NCBI GenBank assembly: GCA_030840805.1
Contig: JAVEDU010000054.1
Location: forward strand, 62,001 to 126,000
Reading direction: 5' to 3'
Length of the DNA stretch: 64,000 nucleotides
From: Actinomycetota bacterium
GTDB taxonomy: Bacteria > Actinomycetota > Actinomycetes > Mycobacteriales > HKI-0501
Program-made: the position numbers and the translations under genes
Notes under the pieces: model-generated
What the model was told of the DNA's origin: nothing
The model's input: the letters and a program-made list of their open reading frames with translations, nothing else
The model's database searches: none
Part shown: positions 1 to 64,000 of the stretch, piece by piece
Position numbering within the stretch: position 1 is the first letter of the stretch
How the letters are laid out: each line of letters opens with the position of its first letter

Positions 1-2
1 GC

Positions 3-521
3 GAGTACGGCCAGGTACTGCTGCGGACACCGCGGGCGAACCTCGACGCCACGATGGCCACCCTCGTCGCCCTGGCCCCCTACGCGGACCCCGACGCGCT
101 GGGGCTCAACCCCGCCGACGCCGCGCACGACAGGGTCGTCCTGGCCGTCGTCCGGTTCGGCTTCGGGCTGGGCGCCCTCGTCGCGTTCCTCGCGTTCGCG
201 GTGGCCGCCGTCGACCGAGCCGCGGAACGCCGGGCCGCGGACGCCTCGCTGCTGGTGCTCGGCGTGTCGAGCCGGACCCTCCGTCGCGCGCAGGTGTGGG
301 AGGTGTCCCTCGTGATGGGGGTCGCGCTGGCGGTGGCCGCCGCCGCGGGGGTGCTCGGGAGCCTCGCGTGGCAGTTCACCCTCGGCACCGACCAGTCCGC
401 GGACACGCCGGCCCTGCTGGTCCTCTGCGCGGCCGCGGCGGCCGCGGTGGGGATCGGCGCCTTCGTCGCCGCGGCGGTGTCGACCCGGTCCCTCGACACC
501 GCCGCCCTCCGGCGGGACTGA
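3..521 (+). CDS. FtsX-like ABC transporter permease, C-terminal part (5' end outside the window)
   Basis: The frame is open from the first bases of the window, so only the last 172 residues are visible; an ATG at 54 is internal rather than a convincing start. The fragment shows three hydrophobic segments (about residues 45-65, 98-118 and 135-155) separated by a basic loop with a LLVLGVSSRTLRRAQVWE segment, the usual look of the C-terminal transmembrane half of FtsX/MacB-type permeases. Such proteins pair with an ATPase to move lipids or drugs, or to control cell-wall enzymes. The partner and substrate would lie upstream and cannot be named. Confidence 0.7.
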   Translation, partial: EYGQVLLRTPRANLDATMATLVALAPYADPDALGLNPADAAHDRVVLAVVRFGFGLGALVAFLAFAVAAVDRAAERRAADASLLVLGVSSRTLRRAQVWEVSLVMGVALAVAAAAGVLGSLAWQFTLGTDQSADTPALLVLCAAAAAAVGIGAFVAAAVSTRSLDTAALRRD

Positions 522-532
522 GGAGGGGCGCG

Positions 533-826
533 TCAGGACCAGCGGTCGGGGTCGCCCCGGTCGGTCACCGTGCGGCCCTCCTCGGGCTCCGTGCTCGCCG
601 GCGCGTCGGGATGGGTACCGGGGCCGCGCGGGGTGTCACCGCGGTCCGCTCCCACCCGGGCGGCGGCGCGGGAGATCTCGTCGTCGGGGACGCCCGCGTC
701 CGGTGCCCCGCTGTGCGCCGCGGCGTCGGCGGACTCCAGCGCGGTCTCGGTGGCCTGTGCCTCGGCGTGCGTCTCACGCTTTCCGTGGGGTCCCGTGGCG
801 CGGGCGTCCTGCTGCGGGTCGGTCAT
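533..826 (-). CDS. hypothetical hydrophilic protein, 97 aa
   Basis: I do not recognise a family. The ATG at 826 is preceded by GGAGGG seven bases upstream, a strong ribosome binding site that decides the start over longer in-frame options. The protein is very hydrophilic and rich in Asp, Glu, Ala, Pro and Gly, has no Cys and no membrane segment, and looks disordered. It runs convergently with the permease fragment; their stops are 11 bases apart. Small acidic disordered proteins of this sort are common in actinomycetes and some belong to general stress regulons, but nothing here proves that. Confidence 0.55.
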   Translation of the reverse strand: MTDPQQDARATGPHGKRETHAEAQATETALESADAAAHSGAPDAGVPDDEISRAAARVGADRGDTPRGPGTHPDAPASTEPEEGRTVTDRGDPDRWS

Positions 827-1249
827 CGTGGTCCCTCCGGTCGTCGGTACCGCCACCGTCTCGCGGAGGCAGCCCCGCCGCCACTCGTCACTGCCGAGGT
901 GGGACCCTCGGCACCGTCCCGGGTCGTCCCGCCAGGTGAGGCCGACGCCGGCCCCGGCCCGCCCGATGCCCGGGTCCGAACCCGTCACGACCGCGATGCG
1001 CTCGTCGCCACCGTCGGACGTCTGCGCTGTCCCCGGAGGGCTCCTCACTCCGCGGGGTGTCGCAGCGGTGCCTGCCCGGTCATCGTCCGTTCTGAGGCCC
1101 GCCGCCGCCGACCGCCGTCGTTGATCTTCAGACACCCGATGTTTAACCGGACAAGTCGGGGTTACTCACCGGGCGAGCGCGTCCAGCAGAGCGGCGCGTG
1201 CGCCGCCGGATGGGGACACCATCCGGAACCCCTCCCCGCGGAGGTGTGT
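827..1249. other. gene-free divergent region upstream of the heptose operon
   Basis: No convincing gene lies in these 423 bases, although several GC-driven open frames cross it. It separates the leftward 97-aa gene from the rightward heptose operon, so it should hold both promoters. The only AT-richer stretch is about 1110-1170, with GTTTAA at 1141 followed after 12 bases by GGGGTTAC. This faintly resembles a SigB/SigF-type promoter, but the spacing is short. GGAGG at 1240-1244 is the ribosome binding site of the first heptose gene. Confidence 0.5.
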
Positions 1250-1801
1250 GTGCGTGTCGGTTCGGCGTCCCGCTCTCACCTCCGGCCTGCCGCCGTGCTG
1301 TTCGACCGCGACGGCACGCTGGTCGTGGACGTGCCCTACAACGGCGATCCGGCCCGGGTCGTGCCGGTGCCGGGAGCGCGGGCGGCGCTGGACCGTCTCC
1401 GTGCCGCGGGCCTGCGCCTCGGCGTCGTGTCGAACCAGTCCGGGGTCGCGCGGGGGCTGCTCGGGCTCGCCGACGTGCGGGCCGTGAACGCGCGGGTGAA
1501 CGAGCTGCTGGGGCCCTTCGGCGCGTGGCGCTGGTGCCCGCACGGCCCGGACGAGGGCTGCCGGTGCCGGAAGCCGGCACCGGGGCTGGTGCGCGCCGCC
1601 GCCGCCGATCTCGGGGTGACCCCGGCGGACTGTGTCGTCGTGGGCGACATCGGAGCCGACCTCGGCGCCGCCGCGGCGGCGGGCGCGCGCGGCGTCCTGG
1701 TCCCGACGGCCGTCACCCGCCGGACGGAGGTCATCGCGGCCACCGTGGTCGCGCGGGACCTCGGGCACGCGGTCGACCTCATCCTGGCGGGCGCCCGGTG
1801 A
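1250..1801 (+). CDS. gmhB: HAD-IIIA phosphatase, GmhB-like (heptose 1,7-bisphosphate 7-phosphatase)
   Basis: Predicted to remove the 7-phosphate from glycero-manno-heptose 1,7-bisphosphate, the step between the kinase and nucleotidyltransferase activities of the HldE homologue encoded downstream. HAD motif I is LFDRDGT near the N terminus, motif II is VSNQSG, and motif III is VGDIGADLG. A Cys-Pro-His ... Cys-Arg-Cys-Arg-Lys-Pro loop matches the zinc loop typical of GmhB. The 183-aa length fits the family. The GTG at 1250 is chosen because GGAGG lies five bases before it and the HAD motif begins shortly after. The stop overlaps the start of the next gene (GTGA), so it is the first gene of a coupled operon. 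Confidence 0.85.
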   Translation: MRVGSASRSHLRPAAVLFDRDGTLVVDVPYNGDPARVVPVPGARAALDRLRAAGLRLGVVSNQSGVARGLLGLADVRAVNARVNELLGPFGAWRWCPHGPDEGCRCRKPAPGLVRAAAADLGVTPADCVVVGDIGADLGAAAAAGARGVLVPTAVTRRTEVIAATVVARDLGHAVDLILAGAR

Positions 1802-2832
1802 GCGGGCGCCCCGTCACCGTCGCGCATGCTCTGGTCGCGCGGCTCGACGGCGACGGTGACGTGCTGCTCGCCGGCCCGGCCGTCCGGGCCGTGGCGGCGG
1901 GCGCGGACGAGCTGACGCTGCTCTGCGGGCCCTCGGGCCGGCAGGCCGCCGCGCTCCTGCCCGGCGTGAACCACGTGCTGGAGTGGGCCGCGCCGTGGAT
2001 CCAGGCGGAGCCCGGACCGGTGCGGGCACCGGAGGTGGACCGGCTCGTCACGGTGGTGCGGGGCGCGGGCATCACGGCGGCGGTCGTGCTGACCTCGTTC
2101 CACCAGTCGGCACTGCCGCTCGCGCTGCTGCTGCGCCTCGCCGGCGTCGGGCGCATCACGGCGATCAGCGAGGACTACCCGGGGTCGCTCCTGGACGTCC
2201 GCCACCACGTCCCGGAGCTGATCCCGGAGCCCGAACGCGCCCTGTCCGTCGCGGCGGCGGCCGGGTTCCCGGCCCCGCCCGGTGACGACGGCCGGCTGCG
2301 GGTCCGCGGCCCGCTGCCCGACGTCGATCACCTCGTCGGCCCCGGGGCGTACGTGGTGGTACACCCGGGTGCCACCGTGCCCGCCCGCGCCTGCCCGCCC
2401 GCGCTGGCCGCCGAGGTGGTGCGGATGCTCACCGGGCAGGGCCGCCACGTCGTCGTCACGGGCGGCCCGGCGGAACGGCCCCTCACCGCGCAGACCGCCG
2501 GGACGGACGGCACCGACCTGGGCGGGCGAACCACGTTCGCGGAGCTCGCCGCGGTCCTGGCCGGTGCGGACGCGGTCGTCGTCGGCAACACCGGCCCCGC
2601 CCATCTCGCCGCGGCGGTGGGCACCCCGGTCGTCTCGCTGTTCGCCCCCACCGTGCCGTACGAGAAGTGGCGGCCCTACGGCGTCGTCGCCGTGCGCCTC
2701 GGTGACCAGCAGGCCGCCTGCCGCGGCACCCGGGCGCGGGTCTGCCCGGTCCCAGGCCACCCGTGCCTGGCGTCGGTCACCGCCGTCGAGGTGGCCGGCG
2801 CCGTCGCCGAGCTGGAGGGAGTACCCGCATGA
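1798..2832 (+). CDS. glycosyltransferase family 9 (heptosyltransferase-like)
   Basis: GT9 enzymes transfer heptose from ADP-heptose; in Gram-negatives they build the LPS inner core. This 344-aa protein has the two-Rossmann GT-B layout. The C-terminal nucleotide-sugar domain is clear from VVVHPGA (about residue 184) and GNTGPAHLAAAVGTPVVSLF, the family hallmark. The GTG start overlaps the upstream TGA, and the stop overlaps the next ATG. The N terminus is short and less conserved. Actinomycetes have no LPS, so the acceptor is unknown; a second GT9 at the end of the same operon implies at least two heptose transfers. Confidence 0.8.
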   Translation: MSGRPVTVAHALVARLDGDGDVLLAGPAVRAVAAGADELTLLCGPSGRQAAALLPGVNHVLEWAAPWIQAEPGPVRAPEVDRLVTVVRGAGITAAVVLTSFHQSALPLALLLRLAGVGRITAISEDYPGSLLDVRHHVPELIPEPERALSVAAAAGFPAPPGDDGRLRVRGPLPDVDHLVGPGAYVVVHPGATVPARACPPALAAEVVRMLTGQGRHVVVTGGPAERPLTAQTAGTDGTDLGGRTTFAELAAVLAGADAVVVGNTGPAHLAAAVGTPVVSLFAPTVPYEKWRPYGVVAVRLGDQQAACRGTRARVCPVPGHPCLASVTAVEVAGAVAELEGVPA

Positions 2833-3836
2833 GGGTGCTGCTGTGGCATGTGCACGGATCGTGGACGACCGCGTTCGTCCGGGGGCCGCACACCTATCTG
2901 CTCCCGGTGACGCCGGAGCGCGGTCCGTACGGGCGGGGCCGCGCGCGGACCTGGGACTGGCCCGGCGCCGCCGTCGAGATCCCGGTCGGCCTGCTCCGGA
3001 GCGCCGAGGTGGACGTCGTCGTGCTCCAGCGGCCCGAGGAGGTCGAGCTCGTGGAGCGGTGGCTCGGCCGCCGCCCCGGTGTGGACGTGCCGGCCGTCTA
3101 TGTCGAACACAACACCCCGCGAGGGGCCGTGCCGGACACCGTCCACCCCCTCGCGGGCCGGGCCGACATCCGGGTCGCGCACGTCACCCACTACAACGAC
3201 GTGATGTGGGACTGCGGCCGCGCACCCACGACCGTCATCGAGCACGGCATCGTCGACCCCGGCGAGCGGTACACCGGTGAGCTGCCCCGGGCCGCGGTCG
3301 TGGTGAACGACCCGGTCCGCCGGTGGCGGGTCACCGGTACCGACCTGCTCCCGCGGTTCCTCGACGCCGCGCCACTGGACGTGTTCGGCATGCGGGTCGA
3401 GCGGCTGGCCGAGGTGCTCCGGGCCGCCGACCGCGAACCGGTCGGGGTCGGCGGCGGGGTGGGCACGGCCGAGCCGGAGCTGCGGACGTTCGAGGATCTG
3501 CCACAGCACGCGATGCACACCGAGCTGCCCCGGCGCAGGGTGTACGTACACCCGCTGCGGTGGACGTCTCTCGGGCTGTCACTGCTGGAGGCCATGCATC
3601 TCGGGATGCCCGTCGTCGCGTTGGACAGCACGGAGGTGTCGGAAGCGGTACCGCCCGGGGCCGGGGTCGTGTCGACCCGCGTCGACGCGCTGACCGACGC
3701 GGTACGGCGGCTGGTCGCCGATCCCGCGGAGGCCCGGGAGGTGGGGAGGCGCGCCCGCCGGGCCGTCCTGGACCGGTACGGGCTCGTGCGTTTCGTGACC
3801 GACTGGGACCGGCTGCTCAGGGAGGTGACCCGGTGA
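2829..3836 (+). CDS. glycosyltransferase, GT-B type, divergent
   Basis: A 335-aa protein whose C-terminal half reads as a GT4-like domain (TSLGLSLLEAMHLGMPVVAL, then an amphipathic C-terminal helix). The N-terminal half is unusual, with the segment HNTPRGAVPDTVHPLAGRAD in place of a normal GT4 acceptor domain. It is translationally coupled on both sides (ATGA overlap with the GT9 gene, GTGA with the next). Donor and acceptor cannot be deduced; from context it adds a sugar to the heptose-containing glycan. The family assignment is moderate, the glycosyltransferase call fairly firm. Confidence 0.7.
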   Translation: MRVLLWHVHGSWTTAFVRGPHTYLLPVTPERGPYGRGRARTWDWPGAAVEIPVGLLRSAEVDVVVLQRPEEVELVERWLGRRPGVDVPAVYVEHNTPRGAVPDTVHPLAGRADIRVAHVTHYNDVMWDCGRAPTTVIEHGIVDPGERYTGELPRAAVVVNDPVRRWRVTGTDLLPRFLDAAPLDVFGMRVERLAEVLRAADREPVGVGGGVGTAEPELRTFEDLPQHAMHTELPRRRVYVHPLRWTSLGLSLLEAMHLGMPVVALDSTEVSEAVPPGAGVVSTRVDALTDAVRRLVADPAEAREVGRRARRAVLDRYGLVRFVTDWDRLLREVTR

Positions 3837-5044
3837 AGATCGCCATGGTGTCGGAACACGCGAGCCCCCTCGCGGTGGTCGGCGGGGTGGACGCCGGAGG
3901 GCAGAACCTGCACGTCGCGGAGCTCGCGAAGGCGCTGGCCCGCCGCGGCCACGAGGTCTGCGTGCACACCCGGCAGGACGCGGCGTCCCCGCGCGGAAAG
4001 GTGGAGCTGGTCCCCGGCGTGACGGTCGACCACGTGCCCGCCGGACCGCCGGAACCGCTGCCCAAGGACGAGCTCCTGCCCTATATGGCGGCGTTCGGCG
4101 CGTACCTGACCGAGGCCTGGGCCGTCGCCCGGCCCGAGGTGGTGCACGCGCACTTCTGGATGTCCGGGCTCGCGGCGCTCACCGCCACCCGGGATCGGCC
4201 GGTGCCGGTCGTGCAGACCTTCCACGCGCTCGGGTCGGTGAAGCAGCGGCACCAGGGGGTCAAGGACACCAGCCCGCCGGGGCGGATCCGGCTGGAGCGC
4301 GCCATCGCCCGTTCGGTCGCGAAGGTGGTCGCCACCTGCTCGGAGGAGGTGTTCGAGCTCGCCCGGCTGGGTGTCCAGCGGCGGCAGATGACCGTGGTGC
4401 CGTGCGGGGTCGACCTCGACCAGTTCACCGACCGCGGCCCGGTGGCGCCCCGGACCGACCGCCCCCGGATCGTCAGCGTCGGGCGGCTGGTCGAGCGCAA
4501 GGGGTTCGACGTGCTGATCCGGGCGCTGCGGGCCGTGCCGGGGGCGGAGCTGCTCATCGCCGGTGGCCCGGCCGCACCCGGCCTGGCCGGGGACGCCGAG
4601 GCGTGCCGGCTCCTCGCGCTGGCACAGTGCTGCGGCGTGGCGGACCGGGTGCACCTGCTCGGCGCGGTGAGCCGGGCCGACATGCCCGGGCTGCTGCGCT
4701 CGGCCGACGTGGTCGCCTGCGCGCCCTGGTACGAGCCGTTCGGGATCGTCCCGGTCGAGGCGATGGCCTGTGGCATCCCGGTGGTGGCGACCGCGGTCGG
4801 CGGGCTGACCGACACCGTGATCGACGGGGTCACCGGCATCCTCGTCCCGCCCCGCCGCCCGGACCGGATGGCGGCCGCGCTGCGCACCCTGCTGGCCGAC
4901 CACAGCCTGCAGCTGAACTTCCGGAGCGCGGCGCTGGACCGCGCCCGGTCGCGGTACGCGTGGGACCGGATCGCCGGTGAGACCCATCTCGTGTACCGCG
5001 AGGTCACCGCGTTCCCGGCGGATCGGCTGGGGGTCGCCCGATGA
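3833..5044 (+). CDS. glycosyltransferase family 4
   Basis: A full-length GT4 retaining glycosyltransferase of 403 aa. It has the N-terminal GGVDAGGQNLHVAELAKAL loop found in MshA and sucrose-synthase-like GT4 enzymes, VSVGRLVERKG at the domain junction, and the catalytic E-x7-E motif in EPFGIVPVEAMACG near the C terminus. It resembles MshA of mycothiol synthesis, but its position inside a heptose operon argues for a glycan role. The GTG start overlaps the stop of the previous gene, and its stop overlaps the gmhA-like ATG. Confidence 0.85.
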   Translation: MKIAMVSEHASPLAVVGGVDAGGQNLHVAELAKALARRGHEVCVHTRQDAASPRGKVELVPGVTVDHVPAGPPEPLPKDELLPYMAAFGAYLTEAWAVARPEVVHAHFWMSGLAALTATRDRPVPVVQTFHALGSVKQRHQGVKDTSPPGRIRLERAIARSVAKVVATCSEEVFELARLGVQRRQMTVVPCGVDLDQFTDRGPVAPRTDRPRIVSVGRLVERKGFDVLIRALRAVPGAELLIAGGPAAPGLAGDAEACRLLALAQCCGVADRVHLLGAVSRADMPGLLRSADVVACAPWYEPFGIVPVEAMACGIPVVATAVGGLTDTVIDGVTGILVPPRRPDRMAAALRTLLADHSLQLNFRSAALDRARSRYAWDRIAGETHLVYREVTAFPADRLGVAR

Positions 5045-5673
5045 GTGGGCCGGGCGCCGTCGCGGGGGCGTACGGCCGGCGCCATGTCGAGGCGCTGCGC
5101 CGCGGCCTGGCCGAGCTGCGGACGGAGACCGCGACGCTGGCCACCTGGGGCACCCACCTGGCGGGACTGCTGGCGGACGGCGGGCGGCTGCTCGCCGTCG
5201 GCAACGGCGGCAGCGCCGCGCAGGCCCAGCACCTCACCGCGGAGCTGGTCGGGCGGTACCGGACGGACCGGCCCGCGTACTCGGCGATCGCGCTGCACGC
5301 GGACACCTCGTCGGTCACGGCCCTGGCGAACGACTATGGCGTCGAGTACATGTTCGCCCGCCAGGTGGAGGCCCACGGACGGCCGGGAGACGTGCTGGTC
5401 CTGCTGTCCACCAGCGGGCGCAGCGCGAACCTCCTCGTGGCCGCGGAGACGGCCCGCCGCCGCGGGCTCACCGTCTGGGCCGTCACCGGCGCGGCGCCGA
5501 ACCCACTCGCCGCGCTGGCCGACGCCGCCGTGTGCCTGGGAGTCCCGGAGACCGCGACGGTGCAGGAGCTGCATCTCGTCGCGCTGCACATCCTCTGCGC
5601 GGAGGTGGACCGGGCGCTGGGGGTGGTGGATCTCCGGGACGCGTCCGAGACCGGCGCGGAGCTGGCGGTATGA
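5041..5673 (+). CDS. gmhA: SIS-domain isomerase, GmhA-like (sedoheptulose 7-phosphate isomerase)
   Basis: Predicted to convert sedoheptulose 7-phosphate to glycero-manno-heptose 7-phosphate, the first committed step of heptose synthesis, in the cytoplasm. The 210-aa protein has the GmhA hallmarks: GNGGSAAQAQHLTAELVGRY for the phosphate loop, LLSTSGRSANLL for the SIS phosphosugar site, and a C-terminal helix with ELHLVALHILCAEVD carrying the His/Glu residues used by the family. Length fits. It is stop/start overlapped with both neighbours, which puts isomerase, kinase/nucleotidyltransferase and phosphatase on one transcript. Confidence 0.88.
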   Translation: MSGPGAVAGAYGRRHVEALRRGLAELRTETATLATWGTHLAGLLADGGRLLAVGNGGSAAQAQHLTAELVGRYRTDRPAYSAIALHADTSSVTALANDYGVEYMFARQVEAHGRPGDVLVLLSTSGRSANLLVAAETARRRGLTVWAVTGAAPNPLAALADAAVCLGVPETATVQELHLVALHILCAEVDRALGVVDLRDASETGAELAV

Positions 5674-7091
5674 GGGGGCCGCTGGTCGTCCTCGGCGACG
5701 CGTTCCTCGACCGGGACATCGTCGGCACCTCCGACCGGCTCTGCCCCGACGCCCCGGTGCCGGTGGTCGACGTGCGGACCGAGCTGGACCGCCCCGGTGG
5801 CGCGGCGCTGGCGGCACTGCTGACGCGCGGGTTCGCCGGGTGCGAGGTGGTGCTGGTGACGGCGCTCGGCGACGACCGGGTGGGTGCGCGGGTCGTCGCG
5901 CTGCTCGACGGCGAGGTCCGGGTCGTCCCGGTGCCGCTCGGCGGGCCGACGCCCGAGAAGATCCGCATCAGGGTCGCCGGGCAGTCCCTGCTGCGGGTGG
6001 ACCGGGGCCGGGCGGCCGCCGAGCCAGGCCCGCTGGGCCGGGCGGCGCAGGCGGCGATCCTCGGGGCCGGTGCGGTGCTGGTCGCCGACTACGGCCGGGG
6101 CGTCGCGGCACATCCGCAGGTACGGGAGCTGCTGCGGCAGGTCACCGCCCGCCGGCCGGTCGTCTGGGATCCGCATCCGCGCGGCGCGGTACCGGTGCCC
6201 GGCGCGCGGCTCGTGACCCCCAACGCCCGCGAGGCGGCACAGCTGACGGGTGGCGGGTCCGCGGGCGTGCGGGCGAGGGGTGCCGACCTCGCCGCGCTCG
6301 CGGCAGGTGCGGCCCGGCTGCGTCGCGACTGGGCCGCCACCGCGGTCGCGGTCACCATGGGCGAGGACGGCGCGCTCCTCGTGCTCGGCGAGCCCGAGCC
6401 GCTGGTCGTCCCCGCCCCCGTCGTGCCCGCGGGGAGCGACACCTGCGGTGCCGGTGACGCGTTCGCCGCCGCGGCGCTCGCCGGTCTGGCCGGCGGCGAG
6501 GTGCTGTCCGAGGCGGTGGCCGAGGGAGTGCGGCAGGCCAGCGCGTTCGTCGCGGCGGGAGGTGCGGCGGCGGTCACCGCGGTGCTGCGCGGCCGGCGCG
6601 ACGCGGGCCGCCCGGTTCCCGGCGGTGCCGCCGACATCCCCGCCCTGCTCGCCCGCGTCCGGTCCACCGGCGGCACGGTGGTGGCGACCGGCGGGTGCTT
6701 CGACCTGCTGCATCCGGGCCACATCGCGACCCTGCAGGCGGCCCGCCGGCTCGGCGACTGCCTGGTCGTCTGCCTGAACTCCGACGACTCGGTGCGCCGG
6801 CTCAAGGGCCCGGACCGTCCGATCAGCCCGGAGGGTGACCGTGCCCACGTGCTGTCCGCGGTCACCGGTGTCGACGCGGTCGTGGTCTTCGACGAGGACA
6901 CCCCCGAACGGGTCCTCGCCGAGCTGCGCCCGGACATCTGGGTGAAGGGCGGTGACTACGCCGGGGGAGAGCTCCCGGAGGCCGAGCTCGTGCGCGGCTG
7001 GGGCGGCCAGACGGTGGTCGTCCCGTATCTCGACGGCCGGTCCAGCACCGGTCTCGTCACGGCGGCCCGGCGCGGCCGCCCGACCCCCTGA
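5670..7091 (+). CDS. hldE: bifunctional HldE-like heptose kinase / nucleotidyltransferase
   Basis: Predicted to phosphorylate heptose 7-phosphate at C1 and later transfer a nucleotide (AMP in HldE) to heptose 1-phosphate. The 473-aa protein is a fusion. Residues 1 to about 310 are a PfkB/ribokinase domain ending in the catalytic GAGD at 260-263. Residues about 335-473 are a cytidylyltransferase-like domain with GGCFDLLHPGH, the HxGH motif being at 348-351. The order matches E. coli HldE. The ATG at 5670 overlaps the gmhA stop. Whether the product is ADP- or GDP-heptose cannot be read from the sequence; the fused architecture favours ADP. Confidence 0.87.
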   Translation: MRGPLVVLGDAFLDRDIVGTSDRLCPDAPVPVVDVRTELDRPGGAALAALLTRGFAGCEVVLVTALGDDRVGARVVALLDGEVRVVPVPLGGPTPEKIRIRVAGQSLLRVDRGRAAAEPGPLGRAAQAAILGAGAVLVADYGRGVAAHPQVRELLRQVTARRPVVWDPHPRGAVPVPGARLVTPNAREAAQLTGGGSAGVRARGADLAALAAGAARLRRDWAATAVAVTMGEDGALLVLGEPEPLVVPAPVVPAGSDTCGAGDAFAAAALAGLAGGEVLSEAVAEGVRQASAFVAAGGAAAVTAVLRGRRDAGRPVPGGAADIPALLARVRSTGGTVVATGGCFDLLHPGHIATLQAARRLGDCLVVCLNSDDSVRRLKGPDRPISPEGDRAHVLSAVTGVDAVVVFDEDTPERVLAELRPDIWVKGGDYAGGELPEAELVRGWGGQTVVVPYLDGRSSTGLVTAARRGRPTP

Positions 7092-7105
7092 GGAGAGGAC
7101 CTTCG

Positions 7106-7807
7106 ATGCGCGATCCCGGCACCGTGCTCGTCACCGGCGGCGCGTCCGGACTCGGGGCCGCGGTGGTGGCCGCGGTGGCCCGGGCCGGCGGCCGGCCGCT
7201 GGTACTCGACCTCGCGCCACCCGCCGACATCGGCGGGGTGCCGGTCGACCACGTCCTGGTGGACCTCGCCGACGCCCGGGCGGCCGAGCGGGCGGTCCGC
7301 GAGCTGGTGGACCGGGGTGGTGGCGAGCTGGACGGCGTCCTCACCGCCGCCGGGACGGACCGGTGCGGGGCGCTCGGCGACGTCGACGGCGCCGCCTGGG
7401 ACCGGGTGGTGCGGGTCAACCTCTTCGGCACGGCCGCCGTCGTCCGTGCGGCGCTGCCCTATCTGGAACGGAGCCACGGCACCGTCGTGACGGTGTCGTC
7501 CACCCTCGGCCTGAAGGCGGTCGGCGACGCCACGGCGTACTGCGCCTCGAAGTTCGGCGTGGTGGGCTTCACCCGCGCCCTCGCGGCCGAGACCCGTGGC
7601 CGGGTCGGCGTCACCCTGCTGATCCCGGGCGGCATGCACACGGCGTTCTTCGACGACCGGGACGAGCGGTACAAGCCGCCGCCGGACGCGAAGCTGAACC
7701 GGCCGGAGGACACCGCGGCGGCGGCTCTGTTCGCGCTGACCCAGCCGCCGGGGTGCGAGGTGCGGGAGCTGGTGGTGGCCTCCTCCGAAGAGGGGTCGTG
7801 GCCGTAG
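7106..7807 (+). CDS. short-chain dehydrogenase/reductase of the heptose operon
   Basis: A classical SDR of 233 aa with TGGASGLGAAVV for NAD(P) binding near residue 10 and the catalytic YCASK. It is preceded by GGAGAGG with good spacing and overlaps the next gene by 10 bases, so it belongs to the operon. It is too short, and of the wrong subtype, to be HldD, the extended-SDR epimerase that makes ADP-L-glycero-heptose. It may oxidise or reduce the heptose or the finished sugar; that is inference. No other epimerase is visible in the window. Confidence 0.8.
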   Translation: MRDPGTVLVTGGASGLGAAVVAAVARAGGRPLVLDLAPPADIGGVPVDHVLVDLADARAAERAVRELVDRGGGELDGVLTAAGTDRCGALGDVDGAAWDRVVRVNLFGTAAVVRAALPYLERSHGTVVTVSSTLGLKAVGDATAYCASKFGVVGFTRALAAETRGRVGVTLLIPGGMHTAFFDDRDERYKPPPDAKLNRPEDTAAAALFALTQPPGCEVRELVVASSEEGSWP

Positions 7808-8760
7808 CCGTCCTGCTGGTGCTGCGGGCGCTCGGACTCGGGGATCTGCTCACCGGCGTCCCCGCGCTGCGCGGCCTCCGGCGGGCCTACCCGGATCACC
7901 GGCTCCTGCTCGCCACCCCGCCGGAGCTGGCCGGTCTCGCGCTCGCCACCGGCGCGGTCGACCAGGTGGTGCCCGCGCGCGGCCTCGCCCCGCTCACCGG
8001 ACCGGCCGGGCCGGACGTCGCGGTGAACCTGCACGGGCGCGGGCCGGAGAGCCACCGACTGCTCCGGGCGCTCCGGCCGCGGCGGCTGGTGGCCTTCCGC
8101 TCCGCGGAGGCGGGTCACGCCGAGGGGCCGGCCTGGCGTCCGGGGGAGTACGAGGTCGCCCGCTGGTGCCGGATGCTGGCCGCCCACGGCATCCCGTCCG
8201 ATCCGGCCGACCTCGCGTTGCCGCCTCCGCCCACCACGCGCCCCGGCCACGTGGTCGTCCACCCCGGCGCCGCGCATCCCCGGCGGCGCTGGCCGGCCGA
8301 GCGGTTCGCCGCGGTGGCGCGGGGGCTGGCGGAGGCCGGTGGGGACGTGGTCGTCACCGGCTCCGCCGCCGAGGAGGAGCTGGCCGGGCGGGTCGCCGGG
8401 GCGGCGGACCTGCCGGCGGACGCCGTGCTGGCGGGGCGGACCGATGCCGGTGAGCTCGCCGGGATCGTCGCGGGGGCCCGGCTGGTCGTCTGCGGCGACA
8501 CGGGCGTGGCGCACCTGGCATCCGCGTTCGGGACGCCCTCGGTGCTCCTGTTCGGGCCGGTCTCCCCGGCCGAATGGGGCCCACCGCCCGGCCGGCCCGC
8601 CCACGTGGTGCTGTGGCACGGGCCGGGGACGGACGACGGCACCGGAGCGGTGGACCCGGCACTACGGACGATCACCGTGGCCGAGGTGCTCGAGGCGGCG
8701 GCGGGGCTACTCGGCGGCCGGACTCAGCCGGCCGCCCCGTCCATGCCCACGGCGCGCTGA
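7798..8760 (+). CDS. glycosyltransferase family 9, second copy
   Basis: A second heptosyltransferase-like GT9 (320 aa) closing the operon. It begins with LLVLRALGLGDLLTGVPAL, the classic GT9 N terminus that holds the catalytic-loop region, and carries VVVHPGAAHPRRRWP and CGDTGVAHLASAFGTPSVLL in the donor domain. It is closer to canonical GT9 than the copy at 1798. The GTG at 7798 overlaps the SDR gene by 10 bases. Its last 37 bases overlap the convergent STAS gene, so transcription from the two sides must collide or end here. Confidence 0.83.
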   Translation: MAVAVLLVLRALGLGDLLTGVPALRGLRRAYPDHRLLLATPPELAGLALATGAVDQVVPARGLAPLTGPAGPDVAVNLHGRGPESHRLLRALRPRRLVAFRSAEAGHAEGPAWRPGEYEVARWCRMLAAHGIPSDPADLALPPPPTTRPGHVVVHPGAAHPRRRWPAERFAAVARGLAEAGGDVVVTGSAAEEELAGRVAGAADLPADAVLAGRTDAGELAGIVAGARLVVCGDTGVAHLASAFGTPSVLLFGPVSPAEWGPPPGRPAHVVLWHGPGTDDGTGAVDPALRTITVAEVLEAAAGLLGGRTQPAAPSMPTAR

Positions 8761-9185
8761 CCCGGAACGACGACCCGGACGCCGTCGATGCGGGGCGAGC
8801 GGCACTCGCAGGTGGCAGCGGAGCCGGCCGGGGCGTTCTCGATCGGGAACAGCGGCGTGAGCTCCGAGATCCGGAGGACCCACCGGACCGCGGCGCTGGG
8901 CGCGACGAGCCGCAGCGTGTGACCGGTCGCCTGGACCTGCTCCTGGACCCGGACGAGGAAGTCCAGGCCGGTGGAGTCGAGGAAGGTCACGTCGTGGAGG
9001 CAGATCGCCACGTCGGACGCGGTGCTGTGGGAGAGGAAGGAGAACATCGCGTCGAGGTTGTCCTCCAGCGCGATGTCCACCTCACCCACGAACGCGAGCC
9101 GATGGGGATGCGGGGTGGCGCAGCACGACACGGAGCCCCACGGGGGCAGGGTCGAACGTGGGCTGGGCAGGGGCAGAGTCTCCAT
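8724..9185 (-). CDS. STAS-domain anti-sigma factor antagonist
   Basis: STAS anti-anti-sigma factors bind a serine-kinase anti-sigma factor in their unphosphorylated form and so free the sigma factor. This 153-aa protein has the STAS core, with FVGEVDIALEDNLDA and the conserved phosphorylation-loop sequence FLDSTGLDFLV, plus about 30 N-terminal and 30 C-terminal residues outside the core. The ATG at 9185 is preferred over one at 9236 because GGAGG sits five bases upstream. A stress-type sigma gene starts 490 bases away on the other strand. No anti-sigma kinase (HATPase) gene is nearby, so the partner must be encoded elsewhere. Confidence 0.83.
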   Translation of the reverse strand: METLPLPSPRSTLPPWGSVSCCATPHPHRLAFVGEVDIALEDNLDAMFSFLSHSTASDVAICLHDVTFLDSTGLDFLVRVQEQVQATGHTLRLVAPSAAVRWVLRISELTPLFPIENAPAGSAATCECRSPRIDGVRVVVPGQRAVGMDGAAG

Positions 9186-9676
9186 GGGGGCCTCCGTGCT
9201 CTGACGGACGGGGCCCACCGCAGGGTTCCCCATCACGCGAAGTCAGGTGCCACCGCTGGGGACTCAACGGCGCGGATCCGCGGCATCGCGAAATCCGTTC
9301 TCCTCTGAATAGACCCGTCCCGTCCGATAGTCAACTGTCCGGCGTCCGACCACCGGAGGTGTCTGCGGGTGCCGCCCCCTGCGCACCCCGCCGTTGTGGC
9401 CCGGAACACGTGTGGTCACGCGATCGGCTCGACATGCGAGGGGTCGGCGCCCGTGCCACCATCGCTTCGGCACGGTGCTGGCGGCACTACCCCCGCCCTC
9501 CGCGCCCGAGGTGAACCGTTCCGGCGCTCGAGCAGAGGGCGTCGGGACGTCCCGGCCGTCAGCCGGGGCGTCGGCACGGCCGCTCCCGCCGACGCCTGGC
9601 CGGTCACCGCAGTGACACCTCCTGCCGCGGCAGTGGACCGCTCGCCGTCGGCGCACGACCAGCGAAGGAGCCGTCC
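9186..9676. other. gene-free divergent region between the STAS and sigma factor genes
   Basis: I see no gene in these 491 bases. They hold a candidate leftward promoter at 9306-9334 and a 7-bp inverted repeat CCGTGCC/GGCACGG (9451-9457 and 9469-9475) that could form a hairpin in the sigma factor leader. GAAGGAG at 9662-9668 is the sigma gene's ribosome binding site. I could not find a convincing GTTT/GGGTA-type promoter that would suggest autoregulation. Confidence 0.5.
9306..9334 (-). promoter_or_regulatory. candidate housekeeping promoter for the STAS gene
   Basis: On the minus strand TTGACT (9334-9329) is followed after exactly 17 bases by TATTCA (9311-9306). The -35 match is good and the -10 match is partial, lacking the final T. 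Transcription would start near 9299, leaving a leader of about 115 bases before the ATG at 9185. It is the most AT-rich part of the region. Read from the sequence only. Confidence 0.4.
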
Positions 9677-10603
9677 GTGACCGCTTCCCTTCTCGACACC
9701 GCTGCACCCTGGGACACCGCCGCACAGGCCGCCGAGGTGCCGGTCCCGAACGACGCCGCCACCCTCGCCCGTGATGCCACGGTCATCCCGCTCGACCGGA
9801 TCACCGTCACGGTCGCCGAGGGCACCGAGGTGGACGAGGCGCCGCAGCGACGTTCCGACCGGGCCACCTACACGCTGCTGTCGACGATGGCGTACCACAC
9901 CGACGAGCGGGAGCGGCAGCGCGCCCGGCTGGAGCTGATCGAGTTCCACCTCCCGCTGGCCCGCTACTTCGCCCGCCGGTTCCGCAACCGCGGCGAGCCC
10001 TACGAGGACCTGGTACAGGTCGCCACCGTCGGCCTGATCAAGTCGATCGACGGGTTCGACTTCTCCCGCGGCGTGGAGTTCTCCAGCTACGCGATGCCGA
10101 CGATCGTCGGCGAGCTGAAGCGGCACTTCCGTGACAAGGGCTGGAGCGTGCGGGTTCCGCGCCGGCTCCAGGAGCTGAAGATCGAGATCGCCGGTGCGAC
10201 GACCCGGCTCACCCAGCAGCTCGGCCGGTCCCCGACGGTCCGCGACCTGTCCACCGCGCTCGGCATCACCGAGGAGGAGGTGCTGGAGAGCCTGGAGGCG
10301 TCCAACGCCTACTCGGCGCTGTCGATCTACGCGCCGGTCGGCGCCGACGAACAGGCCCCGTGCGTCGCCGACATGCTCGGCGAGGTCGACGCGGACCTGG
10401 AGAAGGTCGAGAACCGGGAGTCGCTGCGACCGCTCCTCGCGCACCTGCCGGTACGGGAGCAGCGGATCCTCGCCATGCGCTTCTTCGGCAACATGACCCA
10501 GACGCAGATCGCCGACGAGATCGGGGTCTCGCAGATGCACGTGTCCCGCCTGCTGTCCCGGTCGCTGTCGGTCTTGCGCGCCCAGCTGCTGGTGGAGGAC
10601 TGA
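9677..10603 (+). CDS. RNA polymerase sigma factor, SigB/SigF/SigG type
   Basis: An alternative group 3 sigma factor of 308 aa directing stress or developmental transcription. Region 2 is clear (PYEDLVQVATVGLIKSIDGF, then GVEFSSYAMPTIVGELKRHF), followed by region 3 (GRSPTVRDLSTALGI) and a region 4 helix-turn-helix (TQIADEIGVSQMHVSRLLSR). It carries about 50 more N-terminal residues than usual. The GTG start is fixed by GAAGGAG six bases upstream. The gene directly abuts the LLM oxidoreductase (TGA then ATG). With the STAS gene on the other side it suggests partner-switching control, but the anti-sigma factor is missing. Confidence 0.9.
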   Translation: MTASLLDTAAPWDTAAQAAEVPVPNDAATLARDATVIPLDRITVTVAEGTEVDEAPQRRSDRATYTLLSTMAYHTDERERQRARLELIEFHLPLARYFARRFRNRGEPYEDLVQVATVGLIKSIDGFDFSRGVEFSSYAMPTIVGELKRHFRDKGWSVRVPRRLQELKIEIAGATTRLTQQLGRSPTVRDLSTALGITEEEVLESLEASNAYSALSIYAPVGADEQAPCVADMLGEVDADLEKVENRESLRPLLAHLPVREQRILAMRFFGNMTQTQIADEIGVSQMHVSRLLSRSLSVLRAQLLVED

Positions 10604-11560
10604 ATGCGGATCGGGTACTTCCTCTCCTGCGAGGAGTTCGGCCCGCGCCAGCTCGTGCAGCAGGCCGAGTGGGCCGAGCGGGCGGGCTTCGAGGGGCTGT
10701 GGATCTCCGACCACTACCACCACTGGAACGACGCCCAGGGCCAGAGCGCGTTCGTGTGGTCGGTGATCGGCGCGCTGTCGGCCCGTACCGCCCTGCCGGT
10801 GACGACGGCGGTGACCTGCCCGACCGTCCGTATCCACCCCGCCGTCGTCGCGCAGGCGACCGCGACCAGTGCGGTGCTGCTCAGCGGGCGCTTCACCTTC
10901 GGTGTCGGCAGCGGGGAGGCGCTGAACGAGCACATCCTCGGCGACGCGTGGCCGCCCGCCGACATCCGCCTCGACATGCTGGAGGAGGCGGTCGCGGTGA
11001 TCCGGGAGCTGTGGGGCGGCGAGAACGTCACCCACAGCGGCACGTACTACGAGGTGCAGAACGCCCGGATCTACACCCGTCCGGAGCTGCCACCGCCGGT
11101 GTACATCTCCGCCTTCGGCCCCAAGGCCGCGGCGCTCGCCGGCCGGATCGGCGACGGCTTCGTCTGCACGAAGCCCGATGCCGAGCTCGTGGGGATCTTC
11201 CGCGACGGTGGCGGCGGTACCCGCCCGGCGCAGGCGGGGTACAAGGTCTGCGCCGGGCCGGACGCCGCCGCGGCCCGCCGTACCGCGCACGGCCTGTGGG
11301 CGAACGAACAGCTGCCGGGCGAGCTCGCCCAGGTGCTGCCGACCCCCCGGCATTTCGAGCAGGCCTCGACGCTGGTGACCGAGGAGATGATCGGCGCGGC
11401 GCTGGTGTGCGGCAACGACGTGGACGCCCATGTCGAGCAGTTCCGGCAGTACCGCGACGCCGGGTACGACGAGGTGTACATCAACCAGATCGGACCCGAC
11501 CAGGAGGCGTTCTTCGCGTTCTACGCGGAGCAGGTGCTGCCCCAGCTCCGCAAGCTCTAG
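10604..11560 (+). CDS. F420-type LLM-class oxidoreductase, glucose-6-phosphate-dehydrogenase-like subfamily
   Basis: A 318-aa TIM-barrel flavin/F420-dependent enzyme. The start RIGYFLSCEEFGPRQLVQQA, the metal-free barrel motif LWISDHYHHWNDAQGQS, GVGSGEALNEHILG and the C-terminal NQIGPDQEAFFAFY are characteristic of the subfamily that includes F420-dependent glucose-6-phosphate dehydrogenase homologues. The substrate is not deducible. The ATG follows the sigma factor stop with no gap, so the two genes are co-transcribed and probably translationally coupled. A role in stress redox metabolism is inferred from that linkage only. Confidence 0.85.
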   Translation: MRIGYFLSCEEFGPRQLVQQAEWAERAGFEGLWISDHYHHWNDAQGQSAFVWSVIGALSARTALPVTTAVTCPTVRIHPAVVAQATATSAVLLSGRFTFGVGSGEALNEHILGDAWPPADIRLDMLEEAVAVIRELWGGENVTHSGTYYEVQNARIYTRPELPPPVYISAFGPKAAALAGRIGDGFVCTKPDAELVGIFRDGGGGTRPAQAGYKVCAGPDAAAARRTAHGLWANEQLPGELAQVLPTPRHFEQASTLVTEEMIGAALVCGNDVDAHVEQFRQYRDAGYDEVYINQIGPDQEAFFAFYAEQVLPQLRKL

Positions 11561-11569
11561 GAGCCTGTT

Positions 11570-11851
11570 CTAGAAGCCCAGTCGGCTCTGCAGCTCCGGC
11601 ACGAACTCCTCGTCCTCGGCGGCCACCTCGTCGAGATCGATCTGGTCCGCCAGCTGCCCGGGCGGCCGCTCGTCCAGCAGCAGGGCGACCGCCTCCCGGA
11701 CCACCTCCTCCGCCGGGGCGTCGGGTGCGTCGAGACCGGTCAGGAACCGTTCGGACGCCACGACCGACACCCGGGTGACGGCGGCGCCGTCGGCCACCTC
11801 GACGGTGAACTCCCCGCCGTCGGACGGCCGGACCACGATGTCGAGGGCCAC
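11570..11851 (-). CDS. hypothetical protein, 93 aa
   Basis: Unrecognised small acidic protein. The GTG at 11851 has GGAGG four bases upstream. The sequence starts with a short beta-rich segment (ALDIVVRPSDGGEFTVEVAD) and ends in an acidic helical tail (LDEVAAEDEEFVPELQSRLG). It has no Cys, membrane segment or signal peptide. It lies 11 bases after the alpha/beta hydrolase gene in the same operon, so the two may work together. It faces the LLM oxidoreductase gene; their stop codons are 9 bases apart without a visible terminator. Confidence 0.6.
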   Translation of the reverse strand: MALDIVVRPSDGGEFTVEVADGAAVTRVSVVASERFLTGLDAPDAPAEEVVREAVALLLDERPPGQLADQIDLDEVAAEDEEFVPELQSRLGF

Positions 11852-11862
11852 GGGTCCTCCGC

Positions 11863-12579
11863 TCAGGTGCCGTGCGCCGGGTCGAGCCGTGCCGTCAGCC
11901 ACGCGCCCGCGAGCGGTGCCACCTGCTCCACCCCGACGGCGTCGTTCACCAGGTCGGCGGCGCCGGAGACGACCCGGAGGGCGGCCGGTCCGACCCCGGC
12001 GACATGGTGGAGCTCCCGCAGCTCGCGGTCGTGCTCCGCGACGAGGAACAGAACCGGGACCGGCAGGTCGGCGAGCAGCTCCGCGGCGAGATCGGGTCGG
12101 CCGTCGCGGCAGACGACCGCGTCGACCCGCGCCGGTCGGGGCGGCCGGGGGCCGCCGTTCGGGCGCGGCGACCCGGCGAGCAGGACCCCGGCGTGCAGCG
12201 CGGCCGCCGCGGCCGTCCCGGTCGCCAGCACCCCCACCGGCAGCGCGGCCACCTCGACCTCCATCCGGGCCACCCGGTCGAGGACCGCGGCGAGGCGTTC
12301 GGTGAGGAGGGCGACGTCGTGCCGCGCCCTGGCGGCGCCGGCGTCCCACTGGTCCTCGTCGGAGGCGAGCAGGTCGGTGAGCAGGGTTGCCAGCCCCTGG
12401 CGGTTCAGCCCGGCCGCCAGCGCCTGGTGGCGCGGGTTCAACCGTGCCCCACTGCTGGCGTGCGCGAGCACGGTCAGGCCGTGGACCGGCCCGCGGCCGA
12501 TCGGCCAGGCCAGGTCCCCGAACAGCGTCGTGCCGGGACTCGGGATCGTCACGGTTCGCGTGGCATGCCGGGTGATCAT
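11863..12579 (-). CDS. alpha/beta hydrolase (dienelactone-hydrolase-like) lacking the catalytic Ser and His
   Basis: The fold is recognisable: an N-terminal beta region, LTVLAHASSGAR for the oxyanion side, VDAVVCRDGRPDLA and VPVLFLVAEHD holding the acid (Asp184), and a C-terminal VSGAADLVNDAVG. Relatives have G-A-S-T-G at the nucleophile elbow and G-A-T-H-L at the end. Here these read L-A-T-G-T (Thr at 120) and G-A-A-D-L (Asp at 209). Nucleophile and base are thus both replaced, and a hydrolase role is doubtful. The ATG has GGGGAGGAACCG in front. Divergent from the carbamoyltransferase gene, 90 bases away. Confidence 0.72.
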   Translation of the reverse strand: MITRHATRTVTIPSPGTTLFGDLAWPIGRGPVHGLTVLAHASSGARLNPRHQALAAGLNRQGLATLLTDLLASDEDQWDAGAARARHDVALLTERLAAVLDRVARMEVEVAALPVGVLATGTAAAAALHAGVLLAGSPRPNGGPRPPRPARVDAVVCRDGRPDLAAELLADLPVPVLFLVAEHDRELRELHHVAGVGPAALRVVSGAADLVNDAVGVEQVAPLAGAWLTARLDPAHGT

Positions 12580-12669
12580 CGGTTCCTCCCCGCTCGCGCC
12601 TTACCCAGCCGGTCGGCGGTCCAATCCCGCGCGGCGTTAGACCGGCCGTGCCCGGGGTAGCCCGCGCCC

Positions 12670-14292
12670 ATGCGTGTTCTCGGGATCAACGCCGTCTTCC
12701 ACGACCCCGCGGCGGCCCTCGTCGTGGACGGCCGGATCGTCGCCGCCGCGGAGGAGGAACGGTTCAGCCGCCGCAAGCACGGCAAGCGCCCGGTGCCGTT
12801 CTCGGCGTGGGAGCTGCCGGAGCTGGCCGCGGCCTGGTGCCTCGGCCGGGCCGGGCTGGCACCGGCGGACCTCGATGCGGTCGCGTACTCGTTCGATCCC
12901 GGCCTCTGCCGTCCCGCCGGGGAGCTGGGTCTCGCGGACCCGTGGGACTGGCTCCGGCAGGAGTTCGCCGCGCGGGCGCCGCAGTTCCTCGCCGCCGCGT
13001 TGCCGGGACTCGACCCGGCCGTGGTGCGGTTCGTGCCGCATCACGTCGCGCATGCGGCCTCCGCCGGGCTCGCGATCACCGAGGACTGCGCCGTCCTGGT
13101 GCTCGACGGTCGCGGCGAGGCACGCAGCCACCTCGCCGGGCGGTACCGGGGCGGCGTGCTGGAGGTCCTCGCCGGCCAGGAGCTGCCCCATTCGCTCGGG
13201 CTGCTGTACGAGGACCTCACCGAGCACCTGGGCTTCCTGCGCTCCTCCGACGAGTACAAGGTCATGGCGATGGCCTCGTACGGGGAGCCGCGGTTCCTCG
13301 GCGCACTGCGGGAGGCGGTCCGCGTCACGCCGGAGGGCGGGTTCGTGGTCGACCCGCCGGACTTCGGGGCGTGCGCCAAGCGGCTGGGCCGTGGCGACGC
13401 GTGGACCGAGGACCACGCGGATCTCGCCGCGAGCGTGCAGCGCCGCCTGGAGGAGGTGCTGGTGGCGCTGGCCCGCTGGACGTACGACGCGGCGGGCGGA
13501 CCGGCGACGCTGGCGATGGCGGGCGGGGTGGCGCTGAACTGCGTGGCGAACTCGCGGATCGCCGCCGAGACGGCGTTCGACCGGGTGTGGGTGCAGCCCG
13601 CGGCCGGGGACGCCGGGACCGCGCTCGGTGCGGCCCTGCACGTCGTCGCCGAGCGCGACGCCCGCCCGGCGCCGATGGCGGGCGCGGACCTGGGCCGGGA
13701 CTTCACCGACGCGGAGATCGAGAGCGTGCTGCGGACCGCGCGGCTGCCGTACCGCCGGCCGCCGTCGATCGCCGCGGCGGCGGCCGAGGTGCTCGCCGCG
13801 GACGGCATCGTCGCGTGGTTCCAGGGCCGGAGCGAGTACGGGCCGCGGGCGCTGGGGCACCGCTCGCTGCTGGCGCATCCCGGCCGGGCCGGGAACCTGG
13901 AGCGGATCAACGACGTGAAGGGCCGCGAGCAGTTCCGGCCGGTGGCGCCGATGGTGCTCGCCTCCCGTGCGGCGGAGATCTTCCGCGGTCCGCTGCCGAG
14001 TCCGTACATGCTGTTCGTCCACGAGGTCGCCGCGGAGTGGCGGGACCGGATCCCGGCCGTGGTGCACGTCGACGGCACGGCCCGCATCCAGACCGTCGAG
14101 GACGGCGCGGTGCCGCTGGGCGACCTGCTCCGGGAGTTCGACGCCCGGACGGGGTTGCCGGTGGTGGTGAACACCTCCCTCAACACGGCCGGCCGGCCGA
14201 TGGTGGACGACCCGCGCGACGCGCTGGAGCTGTTCGGGTCGGCGCCCGTGGACCTGCTCGCGATCGGGCCGTTCGCGGTGGATCGCGGATGA
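12670..14292 (+). CDS. carbamoyltransferase, NodU/CmcH family
   Basis: O-carbamoyltransferases of this family move the carbamoyl group of carbamoyl phosphate, via carbamoyl-AMP, onto a sugar or antibiotic hydroxyl. The 540-aa protein has the Kae1-like N-terminal domain (LGINAVFHDPAAALV, then EEERFSRRKHGK, and MAGGVALNCVANSRI) and the YrdC-like C-terminal domain (GPRALGHRSLLAHPG, FRPVAPMVLAS, VVNTSLNTAGRPMVDDP). Length fits. A TAGCCC box six bases before the ATG suggests a leaderless transcript. It is coupled to two GT2 genes and probably carbamoylates a glycan. Confidence 0.9.
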   Translation: MRVLGINAVFHDPAAALVVDGRIVAAAEEERFSRRKHGKRPVPFSAWELPELAAAWCLGRAGLAPADLDAVAYSFDPGLCRPAGELGLADPWDWLRQEFAARAPQFLAAALPGLDPAVVRFVPHHVAHAASAGLAITEDCAVLVLDGRGEARSHLAGRYRGGVLEVLAGQELPHSLGLLYEDLTEHLGFLRSSDEYKVMAMASYGEPRFLGALREAVRVTPEGGFVVDPPDFGACAKRLGRGDAWTEDHADLAASVQRRLEEVLVALARWTYDAAGGPATLAMAGGVALNCVANSRIAAETAFDRVWVQPAAGDAGTALGAALHVVAERDARPAPMAGADLGRDFTDAEIESVLRTARLPYRRPPSIAAAAAEVLAADGIVAWFQGRSEYGPRALGHRSLLAHPGRAGNLERINDVKGREQFRPVAPMVLASRAAEIFRGPLPSPYMLFVHEVAAEWRDRIPAVVHVDGTARIQTVEDGAVPLGDLLREFDARTGLPVVVNTSLNTAGRPMVDDPRDALELFGSAPVDLLAIGPFAVDRG

Positions 14293-15299
14293 TCGTCTCG
14301 GTGGTCGTACCGACGGTGGGACGGGCGTCGCTGGACGGGCTCCTCGCGGCGCTCGGGGAGGGGGGACCCACCGAGGTGCTGCTGGTGGACGACCGGCGGG
14401 ACGCGACCCGGCCGCTGGGGCCCACGGTGCCGCCGTCGCTCGCCGGCCGGGTGTCGGTGGTGCGCGGTCCGGGCGCCGGACCGGCCGCCGCCCGGAACGC
14501 CGGCTGGCGGGCCGCCCGCGGGGAGTGGGTCGCGTTCCTGGACGACGACGTGGTGCCCGCCCCGGGGTGGTGGGCGCTGCTGGCCGCCGATCTCCGCGTA
14601 CCGCCGGAGGTGGCCGGGGTACAGGGGCGGATCGTCGTCCCGCTTCCGGCCGGCCGGCAGCCGACCGACTGGGAACGGTGCACGGCCGGCCTCGGCGGCG
14701 CGCGCTGGGCCACCGCGGACATGGCGTACCGGCGCTCGGTGCTCGCGGCGGTGGGCGGCTTCGACGAGCGGTTCCCCCGGGCGTACCGCGAGGACGCGGA
14801 CCTGGCGGTGCGGGTCCGGGCGGCGGGACATCGGCTCGCCGTGGGGGAGCGGGTGGTGCGGCACCCGGTCCGTCCAGAGGGCCGCTGGGTGAGCCTGCGG
14901 ACCCAGCGCGGCAACGCCGACGACGCGCTGCTCCGCCGCCTGTACGGCCCCGGCTGGCGCGGGCTCGCCGGGGTGCCGCCGGGGCGCCGCCCCCGCAACG
15001 TGGCCGTCACCGCCGCCGCGCTGGCCGCGGTCGTGGCGGCGGGAGGTGCGGCGGCGGCCCCGACGGCGCGGGCCCGGCGGCGGTGGCGTTCCGTGGCGAT
15101 CGGGGCGGCGGGCCTCGCGGTGGCGGGGGTGGCGGAGTTCGGGTGGGCGCGGATCGCGCCGGGGCCCCGGACCCGCGAGGAGGTGCTGACGATGGCCGCG
15201 ACGAGCGTGCTGATCCCGCCGCTCGCGACCGCGCACTGGGTGCGCGGCTGGCTGGCCCACCGGAACGCCCCGCCGTGGTCCCCGCGGGCGACCGCGTGA
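14289..15299 (+). CDS. glycosyltransferase family 2, membrane-anchored
   Basis: A 336-aa GT-A glycosyltransferase. It starts with SVVVPTVGRASLDGLL, has the donor-binding AAARNAGWRAARGEWVAFLDDDV with the DDD metal motif near residue 82, and a second acidic motif YREDADLAVRVRAAGH. The C-terminal 95 residues hold two or three hydrophobic helices that would anchor it in the membrane. The ATG overlaps the carbamoyltransferase stop, and its own stop overlaps the next gene. The donor sugar is unknown; the context points to a surface or secreted glycan. Confidence 0.85.
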   Translation: MIVSVVVPTVGRASLDGLLAALGEGGPTEVLLVDDRRDATRPLGPTVPPSLAGRVSVVRGPGAGPAAARNAGWRAARGEWVAFLDDDVVPAPGWWALLAADLRVPPEVAGVQGRIVVPLPAGRQPTDWERCTAGLGGARWATADMAYRRSVLAAVGGFDERFPRAYREDADLAVRVRAAGHRLAVGERVVRHPVRPEGRWVSLRTQRGNADDALLRRLYGPGWRGLAGVPPGRRPRNVAVTAAALAAVVAAGGAAAAPTARARRRWRSVAIGAAGLAVAGVAEFGWARIAPGPRTREEVLTMAATSVLIPPLATAHWVRGWLAHRNAPPWSPRATA

Positions 15300-16126
15300 C
15301 CTCCGCCGTCACGGTCGTCGTCGCCACCCGCGACCGCCGGACCGAGCTGCTCGGCTCGCTGGCCCACCATCCGCCACCCGTGATCGTGGTGGACAACGGG
15401 TCGCGGGACGGCACGCCCGAGGCGGTGGCGGCGGCGTTCCCGGACGTCGAGGTGCTGCGGCTGCCCGGCAACCGGGGCGCCGCGGCGCGGAATGCGGGCG
15501 CGGACCGGGCCCGGACGCGCTATCTGGCCTTCGCGGACGACGACTCGTACTGGGAGGGCTCCTCGCTGGCGCGCGCGGCGGCCGTCCTGGATGCGGCGCC
15601 CGGCACGGCGCTGCTGTCCGCCCGGGTGCTGGTGGGGCGGGAAGGCCGGTTGGACCCCATCTCGGTCGAGATGGCCCGCGCTCCGCTCGGCACCCCGGCC
15701 GGGGCGCCCGGCCCGGCGATCCTCGGCTTCCTCGCCTGCGCGGTGGTCGTGCGGCGGGACGCGTTCCTGGCCGCCGGGGGGTTCTCGCCGCTGCTGCACG
15801 TGTACGGCGAGGAGGCGCTGCTGGCGATGGACCTCGCCGCCGCCGGCTGGTCGCTGTCCTATGTGGAGGAGCTGGCCGTGCGCCATCTGCCGTCCACCAC
15901 GGCCCGGAACCCGGCCGCCCGCCGCCGCCGGGAGGCCCGCAACCGGGTGCTGACCGCGCTGCTCCGGCGGCCGATGGCGCACGCGGGGCGGACCGTGTGG
16001 GCGGAGCTCGGCGACCGGGACCGGCGGCGCGGCGCGCTCGGCGCGCTGGCGTCGCTGCCGGCGGTGCTGCGCGACCGGACCCTCCTGCCGCCCGCCGTCG
16101 AGGCCGACCTCCGCGCGCTGGAGTAG
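15296..16126 (+). CDS. glycosyltransferase family 2
   Basis: A second GT2 enzyme, 276 aa and soluble. Visible motifs are VTVVVATRDRRTELL, VVDNGSRDGT, RGAAARNAGADRARTRYLAF and the metal-binding DDDS near residue 81. A downstream EEALLAMDLAAAGW corresponds to the catalytic ED region. The GTG start overlaps the previous stop, so the carbamoyltransferase and both GT2 genes form one transcript. The operon ends just before a 61-bp palindrome. Confidence 0.83.
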   Translation: MTSAVTVVVATRDRRTELLGSLAHHPPPVIVVDNGSRDGTPEAVAAAFPDVEVLRLPGNRGAAARNAGADRARTRYLAFADDDSYWEGSSLARAAAVLDAAPGTALLSARVLVGREGRLDPISVEMARAPLGTPAGAPGPAILGFLACAVVVRRDAFLAAGGFSPLLHVYGEEALLAMDLAAAGWSLSYVEELAVRHLPSTTARNPAARRRREARNRVLTALLRRPMAHAGRTVWAELGDRDRRRGALGALASLPAVLRDRTLLPPAVEADLRALE

Positions 16127-16141
16127 ACGTCCGCCCCTCCC

Positions 16142-16202
16142 GTTGATCATGGGCTTTGCAACAGACACGCCGGCGCGTCGTGTTGCAAGGCCCATGATCA
16201 AC
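16142..16202. repeat. 61-bp palindromic repeat, family A copy 1
   Basis: A long inverted repeat that begins with GTTGATCATGGGCTTTGCAA and ends with its near-complement. The outer 22 bases of each arm pair with a single T/C difference; the centre is CACGCCGGCGCG. A copy of identical length, in inverse orientation, lies at 49025-49085 with about five or six differences. As RNA it would fold into a strong stem and could end transcription, but it has no U tract. It sits between the GT2 operon and the aldo/keto reductase gene. Confidence 0.85.
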
Positions 16203-16276
16203 GCGGGGGATGGGCCGGTACCCCGGTTCTCGCCCGCGGCTGCGAGGATCTCCACGGGGCACGGGAGGAGGCCACC

Positions 16277-17308
16277 GTGGAGTACCGCACCCTCGGCCGC
16301 AGCGGCTGTGCCGTCTCGGCGTTGGCGCTCGGCACGATGACGTTCGGCACCGAGACCGCCGAGGCCGGGTCGCATGCTCAGCTGGACCGGTTCGTCGAGG
16401 CGGGCGGCACGTTCGTCGACACGGCCGACGTGTACACCCGCGGCGCCGCCGAGGAGATCGTCGGCCGCTGGCTGGCGAAGCGCCCGGAGCGACGTGACTC
16501 GATCGTGCTCGCCACCAAGGGCCGGTTTCCGACGGGGGCGGGGCCCAACGACCTCGGGCTGTCGCGGCGCCACCTGTCCGCGGCGCTGGACGACTCGCTC
16601 CGCCGGCTCGGCGTCGAGGCGGTCGACCTGTACCAGGTGCACGCCTGGGACCCGCTGACCCCGCTGGAGGAGACGCTGCGCTTCCTCGACGACGCGGTGC
16701 GGTGGGGGAAGATCCGGTACGCCGGGCTGTCCAACTACACCGGCTGGCAGGTGCAGAAGGCGGTGGACCTCGCCCACCACCGGGGCTGGGCCCCACCGGT
16801 GACCCTGCAGCCGCAGTACAACCTGCTGGCCCGCGAGATCGAGTGGGAGATCGTGCCCGCCTGCCTGTCCGCGGGCCTGGGGGTGCTGCCGTGGTCCCCG
16901 CTCGGCGGTGGCTGGCTCACCGGCAAGTACCGGCGGGACGAGCGACCCACCGGCGCCACCCGGCTCGGCGAGGACCCGAACCGCGGCGTGGAGGCGTACA
17001 ACCGGCGCGGCCGCACCGAGCGCACCTGGGACGTGCTGGACGCGGTCCGGGCCGTAGCGGAGCGGCGCGGGGTCTCGATGGCCCAGGTCGCCCTCGCCTG
17101 GCTGGCCGACCGGCCGGGCGTCTCGTCGGTCATCCTCGGCGCCCGCACGCTCGAGCAGCTGGACGACAACCTCGCCGCGGCCGGGCTGCACCTCACGGCG
17201 GAGGAGACCGCGATGCTCGACACGGTGAGCGACCCCGGTGTGGCCGACTACCCGTACGGCGGGCCGGGGGCCGAGCAGCGGAGCCGGAACATCCAGGGCG
17301 GCCGGTGA
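16277..17308 (+). CDS. aldo/keto reductase
   Basis: NADPH-dependent carbonyl reductase of 343 aa, TIM barrel. The catalytic tetrad is visible: Asp and Tyr in VDTADVYTRG, Lys in LATKGRF and His in YQVHAWD. The NADP site is represented by PWSPLGGGWLTGKY and VSSVILGARTLEQL near the C terminus. Length and order fit the YajO/Tas-like branch. The GTG at 16277 follows GGGAGGAGG with good spacing. Its stop overlaps the hexosaminidase gene (GTGA), an unusual pairing with no obvious functional link. Substrate unknown. Confidence 0.87.
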   Translation: MEYRTLGRSGCAVSALALGTMTFGTETAEAGSHAQLDRFVEAGGTFVDTADVYTRGAAEEIVGRWLAKRPERRDSIVLATKGRFPTGAGPNDLGLSRRHLSAALDDSLRRLGVEAVDLYQVHAWDPLTPLEETLRFLDDAVRWGKIRYAGLSNYTGWQVQKAVDLAHHRGWAPPVTLQPQYNLLAREIEWEIVPACLSAGLGVLPWSPLGGGWLTGKYRRDERPTGATRLGEDPNRGVEAYNRRGRTERTWDVLDAVRAVAERRGVSMAQVALAWLADRPGVSSVILGARTLEQLDDNLAAAGLHLTAEETAMLDTVSDPGVADYPYGGPGAEQRSRNIQGGR

Positions 17309-18960
17309 GCGGGCTCTCGTGGCGTGCGGGTGCCGCAGCGATCACCGGGCTGGTCCTCGCCGTCACCGTGGCCGTCGAGCGGGCCGGTGACGCGGAGGGC
17401 CGGGCGCCCCGGACCGAGGCGCCGGCCGTGGCCGCCGCCGCGCCCCGGATCGTGCCCGCCCCCGTATCGCTGCAACGGCGGCCGGGCCCCGCGTTCACCC
17501 TCACGCCGCAGACCCGGCTCGTGGTCCGCGACCGGCGCGCGACCGGGGTCGCCGAGCTGACGGCGGTGCTCCTCCGCCGCTCGACCGGCTACCCCGTCCC
17601 GGTGACGGACGGCGCCTCGTACGGCGGCCACGACGTGCTGTTCGCGCTGGACGGCCCGGCGTCCCTCGGCGACGAGGGGTACACCCTCGCCGTGCACGGC
17701 CGGGGCGTGCGGTTGACCGCGCACGCCGCCGAGGGGCTGTTCCGCGGCGTGCAGACCCTGCGTCAGCTCCTGCCCGGCCGGATCGAGAGCGCCACCGTGC
17801 GGCCCGGCCCGTGGGCGGCGCCGGCCGTGGCGATCACCGACCGGCCGCGCTTCGCCTGGCGCGGCGCGATGCTCGACGTGGCCCGGCACTTCTACGGCGT
17901 GGACGACGTCAAGCGGTACCTCGACCTGGCGGCGCTGTACAAGGTGAACGTCCTGCACCTGCACCTGACCGACGACCAGGGCTGGCGGCTGGAGATCGAG
18001 AAGTGGCCGCGGCTGACCACCGTGGGCGGGCGCACCGAGGTGGGCGGCGGCAGGGGCGGGTACTACACCCAGGAGCAGTACACCGAGATCGTCCGGTACG
18101 CCGCGGCGCGGTACGTGACCGTCGTCCCGGAGATCGACATCCCGGGCCACACGAACGCGGCCCTCACCGCGTATCCCGAACTGACCTGTGACGGCACCGC
18201 GCCGCCGGTCCACACCGGCATCGACGTGGGCTTCAGCTCGCTCTGCGTCCGGGCGGGCGTCACGTACCGCTTCCTCGACGACGTGATCCGCGAGGTCGCC
18301 GCGCTGACCCCGGGCAGGTACCTCCACGTCGGCGGCGACGAGGCGTACGACACGAGCCGCGCGGACTACAAGGCGTTCATGGCGCACGCCCGCCAGGTGG
18401 TGCGCGGGCACGGCAAGCGGCTCGTCGGCTGGACCCAGGTGGCGACCACGCCACAGGATCCGGACTCGCTGGCGCAGTACTACCACGCGGCCCACGGGGA
18501 CGACCCGCGGACGAAATGGGCCCACGCGGCGGCCGACCAGCACATGAAGCTGATCATGTCGCCGGCCGCTCGGGCGTACCTGGACATGAAGTACACGGCG
18601 GCGGACCGGCTGGGCACGGACTGGGCGGGGCTGGTCGACACCCGGACGTCCTACGACTGGGACCCGGTCACCTTCATCGCCGGACTCTCCCCGGGAGATG
18701 TCCACGGCGTCGAGGCGGCGCTGTGGACCGAGACCGCCGCCTCGATGGCGGAGGTCGAGTACCTGGCCTACCCGCGGCTCGCCGGGGTCGCCGAGCGGGG
18801 CTGGTCGCCGGCCACGGGGCGCTCCTGGGCGGACTACGCGCCGCGGCTGGCCGCGCAGGGTCCACGGTGGACGGTGCTGGGGGTGCGGTTCCACCGGGAC
18901 CCGGCGGTGCCGTGGCCGGCCGGGACCGGCGGGGAGACGACGGCGCCGAGCGGAGGGTGA
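17305..18960 (+). CDS. secreted beta-N-acetylhexosaminidase, glycoside hydrolase family 20
   Basis: Cleaves terminal beta-N-acetylglucosamine or galactosamine, e.g. from chitin oligomers or glycans. The 551-aa protein starts with a hydrophobic segment at residues 8-22 that could be a signal peptide or anchor. A GH20b beta domain follows (about 48-180), then the catalytic barrel with HLHLTDDQGWRLEIEKWPRL and the catalytic Asp-Glu pair at 345-346 in HVGGDEAY. WTQV and a C-terminal Trp-rich part complete the site. Translationally coupled to the aldo/keto reductase. The activity call is firm; export is likely. Confidence 0.9.
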   Translation: MSGLSWRAGAAAITGLVLAVTVAVERAGDAEGRAPRTEAPAVAAAAPRIVPAPVSLQRRPGPAFTLTPQTRLVVRDRRATGVAELTAVLLRRSTGYPVPVTDGASYGGHDVLFALDGPASLGDEGYTLAVHGRGVRLTAHAAEGLFRGVQTLRQLLPGRIESATVRPGPWAAPAVAITDRPRFAWRGAMLDVARHFYGVDDVKRYLDLAALYKVNVLHLHLTDDQGWRLEIEKWPRLTTVGGRTEVGGGRGGYYTQEQYTEIVRYAAARYVTVVPEIDIPGHTNAALTAYPELTCDGTAPPVHTGIDVGFSSLCVRAGVTYRFLDDVIREVAALTPGRYLHVGGDEAYDTSRADYKAFMAHARQVVRGHGKRLVGWTQVATTPQDPDSLAQYYHAAHGDDPRTKWAHAAADQHMKLIMSPAARAYLDMKYTAADRLGTDWAGLVDTRTSYDWDPVTFIAGLSPGDVHGVEAALWTETAASMAEVEYLAYPRLAGVAERGWSPATGRSWADYAPRLAAQGPRWTVLGVRFHRDPAVPWPAGTGGETTAPSGG

Positions 18961-19012
18961 CCGCCGGTCGCGGTCCGGTGTGGAGGGTCGAGTTCGTTGC
19001 GCCGGCAAGGTC

Positions 19013-19042
19013 TTGTGATGCTGGACTCCGCGCGTCTACTGT
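19013..19042 (+). promoter_or_regulatory. candidate promoter for the CocE-like hydrolase
   Basis: TTGTGA at 19013-19018 and TACTGT at 19037-19042 are 18 bases apart, ahead of the ATG at 19076. Both boxes are partial matches to the housekeeping consensus. The stretch is AT-richer than its surroundings. Sequence-based guess only. Confidence 0.35.
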
Positions 19043-19075
19043 GCGGTAACTTCCGGCGGAACGAGGTCCCTGCCC

Positions 19076-20650
19076 ATGCGTCGTCTCGGTGTCATCGTCT
19101 CGTCACTGCTCGCGCTGGTGATCGGTGCCGCGCTCGTCGCCCCGCTCGACCCCGCCGGCGCCGGGACCCTGCCGACGGCGCCGCGGTTCACCCAGATCAC
19201 CGCCCGGGACGGCGTCGTGCTGCGCGCGAATGTGGTCGAGCCCGCGACCGCGGGGCCGAAGCCGGGCGTCGTGTTCGTCAACAGCTGGGGGTTCAACGAC
19301 GCCGAGTATCTCGCCCAGGCCAACGCGCTGGCCGCGCGCGGCTACGTCGTGCTGTCGTACACGACCCGGGGCTTCGGGCTGTCCGGCGGCACCGTGCAGG
19401 TGGCCGGCCCGCAGGACATCGCCGACGTGTCCGACGCGATGGACTGGATGATCGCGAACACGTCCGTCGACCCGGCCCGGATCGGGGTCGCCGGCGTCAG
19501 CTACGGCGCCGGGATCGGCCTGATCGCTGCCGGGCACGACCCGCGCATTCGTGCCGTGCTGGCGCTGAGCGGGTGGACCGACCTGGTGGAGTCGCTGTAC
19601 GGCGGGCAGACCCGCCGGCTGCAGGCCGTCGGGTTCCTCGGTGGCATCGCCGAGCTCGGCGGCCGTCCCTCGCCGGAGCTCCGGCAGATGCTCGCCGACT
19701 ACTTCGCGAACCGGAACATTGCCGGGGTGAAGGCGTGGGGGCGCGTCCGCGGCGCCTCCACCTACCTCGGCGCCATCAACCGGAACCGGCCGGCGATCTT
19801 CCTGGCGAACGCGTACGGCGACAGCATCTTCGGGCCGAACCAGCTGGTGGACTTCTACGGGCGGCTCACCGGCCCGAAGCGGCTGGAGCTCGCGCCCGGC
19901 GATCACGCGGTGGCGGAGCTGACCGGGCTCGCCGGGCTGCCGAACCACGTGTGGACCGACGCCGGGCGATGGCTCGACCGGTACGTCGCCGGTACCGCGA
20001 ACGGCATCGACCGCGAGAACCCGGTGGTGCTGCGGTCGAGGACGTCCGCCGCCGTCGAGGGCTACCGCGACTGGGCCGCCGTCGGCCGTCGGTCCACGCG
20101 GTACGCACTCGCACCGGCGGCCCTCCCGCTCGGCACCGGCACCCTCGGCACCGGGCGGCCGCGCAACGCCGCGGGCCCGGCGATCACGACCGGGGTCGAC
20201 ACCACCGCGGACGCCGGCGTGCTGATGCTGTCGAACGGCCTGGAGGCCCTCGACGGTGTCCCGCCGCTGGTGTCGCTGCGCACCGTCAGCCGGCTGCACG
20301 CGGGCGTCTGGACCTCGGCGCGGTTCCCGGCGGGAGCGGCGGTGCGTGGCATCGCCCATCTCCGGCTCCGGGCGCGTCAGCAGCCCGCGGGCACCGTCGT
20401 CGCCTACCTTTACGACGTGGACGCGCTCGGCACCGGACGGCTCGTCACACACGCCCCGATGACCTGGACGGGCGCCGGCCGCGAGGTCTCTCTCGACGTC
20501 GCGCTGCCGGCCACCTCCTACGATGTCCCGGCCGGGCACCGCCTGGCGCTCGTGGTCGACACCGTCGATCCGCTGTACGCCGACGCGGGCCGGCTCGGTG
20601 CCCCGCTGACCTTCGCCGGGCCGTCCTGGCTCGACCTCCCGGTGCGGTGA
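19076..20650 (+). CDS. secreted CocE/NonD-type (X-Pro dipeptidyl-peptidase-like) hydrolase
   Basis: Serine hydrolase of 524 aa with an N-terminal signal peptide (RRLGVIVSSLLALVIGAALV, likely cut after an Ala-Gly-Ala stretch near residue 29). The alpha/beta hydrolase domain holds the nucleophile in GVSYGAG, the acid in NAYGDSIFGP and the His in PGDHAVAE. The C-terminal 170 residues form the beta-sandwich (LRLRARQQPAGTVVAYLYDV, TSYDVPAGHRLALVV) typical of the X-Pro/CocE family. Length is close to the family norm. The true substrate (ester, peptide or other acyl compound) cannot be told. Confidence 0.83.
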   Translation: MRRLGVIVSSLLALVIGAALVAPLDPAGAGTLPTAPRFTQITARDGVVLRANVVEPATAGPKPGVVFVNSWGFNDAEYLAQANALAARGYVVLSYTTRGFGLSGGTVQVAGPQDIADVSDAMDWMIANTSVDPARIGVAGVSYGAGIGLIAAGHDPRIRAVLALSGWTDLVESLYGGQTRRLQAVGFLGGIAELGGRPSPELRQMLADYFANRNIAGVKAWGRVRGASTYLGAINRNRPAIFLANAYGDSIFGPNQLVDFYGRLTGPKRLELAPGDHAVAELTGLAGLPNHVWTDAGRWLDRYVAGTANGIDRENPVVLRSRTSAAVEGYRDWAAVGRRSTRYALAPAALPLGTGTLGTGRPRNAAGPAITTGVDTTADAGVLMLSNGLEALDGVPPLVSLRTVSRLHAGVWTSARFPAGAAVRGIAHLRLRARQQPAGTVVAYLYDVDALGTGRLVTHAPMTWTGAGREVSLDVALPATSYDVPAGHRLALVVDTVDPLYADAGRLGAPLTFAGPSWLDLPVR

Positions 20651-20654
20651 CGCG

Positions 20655-21701
20655 GTGAGCGCCGTGCTGGCCGCGCTGCGCCGCCCGGTGGTGGCCGCGC
20701 CGATGGGCGGCGGGCCCTCGACCCCGCGTCTCGTGCACGCGGTCGGCCGCGCGGGCGGGCTCGGTTTCCTCGCCGGTGGGTACCTCACCCCGGCCCGGCT
20801 GACCGAGGACGTCGAGCGGGTACGGTCCCTCGGCGCGCAGCCGTTCGGCGTGAACCTGTTCGTCCCCACCATCCCGCCCGCCGACGACACCGCCGTCCGC
20901 GCCTATGCCGCCCGGCTGGAACCGGAGGCCCGGCGCCTCGGCGTGCAGGTCGGGCAGCCGGTGTTCGACGACGACGCGTACACCGAGAAGCTCGCCGTCC
21001 TCCTGGACCGGCCGCCCGCGGTGGTGTCGTTCGCGTTCGGGCTGCCGAGCCGGGACGTGGTCGAGGCGCTGCGGGCCCGGGGCAGCGAGGTGTGGGTGAC
21101 CGTCACCGCCCCCGGCACGGCGCCGGACGCGGAGGTGCTGGGTGTCGACGCGCTGGTCGTGCAGGGCGTCGAGGCCGGTGCGCACCGTGGCGGCGTGGAC
21201 GACACCGACGACGTCGCGCTGCTGCCGCTGCTCCGGCTGGTGGCGTCGCGCACCCCGCTGCCGCTCGTCGCCTCGGGCGGTGTCGTGGACGGGGCAGGGC
21301 TCGCGGCGGTGCTGGCCGCCGGTGCCGGTGCGGCGCAGCTCGGCACCGCCTTCCTGCGCTGCCCGGAGGCCGGAACCGCGGCGGTACACCGGGAAGCCGT
21401 CGTCACGCGGACCCCGACCGAGCTGACCCGGGCGTTCACCGGCCGCCGGGCGCGCGGCATCGTGAACCGGTTCCTGCGGGAGCACGCCGACGCACCGGCC
21501 GGCTACCCGGCGGTGCACCACCTGACCAGTCCGCTCCGCGCCGCCGCCCGGGCCGCGCACGACCCGGACGCGATGAACCTCTGGGCGGGGCAGACCCATG
21601 AGCTCGCCCGCGAGCTGCCGGCCGGTGAGGTCGTGGCCCGTCTGGTCGACGAGGCGCGGGTGGCGGTCCGCGACCTGACCGCCCGCGCCGACGGGTGGTG
21701 A
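20655..21701 (+). CDS. nitronate monooxygenase family protein
   Basis: FMN-dependent TIM-barrel enzyme of 348 aa that, in its family, oxidises nitronates such as propionate 3-nitronate. The N-terminal PVVAAPMGGGPSTPRLVHAV, AGGLGFLAGGYL and GVNLFVPT, the catalytic-His segment QGVEAGAHRGGVDD, and the FMN phosphate site (LVASGGVVDGAGLAAVLAAG, then GAAQLGTAFL) are all present. The GTG start is four bases after the upstream stop, so it is probably co-transcribed with the secreted hydrolase. Some relatives are enoyl reductases of fatty acid synthesis; the AGAHRG motif favours the monooxygenase. Confidence 0.82.
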   Translation: MSAVLAALRRPVVAAPMGGGPSTPRLVHAVGRAGGLGFLAGGYLTPARLTEDVERVRSLGAQPFGVNLFVPTIPPADDTAVRAYAARLEPEARRLGVQVGQPVFDDDAYTEKLAVLLDRPPAVVSFAFGLPSRDVVEALRARGSEVWVTVTAPGTAPDAEVLGVDALVVQGVEAGAHRGGVDDTDDVALLPLLRLVASRTPLPLVASGGVVDGAGLAAVLAAGAGAAQLGTAFLRCPEAGTAAVHREAVVTRTPTELTRAFTGRRARGIVNRFLREHADAPAGYPAVHHLTSPLRAAARAAHDPDAMNLWAGQTHELARELPAGEVVARLVDEARVAVRDLTARADGW

Positions 21702-21702
21702 G

Positions 21703-23076
21703 TCAGGCGACCCAGACCGTCTTGGCGTTGCAGAACTCCTGGATGCCGAGCTCGGCCAGCTCGCGCCCGTAGCCCGACCGCTTGATGCCGCCGAACGGCA
21801 GCTCGGGGTAGGACGTCGTCATCCCGTTGACGAACGTCTGGCCGGCCGCCAGCTCGTCGACGAACCGTTCCTGCTCGGCGGCGTCGTTCGTCCAGGCGTT
21901 GGAGCCGAGGCCGAACGTCGTGGCGTTGGCGATCTCGATCGACTCCTCGATCGAGCCCACCCGGAACAGCGTCGCCACCGGGCCGAACGCCTCCTCGGTG
22001 TAGATCCGCATCTCCGGCGTCACCTCGGCGATCACCGTCGGCGGGTACCACCAGCCGGGGCGGTCCGGCGCCTCGCCGCCGCAGAGCACCTTGGCGCCCT
22101 TGGCCACCGCGTCGGCGACCAGCTCCGTCAGGTCCCGGCGGCCCTGCTCGGTCGCCACCGGGCCCACCTGCGTCGTGTCGTCCATCGGGTCGCCGACGAC
22201 GAGGTCACGCATGTTCTGCACGAACCGGTCGGTGAACGCGTCGTACACGTCCGTGTGCACGATGAAGCGCTTCGCCGCGATGCACGACTGGCCGTTGTTC
22301 TGGACCCGGGCGGTGGTGCCCACGTCGGCGGCCTCGGTCACGTCCGCCGACGGCATGACCACGAACGGGTCGGAGCCGCCGAGCTCCAGCACGGTCTTCT
22401 TGATCAGTCGTCCGGAGGTCTCCGCGACCTTGGAGCCGGCCGCCTCCGACCCGGTGAGGGTGACCGCCTCGATCCGGTCGTCGGTCAGTACCCGTTCCAC
22501 GGCCGAGGACGAGATCAGCACGGTCTGGAAGGCGCCGGCCGGGAAGCCGCCCCGCTCGAACAGCGCCCCGAGGTACAGCGCGGTCTGCGGCACGTTGGAC
22601 GCGTGCTTGAGGATGCCCGAGTTGCCGGCCATGAGCGCGGGGGCGGCGAAGCGCACGGCCTGCCAGAGCGGGAAGTTCCAGGGCATCACGGCCAGCACCG
22701 CGCCGATCGGCAGCCACCGGGTGTACGCGCGGGAGGCCTTCACCGCGGCGGCGTCCCGCGCGATGTCGGCCAGGAAGCGCTCGGCGTGCTCCGCGTAGTA
22801 CCGCATGCCCGCGACGCACTTGGTCGCCTCCGCCTTCGCGGCGGCGAGGGTCTTGCCCATCTCGGTCGTCATCGTGCGGGCGATGTCGTCGATCTCGGAC
22901 TCCAGCAGGTCGGCCGACGCACGCATCCACTCGGCCCGCCGGGCGAAGGGCGCGGCGCGCAGCGCGTGATACCCCTCCACCGCCCGGCCGAGGCGCTCGT
23001 CGACCTCGGCGTCCGTCATCGGGTCGAACGTCCGGATCGTCTCACCGGTCGCCGGATTGATCGTCGCGATGGCCAC
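21703..23076 (-). CDS. NAD(P)-dependent succinate-semialdehyde dehydrogenase-type aldehyde dehydrogenase
   Basis: Aldehyde dehydrogenase of 457 aa; the best family fit is GabD-like succinate-semialdehyde dehydrogenase. It begins ATINPATGETI, has the Rossmann segment VMPWNFPLWQAVRFAAPAL, the general base in LELGGSDPF, the catalytic Cys in NNGQSCIAAKRF and the C-terminal PFGGIKRSGYGREL. The GTG at 23076 is preferred because GAGGAG stands just upstream and the family N terminus follows immediately. It is convergent with the nitronate monooxygenase gene (stops one base apart) and divergent from the NUDIX gene. The exact aldehyde is inferred only. Confidence 0.85.
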   Translation of the reverse strand: MAIATINPATGETIRTFDPMTDAEVDERLGRAVEGYHALRAAPFARRAEWMRASADLLESEIDDIARTMTTEMGKTLAAAKAEATKCVAGMRYYAEHAERFLADIARDAAAVKASRAYTRWLPIGAVLAVMPWNFPLWQAVRFAAPALMAGNSGILKHASNVPQTALYLGALFERGGFPAGAFQTVLISSSAVERVLTDDRIEAVTLTGSEAAGSKVAETSGRLIKKTVLELGGSDPFVVMPSADVTEAADVGTTARVQNNGQSCIAAKRFIVHTDVYDAFTDRFVQNMRDLVVGDPMDDTTQVGPVATEQGRRDLTELVADAVAKGAKVLCGGEAPDRPGWWYPPTVIAEVTPEMRIYTEEAFGPVATLFRVGSIEESIEIANATTFGLGSNAWTNDAAEQERFVDELAAGQTFVNGMTTSYPELPFGGIKRSGYGRELAELGIQEFCNAKTVWVA

Positions 23077-23172
23077 GGCAGCTCTCCTCGCTCCTCGGTG
23101 GGGCATCTCCACCCAACACCCATCCCGGCCCGCCCGCAGCCCGGCGGCCGCGGGTTCCCTTACGGTGTGCGC

Positions 23173-23637
23173 GTGAGACCGAGCGCGGGGCTGCTGCTGT
23201 ACCGGTACGGCGTCGACGGCGCGGTCGAGGTACTCCTCGGCCACCTGGGCGGGCCGTTCTGGGCCCGCAAGGATGCCGGCGCGTGGTCGATCCCGAAGGG
23301 GGAGTACGGAGCCGGCGAGGACCCGGTGGCGGCCGCCCGGCGCGAGTTCCGGGAGGAGCTCGGCCACCCCGCGCCGGACGCGGAGCTGACGGCTCTCGGC
23401 ACGGTCCGGCAGGCCGGCGGCAAGCAGGTCACCGTGTGGGCGGCCGAGGGTGACCTCGACCCGGCGACCGCCGTGAGCAACACCTTCGAGCTGGAATGGC
23501 CGCGCGGGTCGGGTGTGCTGCGGAGCTACCCGGAGCTCGACCGGGTGGCGTGGTACCGCGTCGATGCCGCGCGCGAGAAGCTCGTCCGCGCCCAGACCGC
23601 GTTCCTCGACCGGCTCGTCGACACGATCGGCGGGTGA
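23173..23637 (+). CDS. NUDIX hydrolase
   Basis: Hydrolyses a nucleoside diphosphate linked to another moiety. The 154-aa protein has a complete NUDIX box, GEYGAGEDPVAAARREFREE followed by LG, matching Gx5Ex7REUxEExGU. The N-terminal SAGLLLYRY and GHLGGPFWARKDAGAWSIPK resemble the diadenosine-polyphosphate or RppH-like actinobacterial subgroup. Of two possible GTG starts (23167, 23173) the second is six bases after TACGGT, a good -10 box, which suggests a leaderless mRNA. Substrate unknown. Confidence 0.85.
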   Translation: MRPSAGLLLYRYGVDGAVEVLLGHLGGPFWARKDAGAWSIPKGEYGAGEDPVAAARREFREELGHPAPDAELTALGTVRQAGGKQVTVWAAEGDLDPATAVSNTFELEWPRGSGVLRSYPELDRVAWYRVDAAREKLVRAQTAFLDRLVDTIGG

Positions 23638-23714
23638 GCCGGACATTCACCCGAAACGGCCACGGGTCTCCGCGGATCGGTCCATCATCGACGCAGAACG
23701 AGGGGGTGGGTTCG

Positions 23715-24464
23715 GTGCGGTGGCTGCGTCGGCACTGGGTCAGCCTGGTGCTGCGGGGCGGCGCGGCACTGTCCACGGTGGGTGCGTTCGTCGTCGGCGT
23801 GGAGGTGGGGACGTCGACCGGCCGGCGCCGAACCCTGCTGTTGGTCCTCGGTGCCACGCTGACGGGCCTGAGTCTCTTCCTCGCCGCGTTCGAGGGCTGG
23901 CGCCGGGACCGCGCCCGGCGGACGGCGCTGCAGGTCGCGCTGGATGCCGAGGAGAACCTGATGCTGACGCTCAACGGCGCGCTGGCGCCGCTCACCAGCT
24001 ACCTCGGCGAGCTGGGGTCTACCGGCAACCGGGCGGAGCGCCGGGAGCTGGCCGGCCAGATCCGGCAGGCGGTCGTGGACGCGGCGGTCACCCTGACCGG
24101 GACGGGTTCGCGGAGCGCCTTCTACGAGCCGGGGTCGGGCCGCGTCCTGGAGCGTGTCGTGTACGCCGGCCGGGCGACCCCACCGCGAAACCGGTTCAGG
24201 CCCGGCACCCTCGACGGCGACTTCGCGCTGGACCTGGTCAGTCGCGGTGAGCTCGTGTTCGTCGACGACGTGACCGGTCACCCGCTGATCGATCCCGCCG
24301 AGGCGGACTTCGGCAGCGTGATCGCGGTCGCGGTGGCCGCGGGACCCCGTCGGTTCGGCCTCCTCATCGTCGACGCGCCGGCCGGCGGGCACCTCACGTC
24401 GACCGACGTGGAGGTCGTGCGGGTGCTCGGGAACCTGCTCGGCTGCGGACTGGCGCAGGCGTGA
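23715..24464 (+). CDS. membrane-anchored GAF-domain-like protein
   Basis: A 249-aa protein with two transmembrane helices at about residues 8-28 and 38-58, a linker helix, and a GAF-like sensory domain from about 75 to the end (a GTLDGDFALDLVSRGELVFV segment, then VDDVTGHPL and GLLIVDAPAGGHLTSTDVEV). There is no output domain. GTG 23715 is chosen because GAGGGGG lies eight bases before; a GTG at 23706 is possible. It may sense a small molecule for a partner, such as the diguanylate cyclase at 24743 that also has a GAF part. This is inference. Confidence 0.65.
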   Translation: MRWLRRHWVSLVLRGGAALSTVGAFVVGVEVGTSTGRRRTLLLVLGATLTGLSLFLAAFEGWRRDRARRTALQVALDAEENLMLTLNGALAPLTSYLGELGSTGNRAERRELAGQIRQAVVDAAVTLTGTGSRSAFYEPGSGRVLERVVYAGRATPPRNRFRPGTLDGDFALDLVSRGELVFVDDVTGHPLIDPAEADFGSVIAVAVAAGPRRFGLLIVDAPAGGHLTSTDVEVVRVLGNLLGCGLAQA

Positions 24465-24502
24465 CGCGTTACGCTGGGCGGGGGGCCGGAGGGAGTCGCG
24501 GC

Positions 24503-24670
24503 ATGATCAGGCGTGAGCGCGTGGCGGAGGAGCTCGGGCGGCGCTGGCTGCTCGGTGAGCTGCCCGCCGTCGACTACTTCCGGACGGTACGCCGGGAGGC
24601 GCGTGAACAGGCCGAGCGGATCGTGATCGGCCGGCTGCGCCGGGCGGCGGCGGGGGATGCCGCGGACTGA
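24503..24670 (+). CDS. small helical protein, 55 aa
   Basis: Unrecognised small basic protein with helical MIRRERVAEELGRRWLLGEL and VRREAREQAERIVIGRLRRA segments and no Cys or signal. The ATG at 24503 is chosen over an overlapping GTG at 24461 because GGAGGGAG sits seven bases before it. A TACGCT box at 24470 could be its -10. It lies directly after the GAF protein and before the diguanylate cyclase. The strong ribosome binding site and coding-like composition argue it is real; the function is unknown. Confidence 0.6.
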   Translation: MIRRERVAEELGRRWLLGELPAVDYFRTVRREAREQAERIVIGRLRRAAAGDAAD

Positions 24671-24742
24671 CCGGGACCGACCGGCGAACGAATTGTGGAT
24701 CAGGGCTTCATGTCTGGTGCCCGGTGAGCCGATGCAATCTGA

Positions 24743-26296
24743 GTGAACGATCAACCGCCTGCCTTCGGCGTGGCCGGCGCCGATGTGCCGCTGGTCCTCG
24801 ACCCGGGGACGCACGCCCGGGGCAGGACCGTCGCGGCGCGGTTGCGGACGTTCCGGGTCGGCAGCGCGATGTTCGCGGTCCCGTCGGTGGTGAGTGCCGT
24901 CGCGATCCCGTTTCTGCCCGTCGGGGTGCACCGCGAGTGGCTCGCCGTCGTCGCCACGCTCGGCATCGTCGTCGGCCTGGTGCTGCCGTGGCTGCCGTGG
25001 CAGCGCTGGCACCGGCGTGTCCAGTTCGTTCCCGTCCTGCTGAGCCTGGCCATGTTCGGCCCCGGGATCGGCTACTTCGGTCACGCGCTCCCGTACTACC
25101 TGTCGATGTTCACGCTCTCGTTCGTCTTCGTCGGGTTGTCCCAGCCGCCGCGGAGCTCCCTGAAGCTCGCTCCGGTCGCGTTCCTGTTCGGGGCCACCTC
25201 CGCGATCGGCCTCGCCGAGCCGATGCGCATCCTCGTCCCGGTGTTCCTCACCGTCGGCGTCGGCACCGTCGTCGGTGAGGTGGTGGCCCTCCAGGTCGCG
25301 CGCCTGCGCACCGCCCGCCACACGGTGGACAACCTCGTCGCGGGCATCACCGGCCTCACCGCGGCCGACGACCTGACCGATGCGGCCAACCGGGCGGCGA
25401 CCGCCGCGGCCGGGCTGGTCTGCGCCGACATCGTCCTCGTGCTGCTCCCCGAGGAGGGCAGCCCCGGCCGGTACCGGTACTACGGCGGTCACGGCGCGTC
25501 GCTGGCGATCGACGAGGTCGTGGTGGACACCGCCCACCAGCCCAGCGGCGTCACGCTGGCAGCCCAGCACCGGCGACCGGTGTTCATCCGGGACGCCACC
25601 TCGTCCCCGCACGTCTCGAAGGCCAACGTGGAGCGGTTCGCCGAGGCGTCGATCCTGTACGTGCCGCTGATGGGCGAGGACGGGCTGGCCGGGGTCCTCA
25701 CGGCGATCTGGCGGCGGCATCGGTCGGAGGTCCGGGGCATGACGCTCCGGGCCACGATGCTGCTGGCCGCGGAGGCGGGCAAGCAGGTCGAGCGGCTGCG
25801 CCGTACCGCGCGGCTGGCGCACGAGGCGGAGACCGATGCGCTGACCGGGCTGCCGAACCGTCGCGCGTTCTTCCGCGAGCTCGAGGGGCTGAACGACGAC
25901 GACGCGGTGCTGTTCCTCGACCTGGACCATTTCAAGGCCCTCAACGACCGGTACGGCCACCAGGAGGGCGATGACGAGCTGGCCGCGTTCGCGGCGACCC
26001 TGGCGGCGCTGACCCGCGGCACCGACTGCTCGGCGCGGTACGGCGGGGAGGAGTTCGGCGTCATCGTCCGTGGCGACGGGGAGCGCGGCGTCACCCTCCT
26101 GGTCGACCGGCTGCGGGAGGGGTGGGCGGAGCAGGGCCGGACCACCTTCTCCGCCGGCGCGGCGATCCACCGCGGCGGAGCGCCCGCCGGCACCCTCGCG
26201 GCCGCGGACCGTGCCCTGTACGCCGCGAAGGACACCGGCCGAGACCGACTCTGCTGGGCCGAGGACTGCCCCGCCCGGGGGGACGCGGTCCGCTGA
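24743..26296 (+). CDS. diguanylate cyclase with membrane, GAF and GGDEF domains
   Basis: Makes cyclic di-GMP from two GTP. Of 517 residues, about 38-185 hold five or six transmembrane helices, about 200-355 a GAF domain, and about 360-510 a GGDEF domain. The active site reads GGEEF in ARYGGEEFGVIV. Five residues before it stands the R-x-x-D inhibitory site (RGTD), so product inhibition is expected. LFLDLDHFKALNDRYGH is the metal and GTP region. The GTG start at 24743 has no Shine-Dalgarno sequence, so a leaderless or weakly translated start is likely. A second such enzyme lies at 53547. Confidence 0.88.
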   Translation: MNDQPPAFGVAGADVPLVLDPGTHARGRTVAARLRTFRVGSAMFAVPSVVSAVAIPFLPVGVHREWLAVVATLGIVVGLVLPWLPWQRWHRRVQFVPVLLSLAMFGPGIGYFGHALPYYLSMFTLSFVFVGLSQPPRSSLKLAPVAFLFGATSAIGLAEPMRILVPVFLTVGVGTVVGEVVALQVARLRTARHTVDNLVAGITGLTAADDLTDAANRAATAAAGLVCADIVLVLLPEEGSPGRYRYYGGHGASLAIDEVVVDTAHQPSGVTLAAQHRRPVFIRDATSSPHVSKANVERFAEASILYVPLMGEDGLAGVLTAIWRRHRSEVRGMTLRATMLLAAEAGKQVERLRRTARLAHEAETDALTGLPNRRAFFRELEGLNDDDAVLFLDLDHFKALNDRYGHQEGDDELAAFAATLAALTRGTDCSARYGGEEFGVIVRGDGERGVTLLVDRLREGWAEQGRTTFSAGAAIHRGGAPAGTLAAADRALYAAKDTGRDRLCWAEDCPARGDAVR

Positions 26297-26316
26297 GGAA
26301 TCCCCTGCGCGGGGTT
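26297..26316 (+). terminator. weak hairpin after the diguanylate cyclase gene
   Basis: AATCCCCTGCGCGGGGTTT directly follows the stop codon: CCCC pairs with GGGG across a four-base loop, flanked by A/T pairs and ending in TTT. It is short and contains a T-T mismatch, so it is at best a weak intrinsic terminator. Confidence 0.3.
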
Positions 26317-26350
26317 TGCCGGGGGTTGCCGGGGATGCGACAGTCGTGGC

Positions 26351-27817
<1,467 letters not shown>

Positions 27818-29687
27818 AGCGCCCGGCCCACCACCGCCAGCGGAGCGGCCGCCGCGGGTATCCGGGCCGCCAGCCCCTCCAGCCCCTCCGACGGCAGCCG
27901 CGGCGCGCCGGCCTCGGCCAAGGCCGTCTCGAACCGTCCGAACGCCGCCGGGAGCGGTCCACGGCGGCCGGCGCCCGTGCTCCCCGGCGCGGGGATCGTG
28001 CCCGCGCCGGGGCGGCTTCGGCACGCGAACCGGCCCACGGCCACGCCGGCGCAGACCAGGCAGACCAGGCCGACCGCGAGGAGCAGGCGGGCCCGCGCGT
28101 CGGCCACCAGGTTCCCCAGGGCCGTCCACGCGGTCGCGAACCTCCCCGCCGACTCGTCGGCGAGCGTCGCCCCCGCGGTCGGATCGGACGGCACCCAGCC
28201 GACGCCGGGGAACCACACCTCGACCCAGGCGTGCGCGTCGGAGTCCCGTATCACCCGGCGCTCGTCCACGCGGGCACCGCCGGAGAACCCGGTGACCAGC
28301 CGGGCCGGGATTCCGGCCGCCCGCAGCAGCACGGTCTCCGCGGCCGCGAACTGCTCACAGAACCCGGTGCGGTCGCGGAACAGGAACACGTCGACGGCGT
28401 CGTCACCCCGGCCCGGCACGGGCGAGTCGAGCCGGTACGTCGCCCGCGCCCGCAGATCCTCCTCGATCGCGCGGACCGCGTCGTATCGGGTGGGCGCGCC
28501 GTCGACCAGTCGTCGGCCCAGGTCCGCGACCCGTCCGGGCAGGGCCGGCGGCAGGTCGGTCCACCGGCCCGGGGACGGATCCGGGCCGGTCGCCCGGCGC
28601 AGGGTGGCGGGGTCGGTCCGCGGCGACGCCGAGGTCACGGTGTAGCCGCCGGGGGACGCCAGGCCGACCCGCCCGCCGCCGACCGTGAGGCCGACCGGGG
28701 CCGCCACCGCGACGGGCCGCCCCGGCGCGACGACGGTGCCGTAGTAGCCGATCGGGTGTACCTCGTCGGTCCGGGTGGTCTCGTGCGGCATCGCCGGGTC
28801 GTCGACGGTCGGCGGGACGGAGCGGACGGGGCCGCCGCGGAGGAGCCGTGCGCCGCCGGGTGGCGCGGACCAGCGCTGCCCGTCGTACCGGTCCAGGACG
28901 GCGCCACGCCACAGCCCCGGCGAGTCCCCCGGTACCGAGAGCACCGGGTCGTCGCCGAGCGTGCCGCGGACACGCATGTCGAGCACGCCGGAGGACCAGG
29001 CCCCGGCGCTGCGGCCGGTGGCACCCGGCCCGTCCTGCCCCTGCGCACCGCCGGCGAACCGGCTCCGCGCGGCGAGGTCGGACAGCGACGGTGGCCGCGG
29101 TACCAGCAGGAACACCAGCAGGCCGACCACCACCGCGGCGAGGACCGTCCGGACGACGCGGCCACCGGTGCGCGGGGCAGCCGGGGCCACCAGCACCGCG
29201 GCGGTCCCGCGCCGGGCGTGCAGGTCGTGGGCGAGGACCAGTGCGCTGATCGCCGAGACCCACGCGACCCCCAGCGGCGCGGCGATCGCCATCCCGGGGG
29301 CCAGGCCCGCCGACACGAGCACCATCGCGCCGCCGAGCTCCAGTCCCACCGTGAGGTCCCGGACGGACTCCAGCACGAGGGCGTGCGCCACGGTGAGCCC
29401 GACGAGCAGGATCGCGAGCGTCGCGCCCGCGTTCGTCAGGTCGCCGAGGCCCTGGGAGAGGGCGGCGATCACCGTGACCGCGAGCAGGCCGCTGCTGGCC
29501 CACTTCCGGGCGGTGCCGGATCCGACCCGGGATGCCCAGCCGGCCGCCAGGGCGAGCAGGGCACCGCCGGTCAGCCCGGCCCCGGCTGGGAGGAGGTCCG
29601 CCGCGACGAGCGCCCAGATCCCGGCGCAGGTCGTGACGAAGACGGCGATCCGGAGCGAGGTGTCGCCCCGGGACCCGCGGTCGGCCG

Positions 29688-30770
29688 TCACGGCCGGAAC
29701 ACCGCGAGCCGCCCGCCCGCCTCGGTGGTGAGCCACTGTGCCGCGGCCCACCATTCCGACCGCCAGTCGGCGGGAGCGGCGAGGAGGACCTCCCCGTCCG
29801 GTCCCGCCCAGCGCACCGCCTCCCGCAAGGTCGCGGCGTCCGGCGGCGGGGGGTCCACCAGCGCCGAGCACCAGTCGAGCAGGGCGGTGGCCGGCCCGGT
29901 GCACAACCCGTCGAGTCCCGGCTGCCCCGCGAGGAGGGCGACCGGACGGCCGTGACCGTGGGCGCCGACAGCGGTGGCGGCCACCGCCGCGACGAGCCGT
30001 TCCCAGTCCGGGGCGGCGGCGGGCCCGGTCACCACGAGGGCGAGCCGTGCGGCGCGGTGCTCCTCCCGTTCGACCACGACGGGCCGCCCACGCCGGGCCG
30101 TGCTGCGCCAGTGCACGTGCCGGGTGGGGTCGCCGGGCCGCCAGTCGCGGATCCCGGCCGGATCCAGGCCCTGCCGGGACGCCGTCGCGTCGCCGACCGT
30201 CGACGTGCCGGCGTACGGCGGCAGAGCCCGTACCGGCACCGGCGCCGGGTGGACGACGAGCAGCTGCCGGGCCTCGACGGTCTGGGTGGCGCGGAGCAGC
30301 CCCAGCGGTGCGGTGCTGGTGACCACGAAACGGTGCTCGTCGCCGTGGGCCCGCCGGCGGGCGGCCCGCGGCAGCTCGACCGTGGCCGTGGCGCCGGGCG
30401 GCAGCGGCGCGACGGCGACCGTCACGTCGTCGAATCCGGCGGCGTGGTGGGTGAGCCGCAGCGTCGGAGCGGTCCGCCGGCCGCCGTTGTGCACGGTCAC
30501 GCGGTGCACCGAGGTGAAGCCGACGGCGGTCCGGGCCGGGGCGTCCAGCTGGTAGGTCAGGCCGTGGAGGCGCGGCGGCATCAGCAGCGCCGCGGCGAGC
30601 GTGCCGAGCGTCGCGGACGCGAGGAGGAACAGCCAGACGTCGTCGGTCAGGGCGGCCAGCCCGGTGAGCAGGCAGGCGGCGACGACCGGCAGGAGCGCCG
30701 CCTTCGTCACGGCGAGGACGGTCCTGGCGCCCGGGTCCGGGTCCCGGCGCCGGGTGAGAAGGAGCGGCAC
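29688..30770 (-). CDS. DUF58 domain protein
   Basis: A 360-aa protein with two N-terminal transmembrane helices (about residues 20-60) and the DUF58 signature DPAGIRDWRPGDPTRHVHWR (about 205), followed by RRGRPVVVEREEH. DUF58 proteins have a von Willebrand-like fold and are nearly always next to MoxR ATPases, which are thought to remodel or activate them. The GTG start is four bases after the MoxR stop and its stop overlaps the TgpA-like start, so the three genes are one operon. The molecular role is not established. Confidence 0.87.
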   Translation of the reverse strand: MPLLLTRRRDPDPGARTVLAVTKAALLPVVAACLLTGLAALTDDVWLFLLASATLGTLAAALLMPPRLHGLTYQLDAPARTAVGFTSVHRVTVHNGGRRTAPTLRLTHHAAGFDDVTVAVAPLPPGATATVELPRAARRRAHGDEHRFVVTSTAPLGLLRATQTVEARQLLVVHPAPVPVRALPPYAGTSTVGDATASRQGLDPAGIRDWRPGDPTRHVHWRSTARRGRPVVVEREEHRAARLALVVTGPAAAPDWERLVAAVAATAVGAHGHGRPVALLAGQPGLDGLCTGPATALLDWCSALVDPPPPDAATLREAVRWAGPDGEVLLAAPADWRSEWWAAAQWLTTEAGGRLAVFRP

Positions 30771-30774
30771 CGGC

Positions 30775-31746
30775 TCAGGTCACCACCGGGACGGGAACCC
30801 GGGCCACCAGCTCCGCGACCAGTTCCTCGGCCCGGTGCGCCGTCCCGGCCCCCGGCGCGAGCACCAGCCGGTGGGCGAGCACCGGCACCGCGAGGGCCCG
30901 GACGTCGTCCGGCGCCACGTACTCCCGGCCGCCGAGTACCGCGCGGGCCTGCGCGCAGCGGACCAGCGCGATCGCGGCCCGGGAGCTCGCCCCGAGCAGG
31001 ACACGGGCGTCGCCGCGGGTGGCCCGGACCAGCGTCACGGCGTGGTCGAGCACCGCGTCGGCGACGAACACCTCGCGTACCCCGGCGCGGAGCGCCCGCA
31101 GCTCGCCGGGGGACAGGACCGGCCCCAGGTCGTCGACGGTGGCGCGGGCGAGCTGCTCGCGGACGACCAGCCGTTCGGCCGCGGGGTCGAGGTCGCCGAG
31201 CCGGACCCGCACCGTGAAGCGGTCGAGCTGCCCCTCGGGCAGCGGGTACGTGCCGTGCTGCTCGACCGGGTTCTGGGTGGCGACGAGGAAGAACGGGTCC
31301 GGCAGCGGGTGGCGGTGCCCGTCCACGGTGACCGCCCCCTCCTCCATGGCCTCCAGCAACGCGGACTGGGTGCGGGGCGTGGTCCGGTTCAGCTCGTCGG
31401 CGAGGACGACGTTCGCGAACAGGGGGCCGGGCACGAACTCGAACGTCTGCTGGTGCGGGTTCCAGACCCCCGAGCCGGTGAGATCGGCGGGCAGCAGGTC
31501 GGAGGTCGCCTGGATGCGCTGGAACCGGCCGCCGACCGAGCGGGCGACCGCCCTGGCGAGCGTGGTCTTGCCGCTGCCCGGCACGTCCTCGAGGAGCGCG
31601 TGGCCACCGGCGAGGACCGCGGCGACGACGAGCTCGACCGCGGCGCGGCGACCCCGGACGACCCGCTCGACGTTGGCGACGAGGGCCGCGGCCCGGTGCG
31701 TCAGCTCGGCGGGGTCTGCCGTCCGTCCGGGCGGGCTCATCGTCAC
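30775..31746 (-). CDS. MoxR-family AAA+ ATPase
   Basis: A 323-aa AAA+ chaperone-like ATPase. Walker A is EDVPGSGKTTLARAVA, preceded by the MoxR insert-helix region, Walker B is VLADELNRTTPRTQSALLEA, sensor 1 is LVATQNPVEQHGTYPLPE, and QLDRFTVRVRLGDLD follows, as in all MoxR proteins. The GTG at 31746 is taken because GGAGG lies seven bases before; an ATG two codons later is possible. First gene of the operon with DUF58 and the TgpA-like protein, probably controlling their assembly or activity at the membrane. Confidence 0.9.
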   Translation of the reverse strand: MTMSPPGRTADPAELTHRAAALVANVERVVRGRRAAVELVVAAVLAGGHALLEDVPGSGKTTLARAVARSVGGRFQRIQATSDLLPADLTGSGVWNPHQQTFEFVPGPLFANVVLADELNRTTPRTQSALLEAMEEGAVTVDGHRHPLPDPFFLVATQNPVEQHGTYPLPEGQLDRFTVRVRLGDLDPAAERLVVREQLARATVDDLGPVLSPGELRALRAGVREVFVADAVLDHAVTLVRATRGDARVLLGASSRAAIALVRCAQARAVLGGREYVAPDDVRALAVPVLAHRLVLAPGAGTAHRAEELVAELVARVPVPVVT

Positions 31747-31863
31747 TGCGGATCCTCCGTGGCTGTCCGGCGCCGTCGGGTGACGTATCGGCCGATCTGT
31801 CCCCGCGGTTGAGCGCGGGGGGCCGGTGGGCGAGGCCGGTGGGCCACTGTCCAAGATGTCCCG

Positions 31864-32766
31864 GTGACCATGACCGAACCGACCGATGCCGACGTCCCCG
31901 CCTGGCTCGCCGCCCGGGACCTGCCGGGGCTCGTGGACATCCACGTCCACTTCATGCCCGACCGGGTGCTGCGCAAGGTGTGGGACTTCTTCGACGACGC
32001 GTCGCGGCACTACGGGATGCCGTGGCCGGTGGAGTACCGCGTGGACGAACAGGCCCGGCTGGACATCCTGCGCGGGCTCGGGGTCCACACGTTCGCGCCG
32101 CTGGTGTACGCCCACAAGCCCGGCATGGCGCAGTGGCTGACCGAGTGGGCCCTGGAGTTCGGCCGGACGACGCCGGGTGCGGTGCCGACGCTGACGTTCT
32201 ACCCCGAGCCCGGCGCGGCCAGGTACGTCACCGACGCGCTCGACGCCGGGGCGCGGTGCGCGAAGGTCCACGTCCAGGTCGGCGGCTACGACCCCCGTGA
32301 TCCGCTGCTGGACGAGGTGTGGGGGCTGCTGGCGGACGCGCAGCTGCCCGCGGTGGTGCACTGCGGCGACGGGCCGATCCCGGGGGAGTACACCGGGATG
32401 GGACTGTTCGGGGAGGTGCTCGCGCGGCACCCTCGGCTGGTGGCCGTGATCGCGCACGCCGGGATGCCGGACTTCACCGGGGCGCTGGAGCTGGCCGACC
32501 GGTATCCGGGGGTGCACCTCGACACGACGATGGTCGGCACCCCGTTCGCCGAACGGATGTCGCCGGTGCCGGCGGACTGGACGGCGCGGCTGGCCGATCT
32601 CGCCGACCGGGTGGTGCTGGGGAGTGACTTCCCCAACATCCCGTATGCGTACGCCGAGCAGCTCGCCGCCATCGACGGCTGGGCCCGCGCGGACGACCGG
32701 CTGGGCGCGGCGTTCCTGCGGGCGGTCCTGTACGACACGGGCGCGCGGCTGCTCCGGCTGACCTGA
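31864..32766 (+). CDS. amidohydrolase family protein (ACMSD-like barrel)
   Basis: Metal-dependent TIM-barrel hydrolase or decarboxylase of 300 aa. Metal-binding motifs are visible: VDIHVHFMP near the N terminus, VVHCGDGPIPGEYTGM and VIAHAGMPDFTGALELADRY in the middle, and LGSDFPNIPYAY with the catalytic Asp at the end. This arrangement fits the amidohydrolase-2 family. The start could be GTG 31864 or ATG 31870; neither has a strong ribosome binding site. It faces away from the MoxR operon and ends just before palindrome family B copy 1. Substrate unknown. Confidence 0.83.
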   Translation: MTMTEPTDADVPAWLAARDLPGLVDIHVHFMPDRVLRKVWDFFDDASRHYGMPWPVEYRVDEQARLDILRGLGVHTFAPLVYAHKPGMAQWLTEWALEFGRTTPGAVPTLTFYPEPGAARYVTDALDAGARCAKVHVQVGGYDPRDPLLDEVWGLLADAQLPAVVHCGDGPIPGEYTGMGLFGEVLARHPRLVAVIAHAGMPDFTGALELADRYPGVHLDTTMVGTPFAERMSPVPADWTARLADLADRVVLGSDFPNIPYAYAEQLAAIDGWARADDRLGAAFLRAVLYDTGARLLRLT

Positions 32767-32786
32767 GGAGCGGCCCCCCGCCTCCC

Positions 32787-32843
32787 GTGATCATCACCGC
32801 GTTTTCGGCGCCATCACGACGAAAAACCGGTGGTGATCACGAG
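32787..32843. repeat. palindromic repeat, family B copy 1
   Basis: An inverted repeat starting GTGATCATCACCGCGTTTTC and ending with the imperfect complement GGTGGTGATCACGAG; the arms of about 22 bases pair with four differences around a GCGCCATCACGA centre. It lies between two convergent genes and its right end (TCA on the plus strand) supplies the stop codon of the btuD-like gene. A related copy is at 58372-58427. It could serve as a two-way terminator, with T and A tracts inside the arms. Confidence 0.8.
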
Positions 32844-33625
32844 GGGGAGGGGCGGCGCCGCACCGGGTACACCCGGATCCCCTCCGGGCCGCTCGTGACC
32901 TCCGCCGTCGCGCCGTAGTGCCGGGCGAGGCGCTCGGGGGTCAGGACGTCCGCCGGCGACCCGGTGGCCACCACCGCGCCGCCGGCCAGCATCAGGAGCG
33001 TGTCGGCGTACTGACCGGCGAGCGTGAGGTCGTGCAGCGTGCTGACCACGGTGAGGCCGTCCTCCCGCCGGAGCCGGTCCACCAGTTCGAGCACCTGCTG
33101 GGCGTGGCCGAGGTCGAGCGCCGACGTCGGCTCGTCCAGGAACAGCATCCGCGGCTGCTGGGCGAGCGCCCGCGCCAGCACGGCCCGCTGCCGTTCGCCG
33201 CCGGACAGCGTGTGCAGCGGGCGGTCCCGGAACGGCCCGAGATCGAGCCGCTCCAGCACGCCGGCCGTCACCGTGCGGTCCTCGGCGCGCGGGGCGGACA
33301 GCAGGGACCGGTACGGCGTACGGCCGAGCAGGACGTACTCCGTCACCGACAGCGCGGCCGGGAGCACCGGGGCCTGCGGCGCGTACCCGGCCAGCCGCGC
33401 GCGGTCCCGGGGCCGGAGCGACCCCGCGTGCCGCCCGCCCAGCGTGACCGTGCCGTCGTGCCGCACGAGCCCGGTCAGCGCGCGCAGCAGGGTGGACTTG
33501 CCCGCGCCGTTCGGCCCGACGACGGCGAGCCAGGAACCGCTGTCGAGGGTGAGGTCGACCCCGTCGAGCACCCGTGCGCCGCCGAGGGTCACCCCCAGCC
33601 CGGCGACCTCGATCGCCGCGGTCAC
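32837..33625 (-). CDS. btuD: ABC transporter ATPase, cobalamin/iron-complex type (BtuD-like)
   Basis: ATPase of a type II importer. The 262-aa protein has Walker A GPNGAGKST at 37-45, GYAPQAPVLPAALSVTEYVLLG for the Q-loop, signature LSGGERQRAVLARALAQQP, Walker B MLFLDEPTSALD and the switch His in STLHDL. Its family also handles haem and ferric siderophores; the cobalamin riboswitch ahead of the operon is what points to vitamin B12. The start overlaps the permease stop. The stop codon TGA is formed by the end of palindrome family B, so the C terminus may have been altered when the repeat arrived. Confidence 0.87.
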   Translation of the reverse strand: MTAAIEVAGLGVTLGGARVLDGVDLTLDSGSWLAVVGPNGAGKSTLLRALTGLVRHDGTVTLGGRHAGSLRPRDRARLAGYAPQAPVLPAALSVTEYVLLGRTPYRSLLSAPRAEDRTVTAGVLERLDLGPFRDRPLHTLSGGERQRAVLARALAQQPRMLFLDEPTSALDLGHAQQVLELVDRLRREDGLTVVSTLHDLTLAGQYADTLLMLAGGAVVATGSPADVLTPERLARHYGATAEVTSGPEGIRVYPVRRRPSPS

Positions 33626-34704
33626 GACCGGCCCGACCCGACGCGCAGCAGGATCGCGAAGAAGGGCGCCCCGACGAACGCGGTGACCACGCCGATCGGC
33701 AGCTCCGCCGGGGACAGCACGGTACGGGCCACGAGGTCCGCGAGCACGAGGAACGCGCCGCCGCCGAGCAGGGACACCGGCAGCACGGTGCGGTACGACC
33801 CGCCGGCGAGGCGCCGCACGATGTGCGGCACGACCAGCCCGACGAAGCCGATAAGGCCGCTCACCGCGACGGCCGCCGCGGTGCCCAGGGACGCGGCGAC
33901 CAGCACGAGCAGCCGCAGCCGCTGCGGCCGGATCCCGAGCGAGGTGGCTTCGTCGTCGCCGACCGACAGCACGTCCAGACCGCGGCCGGTGGTGAGCAGG
34001 CAGATCGCGCTGACCGCCGCGTACGGCAGCATCAGGCCGACGGTCGGCCAGCTCGCGGCACCGAGCTGGCCGAGCAGCCAGGAGTACACGTCGCGCAGGC
34101 TCTCGGCGTTCGCCTGCTGGACCGCCGTCTGGGCGGCGGCCAGGAACGACGCCACCGCCACGCCCGCGAGGAGCAGCGTCGCGGCGCCGTCGCCCTGGCC
34201 GGCCAGGGCACCGAGTCCGTACGCGAGGCCCACGCCGGTGAGCGCGCCGACGAACGCGGCGAGGGGCACCACGCTGACCGGCCCGACCGAGTTCCCGGGC
34301 ACGTAGGCGATCACGAGCGTCGCGCCGAGGCCCGCACCGGCCGCCGCGCCGAGCAGGTAAGGGTCGGCCAGTGGGTTGCGGAACACGCCCTGGTACGCCG
34401 CCCCGGCGAGCGCCAGCATGCCGCCGACCAGCGCGGCGAGCAGCACCCGCGGCAGCCGGAGCTGGAGCAGCACCTGGGTCTCCACCGGTGACAGTCCACT
34501 GTGGATGGACACGCCGGGGATCCGGTCGAGCAGCGCCGCCGCGGCGCCCAGCGGCGGCAGGCCGACGGCCCCGACGCTCAGGCCGGCCAGCACCGCCGCG
34601 CCGAGCAGGGCGGTCGCCGCCACCACCGCGACGGCGCGGCGGGGTGCGCTACGGCCAGCGGCCGTGGACGCCGCCCGGCCACCGCCGGACCGGGGCAGGG
34701 TCAG
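33622..34704 (-). CDS. btuC: ABC transporter permease, FecCD/BtuC family
   Basis: Membrane subunit of the importer, about ten helices. Family motifs include LPRVLLAALVGGMLALAGAA, NPLADPYLLGAAAGAGLGA and, near the end, GLIGFVGLVVPHIVRRLAGG, the coupling helix that touches the ATPase. The start is uncertain. No ATG, GTG or TTG fits the expected Arg-rich N terminus: the first in-frame GTG (34626) is already inside helix 1, while a CTG at 34704 overlaps the binding-protein stop (CTGA) and would give a normal 360-aa protein. I give the CTG start as the better fit with the coupled layout. Product is firm, start is not. Confidence 0.85.
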   Translation of the reverse strand: MTLPRSGGGRAASTAAGRSAPRRAVAVVAATALLGAAVLAGLSVGAVGLPPLGAAAALLDRIPGVSIHSGLSPVETQVLLQLRLPRVLLAALVGGMLALAGAAYQGVFRNPLADPYLLGAAAGAGLGATLVIAYVPGNSVGPVSVVPLAAFVGALTGVGLAYGLGALAGQGDGAATLLLAGVAVASFLAAAQTAVQQANAESLRDVYSWLLGQLGAASWPTVGLMLPYAAVSAICLLTTGRGLDVLSVGDDEATSLGIRPQRLRLLVLVAASLGTAAAVAVSGLIGFVGLVVPHIVRRLAGGSYRTVLPVSLLGGGAFLVLADLVARTVLSPAELPIGVVTAFVGAPFFAILLRVGSGRS

Positions 34705-35642
34705 CCCTTCCGCGCGGCGAGCGTGCGCGCGACGGTCTCCGCGAGGTCCGCCACCCGCGGCCCCCACCGGGAGCCGAGGTCGTCGTCGAGCAGCACGATC
34801 GTCCCGGTGCGCACGGCGGGCACCGAGGAGAAGGCGGGACGTGTGGCGACCGTCGCCGCGTTCTGGCCGCAGCACCTGGTGTCGGCCAGCACGATGACGT
34901 CCGGCGCGGACTTCACCACGAACTCGGCGGACAGCTGCGGGTAGTCCTTCGCCGGGCCGGTTGCCTCGTCGGCGATGTTCCGGAGCCCGAAGCGGGCGTA
35001 CACCGCGCCGACGAACGTCTTCGACGTCGCGGAGTAGAACGTCTGGTCGAGCTCGTGGTAGACGGTCAGGCCCCTGGTGGCCGGGGGCACCGACGCGACG
35101 GCGGCGTCGATCCGATGCTTCGTGGTGGCGACGACCTTCGCGGCCTCGGCGTGGTGACCGGTCGCGTCGCCGAGCACCTGGAGCTGGCGGTATCCCTCCT
35201 CCAGCGTCGTCGCGGCGGGGAGCATCAGCACCGTCACGTGGAGCTTGCGCAGCGCGGCGACCAGGCCGTTCGAGTCGTTGGAGGCGACCACGAGATCCGG
35301 GGAGTAACCGGCGACGGCCTCGGCGTTCGGCTGGAAGCCCGAGAGCTTCGTGCGCGGGGCCTCGGCGGGGTAGGTGGACTGGTCGTCCGCCGCGACGACC
35401 TGCTCGCCGGCACCGACCGCGAACAGGCTCTCGGTCGCGGTGGGGGACAGCGACACGATCCGCCCGGGTGCCGAGTCGATCGTGACGGGTCCGCCGGACG
35501 CCTCGACCGTGACGGGGAAGCCCTGGCCGGTACCGGAGGCGACGGTGGCCGGAGCGTCGCCGGTACCCCCGCAGGCGGTGAGGACGGCCGTGGCCGCGGC
35601 CACGAGGACGAGGGCGAGGCGCCGCGAGGGGCGGGAGGGCAT
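34701..35642 (-). CDS. btuF: cobalamin-type substrate-binding lipoprotein (BtuF-like)
   Basis: Extracellular lipoprotein that captures the substrate for the importer. The 313-aa protein has a lipoprotein signal ending in the lipobox LTAC (Cys24), then the TroA/BtuF fold: RIVSLSPTATESLFAVGAGE, then VVAADDQSTYP, SPDLVVASNDS, a long backbone helix and VKSAPDVIVLADTRCC. The ATG at 35642 has CGGAG at suitable distance. A cobalamin riboswitch fills its leader, so cobalamin or a precursor is the probable ligand. The RC-C-G segment with two adjacent Cys near residue 250 is unusual for the family. Confidence 0.87.
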   Translation of the reverse strand: MPSRPSRRLALVLVAAATAVLTACGGTGDAPATVASGTGQGFPVTVEASGGPVTIDSAPGRIVSLSPTATESLFAVGAGEQVVAADDQSTYPAEAPRTKLSGFQPNAEAVAGYSPDLVVASNDSNGLVAALRKLHVTVLMLPAATTLEEGYRQLQVLGDATGHHAEAAKVVATTKHRIDAAVASVPPATRGLTVYHELDQTFYSATSKTFVGAVYARFGLRNIADEATGPAKDYPQLSAEFVVKSAPDVIVLADTRCCGQNAATVATRPAFSSVPAVRTGTIVLLDDDLGSRWGPRVADLAETVARTLAARKG

Positions 35643-35710
35643 GGTGACTCCGGGGGCATGGGCGTGGACCGCCCGCCGGGCGACCCCTCGCCGCGAGGGT
35701 CGTGGACGTC

Positions 35711-35840
35711 GGCGCCGGCCGGTCGACCTGGCTCGGACGGGGAGGACCCGGCCGCACAGGTGCGGGACAGCGCCGGGTTCGCACGCCGGACTTCGCCGTA
35801 CCGGCGCCGTCGGCACGGTGCCGACGCGACCGACGGTAAC
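35711..35840 (-). promoter_or_regulatory. cobalamin (adenosylcobalamin) riboswitch
   Basis: On the minus strand the leader of the btuF-like gene contains, in order, GGCGAAGTCCGGCGTGCGAA, CCCGGCGCTGTCCCGCACCT, and GAGCCAGGTCGACCGGCC. These correspond to the conserved core of cobalamin riboswitches (GGGAA-CCGG-AA-CCGG, GCTGTCCCGCAACTGT, and the B12 box AGYCAGGAGACCxGCC), with one substitution (CACC for CAAC) and TC in place of A in the B12 box. A TACCGT box at 35839-35834 may be the -10. Between the aptamer and the gene, about 35686-35707 can form a GC-rich hairpin; the ribosome binding site lies close to the ATG, so control of translation is the likely mechanism. Cobalamin should turn the genes off. 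Confidence 0.85.
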
Positions 35841-36003
35841 AGTCAGGGGAGCCGCCCCGGCCGCGGGCCGGACGCTGTCGGGTACCCGAGTGTGCCCGGG
35901 TGTGAAAAGGGACTCCTTGTCGGTCCCCGGACGTTCTACCGTTGATCTCCCGGGGCGCCTACCGTGGAAAGCGCCACATCCAGTAGTCAAGGGAGTACTG
36001 AAC

Positions 36004-36402
36004 GTGTTGGGAGACGACCTCGAGCGGTGGCTCGGAGAAGTGCCGACGCTCCACGACGTGCTGCCGGTCCAGACGGAGCGCCCGGCTCGCGGCGGCGGCC
36101 GCCTCGTGGTGACCTCGCTCGAGCTGTGGGGCGACCGCGCCAAGTGGAACGTCGCGCAGTTCCCGCCGCCCGCGCCGCCCGCGGCCGGCGAGCCGCTCCC
36201 GAGGTTCGCGCTGACCGACGACGCCGGGACCGAGTACCGCGTCGCCGGTGGGGGAGCCGGCGGCGACGGCCGTTGGTGGACCGAGTACGTCACCTTTTCC
36301 CCGGTGCCTCCGGCGCACGCGACCGTGCTGCGCCTCACCGGCGGAGCGCTCGCGGCCGGCGCGGTGGTCACCGTCGCCCTGGCCGTCGAGAACGCGGCGT
36401 AG
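36004..36402 (+). CDS. hypothetical protein, 132 aa
   Basis: I do not recognise a family. The GTG at 36004 has GGGAG eight bases upstream. The sequence looks like one beta-sandwich: LVVTSLELWGDRAKWNVAQF, a Pro/Ala loop, RFALTDDAGTEYRV and a C-terminal VLRLTGGALAAGAVVTVALA. There is no signal peptide or membrane helix. Two TACCGT boxes (35937 and 35958) precede the gene and may be alternative -10 elements. It is divergent from the B12 operon and convergent with the LLM gene. Confidence 0.6.
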   Translation: MLGDDLERWLGEVPTLHDVLPVQTERPARGGGRLVVTSLELWGDRAKWNVAQFPPPAPPAAGEPLPRFALTDDAGTEYRVAGGGAGGDGRWWTEYVTFSPVPPAHATVLRLTGGALAAGAVVTVALAVENAA

Positions 36403-36430
36403 CTACCGGGCCGGTACACCCGGCGCGGGC

Positions 36431-37363
36431 TCAGCCCGCCGCCGGGGCGAACGTCTCCAGGACACGCTCCGCGTGGGCGGTCGCCTCGGCGGGGTCGGCG
36501 TCCGGGGATCCCACCCGCGGGTTGAAGTTCAGGTCGAGGAAGACCTCGGTGATGCCCGCGTCGCCGAGCGCCCCCAGGTCACCGCGGATCTGCTCCTCGG
36601 TGCCGGTGAGCGGCCGGCGGGTTCCCTCGTCGGTCCGCTGCTCGTCGTCCAGGTGGACCACCCCGCGAACGACGAACCGCAGGGCCTCCGCGTCACGCCC
36701 CGCCTCGGCCGCGGCCTCCTTCACCGTGCCGACGGCCGCCCCGATCGTGGTGAGGTCGTGGCGGCTGGCACTGATCCAGCCGGCCGCGATGCGGCCCGCC
36801 CGGCGCAGGGCGGGCTCGGCGCCGCCGCCGAGCAGCAGCGGCGGCCCGGGCCGCTGGACGGGCCGGGGGTCGACCGTGGCCGGTGGGAGGTCGTAGAACT
36901 CGCCGCTGAACTCGACCGGGTTCTGGGTGAAGATCCGCTGCAGGCAGTCGACGAACTCCGCGACGCGGGCGCCCCGCCGCTCGTACGGGACCCCGACGGC
37001 CTGGAACTCCTCCGGTGACCAGCCGAGCCCGAGTCCCACGTCGAGACGCCCCCCGCTGAGGATGTCCAGGGAGATCAGCTGCTTCGCGAGCACGATCGGC
37101 GCAGAGAACGGCGCATTGACGACCGCCGTGCCGAGCCGGACCCGCCGGGTGACCGCGGCCGCGTAGGCCAGCGAGATCAGCGGGTCGTGGACCGAGCGGT
37201 ACATCGGGCCGTAGTCGCCGCCGGCCGGGTTGAGCAGGCGCTGGAACGACCACAGCGACGCGTATCCCAGGTCCTCGGCGCGGCGGGCGAAGCCGGTCAT
37301 GTTCGCCGGGGTGGCCCAGCTGCCCGACACGGGAAGGCCGAAGCCCAGGTCTACACGCGTCAT
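36431..37363 (-). CDS. LLM-class F420-dependent oxidoreductase
   Basis: A 310-aa TIM-barrel enzyme of the luciferase-like family, probably using F420. DLGFGLPVSGSWATPANMTG begins the protein; RRVRLGTAVVNAPFSAPIVL, DILSGGRLDVGLGLGWSPEE and PLLLGGGAEPALRRAGRIAAG are the family landmarks. The C-terminal EEQIRGDLGALGDAGITEVF resembles the TIGR03619-type subgroup. The ATG at 37363 has no clear ribosome binding site. It is divergent from the old yellow enzyme across a 171-base gap, so the two flavin-type reductases may share control. Substrate unknown. Confidence 0.85.
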   Translation of the reverse strand: MTRVDLGFGLPVSGSWATPANMTGFARRAEDLGYASLWSFQRLLNPAGGDYGPMYRSVHDPLISLAYAAAVTRRVRLGTAVVNAPFSAPIVLAKQLISLDILSGGRLDVGLGLGWSPEEFQAVGVPYERRGARVAEFVDCLQRIFTQNPVEFSGEFYDLPPATVDPRPVQRPGPPLLLGGGAEPALRRAGRIAAGWISASRHDLTTIGAAVGTVKEAAAEAGRDAEALRFVVRGVVHLDDEQRTDEGTRRPLTGTEEQIRGDLGALGDAGITEVFLDLNFNPRVGSPDADPAEATAHAERVLETFAPAAG

Positions 37364-37505
37364 GGGGGTGATCCGATCGGTCGCGGGCGGGGACAGTGCA
37401 GTCTCGCGCGAACCGGACGGCGCGTCGATCCGGGGCCCGTGATCTTCCCGACATGTCCGGCGGGATGCGCGCGCCGGGTTCGCGTGTTGGGGTGGACGAT
37501 GGAAC

Positions 37506-37520
37506 TTGAAGCGTCTACAA
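37506..37520. promoter_or_regulatory. candidate operator ahead of the old yellow enzyme gene
   Basis: TTGAAG-CGT-CTACAA is an inverted repeat with five of six bases matching per half and a three-base centre. It stands just upstream of the ribosome binding site GGAG (37526-37529) and the ATG at 37535, in a local AT-rich patch. It would suit a MarR- or TetR-type repressor; no regulator gene is adjacent. Confidence 0.3.
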
Positions 37521-37534
37521 AATCTGGAGCGTTG

Positions 37535-38623
37535 ATGCCGACCCTGTTCGAGCCCTTCTCCCTCGGCAAGCTGGATCTGGCCAACCGCCTCGTGATGGCG
37601 CCGCTGACGCGCAACCGCGCCGGCGCCGGCATGGTCCCGCAGGACCTCGCGGTCGAGTACTACCGGCAGCGCGCGTCCGCCGGCCTGATCATCACCGAGG
37701 GCACCCAGCCGAGCGCCGTGGGCCAGGGGTACCTGACCACGCCGGGCCTCCACTCCGCCGAGCAGGTCGAGGGCTGGCGGAAGGTCGCCGACGCGGTGCA
37801 CGGCGCGGGCGGCGCGATCGTCGTCCAGCTGATGCACGTCGGCCGGGTCTCGCACCCCGACAACAAGGACGGCCTGGAGACGGTGGCGCCGAGCGCGATC
37901 GCCGCGCCCGGCGAGATGTTCACCGCGGGCGGCCCGAAGGCGCACCCCGTGCCCCGCGCGCTGGAGACCGACGAGCTGCCGCTCATCGTCGAGGAGTTCG
38001 TGCACGCCGCGAAGTCGGCGATCGAGGCGGGCCTCGACGGTGTCGAGCTGCACTCGGCCAACGGCTACCTGCTGCACCAGTTCCTCTCGCCGGCGTCGAA
38101 CCGGCGCACGGACAACTACGGCGGCTCGCCGGAGAACCGCGCCCGGCTCGTCATCGAGATCGCCCAGGCCGTCACCGCGGCCATCGGGCCGGAGCGGGTC
38201 GGCATCCGGATCTCGCCCGGGCACCAGGTCCTCGGCATGGACGAGACCGACGCCGCGGACCTCGCGGCCACCTACGGCACCCTGATCGACGGGATCGCCC
38301 CGCTCGGCCTCGCGTACCTGCACGTCCTTGCCGACCCGAGCGTGGCCGGCCCGGGCTCCGCACTCGTCCAGGATCTGCGCCGGCGCTTCGGCGGCCCGCT
38401 GATCGGCAACGACGGCTTCGGCACGGTCACCACCCGCGAGGACGCGGCCCGCATCGTCGAGGGCGGCCTCGCCGATCTCGTGGCGGTCGGCCGCAACTTC
38501 ATCGCCAACCCGGACCTGGTCACGCGCTGGCAGACCGGCGCGGCGCTGAACGAGCCCGACTCCGCCACCTTCTACGGCGGCGGCGCGGAGGGGTACACGG
38601 ACTACCCGTTCCTGACGGACTGA
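37535..38623 (+). CDS. alkene reductase, old yellow enzyme family
   Basis: FMN enzyme reducing activated C=C bonds and nitro esters with NAD(P)H. The 362-aa protein shows LFEPFSLGKLDLANRLVMAP at the start, VQLMHVGRVSHP, the substrate-binding His/Asn pair in VELHSANGYLLHQFLSP with SNRRTDNYGGSPENRARL, and the FMN phosphate site at LADLVAVGRNFIANPDLV. The length fits NemA-type proteins. The ATG at 37535 has GGAG five bases before it. A strong terminator follows the gene. Confidence 0.92.
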   Translation: MPTLFEPFSLGKLDLANRLVMAPLTRNRAGAGMVPQDLAVEYYRQRASAGLIITEGTQPSAVGQGYLTTPGLHSAEQVEGWRKVADAVHGAGGAIVVQLMHVGRVSHPDNKDGLETVAPSAIAAPGEMFTAGGPKAHPVPRALETDELPLIVEEFVHAAKSAIEAGLDGVELHSANGYLLHQFLSPASNRRTDNYGGSPENRARLVIEIAQAVTAAIGPERVGIRISPGHQVLGMDETDAADLAATYGTLIDGIAPLGLAYLHVLADPSVAGPGSALVQDLRRRFGGPLIGNDGFGTVTTREDAARIVEGGLADLVAVGRNFIANPDLVTRWQTGAALNEPDSATFYGGGAEGYTDYPFLTD

Positions 38624-38654
38624 TCCACCGCGGGGCCCGGTCGGCCCCGAGCGC

Positions 38655-38694
38655 GGCGAAGGCCCCCACCCGCACCCGGGCGGGGGCCTTCGCC
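38655..38694 (+). terminator. intrinsic-type terminator hairpin after the old yellow enzyme gene
   Basis: GGCGAAGGCCCCCACCCG pairs with CGGGCGGGGGCCTTCGCC across a four-base loop, with one A-C mismatch in an 18-bp stem. It lies between convergent genes and could stop transcription from both sides. There is no U tract, as is common in actinomycetes. Confidence 0.75.
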
Positions 38695-38701
38695 GTGCCG
38701 G

Positions 38702-38932
38702 CTACTTGTAGCGGTGGCTCTGCTCGGAGTGGCCCAGCGTGCTGGTGCAGGTCTTCCCGCTGATCGCCCGATGCCCACAGAGCTCGGTGACCTCCGGCCC
38801 GGGACCGGGCACCCCGACGGGCGCCTTCTCGGCCGCGGCCTGCTTCGGCGCGGGCGCCCGGGTCGGGGCGTCCTTCTGGCGCGCGGCCCAGTTGGCCTCA
38901 CGCATGGCGCGCTGTGCATCGAGTTTGCTCAT
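38702..38932 (-). CDS. small Cys/His protein, 76 aa
   Basis: Unrecognised. The ATG at 38932 follows GGGAG about nine bases upstream. The N-terminal part is helical and basic (SKLDAQRAMREANWAARQKD), a Pro/Ala linker follows, and the C-terminal 25 residues contain a Cys/His cluster of the form C-G-H-x7-C-x5-G-H-x4-H, which looks like a small metal-binding knuckle. It ends beside the terminator at 38655. Function unknown; perhaps a nucleic-acid- or metal-binding protein. Confidence 0.6.
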   Translation of the reverse strand: MSKLDAQRAMREANWAARQKDAPTRAPAPKQAAAEKAPVGVPGPGPEVTELCGHRAISGKTCTSTLGHSEQSHRYK

Positions 38933-38984
38933 GCGGCCACTCTCCCATCTCGGCGGAACCCGTCCCGCCGCACGGTCCGGGGGG

Positions 38985-39644
38985 CTACGCGTTGGGCACG
39001 GTGGCGGCAACGGCCGATCGGCGGGCGAGCCTCCGGTCGAGCACCGCGGCGCCGCCGGCCAGGGCGAGGAACAGGACCGCGACGAGCACGCAGCTCCCGA
39101 CCACGGGCGCGTACCCCAGTTCGGTCACGTCGAGGAAGGTGTACGGGTAGAAGTCGACGAGCGCGCCGCGGACGAGCGTGAACGCCAGCCAGCACAGCGG
39201 GAAGACCATGGCCAGCCCGACGATCCGCCGGGGGAGCGGACTCCGGGGCCCGAACAGCAGCCAGCCGAGGACACACAGCACCGGCGAGACGGTGTGCAGC
39301 AGGAAGTCGGCGACCGCCGCCGCGCCGGTGAGCTGCTGGTGCGGGGCGATGGCGACCCGGAAGACCACCCCGGTGACGGCGATCGCCAGTACGGCATCGA
39401 GCCGCAGCGTCCGGAACACCGTCGACGGCCGGTCGGGACGCACCGCCAGCAGCACGCTGGTGGCGCCGACGAGGAGGTTCGACTGGATCGTGAAGAAGCA
39501 CAGGAGGTTGAGGACCCGGGCACCGGCGGAGTCGAAGCGACCCCCGGTGACGCCCGCCGTGACCACGATCTGGAGGACCAGTCCGGCGAGGACCGTGACG
39601 GCGGTGAGGGCGAACCACGCACGCGCGGGCGTCGATGTCGGCAC
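38985..39644 (-). CDS. Pr6Pr family membrane protein
   Basis: A 219-aa integral membrane protein with six predicted helices. The segments FFTIQSNLLVGATSVLLAV, VVFRVAIAPHQQLTGAAAVA, FLLHTVSPVLCVLGWLLFGP and VDFYPYTFLDVTELGYAPVV are the recognisable Pr6Pr (FAR-17a/AIG1-like) landmarks, including conserved His, Asn and Tyr. Some eukaryotic relatives are lipid hydrolases; the bacterial function is not known. The GTG start comes six bases after TACCGT, so the mRNA is probably leaderless. Confidence 0.8.
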   Translation of the reverse strand: MPTSTPARAWFALTAVTVLAGLVLQIVVTAGVTGGRFDSAGARVLNLLCFFTIQSNLLVGATSVLLAVRPDRPSTVFRTLRLDAVLAIAVTGVVFRVAIAPHQQLTGAAAVADFLLHTVSPVLCVLGWLLFGPRSPLPRRIVGLAMVFPLCWLAFTLVRGALVDFYPYTFLDVTELGYAPVVGSCVLVAVLFLALAGGAAVLDRRLARRSAVAATVPNA

Positions 39645-39674
39645 GCCGGCACGGTACCCCGCGGCCGGACCGGG

Positions 39675-40958
39675 CTAGACCAGGACCAGGTCCGGGCGGC
39701 CCGCGGGCGTCCGCGACTCCACCCACGCGCCCAGCCGCTGCGGGGAGAACAGCTCGTCGATCACCATGAAGCCCGCACCGGTCAGACCCGCCTCGTCGTC
39801 CAGCGGCGACCGCGCGAGCCGCAGGTCCCGGGTCGCGAGCGGCAGGGACCGCCGATACACGGTCTGCCGGATCGTCGCGAGCAGCACGTCACCGGAGGCC
39901 GCCACGCCGCCACCGATCAGGATCAGCGACGGGTTGTAGAAGTTCACCAGCGTCGCGAGCATCTCGCCGACCAGCCGCCCGGACCGGGTGAGCAGCTCCA
40001 GGCAGACCGGGTCGCCGTGGTCGGCGCCCCGGCCCACGTCGCGGGCCTCCAGGTGTCCCGCCGTGGCGAGGGCCTCGGCCAGGAACGAGCTCCGGCCCTC
40101 CGTCGCGGCGGCGGTCGCCTCCCGGCCCAGCGCGGCGCCGCCGGCGAGGGCCTCCAGGCAGCCCACGTTGCCGCACCGGCAGACCACCTCGGAGTCCTCG
40201 ACGACCGCCACGTGGCCGACGTCGCCCGCACAGCCCTGGGCGCCGCGGTGCAGGATGCCGTCCGACACCAGGCCGGCGCCGATCCCCGTGCCGATCTTCA
40301 GGTAGACGAACTCGCGGGCGCCCTGGGCCAGCCCGCCGCGCAGCTCGCCGAGGGCCATCAGGTTGACCTCATTGTCGACCCAGACGGGCACGCGGTGGCG
40401 CTCGGCGAGCCGATCGCGCACGGGGTAGCCGTCCCAGCCCGGCATGATCGGCGGGGCGATCGGGCGGCCCGTCGCGAACTCCACCGGGCCGGGTACGCCG
40501 ATCCCGATGCCCCACAGCGGGGAGTCCCAGGCCTCGGCGGCGAGCAGTTCGTCGAACAGCTCCTCGACGCGGGGGAGGAGCACCTCGGGGCCGGCGGCGA
40601 TGTCGGCCGGTTCCTCCCGGTGCGCCAGCAGGCGGCCGCGCAGGTCGGTGAGCCCGACGGCGATGCTGCTCGCCCCCAGCTCGGCGACGAGGATGCGCCC
40701 GGCCTCGCACCGGAAGCGGAGCTGCCGCGGTGCGCGGCCGCCGGTGGACGGGCCGAGCTCGCCCTCGGCAAGCAGCCCGTAGCTCATCAGGTCGGCGACC
40801 CGCTGGGTGATCACGGTCCGGCCCAGGCCGGACGTCCGGACGAGCTCCGGACGGGTGACCGCGGTGCCGGATCGCACCAGGTCCAGCACGGTGCACAGGT
40901 TCGCGACGTGCTCCCCGGGGACCGCCGTCTCGATGTCTGCCGTGGTCACCGGCGTCAC
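39675..40958 (-). CDS. ROK family transcriptional regulator
   Basis: A 427-aa sugar-responsive regulator. The N-terminal winged helix-turn-helix is at about 20-80 (TRPELVRTSGLGRTVITQRV, then DLMSYGLLAEGELG). The ROK domain follows with GIGIGVPGPVEF, KIGTGIGAGLV, the zinc motif CRCGNVGCLEALAGG and a C-terminal LILIGGGVAASGDVLL. Its gene is divergent from the sugar operon at 41087, with overlapping promoters between, so it most likely represses that operon until the sugar or its phosphate binds. Confidence 0.9.
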   Translation of the reverse strand: MTPVTTADIETAVPGEHVANLCTVLDLVRSGTAVTRPELVRTSGLGRTVITQRVADLMSYGLLAEGELGPSTGGRAPRQLRFRCEAGRILVAELGASSIAVGLTDLRGRLLAHREEPADIAAGPEVLLPRVEELFDELLAAEAWDSPLWGIGIGVPGPVEFATGRPIAPPIMPGWDGYPVRDRLAERHRVPVWVDNEVNLMALGELRGGLAQGAREFVYLKIGTGIGAGLVSDGILHRGAQGCAGDVGHVAVVEDSEVVCRCGNVGCLEALAGGAALGREATAAATEGRSSFLAEALATAGHLEARDVGRGADHGDPVCLELLTRSGRLVGEMLATLVNFYNPSLILIGGGVAASGDVLLATIRQTVYRRSLPLATRDLRLARSPLDDEAGLTGAGFMVIDELFSPQRLGAWVESRTPAGRPDLVLV

Positions 40959-40993
40959 CCCCGGGCTCTCTGTGCGGCGTTCGGTCGCTTTTG

Positions 40994-41024
40994 ATCCTAG
41001 CGTGTTGACTTCTGCTCACCGCAA
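40994..41024 (-). promoter_or_regulatory. candidate promoter for the ROK regulator gene
   Basis: On the minus strand TTGCGG (41024-41019) is followed after 19 bases by TAGGAT (40999-40994). The spacing is slightly long. It overlaps the rightward promoter of the sugar operon, so one bound regulator could block both. Confidence 0.35.
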
Positions 41025-41034
41025 GCATTAGCGT
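41005..41034 (+). promoter_or_regulatory. candidate promoter of the sugar catabolic operon
   Basis: TTGACT at 41005-41010 and TAGCGT at 41029-41034 are 18 bases apart; the start site would be near 41041 and the first gene begins at 41087. A second TAGCGT at 40998-41003 forms a direct repeat, 31 bases or about three helical turns away, and could be part of the ROK operator. Confidence 0.45.
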
Positions 41035-41086
41035 CCGACCCCACCAGACGTGACCCAGCCCACACCGAAGCCCGGAGGTTGCGCGG

Positions 41087-42007
41087 ATGAAGCTCGGATT
41101 CCTCACCGCCTGTCTGCCCCAGCGGTCGCTCGGCGCGATCGCGGCGTGGGCCTCCGCGGCGGGATACGAGGCGCTGGAGGTGGCGGCCTGGCCCGCGCTC
41201 GGCGACCGGCCGTTCACCGCGACGCATCTCGACGCCGGCCACTTCACCGCCGCCGAGGCCGAGCAGGTCACCTCGCTGTTCGCCGACCACGATCTCACCC
41301 TGTCGTCCCTCGCCTTCTACGACAACAACCTGCACCCCGACCCCGCGGAGCGTGCCGCCGTCAACCGGCACGTCCTCGCCTGCATCGACGCGGCGGCGCT
41401 CCTCGGCTGCCCGACGGTCGGAACGTTCGTCGGCCGCGACCCCTCGACGACGGTCACCGAGAACCTCCGCGAGGCCGAGCGGGTCTTCGCCCCGCTGGTC
41501 GACCACGCCGGCGAGAAGGGCGTGAAGCTGATCATCGAGAACTGCGTGATGGAGGGGTGGCACCCCGACGGGTACCCCGGCAACCTCGCCTACTCCCCGG
41601 AGCTGTGGGAGTGGATGTTCTCGATCGGGCTGTACCTCAACTACGACCCGTCGCACCTGGTCTGGATGGGCATCGACCCGGTCGAGGCCGTCCGGCCGTA
41701 CATCGACCGCATCCCGCACGCCCAGGCCAAGGACATCCAGCTGTTCCCCGAGCGCCGCAACCGCTACGGCTGGCCCGGCAAGGCCGTCAGCCGGGAGGAC
41801 CCGTGGGATGTCGGCTGGTGGCGGTACCGGGTGCCCGGCCTCGGCGACGTCGACTGGCGCCGGCTCGTCGACACGCTCTACGAGGGCGGCTTCGACGGCG
41901 TCCTCTCCGTCGAGCACGAGGACCCCGTCTGGGGCGGCACCGAGGACCGGATCCGGACCGGCCTGGAGGTCGCCCACCGCACCCTCCGTCCCCTCTTGGC
42001 CGCGTGA
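41087..42007 (+). CDS. sugar phosphate isomerase/epimerase family protein
   Basis: Xylose-isomerase-like TIM barrel of 306 aa, first gene of the sugar operon. It reads KLGFLTACLPQRSLGAIAAW, then a GYEALEVAAWPAL segment, VKLIIENCVMEGWHP with the metal-binding Glu, LNYDPSHLVWMGIDP with Asp and His, and LSVEHEDPVWGGTEDRI near the end. GGAGG lies before the ATG. It probably isomerises or epimerises the keto-sugar made by the Gfo/Idh/MocA dehydrogenases of the same operon. The specific sugar is not deducible. Confidence 0.82.
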   Translation: MKLGFLTACLPQRSLGAIAAWASAAGYEALEVAAWPALGDRPFTATHLDAGHFTAAEAEQVTSLFADHDLTLSSLAFYDNNLHPDPAERAAVNRHVLACIDAAALLGCPTVGTFVGRDPSTTVTENLREAERVFAPLVDHAGEKGVKLIIENCVMEGWHPDGYPGNLAYSPELWEWMFSIGLYLNYDPSHLVWMGIDPVEAVRPYIDRIPHAQAKDIQLFPERRNRYGWPGKAVSREDPWDVGWWRYRVPGLGDVDWRRLVDTLYEGGFDGVLSVEHEDPVWGGTEDRIRTGLEVAHRTLRPLLAA

Positions 42008-42036
42008 AACAGACAGTGGCCTGAAAGGAGCTCCTC

Positions 42037-42867
42037 ATGCGTCTCGGATACCACTCGATCACCTGGGGCGGCGTCGTCGGCGACGCGACCGGCGTCACCA
42101 GCGTCAAGGACCTGTTCTACCGCGCGAACGGCGACATGGCCGAGGCCGTGCGGGACATCGCCGCGGCGGGCTACGCGGGCACGGAGATGTTCGACGGCAA
42201 CGTCGCCGCCTACGCCGACCGGCCCGACGAGCTGCGCGCGCTCCTCGCCGACGCCCGGCTGGAGCTGGTCGCGGTGTACACCGGCGCGAACTTCATCTAC
42301 GCCGACATCCTCCCCGACGAGCTGTACCGCGTGGAGAAGGCCGCCGAGCTGGCGGCCACCTTCGGCGCCGGGCGGCTGGTCGTCGGCGGGGGAGCCCGGC
42401 GCGCGGCCGGCACGACCGACGAGGACTACGTGCGGCTCGCCGCGGCCCTCGACCGCGTCACCGACATCGCGGCGGCCCACGGGCTCACCGCCAGCTACCA
42501 CCCGCACCTGTCCACGATCGTCGAGAGCCCGGACGAGCTCGACCGGCTGCTGCCGAACACCCGCATCGGGTTCTGCCCCGACACCGCCCACCTGGCTGCC
42601 GGTGGCGGCGACCCCGCCGCGCTGATCCGGCGGTACCCCGACCGGATCAAGCACGTGCACCTGAAGGACTTCCGCCGCGACCCGCTGGAGTTCCTGCCGC
42701 TCGGCGAGGGCGTACTCGACTTCGCCGACATCGTCCGTGCCGTGGCCGAGACCGGCTATGACAGCTGGCTCATGGTCGAGCTCGACGGTTACGACGGTGA
42801 CCCCCGGGACGCCGCGCTGCTCAGCAAGGCGTACCTCGACAAGCTCCTCGCCGTCCTCGGCCTCTGA
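42037..42867 (+). CDS. sugar phosphate isomerase/epimerase, IolE/hydroxypyruvate-isomerase-like
   Basis: A second TIM-barrel isomerase or dehydratase, 276 aa. It begins RLGYHSITWGGVVGDA, which resembles inosose dehydratase IolE, and has LTASYHPHLSTIVES, GFCPDTAHLAAGGGDP, IKHVHLKDFRRDPLEF and LMVELDGYDGDPRDAALLSK with the metal ligands Glu, Asp, His and Glu. AAAGGAG precedes the ATG. The IolE-like look, the paired dehydrogenases and an Rbs-type importer together suggest an inositol-like polyol or a rare sugar. This is inference. Confidence 0.82.
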   Translation: MRLGYHSITWGGVVGDATGVTSVKDLFYRANGDMAEAVRDIAAAGYAGTEMFDGNVAAYADRPDELRALLADARLELVAVYTGANFIYADILPDELYRVEKAAELAATFGAGRLVVGGGARRAAGTTDEDYVRLAAALDRVTDIAAAHGLTASYHPHLSTIVESPDELDRLLPNTRIGFCPDTAHLAAGGGDPAALIRRYPDRIKHVHLKDFRRDPLEFLPLGEGVLDFADIVRAVAETGYDSWLMVELDGYDGDPRDAALLSKAYLDKLLAVLGL

Positions 42868-42907
42868 TCAGACGCCGGTCTCCGCCACCGCACCCCGGGA
42901 GAAGCAC

Positions 42908-44056
42908 GTGAAGAAACTCATCGTCCCCCTCGCGCTGGGGGCTGTACTCGCCCTCGGTGCGTGCAGCGCCGGCCCCAGCGCGTCGTCCGACCAGTCCGGC
43001 GGTGTCTCGAAGGAGGCCGACGCCGCGCTGGCCGCGCTGACCGGCAAGGTCTTCAGCAAGGGCCCGAAGGGTGAGGAGCCCGCGAACGCCGAGGTGGCCG
43101 ACCTCACCGATGCCGAGGTCGCCCAGGTGAAGGCCAAGAAGGCCACCGCGGCGATCGTCATGCACTACGGCGGCAACGACTGGGCCACCGCGCAGATCGA
43201 CGGGCTCACGAGCGAGTTCGCCCGGCTGGGCATCAAGGTCGTCGCCACCACCGACGCGAACTTCAAGCCCGACAAGCAGGTGTCGGACCTCGAGACGGTG
43301 ATGGCCCGGAAGCCGGACGTCATCGTCTCCATCCCCACCGACCCGGTGGCCACCGCCGCGCAGTACAAGAAGGCCGCCGCGGCCGGCATCAAGCTCGTCT
43401 TCATGGACAACGTCCCGAACGGCATGACGGCCGGGAAGGACTACGTGTCCGTGGTCTCGGCCGACAACTACGGCAACGGCGTCACCTCCGCGCACCTGCT
43501 GGCGAAGGCGATCGGGGGCCGGGGCGAGATCGGCGCGATCTTCCACGAGGCCGACTTCTTCGTGACGAAGCAGCGGTACGAGGGCTTCACCGCGACCCTG
43601 AAGAGCGACTACCCCGACATCGACATCGTCGAGTCCAAGGGCATCGCCGGACCTGACTTCGCCGGTGACGCGCAGAACGCCGCGAACGCCATGCTGAGCA
43701 AGCACCCGAAGCTCGCCGGCATCTGGGCCGTCTGGGACGTGCCCGCCGAGGGCGTCCTCGCCGCGGCCCGCGCCGGCGGCCGGGCGGACCTGAAGGTCGC
43801 GACCGAGGACCTCGGCAAGAACGTCGCCATCGCGCTCGCCAAGGACTCCCTCGTGGTCGGGCTCGGCGCGCAGCGGCCGTTCGACCAGGGAGTCACCGAG
43901 GCACGGCTCGCCGCCGGTGCGCTGATCGGCAAGCAGGCGCCGCCGTACATCGCCCTCTCGGCGCTCCCGGTGGACCACAGCAACGTGCTGGAGGCGTGGA
44001 GGCAGGTCTACCACCAGGACCCGCCGAAGTTCCTGACCGACTCGTACAAGAAGTAG
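42908..44056 (+). CDS. sugar ABC transporter substrate-binding lipoprotein (ribose type)
   Basis: Captures the sugar outside the cell. The 382-aa protein has a lipoprotein signal with lipobox LGAC (Cys19), an acidic linker of about 60 residues, then a periplasmic-binding-protein fold of the RbsB class: AAIVMHYGGNDWATAQIDGL, DLETVMARKPDVIVSIPTDP, GRGEIGAIFHEADFFVTKQR and AGIWAVWDVPAEGVLAAARA. GTG 42908 follows GGGAG at good distance. It is followed by a strong hairpin and then the rest of the operon. Confidence 0.9.
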   Translation: MKKLIVPLALGAVLALGACSAGPSASSDQSGGVSKEADAALAALTGKVFSKGPKGEEPANAEVADLTDAEVAQVKAKKATAAIVMHYGGNDWATAQIDGLTSEFARLGIKVVATTDANFKPDKQVSDLETVMARKPDVIVSIPTDPVATAAQYKKAAAAGIKLVFMDNVPNGMTAGKDYVSVVSADNYGNGVTSAHLLAKAIGGRGEIGAIFHEADFFVTKQRYEGFTATLKSDYPDIDIVESKGIAGPDFAGDAQNAANAMLSKHPKLAGIWAVWDVPAEGVLAAARAGGRADLKVATEDLGKNVAIALAKDSLVVGLGAQRPFDQGVTEARLAAGALIGKQAPPYIALSALPVDHSNVLEAWRQVYHQDPPKFLTDSYKK

Positions 44057-44063
44057 CGCGGCC

Positions 44064-44093
44064 GGAGGGGTGCGGCACGCGCCGCACCCCTCC
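44064..44093 (+). terminator. strong hairpin between the binding-protein gene and the dehydrogenase gene
   Basis: GGAGGGGTGCGGC, ACGC loop, GCCGCACCCCTCC: a perfect 13-bp stem eight bases after the stop codon. As the operon continues in the same direction, it is more likely an attenuator or 3' stabiliser that raises binding-protein mRNA above that of the downstream genes than a full terminator. Confidence 0.7.
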
Positions 44094-44118
44094 GCCCGCC
44101 CTCCGAAAGGGATCTCGC

Positions 44119-45291
44119 ATGCGCACCCTCAACGTCGGGCTGATCGGCGGCGGGTTCATGGGCAAGGCCCACTCGCTCGCCTATGCCGCCCTGCCGATGT
44201 TCTTCTGGCCCGCACCGGCCCTGCCGGTCCGCAAGATCCTCGCCGAGGCCACCGACGAGATCGCCGCCGACGCGGCGGCCCGGTTCGGCTTCGAGAAGTC
44301 CACGAGTGACTGGCGGCGGGTCGTCGAGGATCCGGACATCGACGTCATCGACATCGCGACGCCGAACCACCTCCACGCCGAGATCGCCGTCGCCGCGGCG
44401 GCGGCCGGCAAGCACATCCTCTGCGAGAAGCCGCTCGCCCGGACGGGCGAGGAGGCGCGCGGCATGTACGAGGCCGTGCGCGGCACCGATCTCGTGAACA
44501 TGGTGGCGTTCAACTACCGTCGGACGCCCGCGGTCGCGCTGGCCCGCAAGTACATCGAGGAGGGCGCGATCGGGCGCATCCTCAACTTCCGCGGCACGTA
44601 TCTGCAGGACTGGAGCGCCGACCCGAACGCGCCGCTGTCGTGGCGGTTCCAGAAGGCGATCGCCGGCTCCGGTGCGCTCGGCGACATCGGCACCCACGTC
44701 ATCGACATGGCGCGGTACCTCGTCGGCGACATCGCCTCGGTGAACTCGATCCTCTCGACGTACATCCCGGAGCGGCCGCTCCAGGAGGGCGGCGCGGACT
44801 CGCTAGGGGTGTCCCGCGGCTCGGACGGTCCGCGCGGCGAGGTCGATGTGGACGACGAGGTCATGACGATGCTCCGGTTCACCGGTGGCGCGGTGGGGTC
44901 CCTCGAGGCCACCCGCAACGCCCACGGCCGGAACAACTTCATCACGTTCGAGATCCACGGCACCGAGGGCTCGATCTACTTCAACTACGAGCGCCGCGAC
45001 GAGCTCCAGGTGGCGTTCAACTCCGACGGCGCGGACCGGCGCGGTTTCCGGACCGTCTACACCGGGCCGTCGCACCCGTACGGCGAGGGCCTCTGGCCGA
45101 TCCCGGCCCTGGGTATCGGGTACGGCGAGACGAAGATCGTCGAGGCGTACGACTTCTTCACGGCCATCGTCGAGGGCACGCAGGTCTCGCCGAACTTCGC
45201 CGACGGCTACCGGATCGCGCTCGTCGCCGACGCGATCACCGAGTCCGCGGGCAAGGGCAGCTGGGTCGACGTCCCCACCGTCGGGGACTGA
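44119..45291 (+). CDS. Gfo/Idh/MocA family oxidoreductase
   Basis: NAD(P)-dependent sugar or polyol dehydrogenase of 390 aa. The Rossmann motif is VGLIGGGFMGKAHSLAY, followed by DVIDIATPNHLHAEIAVAAA and the catalytic-Lys motif CEKPLA. The C-terminal half has GDIGTHVIDMARYLVGDI with the His used in catalysis. The ATG at 44119 is chosen since the Rossmann motif starts a few residues later; GAAAGG precedes. Together with the second enzyme of this family at 47843 it probably carries out oxidation and re-reduction steps around the isomerases. Confidence 0.88.
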   Translation: MRTLNVGLIGGGFMGKAHSLAYAALPMFFWPAPALPVRKILAEATDEIAADAAARFGFEKSTSDWRRVVEDPDIDVIDIATPNHLHAEIAVAAAAAGKHILCEKPLARTGEEARGMYEAVRGTDLVNMVAFNYRRTPAVALARKYIEEGAIGRILNFRGTYLQDWSADPNAPLSWRFQKAIAGSGALGDIGTHVIDMARYLVGDIASVNSILSTYIPERPLQEGGADSLGVSRGSDGPRGEVDVDDEVMTMLRFTGGAVGSLEATRNAHGRNNFITFEIHGTEGSIYFNYERRDELQVAFNSDGADRRGFRTVYTGPSHPYGEGLWPIPALGIGYGETKIVEAYDFFTAIVEGTQVSPNFADGYRIALVADAITESAGKGSWVDVPTVGD

Positions 45292-45293
45292 CC

Positions 45294-46790
45294 GTGACCG
45301 GGTTCGCCGTGGAGATGAGGGGGATCTCCAAGGCGTTCGACACGGTCACCGTGCTGTCCGAGGTGGACTTCGCGGTCCGCCACGGGGAGGTCCACGCCCT
45401 GGCCGGGGAGAACGGTGCCGGCAAGTCGACGCTCATGAAGATCCTCCAGGGCATCTACGAGCTGGACTCGGGCACCATCGAGGTCGACGGCCGGCCGGTC
45501 CGGCTCGGCTCCCCACAGGCAGCCAGGGCGGCCGGGATCGGCATGGTGTTCCAGGAGTTCAGCCTGGTGCCGACCCTCACGGTCGCGCAGAACATCTTCC
45601 TCGGCTCCGAGCCGCGCGGCCGTACCGGTCTGATCGACGACCGGGCGGCCGAGCGGCGGTCGGCCGAGGTGTTCGCCGACATGGGCGTGTCCGTCGACCC
45701 CGGCCGCACGGTGGCGAGCCTGTCGACCGCGTACTGGCAGCTCACCGAGATCGCCAAGGCGCTGGCGCAGGACGCCCGCGTCCTGATCATGGACGAGCCG
45801 ACGGCGAGCCTCGCCAAGCACGAGGCCGACGCGCTGTTCGAGCTGATCGACCGGCTCAAGGTCCGCGGAATCGCCGTCATCTACATCTCGCACCGGATGG
45901 AGGAGGTGTACCGGATCGCGGACCGGATCACCGTCCTCCGGGACGGCCGATGGGTGCTCACCGAGTCCCTCGCCGAGATCACCCCGCCGCAGATCGTCGA
46001 GGCGATCGTCGGCCGGCGGCTGGAGGCCCAGCTGACCTACACCGATCGCGGCGACGCCGGCGAGACGCTGCTGGAGGCGACCGGCCTCCGGGCGGGTGGC
46101 CGGGTCCGGGACGTGTCGTTCCGGCTGCGGGCGGGGGAGATCCTCGGCCTCGCCGGGTTGATGGGCAGCGGTCGGACCGAGCTGGCGCGCTGCCTGTTCG
46201 GCATCGACCGGCTCGACGCCGGCGAGGTACGACTGCGGGGCACGCGCGTGGACCTGTCCAGCCCCGGCGCGGCGATCGCCGCCGGGCTCGCGCTGATCCC
46301 GGAGGACCGCCGCGAGCAGGGGCTCGTGCTGGACCACTCGGTGCGGGACAACCTTCTGCTGCCGCTGCTCGGGCGGCTGCGTCGCGGCCCGGTGCTGTCG
46401 GACGCGGCCGGGCGCAGGCTCTCCCAGGAGCTGCTGGAACGGTTCTCCGTCAAGGTGGCCGACCCGGCCCGCCCGGTGCGGCTGCTGTCCGGCGGCAACC
46501 AGCAGAAGGTCGTCATCGCCAAGTGGCTCGGCACCGACCCCGACGTCCTGATCATGGACGAGCCCACGGCCGGCGTCGACATCGGGACCAAGTCCGAGAT
46601 CCTCGACATGATCCGCGGGCTCGCCGACGCCGGCAAGGGCGTCCTCGTCATCTCGTCCGAGCTCCCCGAGCTCCTCGCCGTCAGCGACCGGGTCCTCGTG
46701 CTCCGGGACGGCACCGTCCACCGCGAGCTGCACCGGCGGGACATCCCGTCCGAGGAAGCCCTCCAGCTCGCCGTCCAGGGAGTGTCATGA
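45294..46790 (+). CDS. sugar ABC transporter ATPase, RbsA/MglA type (two ATPase domains)
   Basis: A 498-aa tandem ATPase. Domain 1 has Walker A GENGAGKST at 38-46, a degenerate signature LSTAYWQLTEIAKALAQDA and Walker B VLIMDEPTASL. Domain 2 has the degenerate Walker A region GLAGLMGSGRTELARCLFG, a normal signature LLSGGNQQKVVIAKWLGTDP and Walker B VLIMDEPTAGVD. This division, with one impaired site in each half, is usual for RbsA. The GTG follows the upstream stop by two bases, and the stop overlaps the permease ATG. Confidence 0.92.
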   Translation: MTGFAVEMRGISKAFDTVTVLSEVDFAVRHGEVHALAGENGAGKSTLMKILQGIYELDSGTIEVDGRPVRLGSPQAARAAGIGMVFQEFSLVPTLTVAQNIFLGSEPRGRTGLIDDRAAERRSAEVFADMGVSVDPGRTVASLSTAYWQLTEIAKALAQDARVLIMDEPTASLAKHEADALFELIDRLKVRGIAVIYISHRMEEVYRIADRITVLRDGRWVLTESLAEITPPQIVEAIVGRRLEAQLTYTDRGDAGETLLEATGLRAGGRVRDVSFRLRAGEILGLAGLMGSGRTELARCLFGIDRLDAGEVRLRGTRVDLSSPGAAIAAGLALIPEDRREQGLVLDHSVRDNLLLPLLGRLRRGPVLSDAAGRRLSQELLERFSVKVADPARPVRLLSGGNQQKVVIAKWLGTDPDVLIMDEPTAGVDIGTKSEILDMIRGLADAGKGVLVISSELPELLAVSDRVLVLRDGTVHRELHRRDIPSEEALQLAVQGVS

Positions 46791-47752
46791 CCTCGTCCAC
46801 GGCCACCGCACCGGCCCTGCTCGCCCGGCTCGGCGCCTTCGACTGGCGCCGCTACATCATCTACATCGGGTTCGTCGCGGTGTTCCTCCTCTTCTCGATC
46901 CTGTTGCGCAACGACGGGTTCCTGTCCAGCGGCAACCTGCTCAACATCGGCCGGCAGACCGCGACGATCACGGTGATCGCCGTGGCGATGACGTTCGTCA
47001 TCGCGAGCGCCGAGATCGACCTGAGCGTCGGTTCGGTCGCCGGGCTGGCGAGCGTCTGCGCGGCGATGGCCGTCGCCCAGTGGGGCCTGCTCGCCGGGAT
47101 CGTCGCGGGGCTCGCGGTCGGCGCGCTGATCGGCGCGATCAACGGCGGCCTGGTGAGCGTCCTGCAGATCCCGTCGTTCCTGGTCACGCTCGGCATGCTC
47201 GGCATCGCCTCGGGGGTGGCGATGTGGATCACGAACTCGGCCCCGCAGCCGATCCTGAGCTCCACGTTCAACCTGGTCTTCGGCGGCGGGAACCTCGGGC
47301 CGATCCCGGGGCTGATCGTCTGGTCCCTGCTGGCCGTGGCCCTCGGCGCGGTCGTGCTGGCGAAGACCCGGTTCGGCCGGCAGGTCCTCGCCACCGGTGG
47401 CAACCGCACCGCCGCCGAGTTCACCGGGGTCAACACCCGGGCGATCAAGTTCAAGGTGCTGCTCCTGTCCGGCACCGTCGCGGGCCTCGCCGGGATGCTG
47501 TACGCCGGGCGCCTGGAGACGGGACGGTTCCAGTGGGGCGCGGGCGACGAGCTGTCCGCCATCGCCGCGGTGATCCTCGGCGGCACGTCGCTGTTCGGCG
47601 GCAGCGGCTCGGTCGTCGGCACGATGTTCGGCGCGCTGCTCATCGGCCTGATCAACAACGGGCTCATCCTGGCCGGGCTCGACACCAGCCAGCAGCAGGT
47701 CGTGCGCGGCGGAATCATCATCCTCGCCGTGGCCCTCGCCCGGCGAAAGTAG
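46787..47752 (+). CDS. sugar ABC transporter permease, RbsC family
   Basis: A 321-aa membrane protein of eight to ten helices. The family motif ASAEIDLSVGSVAGLAS stands at about residue 67-83, and NGGLVSVLQIPSFLVTLGML, TGGNRTAAEFTGVNTRAIKF and LGGTSLFGGSGSVVGTMFGA are further RbsC landmarks. The ATG overlaps the ATPase stop. It completes the importer with the lipoprotein at 42908. All genes are in one direction, so binding protein, ATPase and permease are interleaved with the catabolic enzymes. Confidence 0.92.
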   Translation: MTSSTATAPALLARLGAFDWRRYIIYIGFVAVFLLFSILLRNDGFLSSGNLLNIGRQTATITVIAVAMTFVIASAEIDLSVGSVAGLASVCAAMAVAQWGLLAGIVAGLAVGALIGAINGGLVSVLQIPSFLVTLGMLGIASGVAMWITNSAPQPILSSTFNLVFGGGNLGPIPGLIVWSLLAVALGAVVLAKTRFGRQVLATGGNRTAAEFTGVNTRAIKFKVLLLSGTVAGLAGMLYAGRLETGRFQWGAGDELSAIAAVILGGTSLFGGSGSVVGTMFGALLIGLINNGLILAGLDTSQQQVVRGGIIILAVALARRK

Positions 47753-47796
47753 GGCCCGCCGATCCCGGCCGCGCCGCGCAGCCCCCCGTCCGCCCA

Positions 47797-47824
47797 TGTC
47801 AGCGTGTCCGTGTCAGCGTGCCCG
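47797..47824. repeat. 14-bp tandem repeat, two units
   Basis: TGTCAGCGTGTCCG is followed directly by TGTCAGCGTGCCCG, differing at one base, in the gap between the permease and the last dehydrogenase. It may be a slippage product; no role is evident. Confidence 0.5.
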
Positions 47825-47842
47825 CATGCCCAGGAGGCAGCC

Positions 47843-48940
47843 ATGTCTCGACCCGTCCGTGCCGGGCTCATCGGAACCGGCTTCATCGGCGGCGTGCACG
47901 CCCACGCCGTCCGTGCCTCCGGCAACATCCTCAGCCGGGTCGCCGGCAGCTCGCCGGACCGGTCCGCCGCCGCGGTGGGCCGGCTGGGCGCGGCGAACGG
48001 CCCCGGGACCGCCGAGGAGGTGGCCACGGCCGACGACGTGGACGTGGTCCACATCTGCACGCCGAACCACCTCCACGCCGCGCTCGCCGAGCTCGCGCTG
48101 AAGGCCGGTAAGCACGTCGTGTGCGAGAAGCCCCTCGCGACGACCTCGGCGGACGCCCGGCGGCTGACCGGACTGGCGGCCGAGGCGGGCGTGGTGGCGG
48201 CGGTGCCGTTCGTGTACCGGTACTACGCCACCGTCCGGGACGCCCGCGCCCGCATCGCCGGGGGAGAGACCGGCCCGCTGCGGCTGCTGCACGGGTCGTA
48301 CCTGCAGGACTGGCTCTCCGACAGCGCGGACACGAACTGGCGGGTGGACCCCGCGCTCGGCGGCGCGTCCCGCACGTTCGCGGACATCGGCGTGCACTGG
48401 TGTGACCTCGTGGAGTTCACCAGCGGGCACCGGATCACCCGGCTCACCGCGCGGACGCTCACGGCCGTCGGTGACCGCGGCGGGCCCGTGAGCACCGAGG
48501 ACGCGGCGACGATCATGTTCGAGACCGACCGGGGCGCGGTGGGCTCCCTGGTGGTCAGCCAGATCTCGCCGGGTCGGAAGAACCGGCTGTGGTTCTCCCT
48601 CGACGGCGCGGACGCGTCGCTGTCGTTCGACCAGGAACTGCCCGAGACGCTGTGGAAGGGGATGCGCGAGCACACCGTCGTCATCCCGCGCGGCAGCAGC
48701 ACCACGCCGGGGTCGGCGCGGGCGTACTCGTTCCTGCCGGCCGGTCACCCGCAGGGGTACCAGGACTGCTTCGACAGCTTCGTGGCGGACGTGTACTCGG
48801 CGATCCGCGGCGGGTCGCCCGAGGGGCTGCCGACGTTCGCCGACGGGCTCCGCGCGGCGCGCATCACCGAGGCGGTGCTGGGATCGGCGGACGACGGCCG
48901 GTGGACCGCCATCGGCGGGGAGGAGGGGACGTGGTCATGA
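47843..48940 (+). CDS. Gfo/Idh/MocA family oxidoreductase, second copy
   Basis: NAD(P)-dependent dehydrogenase of 365 aa with RAGLIGTGFIGGVHAHAVRA, DVVHICTPNHLHAALAELAL, the Lys motif CEKPLATT, and FADIGVHWCDLVEFTSGHRI carrying the catalytic Asp/His. The C-terminal part (SFLPAGHPQGYQDCFDSFVA) is typical of the family. The ATG at 47843 follows CAGGAGG by five bases, which rules out an earlier in-frame start at 47804. It ends the sugar island; its stop overlaps a short truncated reading frame. Confidence 0.88.
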   Translation: MSRPVRAGLIGTGFIGGVHAHAVRASGNILSRVAGSSPDRSAAAVGRLGAANGPGTAEEVATADDVDVVHICTPNHLHAALAELALKAGKHVVCEKPLATTSADARRLTGLAAEAGVVAAVPFVYRYYATVRDARARIAGGETGPLRLLHGSYLQDWLSDSADTNWRVDPALGGASRTFADIGVHWCDLVEFTSGHRITRLTARTLTAVGDRGGPVSTEDAATIMFETDRGAVGSLVVSQISPGRKNRLWFSLDGADASLSFDQELPETLWKGMREHTVVIPRGSSTTPGSARAYSFLPAGHPQGYQDCFDSFVADVYSAIRGGSPEGLPTFADGLRAARITEAVLGSADDGRWTAIGGEEGTWS

Positions 48941-49029
48941 GTGATCCGGTGGCGGTGTTCCGGGCGCGTCCGGAGACGGTGGAGGAACTGGGCGGGCAGG
49001 TGTACCGCCCGAAGCCCGTCCCGTGTTGA
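48937..49029 (+). pseudogene. truncated 30-codon reading frame coupled to the sugar operon
   Basis: An ATG overlaps the stop of the dehydrogenase (ATGA), as between true genes of this operon, and opens 30 codons (start MSDPVAVFRARPETVEELGG). The TGA that closes it is formed by the outer end of palindrome family A copy 2. The composition is coding-like. This looks like the first part of a further operon gene whose remainder was lost or displaced by the repeat. I cannot name the original gene. Confidence 0.5.
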
Positions 49030-49085
49030 TCATGGACTTTGCAGCACGACACGCCGGCGTGTCTGTTGCAAACCCCATGATCAAC
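49025..49085. repeat. 61-bp palindromic repeat, family A copy 2
   Basis: Starts GTTGATCATGGACTTTGCAG and ends GCAAACCCCATGATCAAC. Its reverse complement matches the copy at 16142-16202 over all 61 bases with about five or six differences, including an exact TTGCAACAGACACGCCGG core. The two copies are thus inverted relative to each other. It lies between the end of the sugar island and the convergent DUF2795 gene. Confidence 0.85.
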
Positions 49086-49101
49086 TTGGAGTTGGGGACG
49101 C

Positions 49102-49410
49102 TCAGGTCTCGTGCAGATGCGGGTCCACCTCGCCGGGATGGGGCCACGCGCGCTCGTGCTCGGCGATGCGCTGGTGGGTCTTGTCGCGCTTGAGCTCGGC
49201 GCGGCGGTCCGGCGGCAGGTCGGCGATGTCGGTCTTCGCCGAGCGGTAGACCTCCTGCTTGTTCTCGTAGACGGCGGGCGGCATGCCCCGCAGCGCCTTG
49301 ACCACCTCGGGCGGCGCGCCCTCCCGCTCCGCCTCCGCGACGAGTTCCTCCTTGGTGGCCGGGAAATCCGCGGCGTCGAGGTATTTCAGGACCTCGTCGG
49401 ACATCACCAT
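49102..49410 (-). CDS. DUF2795 domain protein
   Basis: A 102-aa protein with the DUF2795 core: VLKYLDAADFPATKEELVAE, then EGAPPEVVKALRGMPPAVYE. DUF2795 proteins of actinomycetes are small, soluble and of unknown function, probably with a helical DNA-binding-like fold. The C-terminal 40 residues are charged and end in a His-rich PHPGEVDPHLHET. The ATG at 49410 has GGAGGAG six bases upstream. It is divergent from a decayed DUF2278 gene. Confidence 0.8.
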   Translation of the reverse strand: MVMSDEVLKYLDAADFPATKEELVAEAEREGAPPEVVKALRGMPPAVYENKQEVYRSAKTDIADLPPDRRAELKRDKTHQRIAEHERAWPHPGEVDPHLHET

Positions 49411-49503
49411 GGGGCGCTCCTCCGCTGTACGACAGACAGGGGATACCCCCGGACCGCCCGCGTATGCCTGCGGACCGGTGATCTCGCCCGGAGGGAGCCC
49501 GTC

Positions 49504-49911
49504 GTGCCACCGGATCACTACTACGGCGTCGTCGCGGGGACGTTCGCCTCGTTCAGCCGCGAGGACCCCCGCGACGACGGGCACTGGTACCACGGCAGGG
49601 TGCGGGTCGACACGCCGCCGGGCGGTACGAGGCCGCGCTCGACGTCGACACCCCGAGCGGGGTGGGCGTCGGGCACCGGCTCGTGACGGACCTGCGCCGC
49701 TCGGATTTTCCGCTGCTGTCGGGGTCGAGCCGGGTGTACGTCCTCGGCGAGCCGTACACCCAGCGACCCGCCGGGTCCGTACCGCGCGGACGACGGGATC
49801 TGGCGGGACGGCGCGGTGCTGTGCGAGAACGCCGCCGGCGCCCTGCGGGTGTGGCAGGTCGAGTTCACCACCCAGCCGCTGCACACCGACGGGACCGGTG
49901 CGCCGGTGTGA
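49504..49911 (+). pseudogene. decayed DUF2278 family gene
   Basis: GTG 49504 with GGAGGG in front opens a frame reading DHYYGVVAGTFASFSREDPR and GHWYHGRVRVDTPPGG. At about 49625 the homology moves to another frame (RYEAALDVDTPSGVGVGHRL, then DLRRSDFPLLSGSSRVYVLG), and near 49775 it returns to the first frame (YRADDGIWRDGAVLCENAAG, then RVWQVEFTTQPLHTDG) up to the stop at 49911. Together the parts make a DUF2278 (YukJ-type) protein, but at about 135 codons rather than about 210, so internal pieces are also missing. Two frameshifts plus deletions mark a pseudogene. Confidence 0.75.
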
Positions 49912-49915
49912 GTGC

Positions 49916-51904
49916 TCAGGCGGCGGACGTCTCGGACGCCGTCCGGCCCGGCGGCGGCGGGACCGCAACCGTCGCCGGGCCGGTCACGCCGCACCGCCGC
50001 GCGAGCGCGGTGATCTGCGGCAGCGTCAGCGTCTCCTCGTCCAGCAGCGACGCGGCGACCGCGCCCAGGAACTCGCGGTGCTCGGCGAGCAGCGTCGTGG
50101 CCGCGACATGGGCACCGGCCAGCAGTTCCTCGACGACCGCGGACACCGTGTCGTCGCCCGTCGCCGTCCGCGGGTGCCGCACCTGGTAGCCGAGCCGGGT
50201 CATGCCGTACTGGGTGGCCATCCGGAAGGCCAGCTCGGTCGCGGTCTGGAGGTCACCGGCCGCGCCCTGGGTGTACTCGCCGTCCAGCAGCACCTCTTCG
50301 GCGGCCCGGCCGGCGAGCGCGGTGACGAGCTGGGCGTGCGCCTTGCGCCGGGGCAGGAACAGGTCGTCGTTGCCGCTCATCCACGTGACGCCGCCGGCCG
50401 GGCCGCGGGGCACGATCGTCACCTGTACGGGGTCGTCGGCGTCGGCCTGGAGGTACGCGGCCAGCGTGTGCCCGGCCTCGTGCCACGCCGTGATCTCGCG
50501 GTCGTGCTCGGTGACCAGCGCGGAGGTCCGGGCGCGGCCCATCGCCACCGTGGCGACGGCATGGTCGAAGCACTCGTGCGACACCGAGACGAGATCCCGG
50601 CGGGCGGCCTCCAGGCAGGCCTCGTTGACCAGCGCGGAGAGCTGGGCGCCGGAGAACCCGGGGGTCCGCCGGGCGAGCGCGGTGAGGTCGAGGTCGCCGG
50701 CCACGGGCTTGCCGGCGATGTGCACGGCGAGGATGCGTTCTCGGCCGCGGCGGTCCGGGTTCGGCACCTCCACCTTGCGGTCGAGGCGACCGGGGCGGGT
50801 GAGGGCGGGGTCGAGGATGTCGCCGCGATTCGTGGCGGCGAGCACGATCACGTTCGAGTCGTCGAAGCCGTCCATCTCGGCGAGGAGCGCTACCAGCGTG
50901 TTCTCGGTTTCACCCGCACCCTGGTCGCCGTCGGCCGACCGGCGCCGGGCGACCGTGTCGACCTCGTCGATGAACAGGATCGCGCGGGGATGCCTGCGCG
51001 CGGCGGCGAACAGCTCCCGCACCCGCTTGGCGCCGACCCCGACGTACATCTCGGTGAAGTCCGAGCCGGCCGCGGCGAAGAACGGCACCCCGGCCTCGCC
51101 GGCGACCGCGCGGGCGAGGAGCGTCTTGCCGGTGCCGGGCGGCCCGACGAGCAGCGCGCCCTTCGGGGCCTTGGCGCCGGTCCGGGTGAACCGCTCCGGC
51201 TCGCGCAGGAACATCACCATCTCGGTGAGATCGGCGATCGCCTCGTCGCACCCGGCGACGTCGCGGAATCGGGTGGTGGGCACCGTGGCCGGTTCCACCG
51301 TGCCGCGGCCGCGGCTGCCGGCCCGGCCACCGACCCCGAGCCCGCCCCGGGAGACGCCGGTGGTGGCGCCCGCGCCGCCCCGGACGCGCTCACGCCGGCT
51401 GCGCACCATGAGGGCGGTCAGCAGGCCGAGGAGCACCACCAGTCCGCCGACCGCGATGCCGGCGGGCACCCAGCCGGCCCTGCTTCGCTGGGCAGCGGGA
51501 GCGGCCGTCATGCCGCCGGTCGTCCCGGCGGGGTCGGTCACGGTGAGGGGCACCCCGGCGGCGACGAACGCGGACACCACGTCGCGGACGTACGCGTCCG
51601 GCACCGTCGCCGCGGCCCCGGCCTTCGGCCCCCCGTGGTGCGTCACGGTGACGCGGTGCGCGGTCTCGTCCAGGGTGGCCGCCTCGACCTTCCCGGCCCG
51701 GACGTCGGCCAGGAGGCCGGTGAGGGTCGTGTCGGCGGGGGACTCGGCCGCCGGGCGGGGACGGGACAGTGCCGCGGTCGTGACGATCGCGACCAGCGTC
51801 ACGACGAGGGTGAGCGCGACGCCCGCGAGGAGCGGGTCGGCACCCGTGAACCGCGCGCGCAGGGAACGGAGGAGACGGCCCCAGGGCCCAGGCTGTGTGG
51901 TCAC
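49916..51904 (-). CDS. ftsH: FtsH-type membrane AAA protease
   Basis: ATP-dependent zinc protease of the membrane, 662 aa. Helices are at about 25-46 and 146-167 with an extracytoplasmic domain between; the AAA domain has Walker A GPPGTGKT at 254-261, Walker B ILFIDEVD at 309-316 and the second-region ATNRGDILDPALTRPGRLDR; the zinc site HEAGH is at 475-479. The inter-region segment GETENTLVALLAEMDGFD departs from the usual E-R-E-Q-T-L, so it may be a second, specialised FtsH. The GTG at 51904 precedes helix 1 by about 24 residues; no strong ribosome binding site. Its stop is five bases from the end of the DUF2278 remnant. Confidence 0.9.
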   Translation of the reverse strand: MTTQPGPWGRLLRSLRARFTGADPLLAGVALTLVVTLVAIVTTAALSRPRPAAESPADTTLTGLLADVRAGKVEAATLDETAHRVTVTHHGGPKAGAAATVPDAYVRDVVSAFVAAGVPLTVTDPAGTTGGMTAAPAAQRSRAGWVPAGIAVGGLVVLLGLLTALMVRSRRERVRGGAGATTGVSRGGLGVGGRAGSRGRGTVEPATVPTTRFRDVAGCDEAIADLTEMVMFLREPERFTRTGAKAPKGALLVGPPGTGKTLLARAVAGEAGVPFFAAAGSDFTEMYVGVGAKRVRELFAAARRHPRAILFIDEVDTVARRRSADGDQGAGETENTLVALLAEMDGFDDSNVIVLAATNRGDILDPALTRPGRLDRKVEVPNPDRRGRERILAVHIAGKPVAGDLDLTALARRTPGFSGAQLSALVNEACLEAARRDLVSVSHECFDHAVATVAMGRARTSALVTEHDREITAWHEAGHTLAAYLQADADDPVQVTIVPRGPAGGVTWMSGNDDLFLPRRKAHAQLVTALAGRAAEEVLLDGEYTQGAAGDLQTATELAFRMATQYGMTRLGYQVRHPRTATGDDTVSAVVEELLAGAHVAATTLLAEHREFLGAVAASLLDEETLTLPQITALARRCGVTGPATVAVPPPPGRTASETSAA

Positions 51905-52171
51905 GTGGTGGGTACGGATCGTGCCGCCGCGGCGGCACGTCCGGTTCCTCTCGAAGCTCGGTGGGGTCTCGCGCGAAACTACGCACAGTGCGGTATTGAC
52001 CTCGGGCTGTAAGGACTGCTCCCAGCGTACGTCGCTCCGGGAGCGGTGCAGGCGGGTACCTGAGTGAGGAGAGCGGTCCGGGCTCCACGGATGCCACCGG
52101 CGCCCGACTGCCGACGCCGCGGCGGCGGCCGGCAGAGGCCGCAGCACCGCGGGCGTCGTAGCCTCGGGGCA

Positions 52172-52546
52172 ATGGACCGATGGGCCGAGATCGACCAGAG
52201 GCTGGAGCGCATCGGCCGGCACCCGTTCCGGGCGAGGTTCCACCTCCGCGGCCGGGACCGGGCCACCGCGGAGCTCCGCGGGGAGCCGGTGATCCGGCGG
52301 CACGCCCACGAGCTGGTCGCGAAGCGGCTCGCGCCCGCCGAGCCGTACCGGGACGGCAAGCAGACCCCGTACCGCGGACATCCCGTCTTCGTCGCGCAGC
52401 ACGCCTCGGCCACCTGCTGCCGGACCTGCCTGGAGCGCTGGCACGACATCCCGAAGGGGCACGAGCTGACCCGGGACCAGCAGGACTACGTCGTCGACGT
52501 GATCTGCCGCTGGATCACCCACGAGTTCCACCCGCCGGCGGTGTGA
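52172..52546 (+). CDS. DUF4186 family protein
   Basis: A 124-aa protein with the full DUF4186 pattern: RIGRHPFRARFHLRGRDRAT, then a KQTPYRGHPVFVAQHASATC segment, CRTCLERWHDIPKGHELTRD and a helical end VDVICRWITHEFHP. The Cys-Cys-x-x-Cys and His residues suggest a bound metal. The function of the family is unknown. The ATG at 52172 is chosen because TAGCCT lies seven bases before it, giving a leaderless mRNA, and homology begins at once. It is divergent from ftsH across 267 bases. Confidence 0.82.
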   Translation: MDRWAEIDQRLERIGRHPFRARFHLRGRDRATAELRGEPVIRRHAHELVAKRLAPAEPYRDGKQTPYRGHPVFVAQHASATCCRTCLERWHDIPKGHELTRDQQDYVVDVICRWITHEFHPPAV

Positions 52547-52689
52547 GCCGGCGCACACCGGCGCTGCCGGCGCATCCACCGTTCGGCCCAGGTCGTGCGG
52601 CCGGACAGGGGATCACCCGTCCGGCCCCCTGGGCCGATGAGGTAGAGAGGTCTGGCTACCAGCCGGGCAGGTCCCCGAGGAGAGCCGGC

Positions 52690-53550
52690 ATGCAGGAACG
52701 GACGGGCGCGTGGAACGCGCCCGCCGTCGTCCGCCGCCTGCCCCGGCTCGGGGGGCTGGGCGTGGTGGTCACGACGCTCGGCGCCGTGCTGCTGTCCGTC
52801 GCGGCGCCGTCCGAGGCCGCGGACACCGCCGGGTCGCCGGTGCGGACGCCGTCCCCGGTGACGGGCGCCCCGGCGCGCGACTCGCTGCGGATCCCGCTGC
52901 CCCTGCCGCTACCGCCGCTGCCCCTCCCGCTGCCGACCCTCTTGCCGCTGCCCACCCTGCTGCCGCCACTGCCGCCACTGCCGCCGAAGCTGCCGACCCT
53001 GCTGCCCAGCGTTCCGCCCGTGGTGTCGACCCTCCTGCCGACGCTGCCCCCGACCGGGGATTCCCGGCCGCCGGCGGGACGCCCGCTCCCGTCCGGTGGG
53101 ACCGGCGCGAGTGCCGCGCCGCGGTCGTCCGCGTCGGCCGGTGGTCCGTCGGGCAAGCCGGCGCCGTCCGCCACCCCGGTGGTTCCGGGCGGTTCCCCCG
53201 GCGCACCGGCGGCCGGTAGCGGTACCGGTCCCTCCGCCGCCCCGTCCGCCGACCCGGGCGACCGCGCGGTCGCGAACGCCGAGCAGGCGAGGGTCCTCGC
53301 CGACGCGCCGCTGCCGGAGCGGCTCCAGGCCATGGGGCAGAGCGCGTTCCGCCACAGCGGCCTTCCGCTGGGGGCCCTGCTCCTCCTGGCCGTGTTCCTG
53401 TTGCTGCAGGGCCGGGTCGACCGGCGAGACCCGAAGCTGGCGCTCGCGCCCGACTACGGGGAGCCCGACGTACCGTTCGGGTCGCCACCGGACGACCACG
53501 CCGCCCCCACCGCCGCCCGACCCGACAACCCGACGGAGATCCCTCGATGA
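52690..53550 (+). CDS. exported Pro/Leu-rich membrane-anchored protein, 286 aa
   Basis: No family recognised. A signal peptide or anchor at about 20-44 precedes a low-complexity region. Residues about 68-122 alternate Leu and Pro (patterns LPLP, LLPLPTLLP, LPPLPP), which would form an extended hydrophobic polyproline rod. A Ser/Gly/Ala/Pro-rich linker follows to about 190, then a soluble helix, one transmembrane helix at about 222-242 and a 45-residue acidic cytoplasmic tail. GAGGAG stands seven bases before the ATG. Its stop overlaps the ATG of a diguanylate cyclase, so the two are produced together. Confidence 0.75.
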   Translation: MQERTGAWNAPAVVRRLPRLGGLGVVVTTLGAVLLSVAAPSEAADTAGSPVRTPSPVTGAPARDSLRIPLPLPLPPLPLPLPTLLPLPTLLPPLPPLPPKLPTLLPSVPPVVSTLLPTLPPTGDSRPPAGRPLPSGGTGASAAPRSSASAGGPSGKPAPSATPVVPGGSPGAPAAGSGTGPSAAPSADPGDRAVANAEQARVLADAPLPERLQAMGQSAFRHSGLPLGALLLLAVFLLLQGRVDRRDPKLALAPDYGEPDVPFGSPPDDHAAPTAARPDNPTEIPR

Positions 53551-55205
53551 GCACCGCCGGCCGTGCGACCCGCCCGGAGCTGGTCCCGCTCGCGTCGCGG
53601 ATCCGGTGGACCGTCGCCTTCCGGGTCGTCCTGATCCTCCTCCCGCCGCTGATGTGGCAGCTGCTGCCCGGCGCGCGTTCCGGCGAGTGGGCGTCGCTCG
53701 GGTTCGCCGCGGCCGGCTACCTGGCCTTCCTCCTGATCACGCTGCCGCTGCCGCGACTCGGCCGGCCCGTCGCGCTGACCATGTTCCTGGCCAGCCTGCT
53801 GGTCGACGGGATCTACCTCGCCTGGGCCTTCCACCTGCTCAACGGTCTCGCGGGGCCGGTCGGATACCTCGTGACGCTGCACATCGTGGCGGTCACGTTG
53901 CTGGTGTCGTTCCGCTCCGGGCTGCGGCTGGCGCTGTGGCACTCGCTCCTCGCGTTCGCCGTGCTGCAGGCCGAGGCGGCGCAGGTGCTCGGGCTCACGA
54001 TGACGCCGGTCTTCCCGGTCGAGGGGTTCGCCACCTATCTCGGGGTCCTGTGGATCACGGCCCTCGCCACGGCCACGTTCGCGGCGGTGAACGAACGTGA
54101 GCTGCGCCGCCGCCGGTACGACACCGAGGTGCTCCGCCGTTTCGCGCAGGCCCTGGAGGCCATCGACGATCCGGCGCGCATCCTCGCCGCGCTGGCCGGG
54201 CTCGCCCGGCAGGAGCTGCTGGCCACCCGGGTCGCCGTGCTCGCCCGGCCGCAGGGCGACGCCTCGGTGCCCGGCGTGTCCGGGGTCCTCGGCACGGTCG
54301 TCACGCTGGCCGGTGACGGCGTGCCACTGTTCGTCGACGCGCCGGACGAGCTCGCTCCCGGTTCGCTGGTCGCGCAGGCGCTCGCCACCCGCGAACCCGT
54401 GCTCAGCACCCGGGTGAACCCCGGTGCCGACGACTGGCTTCTCGACCTCCTGCCCGGGCTGCACCACGTGGTGGTCGTCCCGTTTGCCCTGAACGACCAG
54501 CTCGACGGTGCCCTGGTGTTCGAGTACGGCCCCGTGAAGGGGCTGGGCCGGACCGCCAGTGTCGAGCGCCGCCTGCTGGCCACCGCACAGCAGGCGGCGG
54601 CGCAGGCCACGATGGCCCTCGGCCGTGCCTTGCTCCTCCAGCGGCTGCGCACCGCCGCGGAGACGGACGGCCTCACCAAGGTCGCCAACCGGCGGATGTT
54701 CGACGTCACCCTCGAACGGGAGGCGGCGCAGACCCGGCGGACCGGCGGCTCGTTCGCGGTGGCCCTCGTGGACCTCGACTTCTTCAAGTCCCTCAACGAC
54801 GAGCACGGCCACCTGGTCGGGGACGACGTCCTGCGCGGTACGGCCCAGGCGATCCGCGAGACGTGCCGGGACGGCGACCTCGCGGCCCGGTACGGCGGGG
54901 AGGAGTTCGCGGTCATCTTCACCCACGTGACCGCGGACCAGGCCGCCGTCGCGGCGGAGCGCGTCCGCTCGGCCATCCAGCGCGCCGACGTCTCGGTGCC
55001 GGTCACGGCCAGCATCGGCGTCGCGACGTTCCCCGACCACGCCGACGACCCGCGCGAGCTGCTCGCGCTGGCCGACGAGTCGCTGTACCTGGCGAAGTCC
55101 GCCGGCCGCAACCGCGTCGTCGTGGCCGGCCTCGACGGGGAGAAGCCCCGGATGGTGCCGCGGCCCCGCGCCTCCGAGCCCCGCCCGGCGGACCGCTCCC
55201 ACTGA
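53547..55205 (+). CDS. diguanylate cyclase, membrane-bound GGDEF protein
   Basis: A 552-aa protein with about six transmembrane helices (residues 20-180), a GAF-like sensor part (about 190-365) and a GGDEF domain (about 375-525). The active site is GGEEF in AARYGGEEFAVIF, with an R-x-x-D inhibitory site (RDGD) five residues before, and LVDLDFFKSLNDEHGHLVGD for metal and GTP binding. Catalytically complete. It is translationally coupled to the Pro/Leu-rich exported protein, which may serve as sensor partner or target. Architecture close to the enzyme at 24743. Confidence 0.9.
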   Translation: MSTAGRATRPELVPLASRIRWTVAFRVVLILLPPLMWQLLPGARSGEWASLGFAAAGYLAFLLITLPLPRLGRPVALTMFLASLLVDGIYLAWAFHLLNGLAGPVGYLVTLHIVAVTLLVSFRSGLRLALWHSLLAFAVLQAEAAQVLGLTMTPVFPVEGFATYLGVLWITALATATFAAVNERELRRRRYDTEVLRRFAQALEAIDDPARILAALAGLARQELLATRVAVLARPQGDASVPGVSGVLGTVVTLAGDGVPLFVDAPDELAPGSLVAQALATREPVLSTRVNPGADDWLLDLLPGLHHVVVVPFALNDQLDGALVFEYGPVKGLGRTASVERRLLATAQQAAAQATMALGRALLLQRLRTAAETDGLTKVANRRMFDVTLEREAAQTRRTGGSFAVALVDLDFFKSLNDEHGHLVGDDVLRGTAQAIRETCRDGDLAARYGGEEFAVIFTHVTADQAAVAAERVRSAIQRADVSVPVTASIGVATFPDHADDPRELLALADESLYLAKSAGRNRVVVAGLDGEKPRMVPRPRASEPRPADRSH

Positions 55206-55212
55206 CCCCCGG

Positions 55213-56322
55213 TCAGCCGGCCGACACCTCGATGCGGTCGAGCCCCGCCTCCCGGCAGCCGTCCTCCAGGGCGTCGAGCCCGAAGGCGTCGACCGGCCCG
55301 AGCGCGCCCGGTCCGCTCACCTGTCCGGCGGCCAGCCGCAGTGCCGCCCAGGCGATCAGGTCGCCGGTCAGTGTGTACGCGTCGACGCCCTCGACCCGCG
55401 CGGTGGCGAGCGGGCGACCGGCGGCATCCCGCGCGACCGCGAGGAACCGGGAGCCGCCCCGGGACCGCTCCGCCTCGTCCGCCCCCTCCCCGGTCGCCGT
55501 GCCGAGCCTCGCGGCGCCGCGGTCGAGCAGCCGGCCGAGCGCCGGGACCGCGCTGAGCACCGGGGTCAGGTACGACGCGGCCTGGGCGCCGCGGACGGCG
55601 CCGCCGAGCCAGCCGAGATACACGCCCACCTCGTCGAGCTGGGGGGCGAATCGGGGGAGGGTGTACTGCTCGGTCGCCCCGACCGACCCGCCGACCAGCG
55701 TCCGGCCGTCGCAGTCGAACCGGCCGAGCCGGCGCATCGCGGGCTCGGCCACCAGCCGGCCGCCCCGGTACGTGTGGTGCGGAACGAGCGCCGCGCCGAG
55801 GCCGCTCGCCCGGGTGCCGCTGCTCATCTTCGCGAGGCCGGTGAGGAAGTAGCCGATGTCCACCCGCCGCGCCGCCGGGCCCGCGGCGCGCAGGGCCAGC
55901 GCGCCGGTGAGGTTGCCCGGCACGTAGTCGTAGCCGAACGCGGTGAGCAGGGTCGAGCCCGCGCCGGCGGCACGGGGGCCGTACCGCTCGAACACGTCCC
56001 GGATGAACGGCGCCTCGCCGGTCGAGTCGACGTAGTGCGCGCCCGCGTCGATCGCCGCCTCGACGGCCGCCGCGCCGTGGCGCGCGAACGGCCCCACCGT
56101 GCTGACCAGCACGTCGCCGGGCCCCAGCAGCGCCCGCACGGAATCGGGACGGGACACGTCGGCCAGTGCCGTGTCGAGGCCGCCGTGCTCGGCGGCGAGC
56201 GCGGCGAGTTTGGTGGGGCTCCGGCCGACGAGCACCGGGCGGTGCCCGCGGGCCACGAGGGCCGCGGTGACGAGACGTCCGGTGTACCCCGTGGCGCCGA
56301 AGGCGACGATCTTTGCATCCAT
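55213..56322 (-). CDS. saccharopine dehydrogenase-like NAD(P)-binding protein (trans-acting enoyl reductase type)
   Basis: A 369-aa reductase. KIVAFGATGYTGRLVTAALV begins the Rossmann domain; VSTVGPFARHGAAAVEAAID and YVDSTGEAPFIRDVFERYG are the saccharopine-dehydrogenase/trans-enoyl-reductase landmarks, and TLLTAFGYDYVPGNLTGALA follows. In mycobacteria the homologues act in lipid synthesis. The ATG at 56322 lies eight bases after TAGCGT, suggesting a leaderless or very short leader. It is convergent with the diguanylate cyclase, stops seven bases apart. Substrate unknown. Confidence 0.83.
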   Translation of the reverse strand: MDAKIVAFGATGYTGRLVTAALVARGHRPVLVGRSPTKLAALAAEHGGLDTALADVSRPDSVRALLGPGDVLVSTVGPFARHGAAAVEAAIDAGAHYVDSTGEAPFIRDVFERYGPRAAGAGSTLLTAFGYDYVPGNLTGALALRAAGPAARRVDIGYFLTGLAKMSSGTRASGLGAALVPHHTYRGGRLVAEPAMRRLGRFDCDGRTLVGGSVGATEQYTLPRFAPQLDEVGVYLGWLGGAVRGAQAASYLTPVLSAVPALGRLLDRGAARLGTATGEGADEAERSRGGSRFLAVARDAAGRPLATARVEGVDAYTLTGDLIAWAALRLAAGQVSGPGALGPVDAFGLDALEDGCREAGLDRIEVSAG

Positions 56323-56594
56323 GGGGCGCGACGCTATCGGGTGACCCGGCGGCACACCGGCGGCGGCTCGGGCCGCCGTGGCGGCCCTGTACCGCCACCT
56401 CAGGTCGAGACCGCCGAGCGCCGCACGGTCCATCCGGACCGGCACAGCGCCGAACCGCGGCCGTCACCGATGCCCGGAAGGGGTTCCGGTTGCGGGCGGA
56501 CCCACCGGTGCAGACCGCGCGGGCGGCGGGGCAGGGCGGCGAATCCACCGCCCGCCCGGCTCCCGTCGATATCCTCGGGGCGGAGAGGGACGCC

Positions 56595-57011
56595 ATGGAC
56601 CTGCTGCCCGCCCGCGCGGTGATGGTGCTGCACCTCGGTTTCCTGGCGTACGTGGTGGGCGGCGGCGTCCTCCTCCGGTGGTGGCCGCGCACCGTGTTCC
56701 TCCACCTCGCCGCGGTCGGGTGGGGCTTCACGTCCGTGCTGATCCCCCTGCGGTGCCCGCTGACCGCGCTGGAGGACACGCTGCGGGCCCGGGCCGGCGC
56801 CCCGTCGCTCGGCCCGGGCGGATTCATCGACCACTACCTGGAGAACGTGGTCTACCCGGAGCGCTACACCCCGCTCGTCCGGGCCGTGGTCGCCGGGATC
56901 GTCGTCGCGTCCTGGGTGGGACTCGCGCGTTCGGGTGGACTCCGCCGCCGTCCCTCCGGTGCCGGATCCCGCTGCCGATCGGAGGGGCCCGGAACCGGCG
57001 CAGGCCGGTGA
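56595..57011 (+). CDS. DUF2784 membrane protein
   Basis: A 138-aa membrane protein with three or four helices. VMVLHLGFLAYVVGGGVLLR and the motif PLRCPLTALEDTLRARAG, followed by FIDHYLENVVYPERYTPLVR, identify DUF2784, whose function is unknown. GGAGAGGG precedes the ATG at 56595. The last 25 residues are polar and Gly/Arg-rich, a tail longer than usual. It lies upstream of the MFS gene in the same direction, with 79 bases between. Confidence 0.8.
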   Translation: MDLLPARAVMVLHLGFLAYVVGGGVLLRWWPRTVFLHLAAVGWGFTSVLIPLRCPLTALEDTLRARAGAPSLGPGGFIDHYLENVVYPERYTPLVRAVVAGIVVASWVGLARSGGLRRRPSGAGSRCRSEGPGTGAGR

Positions 57012-57047
57012 CCCTGGTGGCGTTCCCGCGGACGTCTTCTAACACCA

Positions 57048-57065
57048 CCGAACGGGATTGTTCGG
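57048..57065. promoter_or_regulatory. candidate operator, perfect 6+6 inverted repeat
   Basis: CCGAAC-GGGATT-GTTCGG is a perfect inverted repeat with a six-base centre. It overlaps the TTGTTC -35 box of the MFS promoter, the right place for a repressor of the exporter gene. No regulator gene adjoins it. Confidence 0.4.
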
Positions 57066-57085
57066 CTACGGCGCGTAGTTATACC
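57058..57085 (+). promoter_or_regulatory. candidate promoter of the MFS gene (leaderless)
   Basis: TTGTTC (57058-57063) and TATACC (57080-57085) are 16 bases apart, and the ATG begins only five bases after the -10 box at 57091. Transcription would start at or next to the start codon. This is the most AT-rich short stretch in the area. Confidence 0.5.
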
Positions 57086-57090
57086 CACAT

Positions 57091-58374
57091 ATGCCTCGCC
57101 TCACCTCGCACCGCTCGCCCTGGCGCGCGCTGCGCCGCCCGTCCTATGCCGCGTGGTCGGTGGCCAACCTCGTCAGCAACACCGGCACGTGGCTGCAACT
57201 CGTGGCCCAGAACGTGCTGGTGCTCCAGCTGACCGGTTCCGCCGCCCTCGCCGGCGTCTGCGCGACCGCGTCGGCCGCGCCCGCGCTGCTGCTGTCCCCG
57301 CTGGGCGGCGCGCTGGTGGACCGCCGGTCGAGGCGGGTCGTCGCCGGCATCGGCCAGGCCCTGCTCGGGCTGGTCGCCGCGCTCACCGCGGTGCTCGCCT
57401 GGCAGGACGCGCTCTCCGCGGCGGTGCTGATCGCGCTGGCCCTGGTGTCCGGCTCGATCGCGGCGATCGACGCGCCCGCCACCGCCCTGCTCGGCAACGA
57501 GCTGGTCGTACCCGAGGACGTCCCGTCCGCGATCTCGGTCGGGCAGGTCATCACCACCGTCGGCCGCGTCGGCGGCGCCGCGCTGGCCGGACTGGTGCTC
57601 GCCACCGGCGGGGTCGCGGTCGCGTACGCGGTGAACGCGGTGTCGTTCCTCTTCGTCACCGGCGTGATCGCCGCGCTGCCGTCGGTCCGCCCCGGGATCG
57701 CCGACCGGCGCCACGCCCCGCGGTCGGCGCGGGAGGACCTGCTCGGCGGGGTCCGGTGGCTGCGCACCCAGCCGGCCCTGCTGCTGCTCGCGACCGTGAG
57801 CGGTCTCGCGACGCTGCTCTCGCGGAACTACGGGCTGATGCTCGCGCCGATCACGCTCACCGCCCTGCAGGCGGGCGGCGCCGGGTACGGGGCGGTCAAC
57901 GTCGCGCTCGGCGTGGGCGCCACGGTCGGCGCGGTCCTGGCCGGCCGGCTGCGGTCCCCGCGGGTGCGGCTCGCGGTGGTCCTGGCGGTGGCCGGTGCCG
58001 GGATCCAGGTCGCCGTCTCCGGTGCCCCGGTGCTCGGTGTGCTGCTCGCCGGTGCCGCCCTGATGAGCGGCCTGGAGTCGGTCGCGGCCACGGTGTCCGC
58101 CACGCTGCTGATGACCACGCCGCCGGCGGAGCTCCGCGGCCGGGTGATGGGCGCCTGGGGCACCGTCTCCACGTTCTGCGGGATGGCCGGGCCGATCGTG
58201 TGCGGTGGGCTCCTGTCGCTGCTCGGGCCGCGGCTGGGCCTGGCGGCCGGCGGGGTGCTCTTCCTCGGCGCGGTGCTGGCGGTGGCCCAGGGCTACCTGA
58301 TGCGGGTGCACGGCCGGGGCGAGAGTCTGCGGGCCTGGCGCGGCGCACTGCGCCCCGCCTCCGTCACCGCATGA
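57091..58374 (+). CDS. MFS transporter (DHA3-like exporter)
   Basis: A 427-aa membrane protein with 10-12 helices. It opens SPWRALRRPSYAAWSVANLV, then SNTGTWLQLVAQNVLV, and has the loop 2-3 motif GGALVDRRSRRVV, AIDAPATALLGNELVVPEDV and later PPAELRGRVMGAWGTV, typical of the DHA3/macrolide-efflux branch. Probably exports a small amphiphilic compound. It has no leader, and a perfect inverted repeat lies over its promoter. The stop TGA is the first three bases of palindrome family B copy 2, so the natural C terminus may have been replaced. Confidence 0.87.
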   Translation: MPRLTSHRSPWRALRRPSYAAWSVANLVSNTGTWLQLVAQNVLVLQLTGSAALAGVCATASAAPALLLSPLGGALVDRRSRRVVAGIGQALLGLVAALTAVLAWQDALSAAVLIALALVSGSIAAIDAPATALLGNELVVPEDVPSAISVGQVITTVGRVGGAALAGLVLATGGVAVAYAVNAVSFLFVTGVIAALPSVRPGIADRRHAPRSAREDLLGGVRWLRTQPALLLLATVSGLATLLSRNYGLMLAPITLTALQAGGAGYGAVNVALGVGATVGAVLAGRLRSPRVRLAVVLAVAGAGIQVAVSGAPVLGVLLAGAALMSGLESVAATVSATLLMTTPPAELRGRVMGAWGTVSTFCGMAGPIVCGGLLSLLGPRLGLAAGGVLFLGAVLAVAQGYLMRVHGRGESLRAWRGALRPASVTA

Positions 58375-58427
58375 TCACCACCGCCTTTCCGGCGTCACAG
58401 CCCCGGAAGAGCGGTGGTGATCACGAG
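58372..58427. repeat. palindromic repeat, family B copy 2
   Basis: Starts TGATCACCACCGCCTTTCCG and ends GCGGTGGTGATCACGAG; arms of 21 bases pair with two differences around CGTCACAGCC. It shares the TGATCACCACCG ends and the overall size with the copy at 32787-32843. It supplies stop codons on both sides: TGA at 58372-58374 for the MFS gene and TGA (plus-strand TCA at 58421-58423) for the SGNH hydrolase remnant. Confidence 0.8.
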
Positions 58428-58840
58428 GAGTTGGCGGTGAGCCGTTCGGTGAGCGCGCCGTCCGCGGCCGGCGGCGGGCCGACGACCAGGACGGGCCAGG
58501 TGGCCGCGTCCAGCATCGTGCCGGGGGCCGCGAGGGAGCGGGGGAGCGGGATGCCCGGCAGCACGTCGTTCGTGCCGACGGCGAGGACGACCCCGCCGAG
58601 TCGTGGCCGGCTCCCGGCCTCGCCGAGCCGGCGGCGTGCCGCGTCGCCGGGAACCCCGCCGTGGTAGGCGATCAGGCCCGGCACCGACGCCGCGACCCGG
58701 TCGACCCAGCCGAGGCCGGTGGGGTCACCGTGGCCCGCGGTGTCGGAGTCGCCGAAGAACCCGGCCTCGGGCCCGGTCAGGTCATCTTCGCGACGACGGA
58801 CAGCGGCAGGGTCCGCATCGCGACCGACAGCGGCGCCCAC
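58421..58840 (-). pseudogene. truncated SGNH/GDSL-type hydrolase
   Basis: Contains the SGNH block I (FFGDSDTAGHGDPTGLGWVD), a Gly block (AYHGGVPGDAARRR) and block III (GGVVLAVGTNDV), then VLVVGPPPAADGALTERLT, and ends four residues later at a TGA inside palindrome family B. The C-terminal third with the catalytic D-x-x-H is missing. At the other end no normal start codon lies near the GDS motif; the nearest in-frame GTG (58840) lies 64 bases inside the neighbouring SDR gene. Both ends look damaged, so I treat it as a remnant. Confidence 0.65.
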
Positions 58841-59523
58841 GGCCAGCGGGGCACGTACGCCTTCGCCGGCTCCCGCTCGATCGCCGCCGCGAGGTGCCGG
58901 CACCCGGTCTCGGTGTCGAGCATGAAGGGTGCCTTCGTCACCCGTTCGTTCATCTCCGACCGGATGTAGCCGGGGTAGATCGTGCTCACCGCGATCCCGG
59001 TGCCGCGAACATCGGCGCGGATGCCCTCGGCCAGGGACGCGACGGCCGCCTTCGTCGCCGCGTACGTGGTCATGTTCCGCGGCATCCCGCGGAGCGCGCT
59101 CATCGACGAGATCATCACGAGATGGCCCTGGCGCTGCGCGCGCATGATCTCCAGCGCGGCCTCGGACTGGGCGAGCGCGCCCAGCACGTTGGTGCGGGCG
59201 GTCTGGAGGTTGGCGTCGAAGTACCCGGTGCCGAGCGGCCGGCCCTTGCCGAGTCCCGCGTTCACGATCACCCGGTCCAGCGAGCCGAGCCCGTCACGGA
59301 ACGCACGGAACACCGCGAACACCTGCTCGTGGTCGTCGACGTCGAGCGCCGCGACGCTCACCCCGATGCCGGGGTGGGCCGTGAGCAGCTCGTCCCGGAG
59401 CTCCTCCAGGCGGTCGGTCCGGCGGGCGCACAGCGCGAGGTTCCGGCCGCGGGCGGCGAACTCCCGCGCCATGCCCGCGCCGAGGCCGGAGCTGGCGCCG
59501 GTGATGAGGATGTTCTGGCGCAC
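58777..59523 (-). CDS. short-chain dehydrogenase/reductase
   Basis: A classical SDR of 248 aa: ILITGASSGLGAGMAREFAA for NAD(P), an NAG motif in DRVIVNAGLG, the catalytic Ser in VMISSMSALRG and YAATK. The C-terminal TIYPGYIRSEMNERVTKAPF resembles the SDR7-like actinobacterial lipid dehydrogenases. The GTG at 59523 has AGGAG five bases upstream and follows the phosphatase stop by eight bases, so it is the last intact gene of the lipid-type operon. Substrate probably an oxo- or hydroxyacyl compound; inference. Confidence 0.85.
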   Translation of the reverse strand: MRQNILITGASSGLGAGMAREFAARGRNLALCARRTDRLEELRDELLTAHPGIGVSVAALDVDDHEQVFAVFRAFRDGLGSLDRVIVNAGLGKGRPLGTGYFDANLQTARTNVLGALAQSEAALEIMRAQRQGHLVMISSMSALRGMPRNMTTYAATKAAVASLAEGIRADVRGTGIAVSTIYPGYIRSEMNERVTKAPFMLDTETGCRHLAAAIEREPAKAYVPRWPWAPLSVAMRTLPLSVVAKMT

Positions 59524-59531
59524 GGACGCTC

Positions 59532-60176
59532 CTAGCGGTAGGTGAGCAGGCGCCGGCCGTCGCCGGCCACATGGGCGTGGTCGTTCACGGACAGCAGCGA
59601 CGCGCCGCTGCGGCCGAGGGCGACCGTGGTGATGCTCGTGTTGATCATCACGCGGTTGAGGGCGAGCCAGCCCTCCGGCGGTACGCCGAGCAGCGCGGCC
59701 GCGACCGCGCTGATCGGCCCGGCCGAGGTCACCACCACGGTGCTGCCGCCGCGGTCGATGTCGTTCAGCGCATCGCGGACCCGGGACCGGAACACCGGCC
59801 ACGGCTCGGGGTAGGACCCGCCGTCGGCACCGACCCACCGCGCCAGCGCGGCGTCCAGCATCTCCTGGAGCGCGCGGGCGGGGTCCGGCGCCCGGCCGAT
59901 GTTCGCCGTCGCCTCGGCCGGGAGAGCACCGAGGAGCGCGAGGTGGTCGTACTCGTCCCAGCGCGGATCCACCACCGCGCCGGTCAGGCCGGCCGCCGCG
60001 GCGGTCTGCCGCTGCCGGGCCAGCGCCCCGGTGATCACCCGGGTGGGCCGGACCCCGCGGCGTACCAGCTCGGCGCCCACCGCGCGGGCCTGCTCGCGGC
60101 CGAGGTCGGACAGCTCGTCGTACGCGCCCTCGAGCCCGGTCGCCTGGCCGTGCCGGACGAGGTGGATCGCGCCCAT
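59532..60176 (-). CDS. histidine phosphatase family protein
   Basis: Phosphoglycerate-mutase-like phosphatase of 214 aa with the RHG catalytic motif LVRHGQATGLEGAYDELSDL at the start, R-x-x-x-T in LARQRQTAAAA, and a second catalytic His region VVVTSAGPISAVAAALLG in which Ser-Ala-Gly stands where the family usually has a second His (commonly S-H-G). The loss of that His is worth noting. The ATG overlaps the kinase stop by one base (TGATG). Its place next to a small-molecule kinase suggests it acts on the kinase product. Confidence 0.82.
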   Translation of the reverse strand: MGAIHLVRHGQATGLEGAYDELSDLGREQARAVGAELVRRGVRPTRVITGALARQRQTAAAAGLTGAVVDPRWDEYDHLALLGALPAEATANIGRAPDPARALQEMLDAALARWVGADGGSYPEPWPVFRSRVRDALNDIDRGGSTVVVTSAGPISAVAAALLGVPPEGWLALNRVMINTSITTVALGRSGASLLSVNDHAHVAGDGRRLLTYR

Positions 60177-61231
60177 CAGCGGCCCTTCGCGGTCTGGCGG
60201 ATCAGCCGTCGGCAGCGGTGCTCCAGGTACCGGACCATGATCCAGTAGTGCCGGAAGGCGGGGTTGCGCGTCTGCCCCAGGTGGTACCGGTTGTAGATCT
60301 GCTGCGCGATGACCGCGAGCCGGAAGAGCCCGAACACCTCGTAGAACGTCCAGTTGTCCACCGGCAGCCCGGTGCGGTCGGCGTACTGCGCGACGACCTC
60401 CTCGCGCCGGAGCATCCCCGGCAGGTGGGTGGGCTGCCGCCGGGTCGCCCGGAACAGCCGGTCGTCGTCGGCGTGCACCCAGTACGCGAGGCTGCTGCCG
60501 AGGTCCATCAGCGGGTCGCCGATCGTGGCGAGCTCCCAGTCGAGGACCGCCCGCGGCACCAGGTTCTCGTCCAGCACCACGTTGTCCAGCCGGAAGTCTC
60601 CGTGCACGACCCGGCTCGCCACGTCGCCGGGCTGGTTCGCCTCCAGCCATGCCATCACCCGCGCGAAGCTCGGCACGTTCCGGGTCCTGGCCGCGCGGTA
60701 CCGCCGGGACCACCCGGCGACCTGGCGCCCGACGTAGCCCGGGCCGCGGCCGAGTGAGGCCAGGTCGCCCGCCGGCTCGACCCGGTGCAGCTCGACCAGC
60801 AGGTCGACCACCCGGGTGCCCAGCTCCCGCATGGTCGCCCGGTCGAGCGGCTCCTCCGGCCGGGCCCGCAGGATCGTGCCGGGCACCCGCTCCATGACGT
60901 AGAAGTCGCTGCCCAGCACGGCATGGTCGCTGCACAGCGCCACCATCGCCGGGACGTACGGGTAGACCGGCGCGAGGAGGGACTGGATCCGGTGCTCGCG
61001 CGCCATGTCGTGCCCCGAGGCGGGCTTGGCGCCGGCCGGCGGGCGGCGCAGGACCAGGTCGCGATCGGGATAGCGGAGCAGGTAGGTCAGGTTCGAGGCC
61101 CCGCCGGCGAACTGCCGCACCTCCGGGACGCCGGTCAGCTCCGGGACCTCGCCGTGCAGCCAGGCGGCGACGGCGGCGGTGTCGAAGGCGTCCTCGTCCC
61201 GGACCGGGCGGGCCCCGGCGTCGGCCGTCAC
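60176..61231 (-). CDS. aminoglycoside-phosphotransferase-like kinase (ACAD10/11-type)
   Basis: A 351-aa APH-fold kinase. Motifs are FAGGASNLTYLLRY for the nucleotide loop, LVLRRPPAGAKPASGHDMAR with the catalytic Lys region, the Brenner motif VVHGDFRLDNVVLDE and the metal site VLDWELATIGDPLMDLG. The sequence belongs to the group found fused to or beside acyl-CoA dehydrogenases; in human ACAD11 and bacterial levulinate catabolism such kinases phosphorylate 4-hydroxyacyl-CoA before the dehydrogenase removes phosphate. The GTG overlaps the SDR stop. That role fits the neighbours here but is inference. Confidence 0.87.
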   Translation of the reverse strand: MTADAGARPVRDEDAFDTAAVAAWLHGEVPELTGVPEVRQFAGGASNLTYLLRYPDRDLVLRRPPAGAKPASGHDMAREHRIQSLLAPVYPYVPAMVALCSDHAVLGSDFYVMERVPGTILRARPEEPLDRATMRELGTRVVDLLVELHRVEPAGDLASLGRGPGYVGRQVAGWSRRYRAARTRNVPSFARVMAWLEANQPGDVASRVVHGDFRLDNVVLDENLVPRAVLDWELATIGDPLMDLGSSLAYWVHADDDRLFRATRRQPTHLPGMLRREEVVAQYADRTGLPVDNWTFYEVFGLFRLAVIAQQIYNRYHLGQTRNPAFRHYWIMVRYLEHRCRRLIRQTAKGR

Positions 61232-62001
61232 TGCGCCTCGATCCTGCGGTGCAGCCGCTCGGCCGCCGCGACGGTCCGGCTGTGCACCAGCGCGGGCGCG
61301 TACCGCTTCGCGAGCCACGCCAGCCGGCCGACGCGCTCGGTGAGCACCAGGTACCGCCCGTGGTCGACCGCGTCGACCACCTTGGCCGCCACCTCCTCGG
61401 CGGACAGCCGGGCCCGGGTGACCAGCTTCGTGGTGAGCTCGGCCAGGGCCGGGTCGGGGCTGCGCACCGACGTGGCGAGGTTCGTCCGCACGAATCCAGG
61501 GCACACGAGCGTGGTCCGCACCCCGAACGGGGCCAGTTCCGAGCGCAGGGTGTCGGACAGCGCGACGACGCCCGCCTTGCTGACGTTGTACGAACCCATC
61601 GCCGGCGGGGTGAGGAGCCCGGCCAGGGAGGCGACGTTCACGACGTGCCCGGACCGCTGCGCCTTGAGCAGCGGCACGAACGTGCGGCAGCCGCGCACGG
61701 TGCTGAGCAGGTTCGTCTCGATGATCCAGTGCCAGTCCTCCATCGGCACGGCCTCGATCCGGCCGGCGGCGGCGACCCCGGCGTTGTTCACCAGGATGTC
61801 CAGGCCGCCCCACCGCTCCTCGCACCACGCCCGCGCCGCGGCCCAGGCATCGTCGTCGCGGACGTTCAGCGCGAGGCTGTTCGGCGCGTCCGGCGGGATG
61901 AGGTCCGTGTACAGCACCCGGTCGCCGGCCGCGGTGAAGCGGTCGGCCATCGCCCGGCCGAGCCCGGATCCCGCCCCGGTCACCAGTACGCGGCGGCTCA
62001 C
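61228..62001 (-). CDS. short-chain dehydrogenase/reductase
   Basis: A 257-aa SDR with RVLVTGAGSGLGRAMADRFT, LDILVNNAGVAAAGRIEA, catalytic Ser in VNVASLAGLL and YNVSK. The C-terminal half (LVCPGFVRTNLATSVRSPDP) and a 40-residue tail ending in a basic helix fit the actinobacterial SDR group linked to acyl-CoA enzymes. The GTG overlaps the acyl-CoA dehydrogenase stop and its own stop overlaps the kinase start, so all are tightly coupled. Likely oxidises a hydroxyacyl or alcohol group. Confidence 0.86.
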   Translation of the reverse strand: MSRRVLVTGAGSGLGRAMADRFTAAGDRVLYTDLIPPDAPNSLALNVRDDDAWAAARAWCEERWGGLDILVNNAGVAAAGRIEAVPMEDWHWIIETNLLSTVRGCRTFVPLLKAQRSGHVVNVASLAGLLTPPAMGSYNVSKAGVVALSDTLRSELAPFGVRTTLVCPGFVRTNLATSVRSPDPALAELTTKLVTRARLSAEEVAAKVVDAVDHGRYLVLTERVGRLAWLAKRYAPALVHSRTVAAAERLHRRIEAQ

Positions 62002-63212
62002 CGGCCCACCTCCGCCAGGTAGGGCGCGAGCTCGATCCGGGCGACCACCCCGCGGTGGACCTCGTCCGGGCCGTCCGCGAGCCGGATCGCGCGCGCGGTG
62101 GTCCAGGCGCCGGCGAGGGGGAAGTCGTCGGACAGCCCGGCGCCGCCGTGCAGCTGGATCGCCATGTCGATCACGCGCTGCGCCATCGTCGGCACCGCCA
62201 CCTTGATCTGCGAGACCGCGGACAGCGCGCCGGCGAGGCCCTGGGTGTCGAGCAGCCAGGCGGCGTGCAGCACGAGGAGCCGGGCCTGCTCGATGGCGAT
62301 GCGGGCGTCCGCGATGCGCTCGCGGTTGCCGCCGAGGTTCACCAGCGGCTTGCCGAACGCCGTCCTGGTGGCGCCGCGGCGGCAGGCCGCTTCGAGGGCG
62401 CGCTCGGCGAGGCCGATGAGCCGCATGCAGTGGTGGACCCGGCCGGGGCCGAGCCGGCCCTGCGCGATCTCGAACCCGCGCCCGGGGCCGGCGATGATCG
62501 CGCTCGCGGGGAGCCGGACGTCGGTGAACGACACCTCGCCGTGGCCGCCCGGCTCGTCGTAGAACCCCATCGTGGGCAGCATCCGCTCGACCGTCACGCC
62601 CGGGGTGTTCCGCGGGACCAGGACCATCGAGTGCCGGGCGTACCGGTGGGCCTGCGGGTCCGTGACGCCCATGAAGATGAGCACCTCGCAGTCCGGGTGG
62701 CCGACCCCGGTGCTCCACCACTTGCGGCCGTTGAGCACGACCTCGGCACCGTCCACGACGGCGGTCGCGGCCATGTTGGTGGCATCGGAGGAGGCCACGT
62801 CCGGCTCGGTCATGCAGAACGCCGACCGGATCTCCCCGGCCAGCAGCGGGAGCATCCAGCGGTCCTGCTGCTCGGCGGTGCCGAAGTGGTACAGCACCTC
62901 GATGTTGCCGGTGTCGGGCGCGTTGCAGTTGAACACCGTGGGTGCGAGCGCCGAGCGGCCCATCACCTCCGCGACCGGCGCGTAGTCCGAGGTCGAGAGC
63001 CCGGCGCCGTGCGTGTCGTCGGGCAGGAACAGGTTCCACAGGCCGGCGGCACGCGCCTTGGCCTTCAGCTCCTCGACGACGGGGGAGACGGTCCAGCCGC
63101 GCTCGGACACCGTGCGGAGGTACTCCGGCTCCACCGGGTCGATCTCGGCGCGGACGAACTCCTGGACGCGGTCCCGGTACTCCCGGGAGCGGGGCGACGG
63201 CGCGAAATCCAC
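61998..63212 (-). CDS. acyl-CoA dehydrogenase
   Basis: FAD enzyme of 404 aa. SAFCMTEPDVASSDATNMAA is the FAD and substrate signature, WWSTGVGHPDCEVLIFMGVT follows, and RVHHCMRLIGLAERALEAAC, RTAFGKPL and IQLHGGAGLSDDFPLAGAWT are the C-terminal landmarks. The length and the R-x-x-x-C-M-R segment fit the ACAD10/11-like group, agreeing with the APH kinase in the same operon. The GTG at 63212 has GAGGAG just upstream. First gene of the operon, directly under two TetR-type operators. Confidence 0.9.
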   Translation of the reverse strand: MDFAPSPRSREYRDRVQEFVRAEIDPVEPEYLRTVSERGWTVSPVVEELKAKARAAGLWNLFLPDDTHGAGLSTSDYAPVAEVMGRSALAPTVFNCNAPDTGNIEVLYHFGTAEQQDRWMLPLLAGEIRSAFCMTEPDVASSDATNMAATAVVDGAEVVLNGRKWWSTGVGHPDCEVLIFMGVTDPQAHRYARHSMVLVPRNTPGVTVERMLPTMGFYDEPGGHGEVSFTDVRLPASAIIAGPGRGFEIAQGRLGPGRVHHCMRLIGLAERALEAACRRGATRTAFGKPLVNLGGNRERIADARIAIEQARLLVLHAAWLLDTQGLAGALSAVSQIKVAVPTMAQRVIDMAIQLHGGAGLSDDFPLAGAWTTARAIRLADGPDEVHRGVVARIELAPYLAEVGR

Positions 63213-63229
63213 GGGCACTCCTCGGCCTT

Positions 63230-63246
63230 GTTGAGCAGTGCTCGAC
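63230..63246. promoter_or_regulatory. TetR-type operator, site 1
   Basis: GTTGAGC-AGT-GCTCGAC, an inverted repeat with six of seven bases matching per arm. It would lie around the start site of the acyl-CoA dehydrogenase operon, 31 bases (three helical turns) centre to centre from site 2. Confidence 0.7.
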
Positions 63247-63276
63247 AAGATAGCCGGTACGTTGAGCACCGCTCAA
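63247..63276 (-). promoter_or_regulatory. candidate promoter of the acyl-CoA dehydrogenase operon
   Basis: On the minus strand TTGAGC (63276-63271) and TATCTT (63252-63247) are 18 bases apart. The -35 box is inside operator site 2 and the start site (about 63240) inside site 1, so a bound repressor would block it. Confidence 0.5.
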
Positions 63277-63277
63277 C
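63261..63277. promoter_or_regulatory. TetR-type operator, site 2
   Basis: GTTGAGC-ACC-GCTCAAC, a perfect 7+7 inverted repeat with a three-base centre, matching site 1. It stands 22 bases before the TetR gene and over the -35 box of the opposite operon, as expected for an autoregulated divergent repressor. Confidence 0.75.
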
Positions 63278-63298
63278 ACAGCTCACCGGGGGGCCGGC

Positions 63299-63892
63299 AT
63301 GGCCGAGAGACTGCGGCAGGACGACCGTCGCCGGCAGCTCATCGGCATCGGGCTCGAGATCCTGGCCACCAAGCCGATCCACGCGCTGTCGGTCGACGAG
63401 GTGGCGGCGCGGGCCGGGATCTCCCGTGGGCTGCTGTTCCACTACTTCGCCACGAAGCAGGACTACTACGCCGCCGTCGTGCGCGCCGCCGCCCGCCGGC
63501 TGCTGACCGCGGCGCAGGCCGGACCGGAGGTCGCCCCGGACCGGCAGCTCCGGTCGACGGTCGCCGCGTACGTCGGGTTCGTGGTGCGGCACCGCGAGCC
63601 GTACCTGGCGTTCTTCCGCGGTGGCGCCGGTGCCGACCCGCAGATCCAGGCGATCTACGAGGAGGTCCGGGACGCGCTCACCGACCGGGCGCTGGCCGCG
63701 ACGGGCCTGCCGGCGAGCCCGGTCACCCGGCTCGCCGTACGCGGCTGGTGGTCGCTGGTGGAGAGCCTCGCCGTCGACCACTCCGGCGAGCGAGCCCCGG
63801 CGGTGGCCTCGGAGGCGCTGGTCTCGTACGCCGTCGACGCGCTGCCCGGCCTCCTGGCGGGTCTGGACCGGCTCACCGCGCCGGCGATCTAG
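63299..63892 (+). CDS. TetR/AcrR family transcriptional regulator
   Basis: A 197-aa repressor. The N-terminal DNA-binding domain (residues about 8-55) reads RRRQLIGIGLEILATKPIHA, then LSVDEVAARAGISRGLLFHYF with the helix-turn-helix; the rest is an all-helical ligand domain (LRSTVAAYVGFVVRHREPYL). GGGGGG precedes the ATG at 63299. The two operators in the gap suggest it represses itself and the acyl-CoA dehydrogenase operon, with an acyl-CoA as the probable inducer; the ligand is inference. Confidence 0.9.
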   Translation: MAERLRQDDRRRQLIGIGLEILATKPIHALSVDEVAARAGISRGLLFHYFATKQDYYAAVVRAAARRLLTAAQAGPEVAPDRQLRSTVAAYVGFVVRHREPYLAFFRGGAGADPQIQAIYEEVRDALTDRALAATGLPASPVTRLAVRGWWSLVESLAVDHSGERAPAVASEALVSYAVDALPGLLAGLDRLTAPAI

Positions 63893-64000
63893 AAGCGGCC
63901 CCGGTCGCGGCGTGGCGGTGACCTCGCCGGGTCGTCCCAGGTCCCCGCCGACCGGCGCGCCTGGCGCTGTACCGGGCCGGGCCTGGGTACCGTTTCCCGA
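63889..64000 (-). CDS. possible 3' end of a leftward gene, partial
   Basis: A frame open from the window edge ends in a TAG that overlaps the TetR stop (TCTAGA). The 36 visible codons end SAGTWDDPARSPPRRDRGRF, a basic and proline-rich tail of the sort found at the cytoplasmic end of membrane proteins. Too short to classify; given only because the frame is open and the composition coding-like. Confidence 0.35.
   Translation of the reverse strand, partial: RETVPRPGPVQRQARRSAGTWDDPARSPPRRDRGRF

Follow-up and report, generated by a model that had tools for sequence, protein, structure and literature searches.

Closest described systems

The nearest described relative of the locus analyzed here is the cwg ("cell wall glycan") operon of Streptomyces coelicolor (SCO6179-6190), which comprises 12 genes behind one promoter that is partly sigmaE dependent and is induced by vancomycin (PMC6767563). 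Within it, cwgH is annotated as a phosphoheptose isomerase and cwgI as a bifunctional synthase/transferase, and mutation of argR raises the expression of all cwg genes 1.3- to 4.3-fold (PMC5839063). Relevant precedents on the enzymatic side are the class III O-carbamoyltransferases NovN, TobZ, and GdmN, the solved-structure relatives (PDB) of the carbamoyltransferase described below; GdmN binds its metal through two histidines and two aspartates (H133, H137, D156, and D333) (PMC9633730). In Pseudomonas, the lipopolysaccharide (LPS) core carries a 7-O-carbamoyl group on HepII, assigned to WapO (PA5005), and the inner-core cluster combines heptosyltransferases with a carbamoyltransferase that decorates a heptose-containing oligosaccharide (PMC8005017).

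Gene content of the locus

The window, i.e., the whole 64,000-nucleotide stretch analyzed (positions 62,001 to 126,000 of contig JAVEDU010000054.1 of an Actinomycetota bacterium), contains two groups of plus-strand genes. The second (12670-16126) was described in the initial annotation as a NodU/CmcH-type carbamoyltransferase with two GT2 genes on the same strand, and gene calling and Pfam searches bear this out. Its first gene (12670..14292, cwgB counterpart) encodes a 540-amino-acid class III O-carbamoyltransferase (Cbm) with both domains of the class, the Kae1-like Carbam_trans_N (PF02543, 164 bits) and the YrdC-like Carbam_trans_C (PF16861, 205 bits). It is followed by GT2a (14289..15299, cwgC counterpart; PF00535, 59 bits) and a second GT2 glycosyltransferase (15275..16126; PF00535, 63 bits), which is 45 to 53% identical to the two GT2 genes that end the Streptomyces cwg operon and is the counterpart of cwgK/cwgL. 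Because GT2a overlaps Cbm by 4 bp and the second GT2 gene overlaps GT2a by 25 bp, each GT2 gene looks translationally coupled to the gene preceding it. The hydrophobic C-terminal segment of GT2a (hydropathy maximum of 2.05 at residue 238) is consistent with membrane association. Downstream of the group lie genes for an aldo/keto reductase and then a GH20 protein.

The first group (1295-8760) is an eight-gene ADP-heptose/GT9 operon. It begins with a HAD-IIIA phosphatase similar to the heptose-1,7-bisphosphate 7-phosphatase GmhB (1295..1801, cwgD counterpart), which exceeds the HAD-SF-IIIA cutoff, reaches 110.6 bits against the heptose bisphosphatase model NF006506 (below its cutoff of 178), and is 57 to 72% identical across Cbm loci; translation may actually begin some 45 bp before 1295. 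Three glycosyltransferases follow: a GT9 heptosyltransferase-like protein conserved in Cbm loci (1798..2832, cwgE counterpart; PF01075, 79 bits), a GT4/GT-B enzyme (2829..3836, cwgF counterpart; PF00534), and a GT4 enzyme of the MshA/sucrose-phosphate-synthase-like type (3833..5044, cwgG counterpart; PF00534/PF13439). The last of these scores 244.9 bits against TIGR03449, below the cutoff of 462.5, and matches PDB entries 6kih and 3c48; its MshA-like character was considered a hint of an inositol acceptor, an idea that was dropped, the best solved-structure match being a sucrose-phosphate-synthase-type protein.

The remainder of the operon encodes a homologue of the sedoheptulose-7-phosphate isomerase GmhA (5041..5673, cwgH counterpart; SIS_2, 92 bits; TIGR00441, 165 bits, below the cutoff of 209), the heptose-7-phosphate kinase and heptose-1-phosphate adenylyltransferase HldE (5670..7091, cwgI counterpart), a short-chain dehydrogenase (SDR; 7106..7807; PF00106, 123 bits), and another GT9 heptosyltransferase-like protein (7798..8760, cwgJ counterpart; PF01075, 91 bits; TIGR02193, 68.8 bits, below cutoff). 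HldE passes the TIGR02199 cutoff (186 bits), matches NF008454 over its full length (273 bits), and is the only copy found in its own genome. The ADP-heptose pathway set of GmhA, HldE, and a GmhB-type phosphatase is therefore all present in the window; the adenylyltransferase passes the cutoff of a heptose model, and for the kinase, isomerase, and phosphatase the matches to heptose models fall short of the equivalog cutoffs.

The operon ends 3,910 bp before Cbm, in agreement with the earlier description of a 3.9-kb interval of regulatory and unrelated genes. This segment (8724..12579) holds five genes, encoding a STAS protein (minus strand), a sigma factor and a luciferase-like monooxygenase (both plus strand), and two short proteins (minus strand) with no family match. 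Among the named Cbm loci, the STAS gene and the two short genes had no match and the sigma factor and monooxygenase genes had only occasional ones; on this comparison, the five genes are outside the conserved set.

A split cwg cluster

Most Streptomyces loci with a Cbm orthologue have 12 genes in the order cwgA, Cbm, GT2a, HAD, GT9, GT, GT4, GmhA, HldE, GT9, GT2, GT2, which agrees with the published cwg operon in placing the isomerase at cwgH and the bifunctional synthase/transferase at cwgI. In the Streptomyces violaceorubidus locus (L082), a site was found that differs from the published cwg sigmaE promoter at 2 of 29 positions, where shuffled sequences are expected to give 0 such matches. 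It stops 147 bp short of cwgA, which is the published distance, and a divergent deacetylase gene lies alongside, as does SCO6178 in S. coelicolor. Judged from gene order, the divergent deacetylase gene, and the promoter at its published distance, the Streptomyces cluster is the S. coelicolor cwg operon, and it follows from gene order that SCO6180 (cwgB) would encode the carbamoyltransferase.

Comparison of the genes shows the two groups in the window to be orthologous to one ancestral cluster consisting of cwgB to cwgJ and a cwgK/L-type GT2 gene. Ten of the twelve cwg genes have counterparts here, and the internal order of each half is kept. The locus nevertheless differs from the S. coelicolor operon in several respects. 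It is divided by the 3.9 kb of unrelated genes, so that it is a split cwg cluster rather than a cwg operon; a single terminal GT2 gene is present, relocated beside GT2a, and a second one of cwgK/L type was not found within the window; an SDR gene is added, which occurs in many non-Streptomyces clusters and is missing from the Streptomyces cwg operon; and cwgA lies elsewhere. cwgA encodes a homologue of UDP-glucuronate decarboxylase (UDP-xylose synthase) that matches human UXS1 (E = 2.6e-103), and its orthologue in the genome under study (58%) is on another contig (G000:C78). A split arrangement is also seen in Planosporangium mesophilum (L070). The strict sigmaE pattern AACC-N14-17-CGTCT had no match in the window; most orthologous loci lacked a related strict pattern as well, an uninformative scan upstream of 79 of them giving matches in only six.

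The initial annotation had linked the two operons, and that link stands; it had not recognized in them the known cwg operon. Arginine and pyrimidine genes, whose pathways share carbamoyl phosphate, are likewise under ArgR control, and a connection between carbamoyl phosphate and ArgR control of cwg is speculation.

The carbamoyltransferase

Cbm is full length, and its probable active site is conserved. In an alignment of 81 sequences, the metal ligands H124, H128, D146, and D314 are invariant, the probable base H11 is near-invariant (one gap), and R393, K417, R419, R423, and N501 are invariant or near-invariant. The four ligands match those of GdmN, the correspondence being read from motif context. 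The window enzyme thus shares with TobZ, NovN, and GdmN both the Kae1-like plus YrdC-like architecture and the metal ligands, but its context is a glycan operon rather than an antibiotic cluster, and it ends after the second domain, without the dimerization domain of the GdmN type. As to the NodU/CmcH label initially given to it, a score of 198.8 bits against the NodU model NF041651 (NCBIfam) reflects family-level homology, but the cutoff of 1000 is missed by far, and membership in NodU was rejected. The neighbors of Cbm include no identified Nod-factor genes. An anti-phage system was likewise rejected, as none of five proteins tested matched a PADLOC model.

Co-occurrence with heptose genes

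The distribution of Cbm was followed in 150 genomes of the order, 80 named loci, and 246 genomes of the phylum. Orthologues were found in 63 of the 150 genomes of the order (65 to 75% identity) and in the named loci from Streptomyces, Nocardioides, Nonomuraea, Blastococcus, and others (70 to 77%); paralogues, at most 48% identical, are clearly apart. This wide occurrence indicates that the Cbm-GT2 group is not a chance arrangement. Of 69 loci with sufficient sequence, 62 have GT2a after Cbm; of 59 named Cbm loci that extend at least 8 kb downstream, 50 contain HldE or GmhA; and in most named relatives Cbm and the heptose genes form one continuous operon.

In the order, HldE was found in 60 of 63 Cbm-positive genomes versus 11 of 87 Cbm-negative ones (Fisher P = 1.6e-26, uncorrected for kinship). 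The three exceptions comprise two fragmented assemblies (G008 and G116) and one genome (G037) whose cluster sits at the end of a contig. The association also holds where the genes are unlinked: 12 of 14 genomes of one family (f16) carry both Cbm and HldE even though neither HldE nor GT2a shares a contig with Cbm, a separation that is not due to fragmentation, as one genome (G139) shows it in four contigs. HldE matches were obtained in all 11 named genomes followed up, including all nine whose Cbm locus lacked HldE and GmhA (seven matches at 57 to 60% identity and nearly full length, the others weaker or partial). Across the phylum, at one cutoff, HldE was found in 17 of 25 Cbm-positive genomes versus 2 of 221 others. 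Six of the remaining eight gave split, partial, or weaker matches, and the resulting 23 of 25 comes from a looser HldE search of Cbm-positive genomes only and is not directly comparable with 2 of 221. There is one clean exception, a three-contig genome (G348, locus L127) that keeps only cwgA-Cbm-GT2a and in which heptose genes were not found, which suggests that Cbm can outlast the heptose part. Gene order differs among families (Planomonospora, Nocardioides, Actinomadura, and Saccharothrix), which argues against the mere inheritance of an arrangement. Independent occurrence of the two operons in most relatives, an outcome that would have spoken against the link first proposed for them, was therefore not what was found.

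The reverse dependence is weaker. The heptose operon occurs without Cbm in 11 genomes of the order. A second heptose operon, lacking Cbm-GT2a, is present in Micromonospora-like genomes (g16), and in seven sampled genomes it is the sole heptose operon. In a seven-protein tree, the heptose operon duplicated inside the Micromonospora-like lineage and the window falls outside the clade holding both types; assignment of its heptose operon to the Cbm-free type was rejected, the duplication being later and lineage specific. Dependence thus appears to run mainly one way, the heptose operon managing without carbamoylation and carbamoylation seldom occurring without the heptose operon. Since heptose operons exist without Cbm and Cbm almost never exists without them, carbamoylation is probably a late decoration.

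Predicted glycan and alternative readings

We consider the window to hold a rearranged (split) actinobacterial cwg operon that makes a carbamoylated, heptose-containing envelope glycan, with a probability of roughly 0.78. The proposal that both operons build one glycoconjugate gains support from the continuous operon in relatives, from co-occurrence, and from the published cwg operon, while the glycan and its carbamoylated sugar are inferred. On gene content, the product is most likely carbamoylated and heptose containing, and probably xylose containing, which we regard as a well-founded prediction. GmhA, HldE, and the HAD phosphatase would convert sedoheptulose-7-phosphate to ADP-D-glycero-D-manno-heptose, and UDP-xylose would be supplied by the cwgA orthologue on its separate contig. 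An oligosaccharide would be built by the GT4 and GT2 enzymes, probably on a membrane-bound carrier, with heptose added by the two GT9 enzymes. Cbm would use ATP to convert carbamoyl phosphate to carbamoyl-AMP and then O-carbamoylate a sugar hydroxyl of the glycan, which probably serves as an envelope glycan in the cell wall stress response, as in S. coelicolor. The core cluster genes include no identified flippase, polymerase, or initiating transferase. We know of no chemistry for the cwg glycan, and no described heptose/carbamoyl glycan in Streptomyces was found in the open-licence literature.

The WapO precedent makes a carbamoyl-heptose in the cwg glycan plausible by analogy. The Pseudomonas inner core differs in being Gram negative, anchored to lipid A/Kdo, and built with L,D-heptose. 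That monoderm actinobacteria use a membrane carrier to assemble the cwg glycan as an O-carbamoylated heptose oligosaccharide resembling the LPS inner core, as part of their defense against cell wall antibiotics, is a tentative extension that we hold to be somewhat improbable.

A serious competitor, to which we give a little under even odds, is that the pathway is a single one but the carbamoyl group sits on a residue other than heptose, e.g., xylose or the sugar added by GT2a, the operon then consisting of two modules, cwgA-Cbm-GT2a on one side and the heptose genes on the other, that contribute to the same glycan. Cbm is tied most tightly to GT2a and, in Streptomyces, also to cwgA; Saccharothrix and Actinokineospora loci group cwgA-Cbm-GT2a-GT9-UGDH, with HldE elsewhere; and exactly cwgA-Cbm-GT2a was retained in G348. 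This exception and the tight Cbm-GT2a-cwgA link make a non-heptose acceptor quite possible, against which stand the near-universal co-occurrence of Cbm and HldE, including the 12 f16 genomes with the genes on different contigs, and the carbamate placed on heptose by WapO.

It is unlikely that the halves are a decaying cluster, inherited together and no longer cooperating in this lineage. Such decay would fit the unlinked cwgA, the split, the unseen terminal GT2 gene, and two other genomes of the same family that lack every tested part, but the genes of the cluster all have uninterrupted reading frames and a strong GC bias at third positions, and the catalytic residues of Cbm are intact. Least credible of all is that the Cbm operon serves a separate antibiotic-like small molecule, as the gap of unrelated genes and the homology to the tailoring enzymes TobZ, NovN, and GdmN might suggest: Cbm orthologues of 65 to 77% identity lie inside or beside the heptose operon in numerous families, the surroundings of Cbm yielded no tailoring-type biosynthetic cluster, and co-occurrence, unlinked cases included, led us to reject accidental proximity.

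Implications

The system is already known in kind as the cwg operon, and its arrangement in the window is a split one. The cwg-type system spans many actinobacterial families, and its carbamoyl step appears nearly always dependent on the heptose step. Reading the genes as ADP-heptose synthesis, UDP-xylose synthesis, and O-carbamoylation yields a concrete chemical prediction for mass spectrometry in Streptomyces. If the comparison with the LPS inner core is correct, the cwg glycan would parallel, on the Gram-positive side, the carbamoyl-heptose of Pseudomonas.

The carbamoyltransferase and the heptose genes can each occur without the other. In Micromonospora-like genomes, a duplicated eight-gene heptose operon lacks both the carbamoyltransferase and GT2a (loci L129, L133, L135, L137 to L141, L147, and L148). 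Conversely, locus L127 (G348:C1:6194000-6213000), in a genome of three contigs, retains cwgA, the carbamoyltransferase gene, and GT2a, followed directly by unrelated genes (DUF6766 and FMN reductase), and a search of that genome at an E value of 1e-15 gave no match to HldE or GmhA; L127 is a naturally truncated cwg operon. In genomes of f16, a family in the window's order (L128), and in named loci of Blastococcus (L111 and L112), the carbamoyltransferase gene is separate from the heptose genes. It is followed by a DUF4383 gene in L128 and preceded by a conserved gene of ∼580 amino acids in L111 and L112.

In the window, mutually overlapping aldo/keto reductase and GH20 beta-hexosaminidase genes (16277 to 18960) lie directly 3′ of GT2b on the same strand; they are not conserved across carbamoyltransferase loci. 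Two short minus-strand genes, at 11570 to 11851 and 11863 to 12579, have no Pfam or NCBIfam match, and the latter reads like an alpha/beta hydrolase. The genes at 39675 to 48940 form an unremarkable cluster for the import and breakdown of sugars/polyols, with a ROK regulator, a TIM-barrel isomerase, an ABC transporter for sugars, and Gfo/Idh/MocA dehydrogenases.

In Saccharothrix/Actinokineospora loci (L057, L061, L081, and L099), the UDP-xylose synthase gene cwgA, the carbamoyltransferase gene, GT2a, GT9, and UDP-glucose dehydrogenase are found together, with heptose genes elsewhere. This grouping favors UDP-glucuronate/UDP-xylose as a donor for the pathway.
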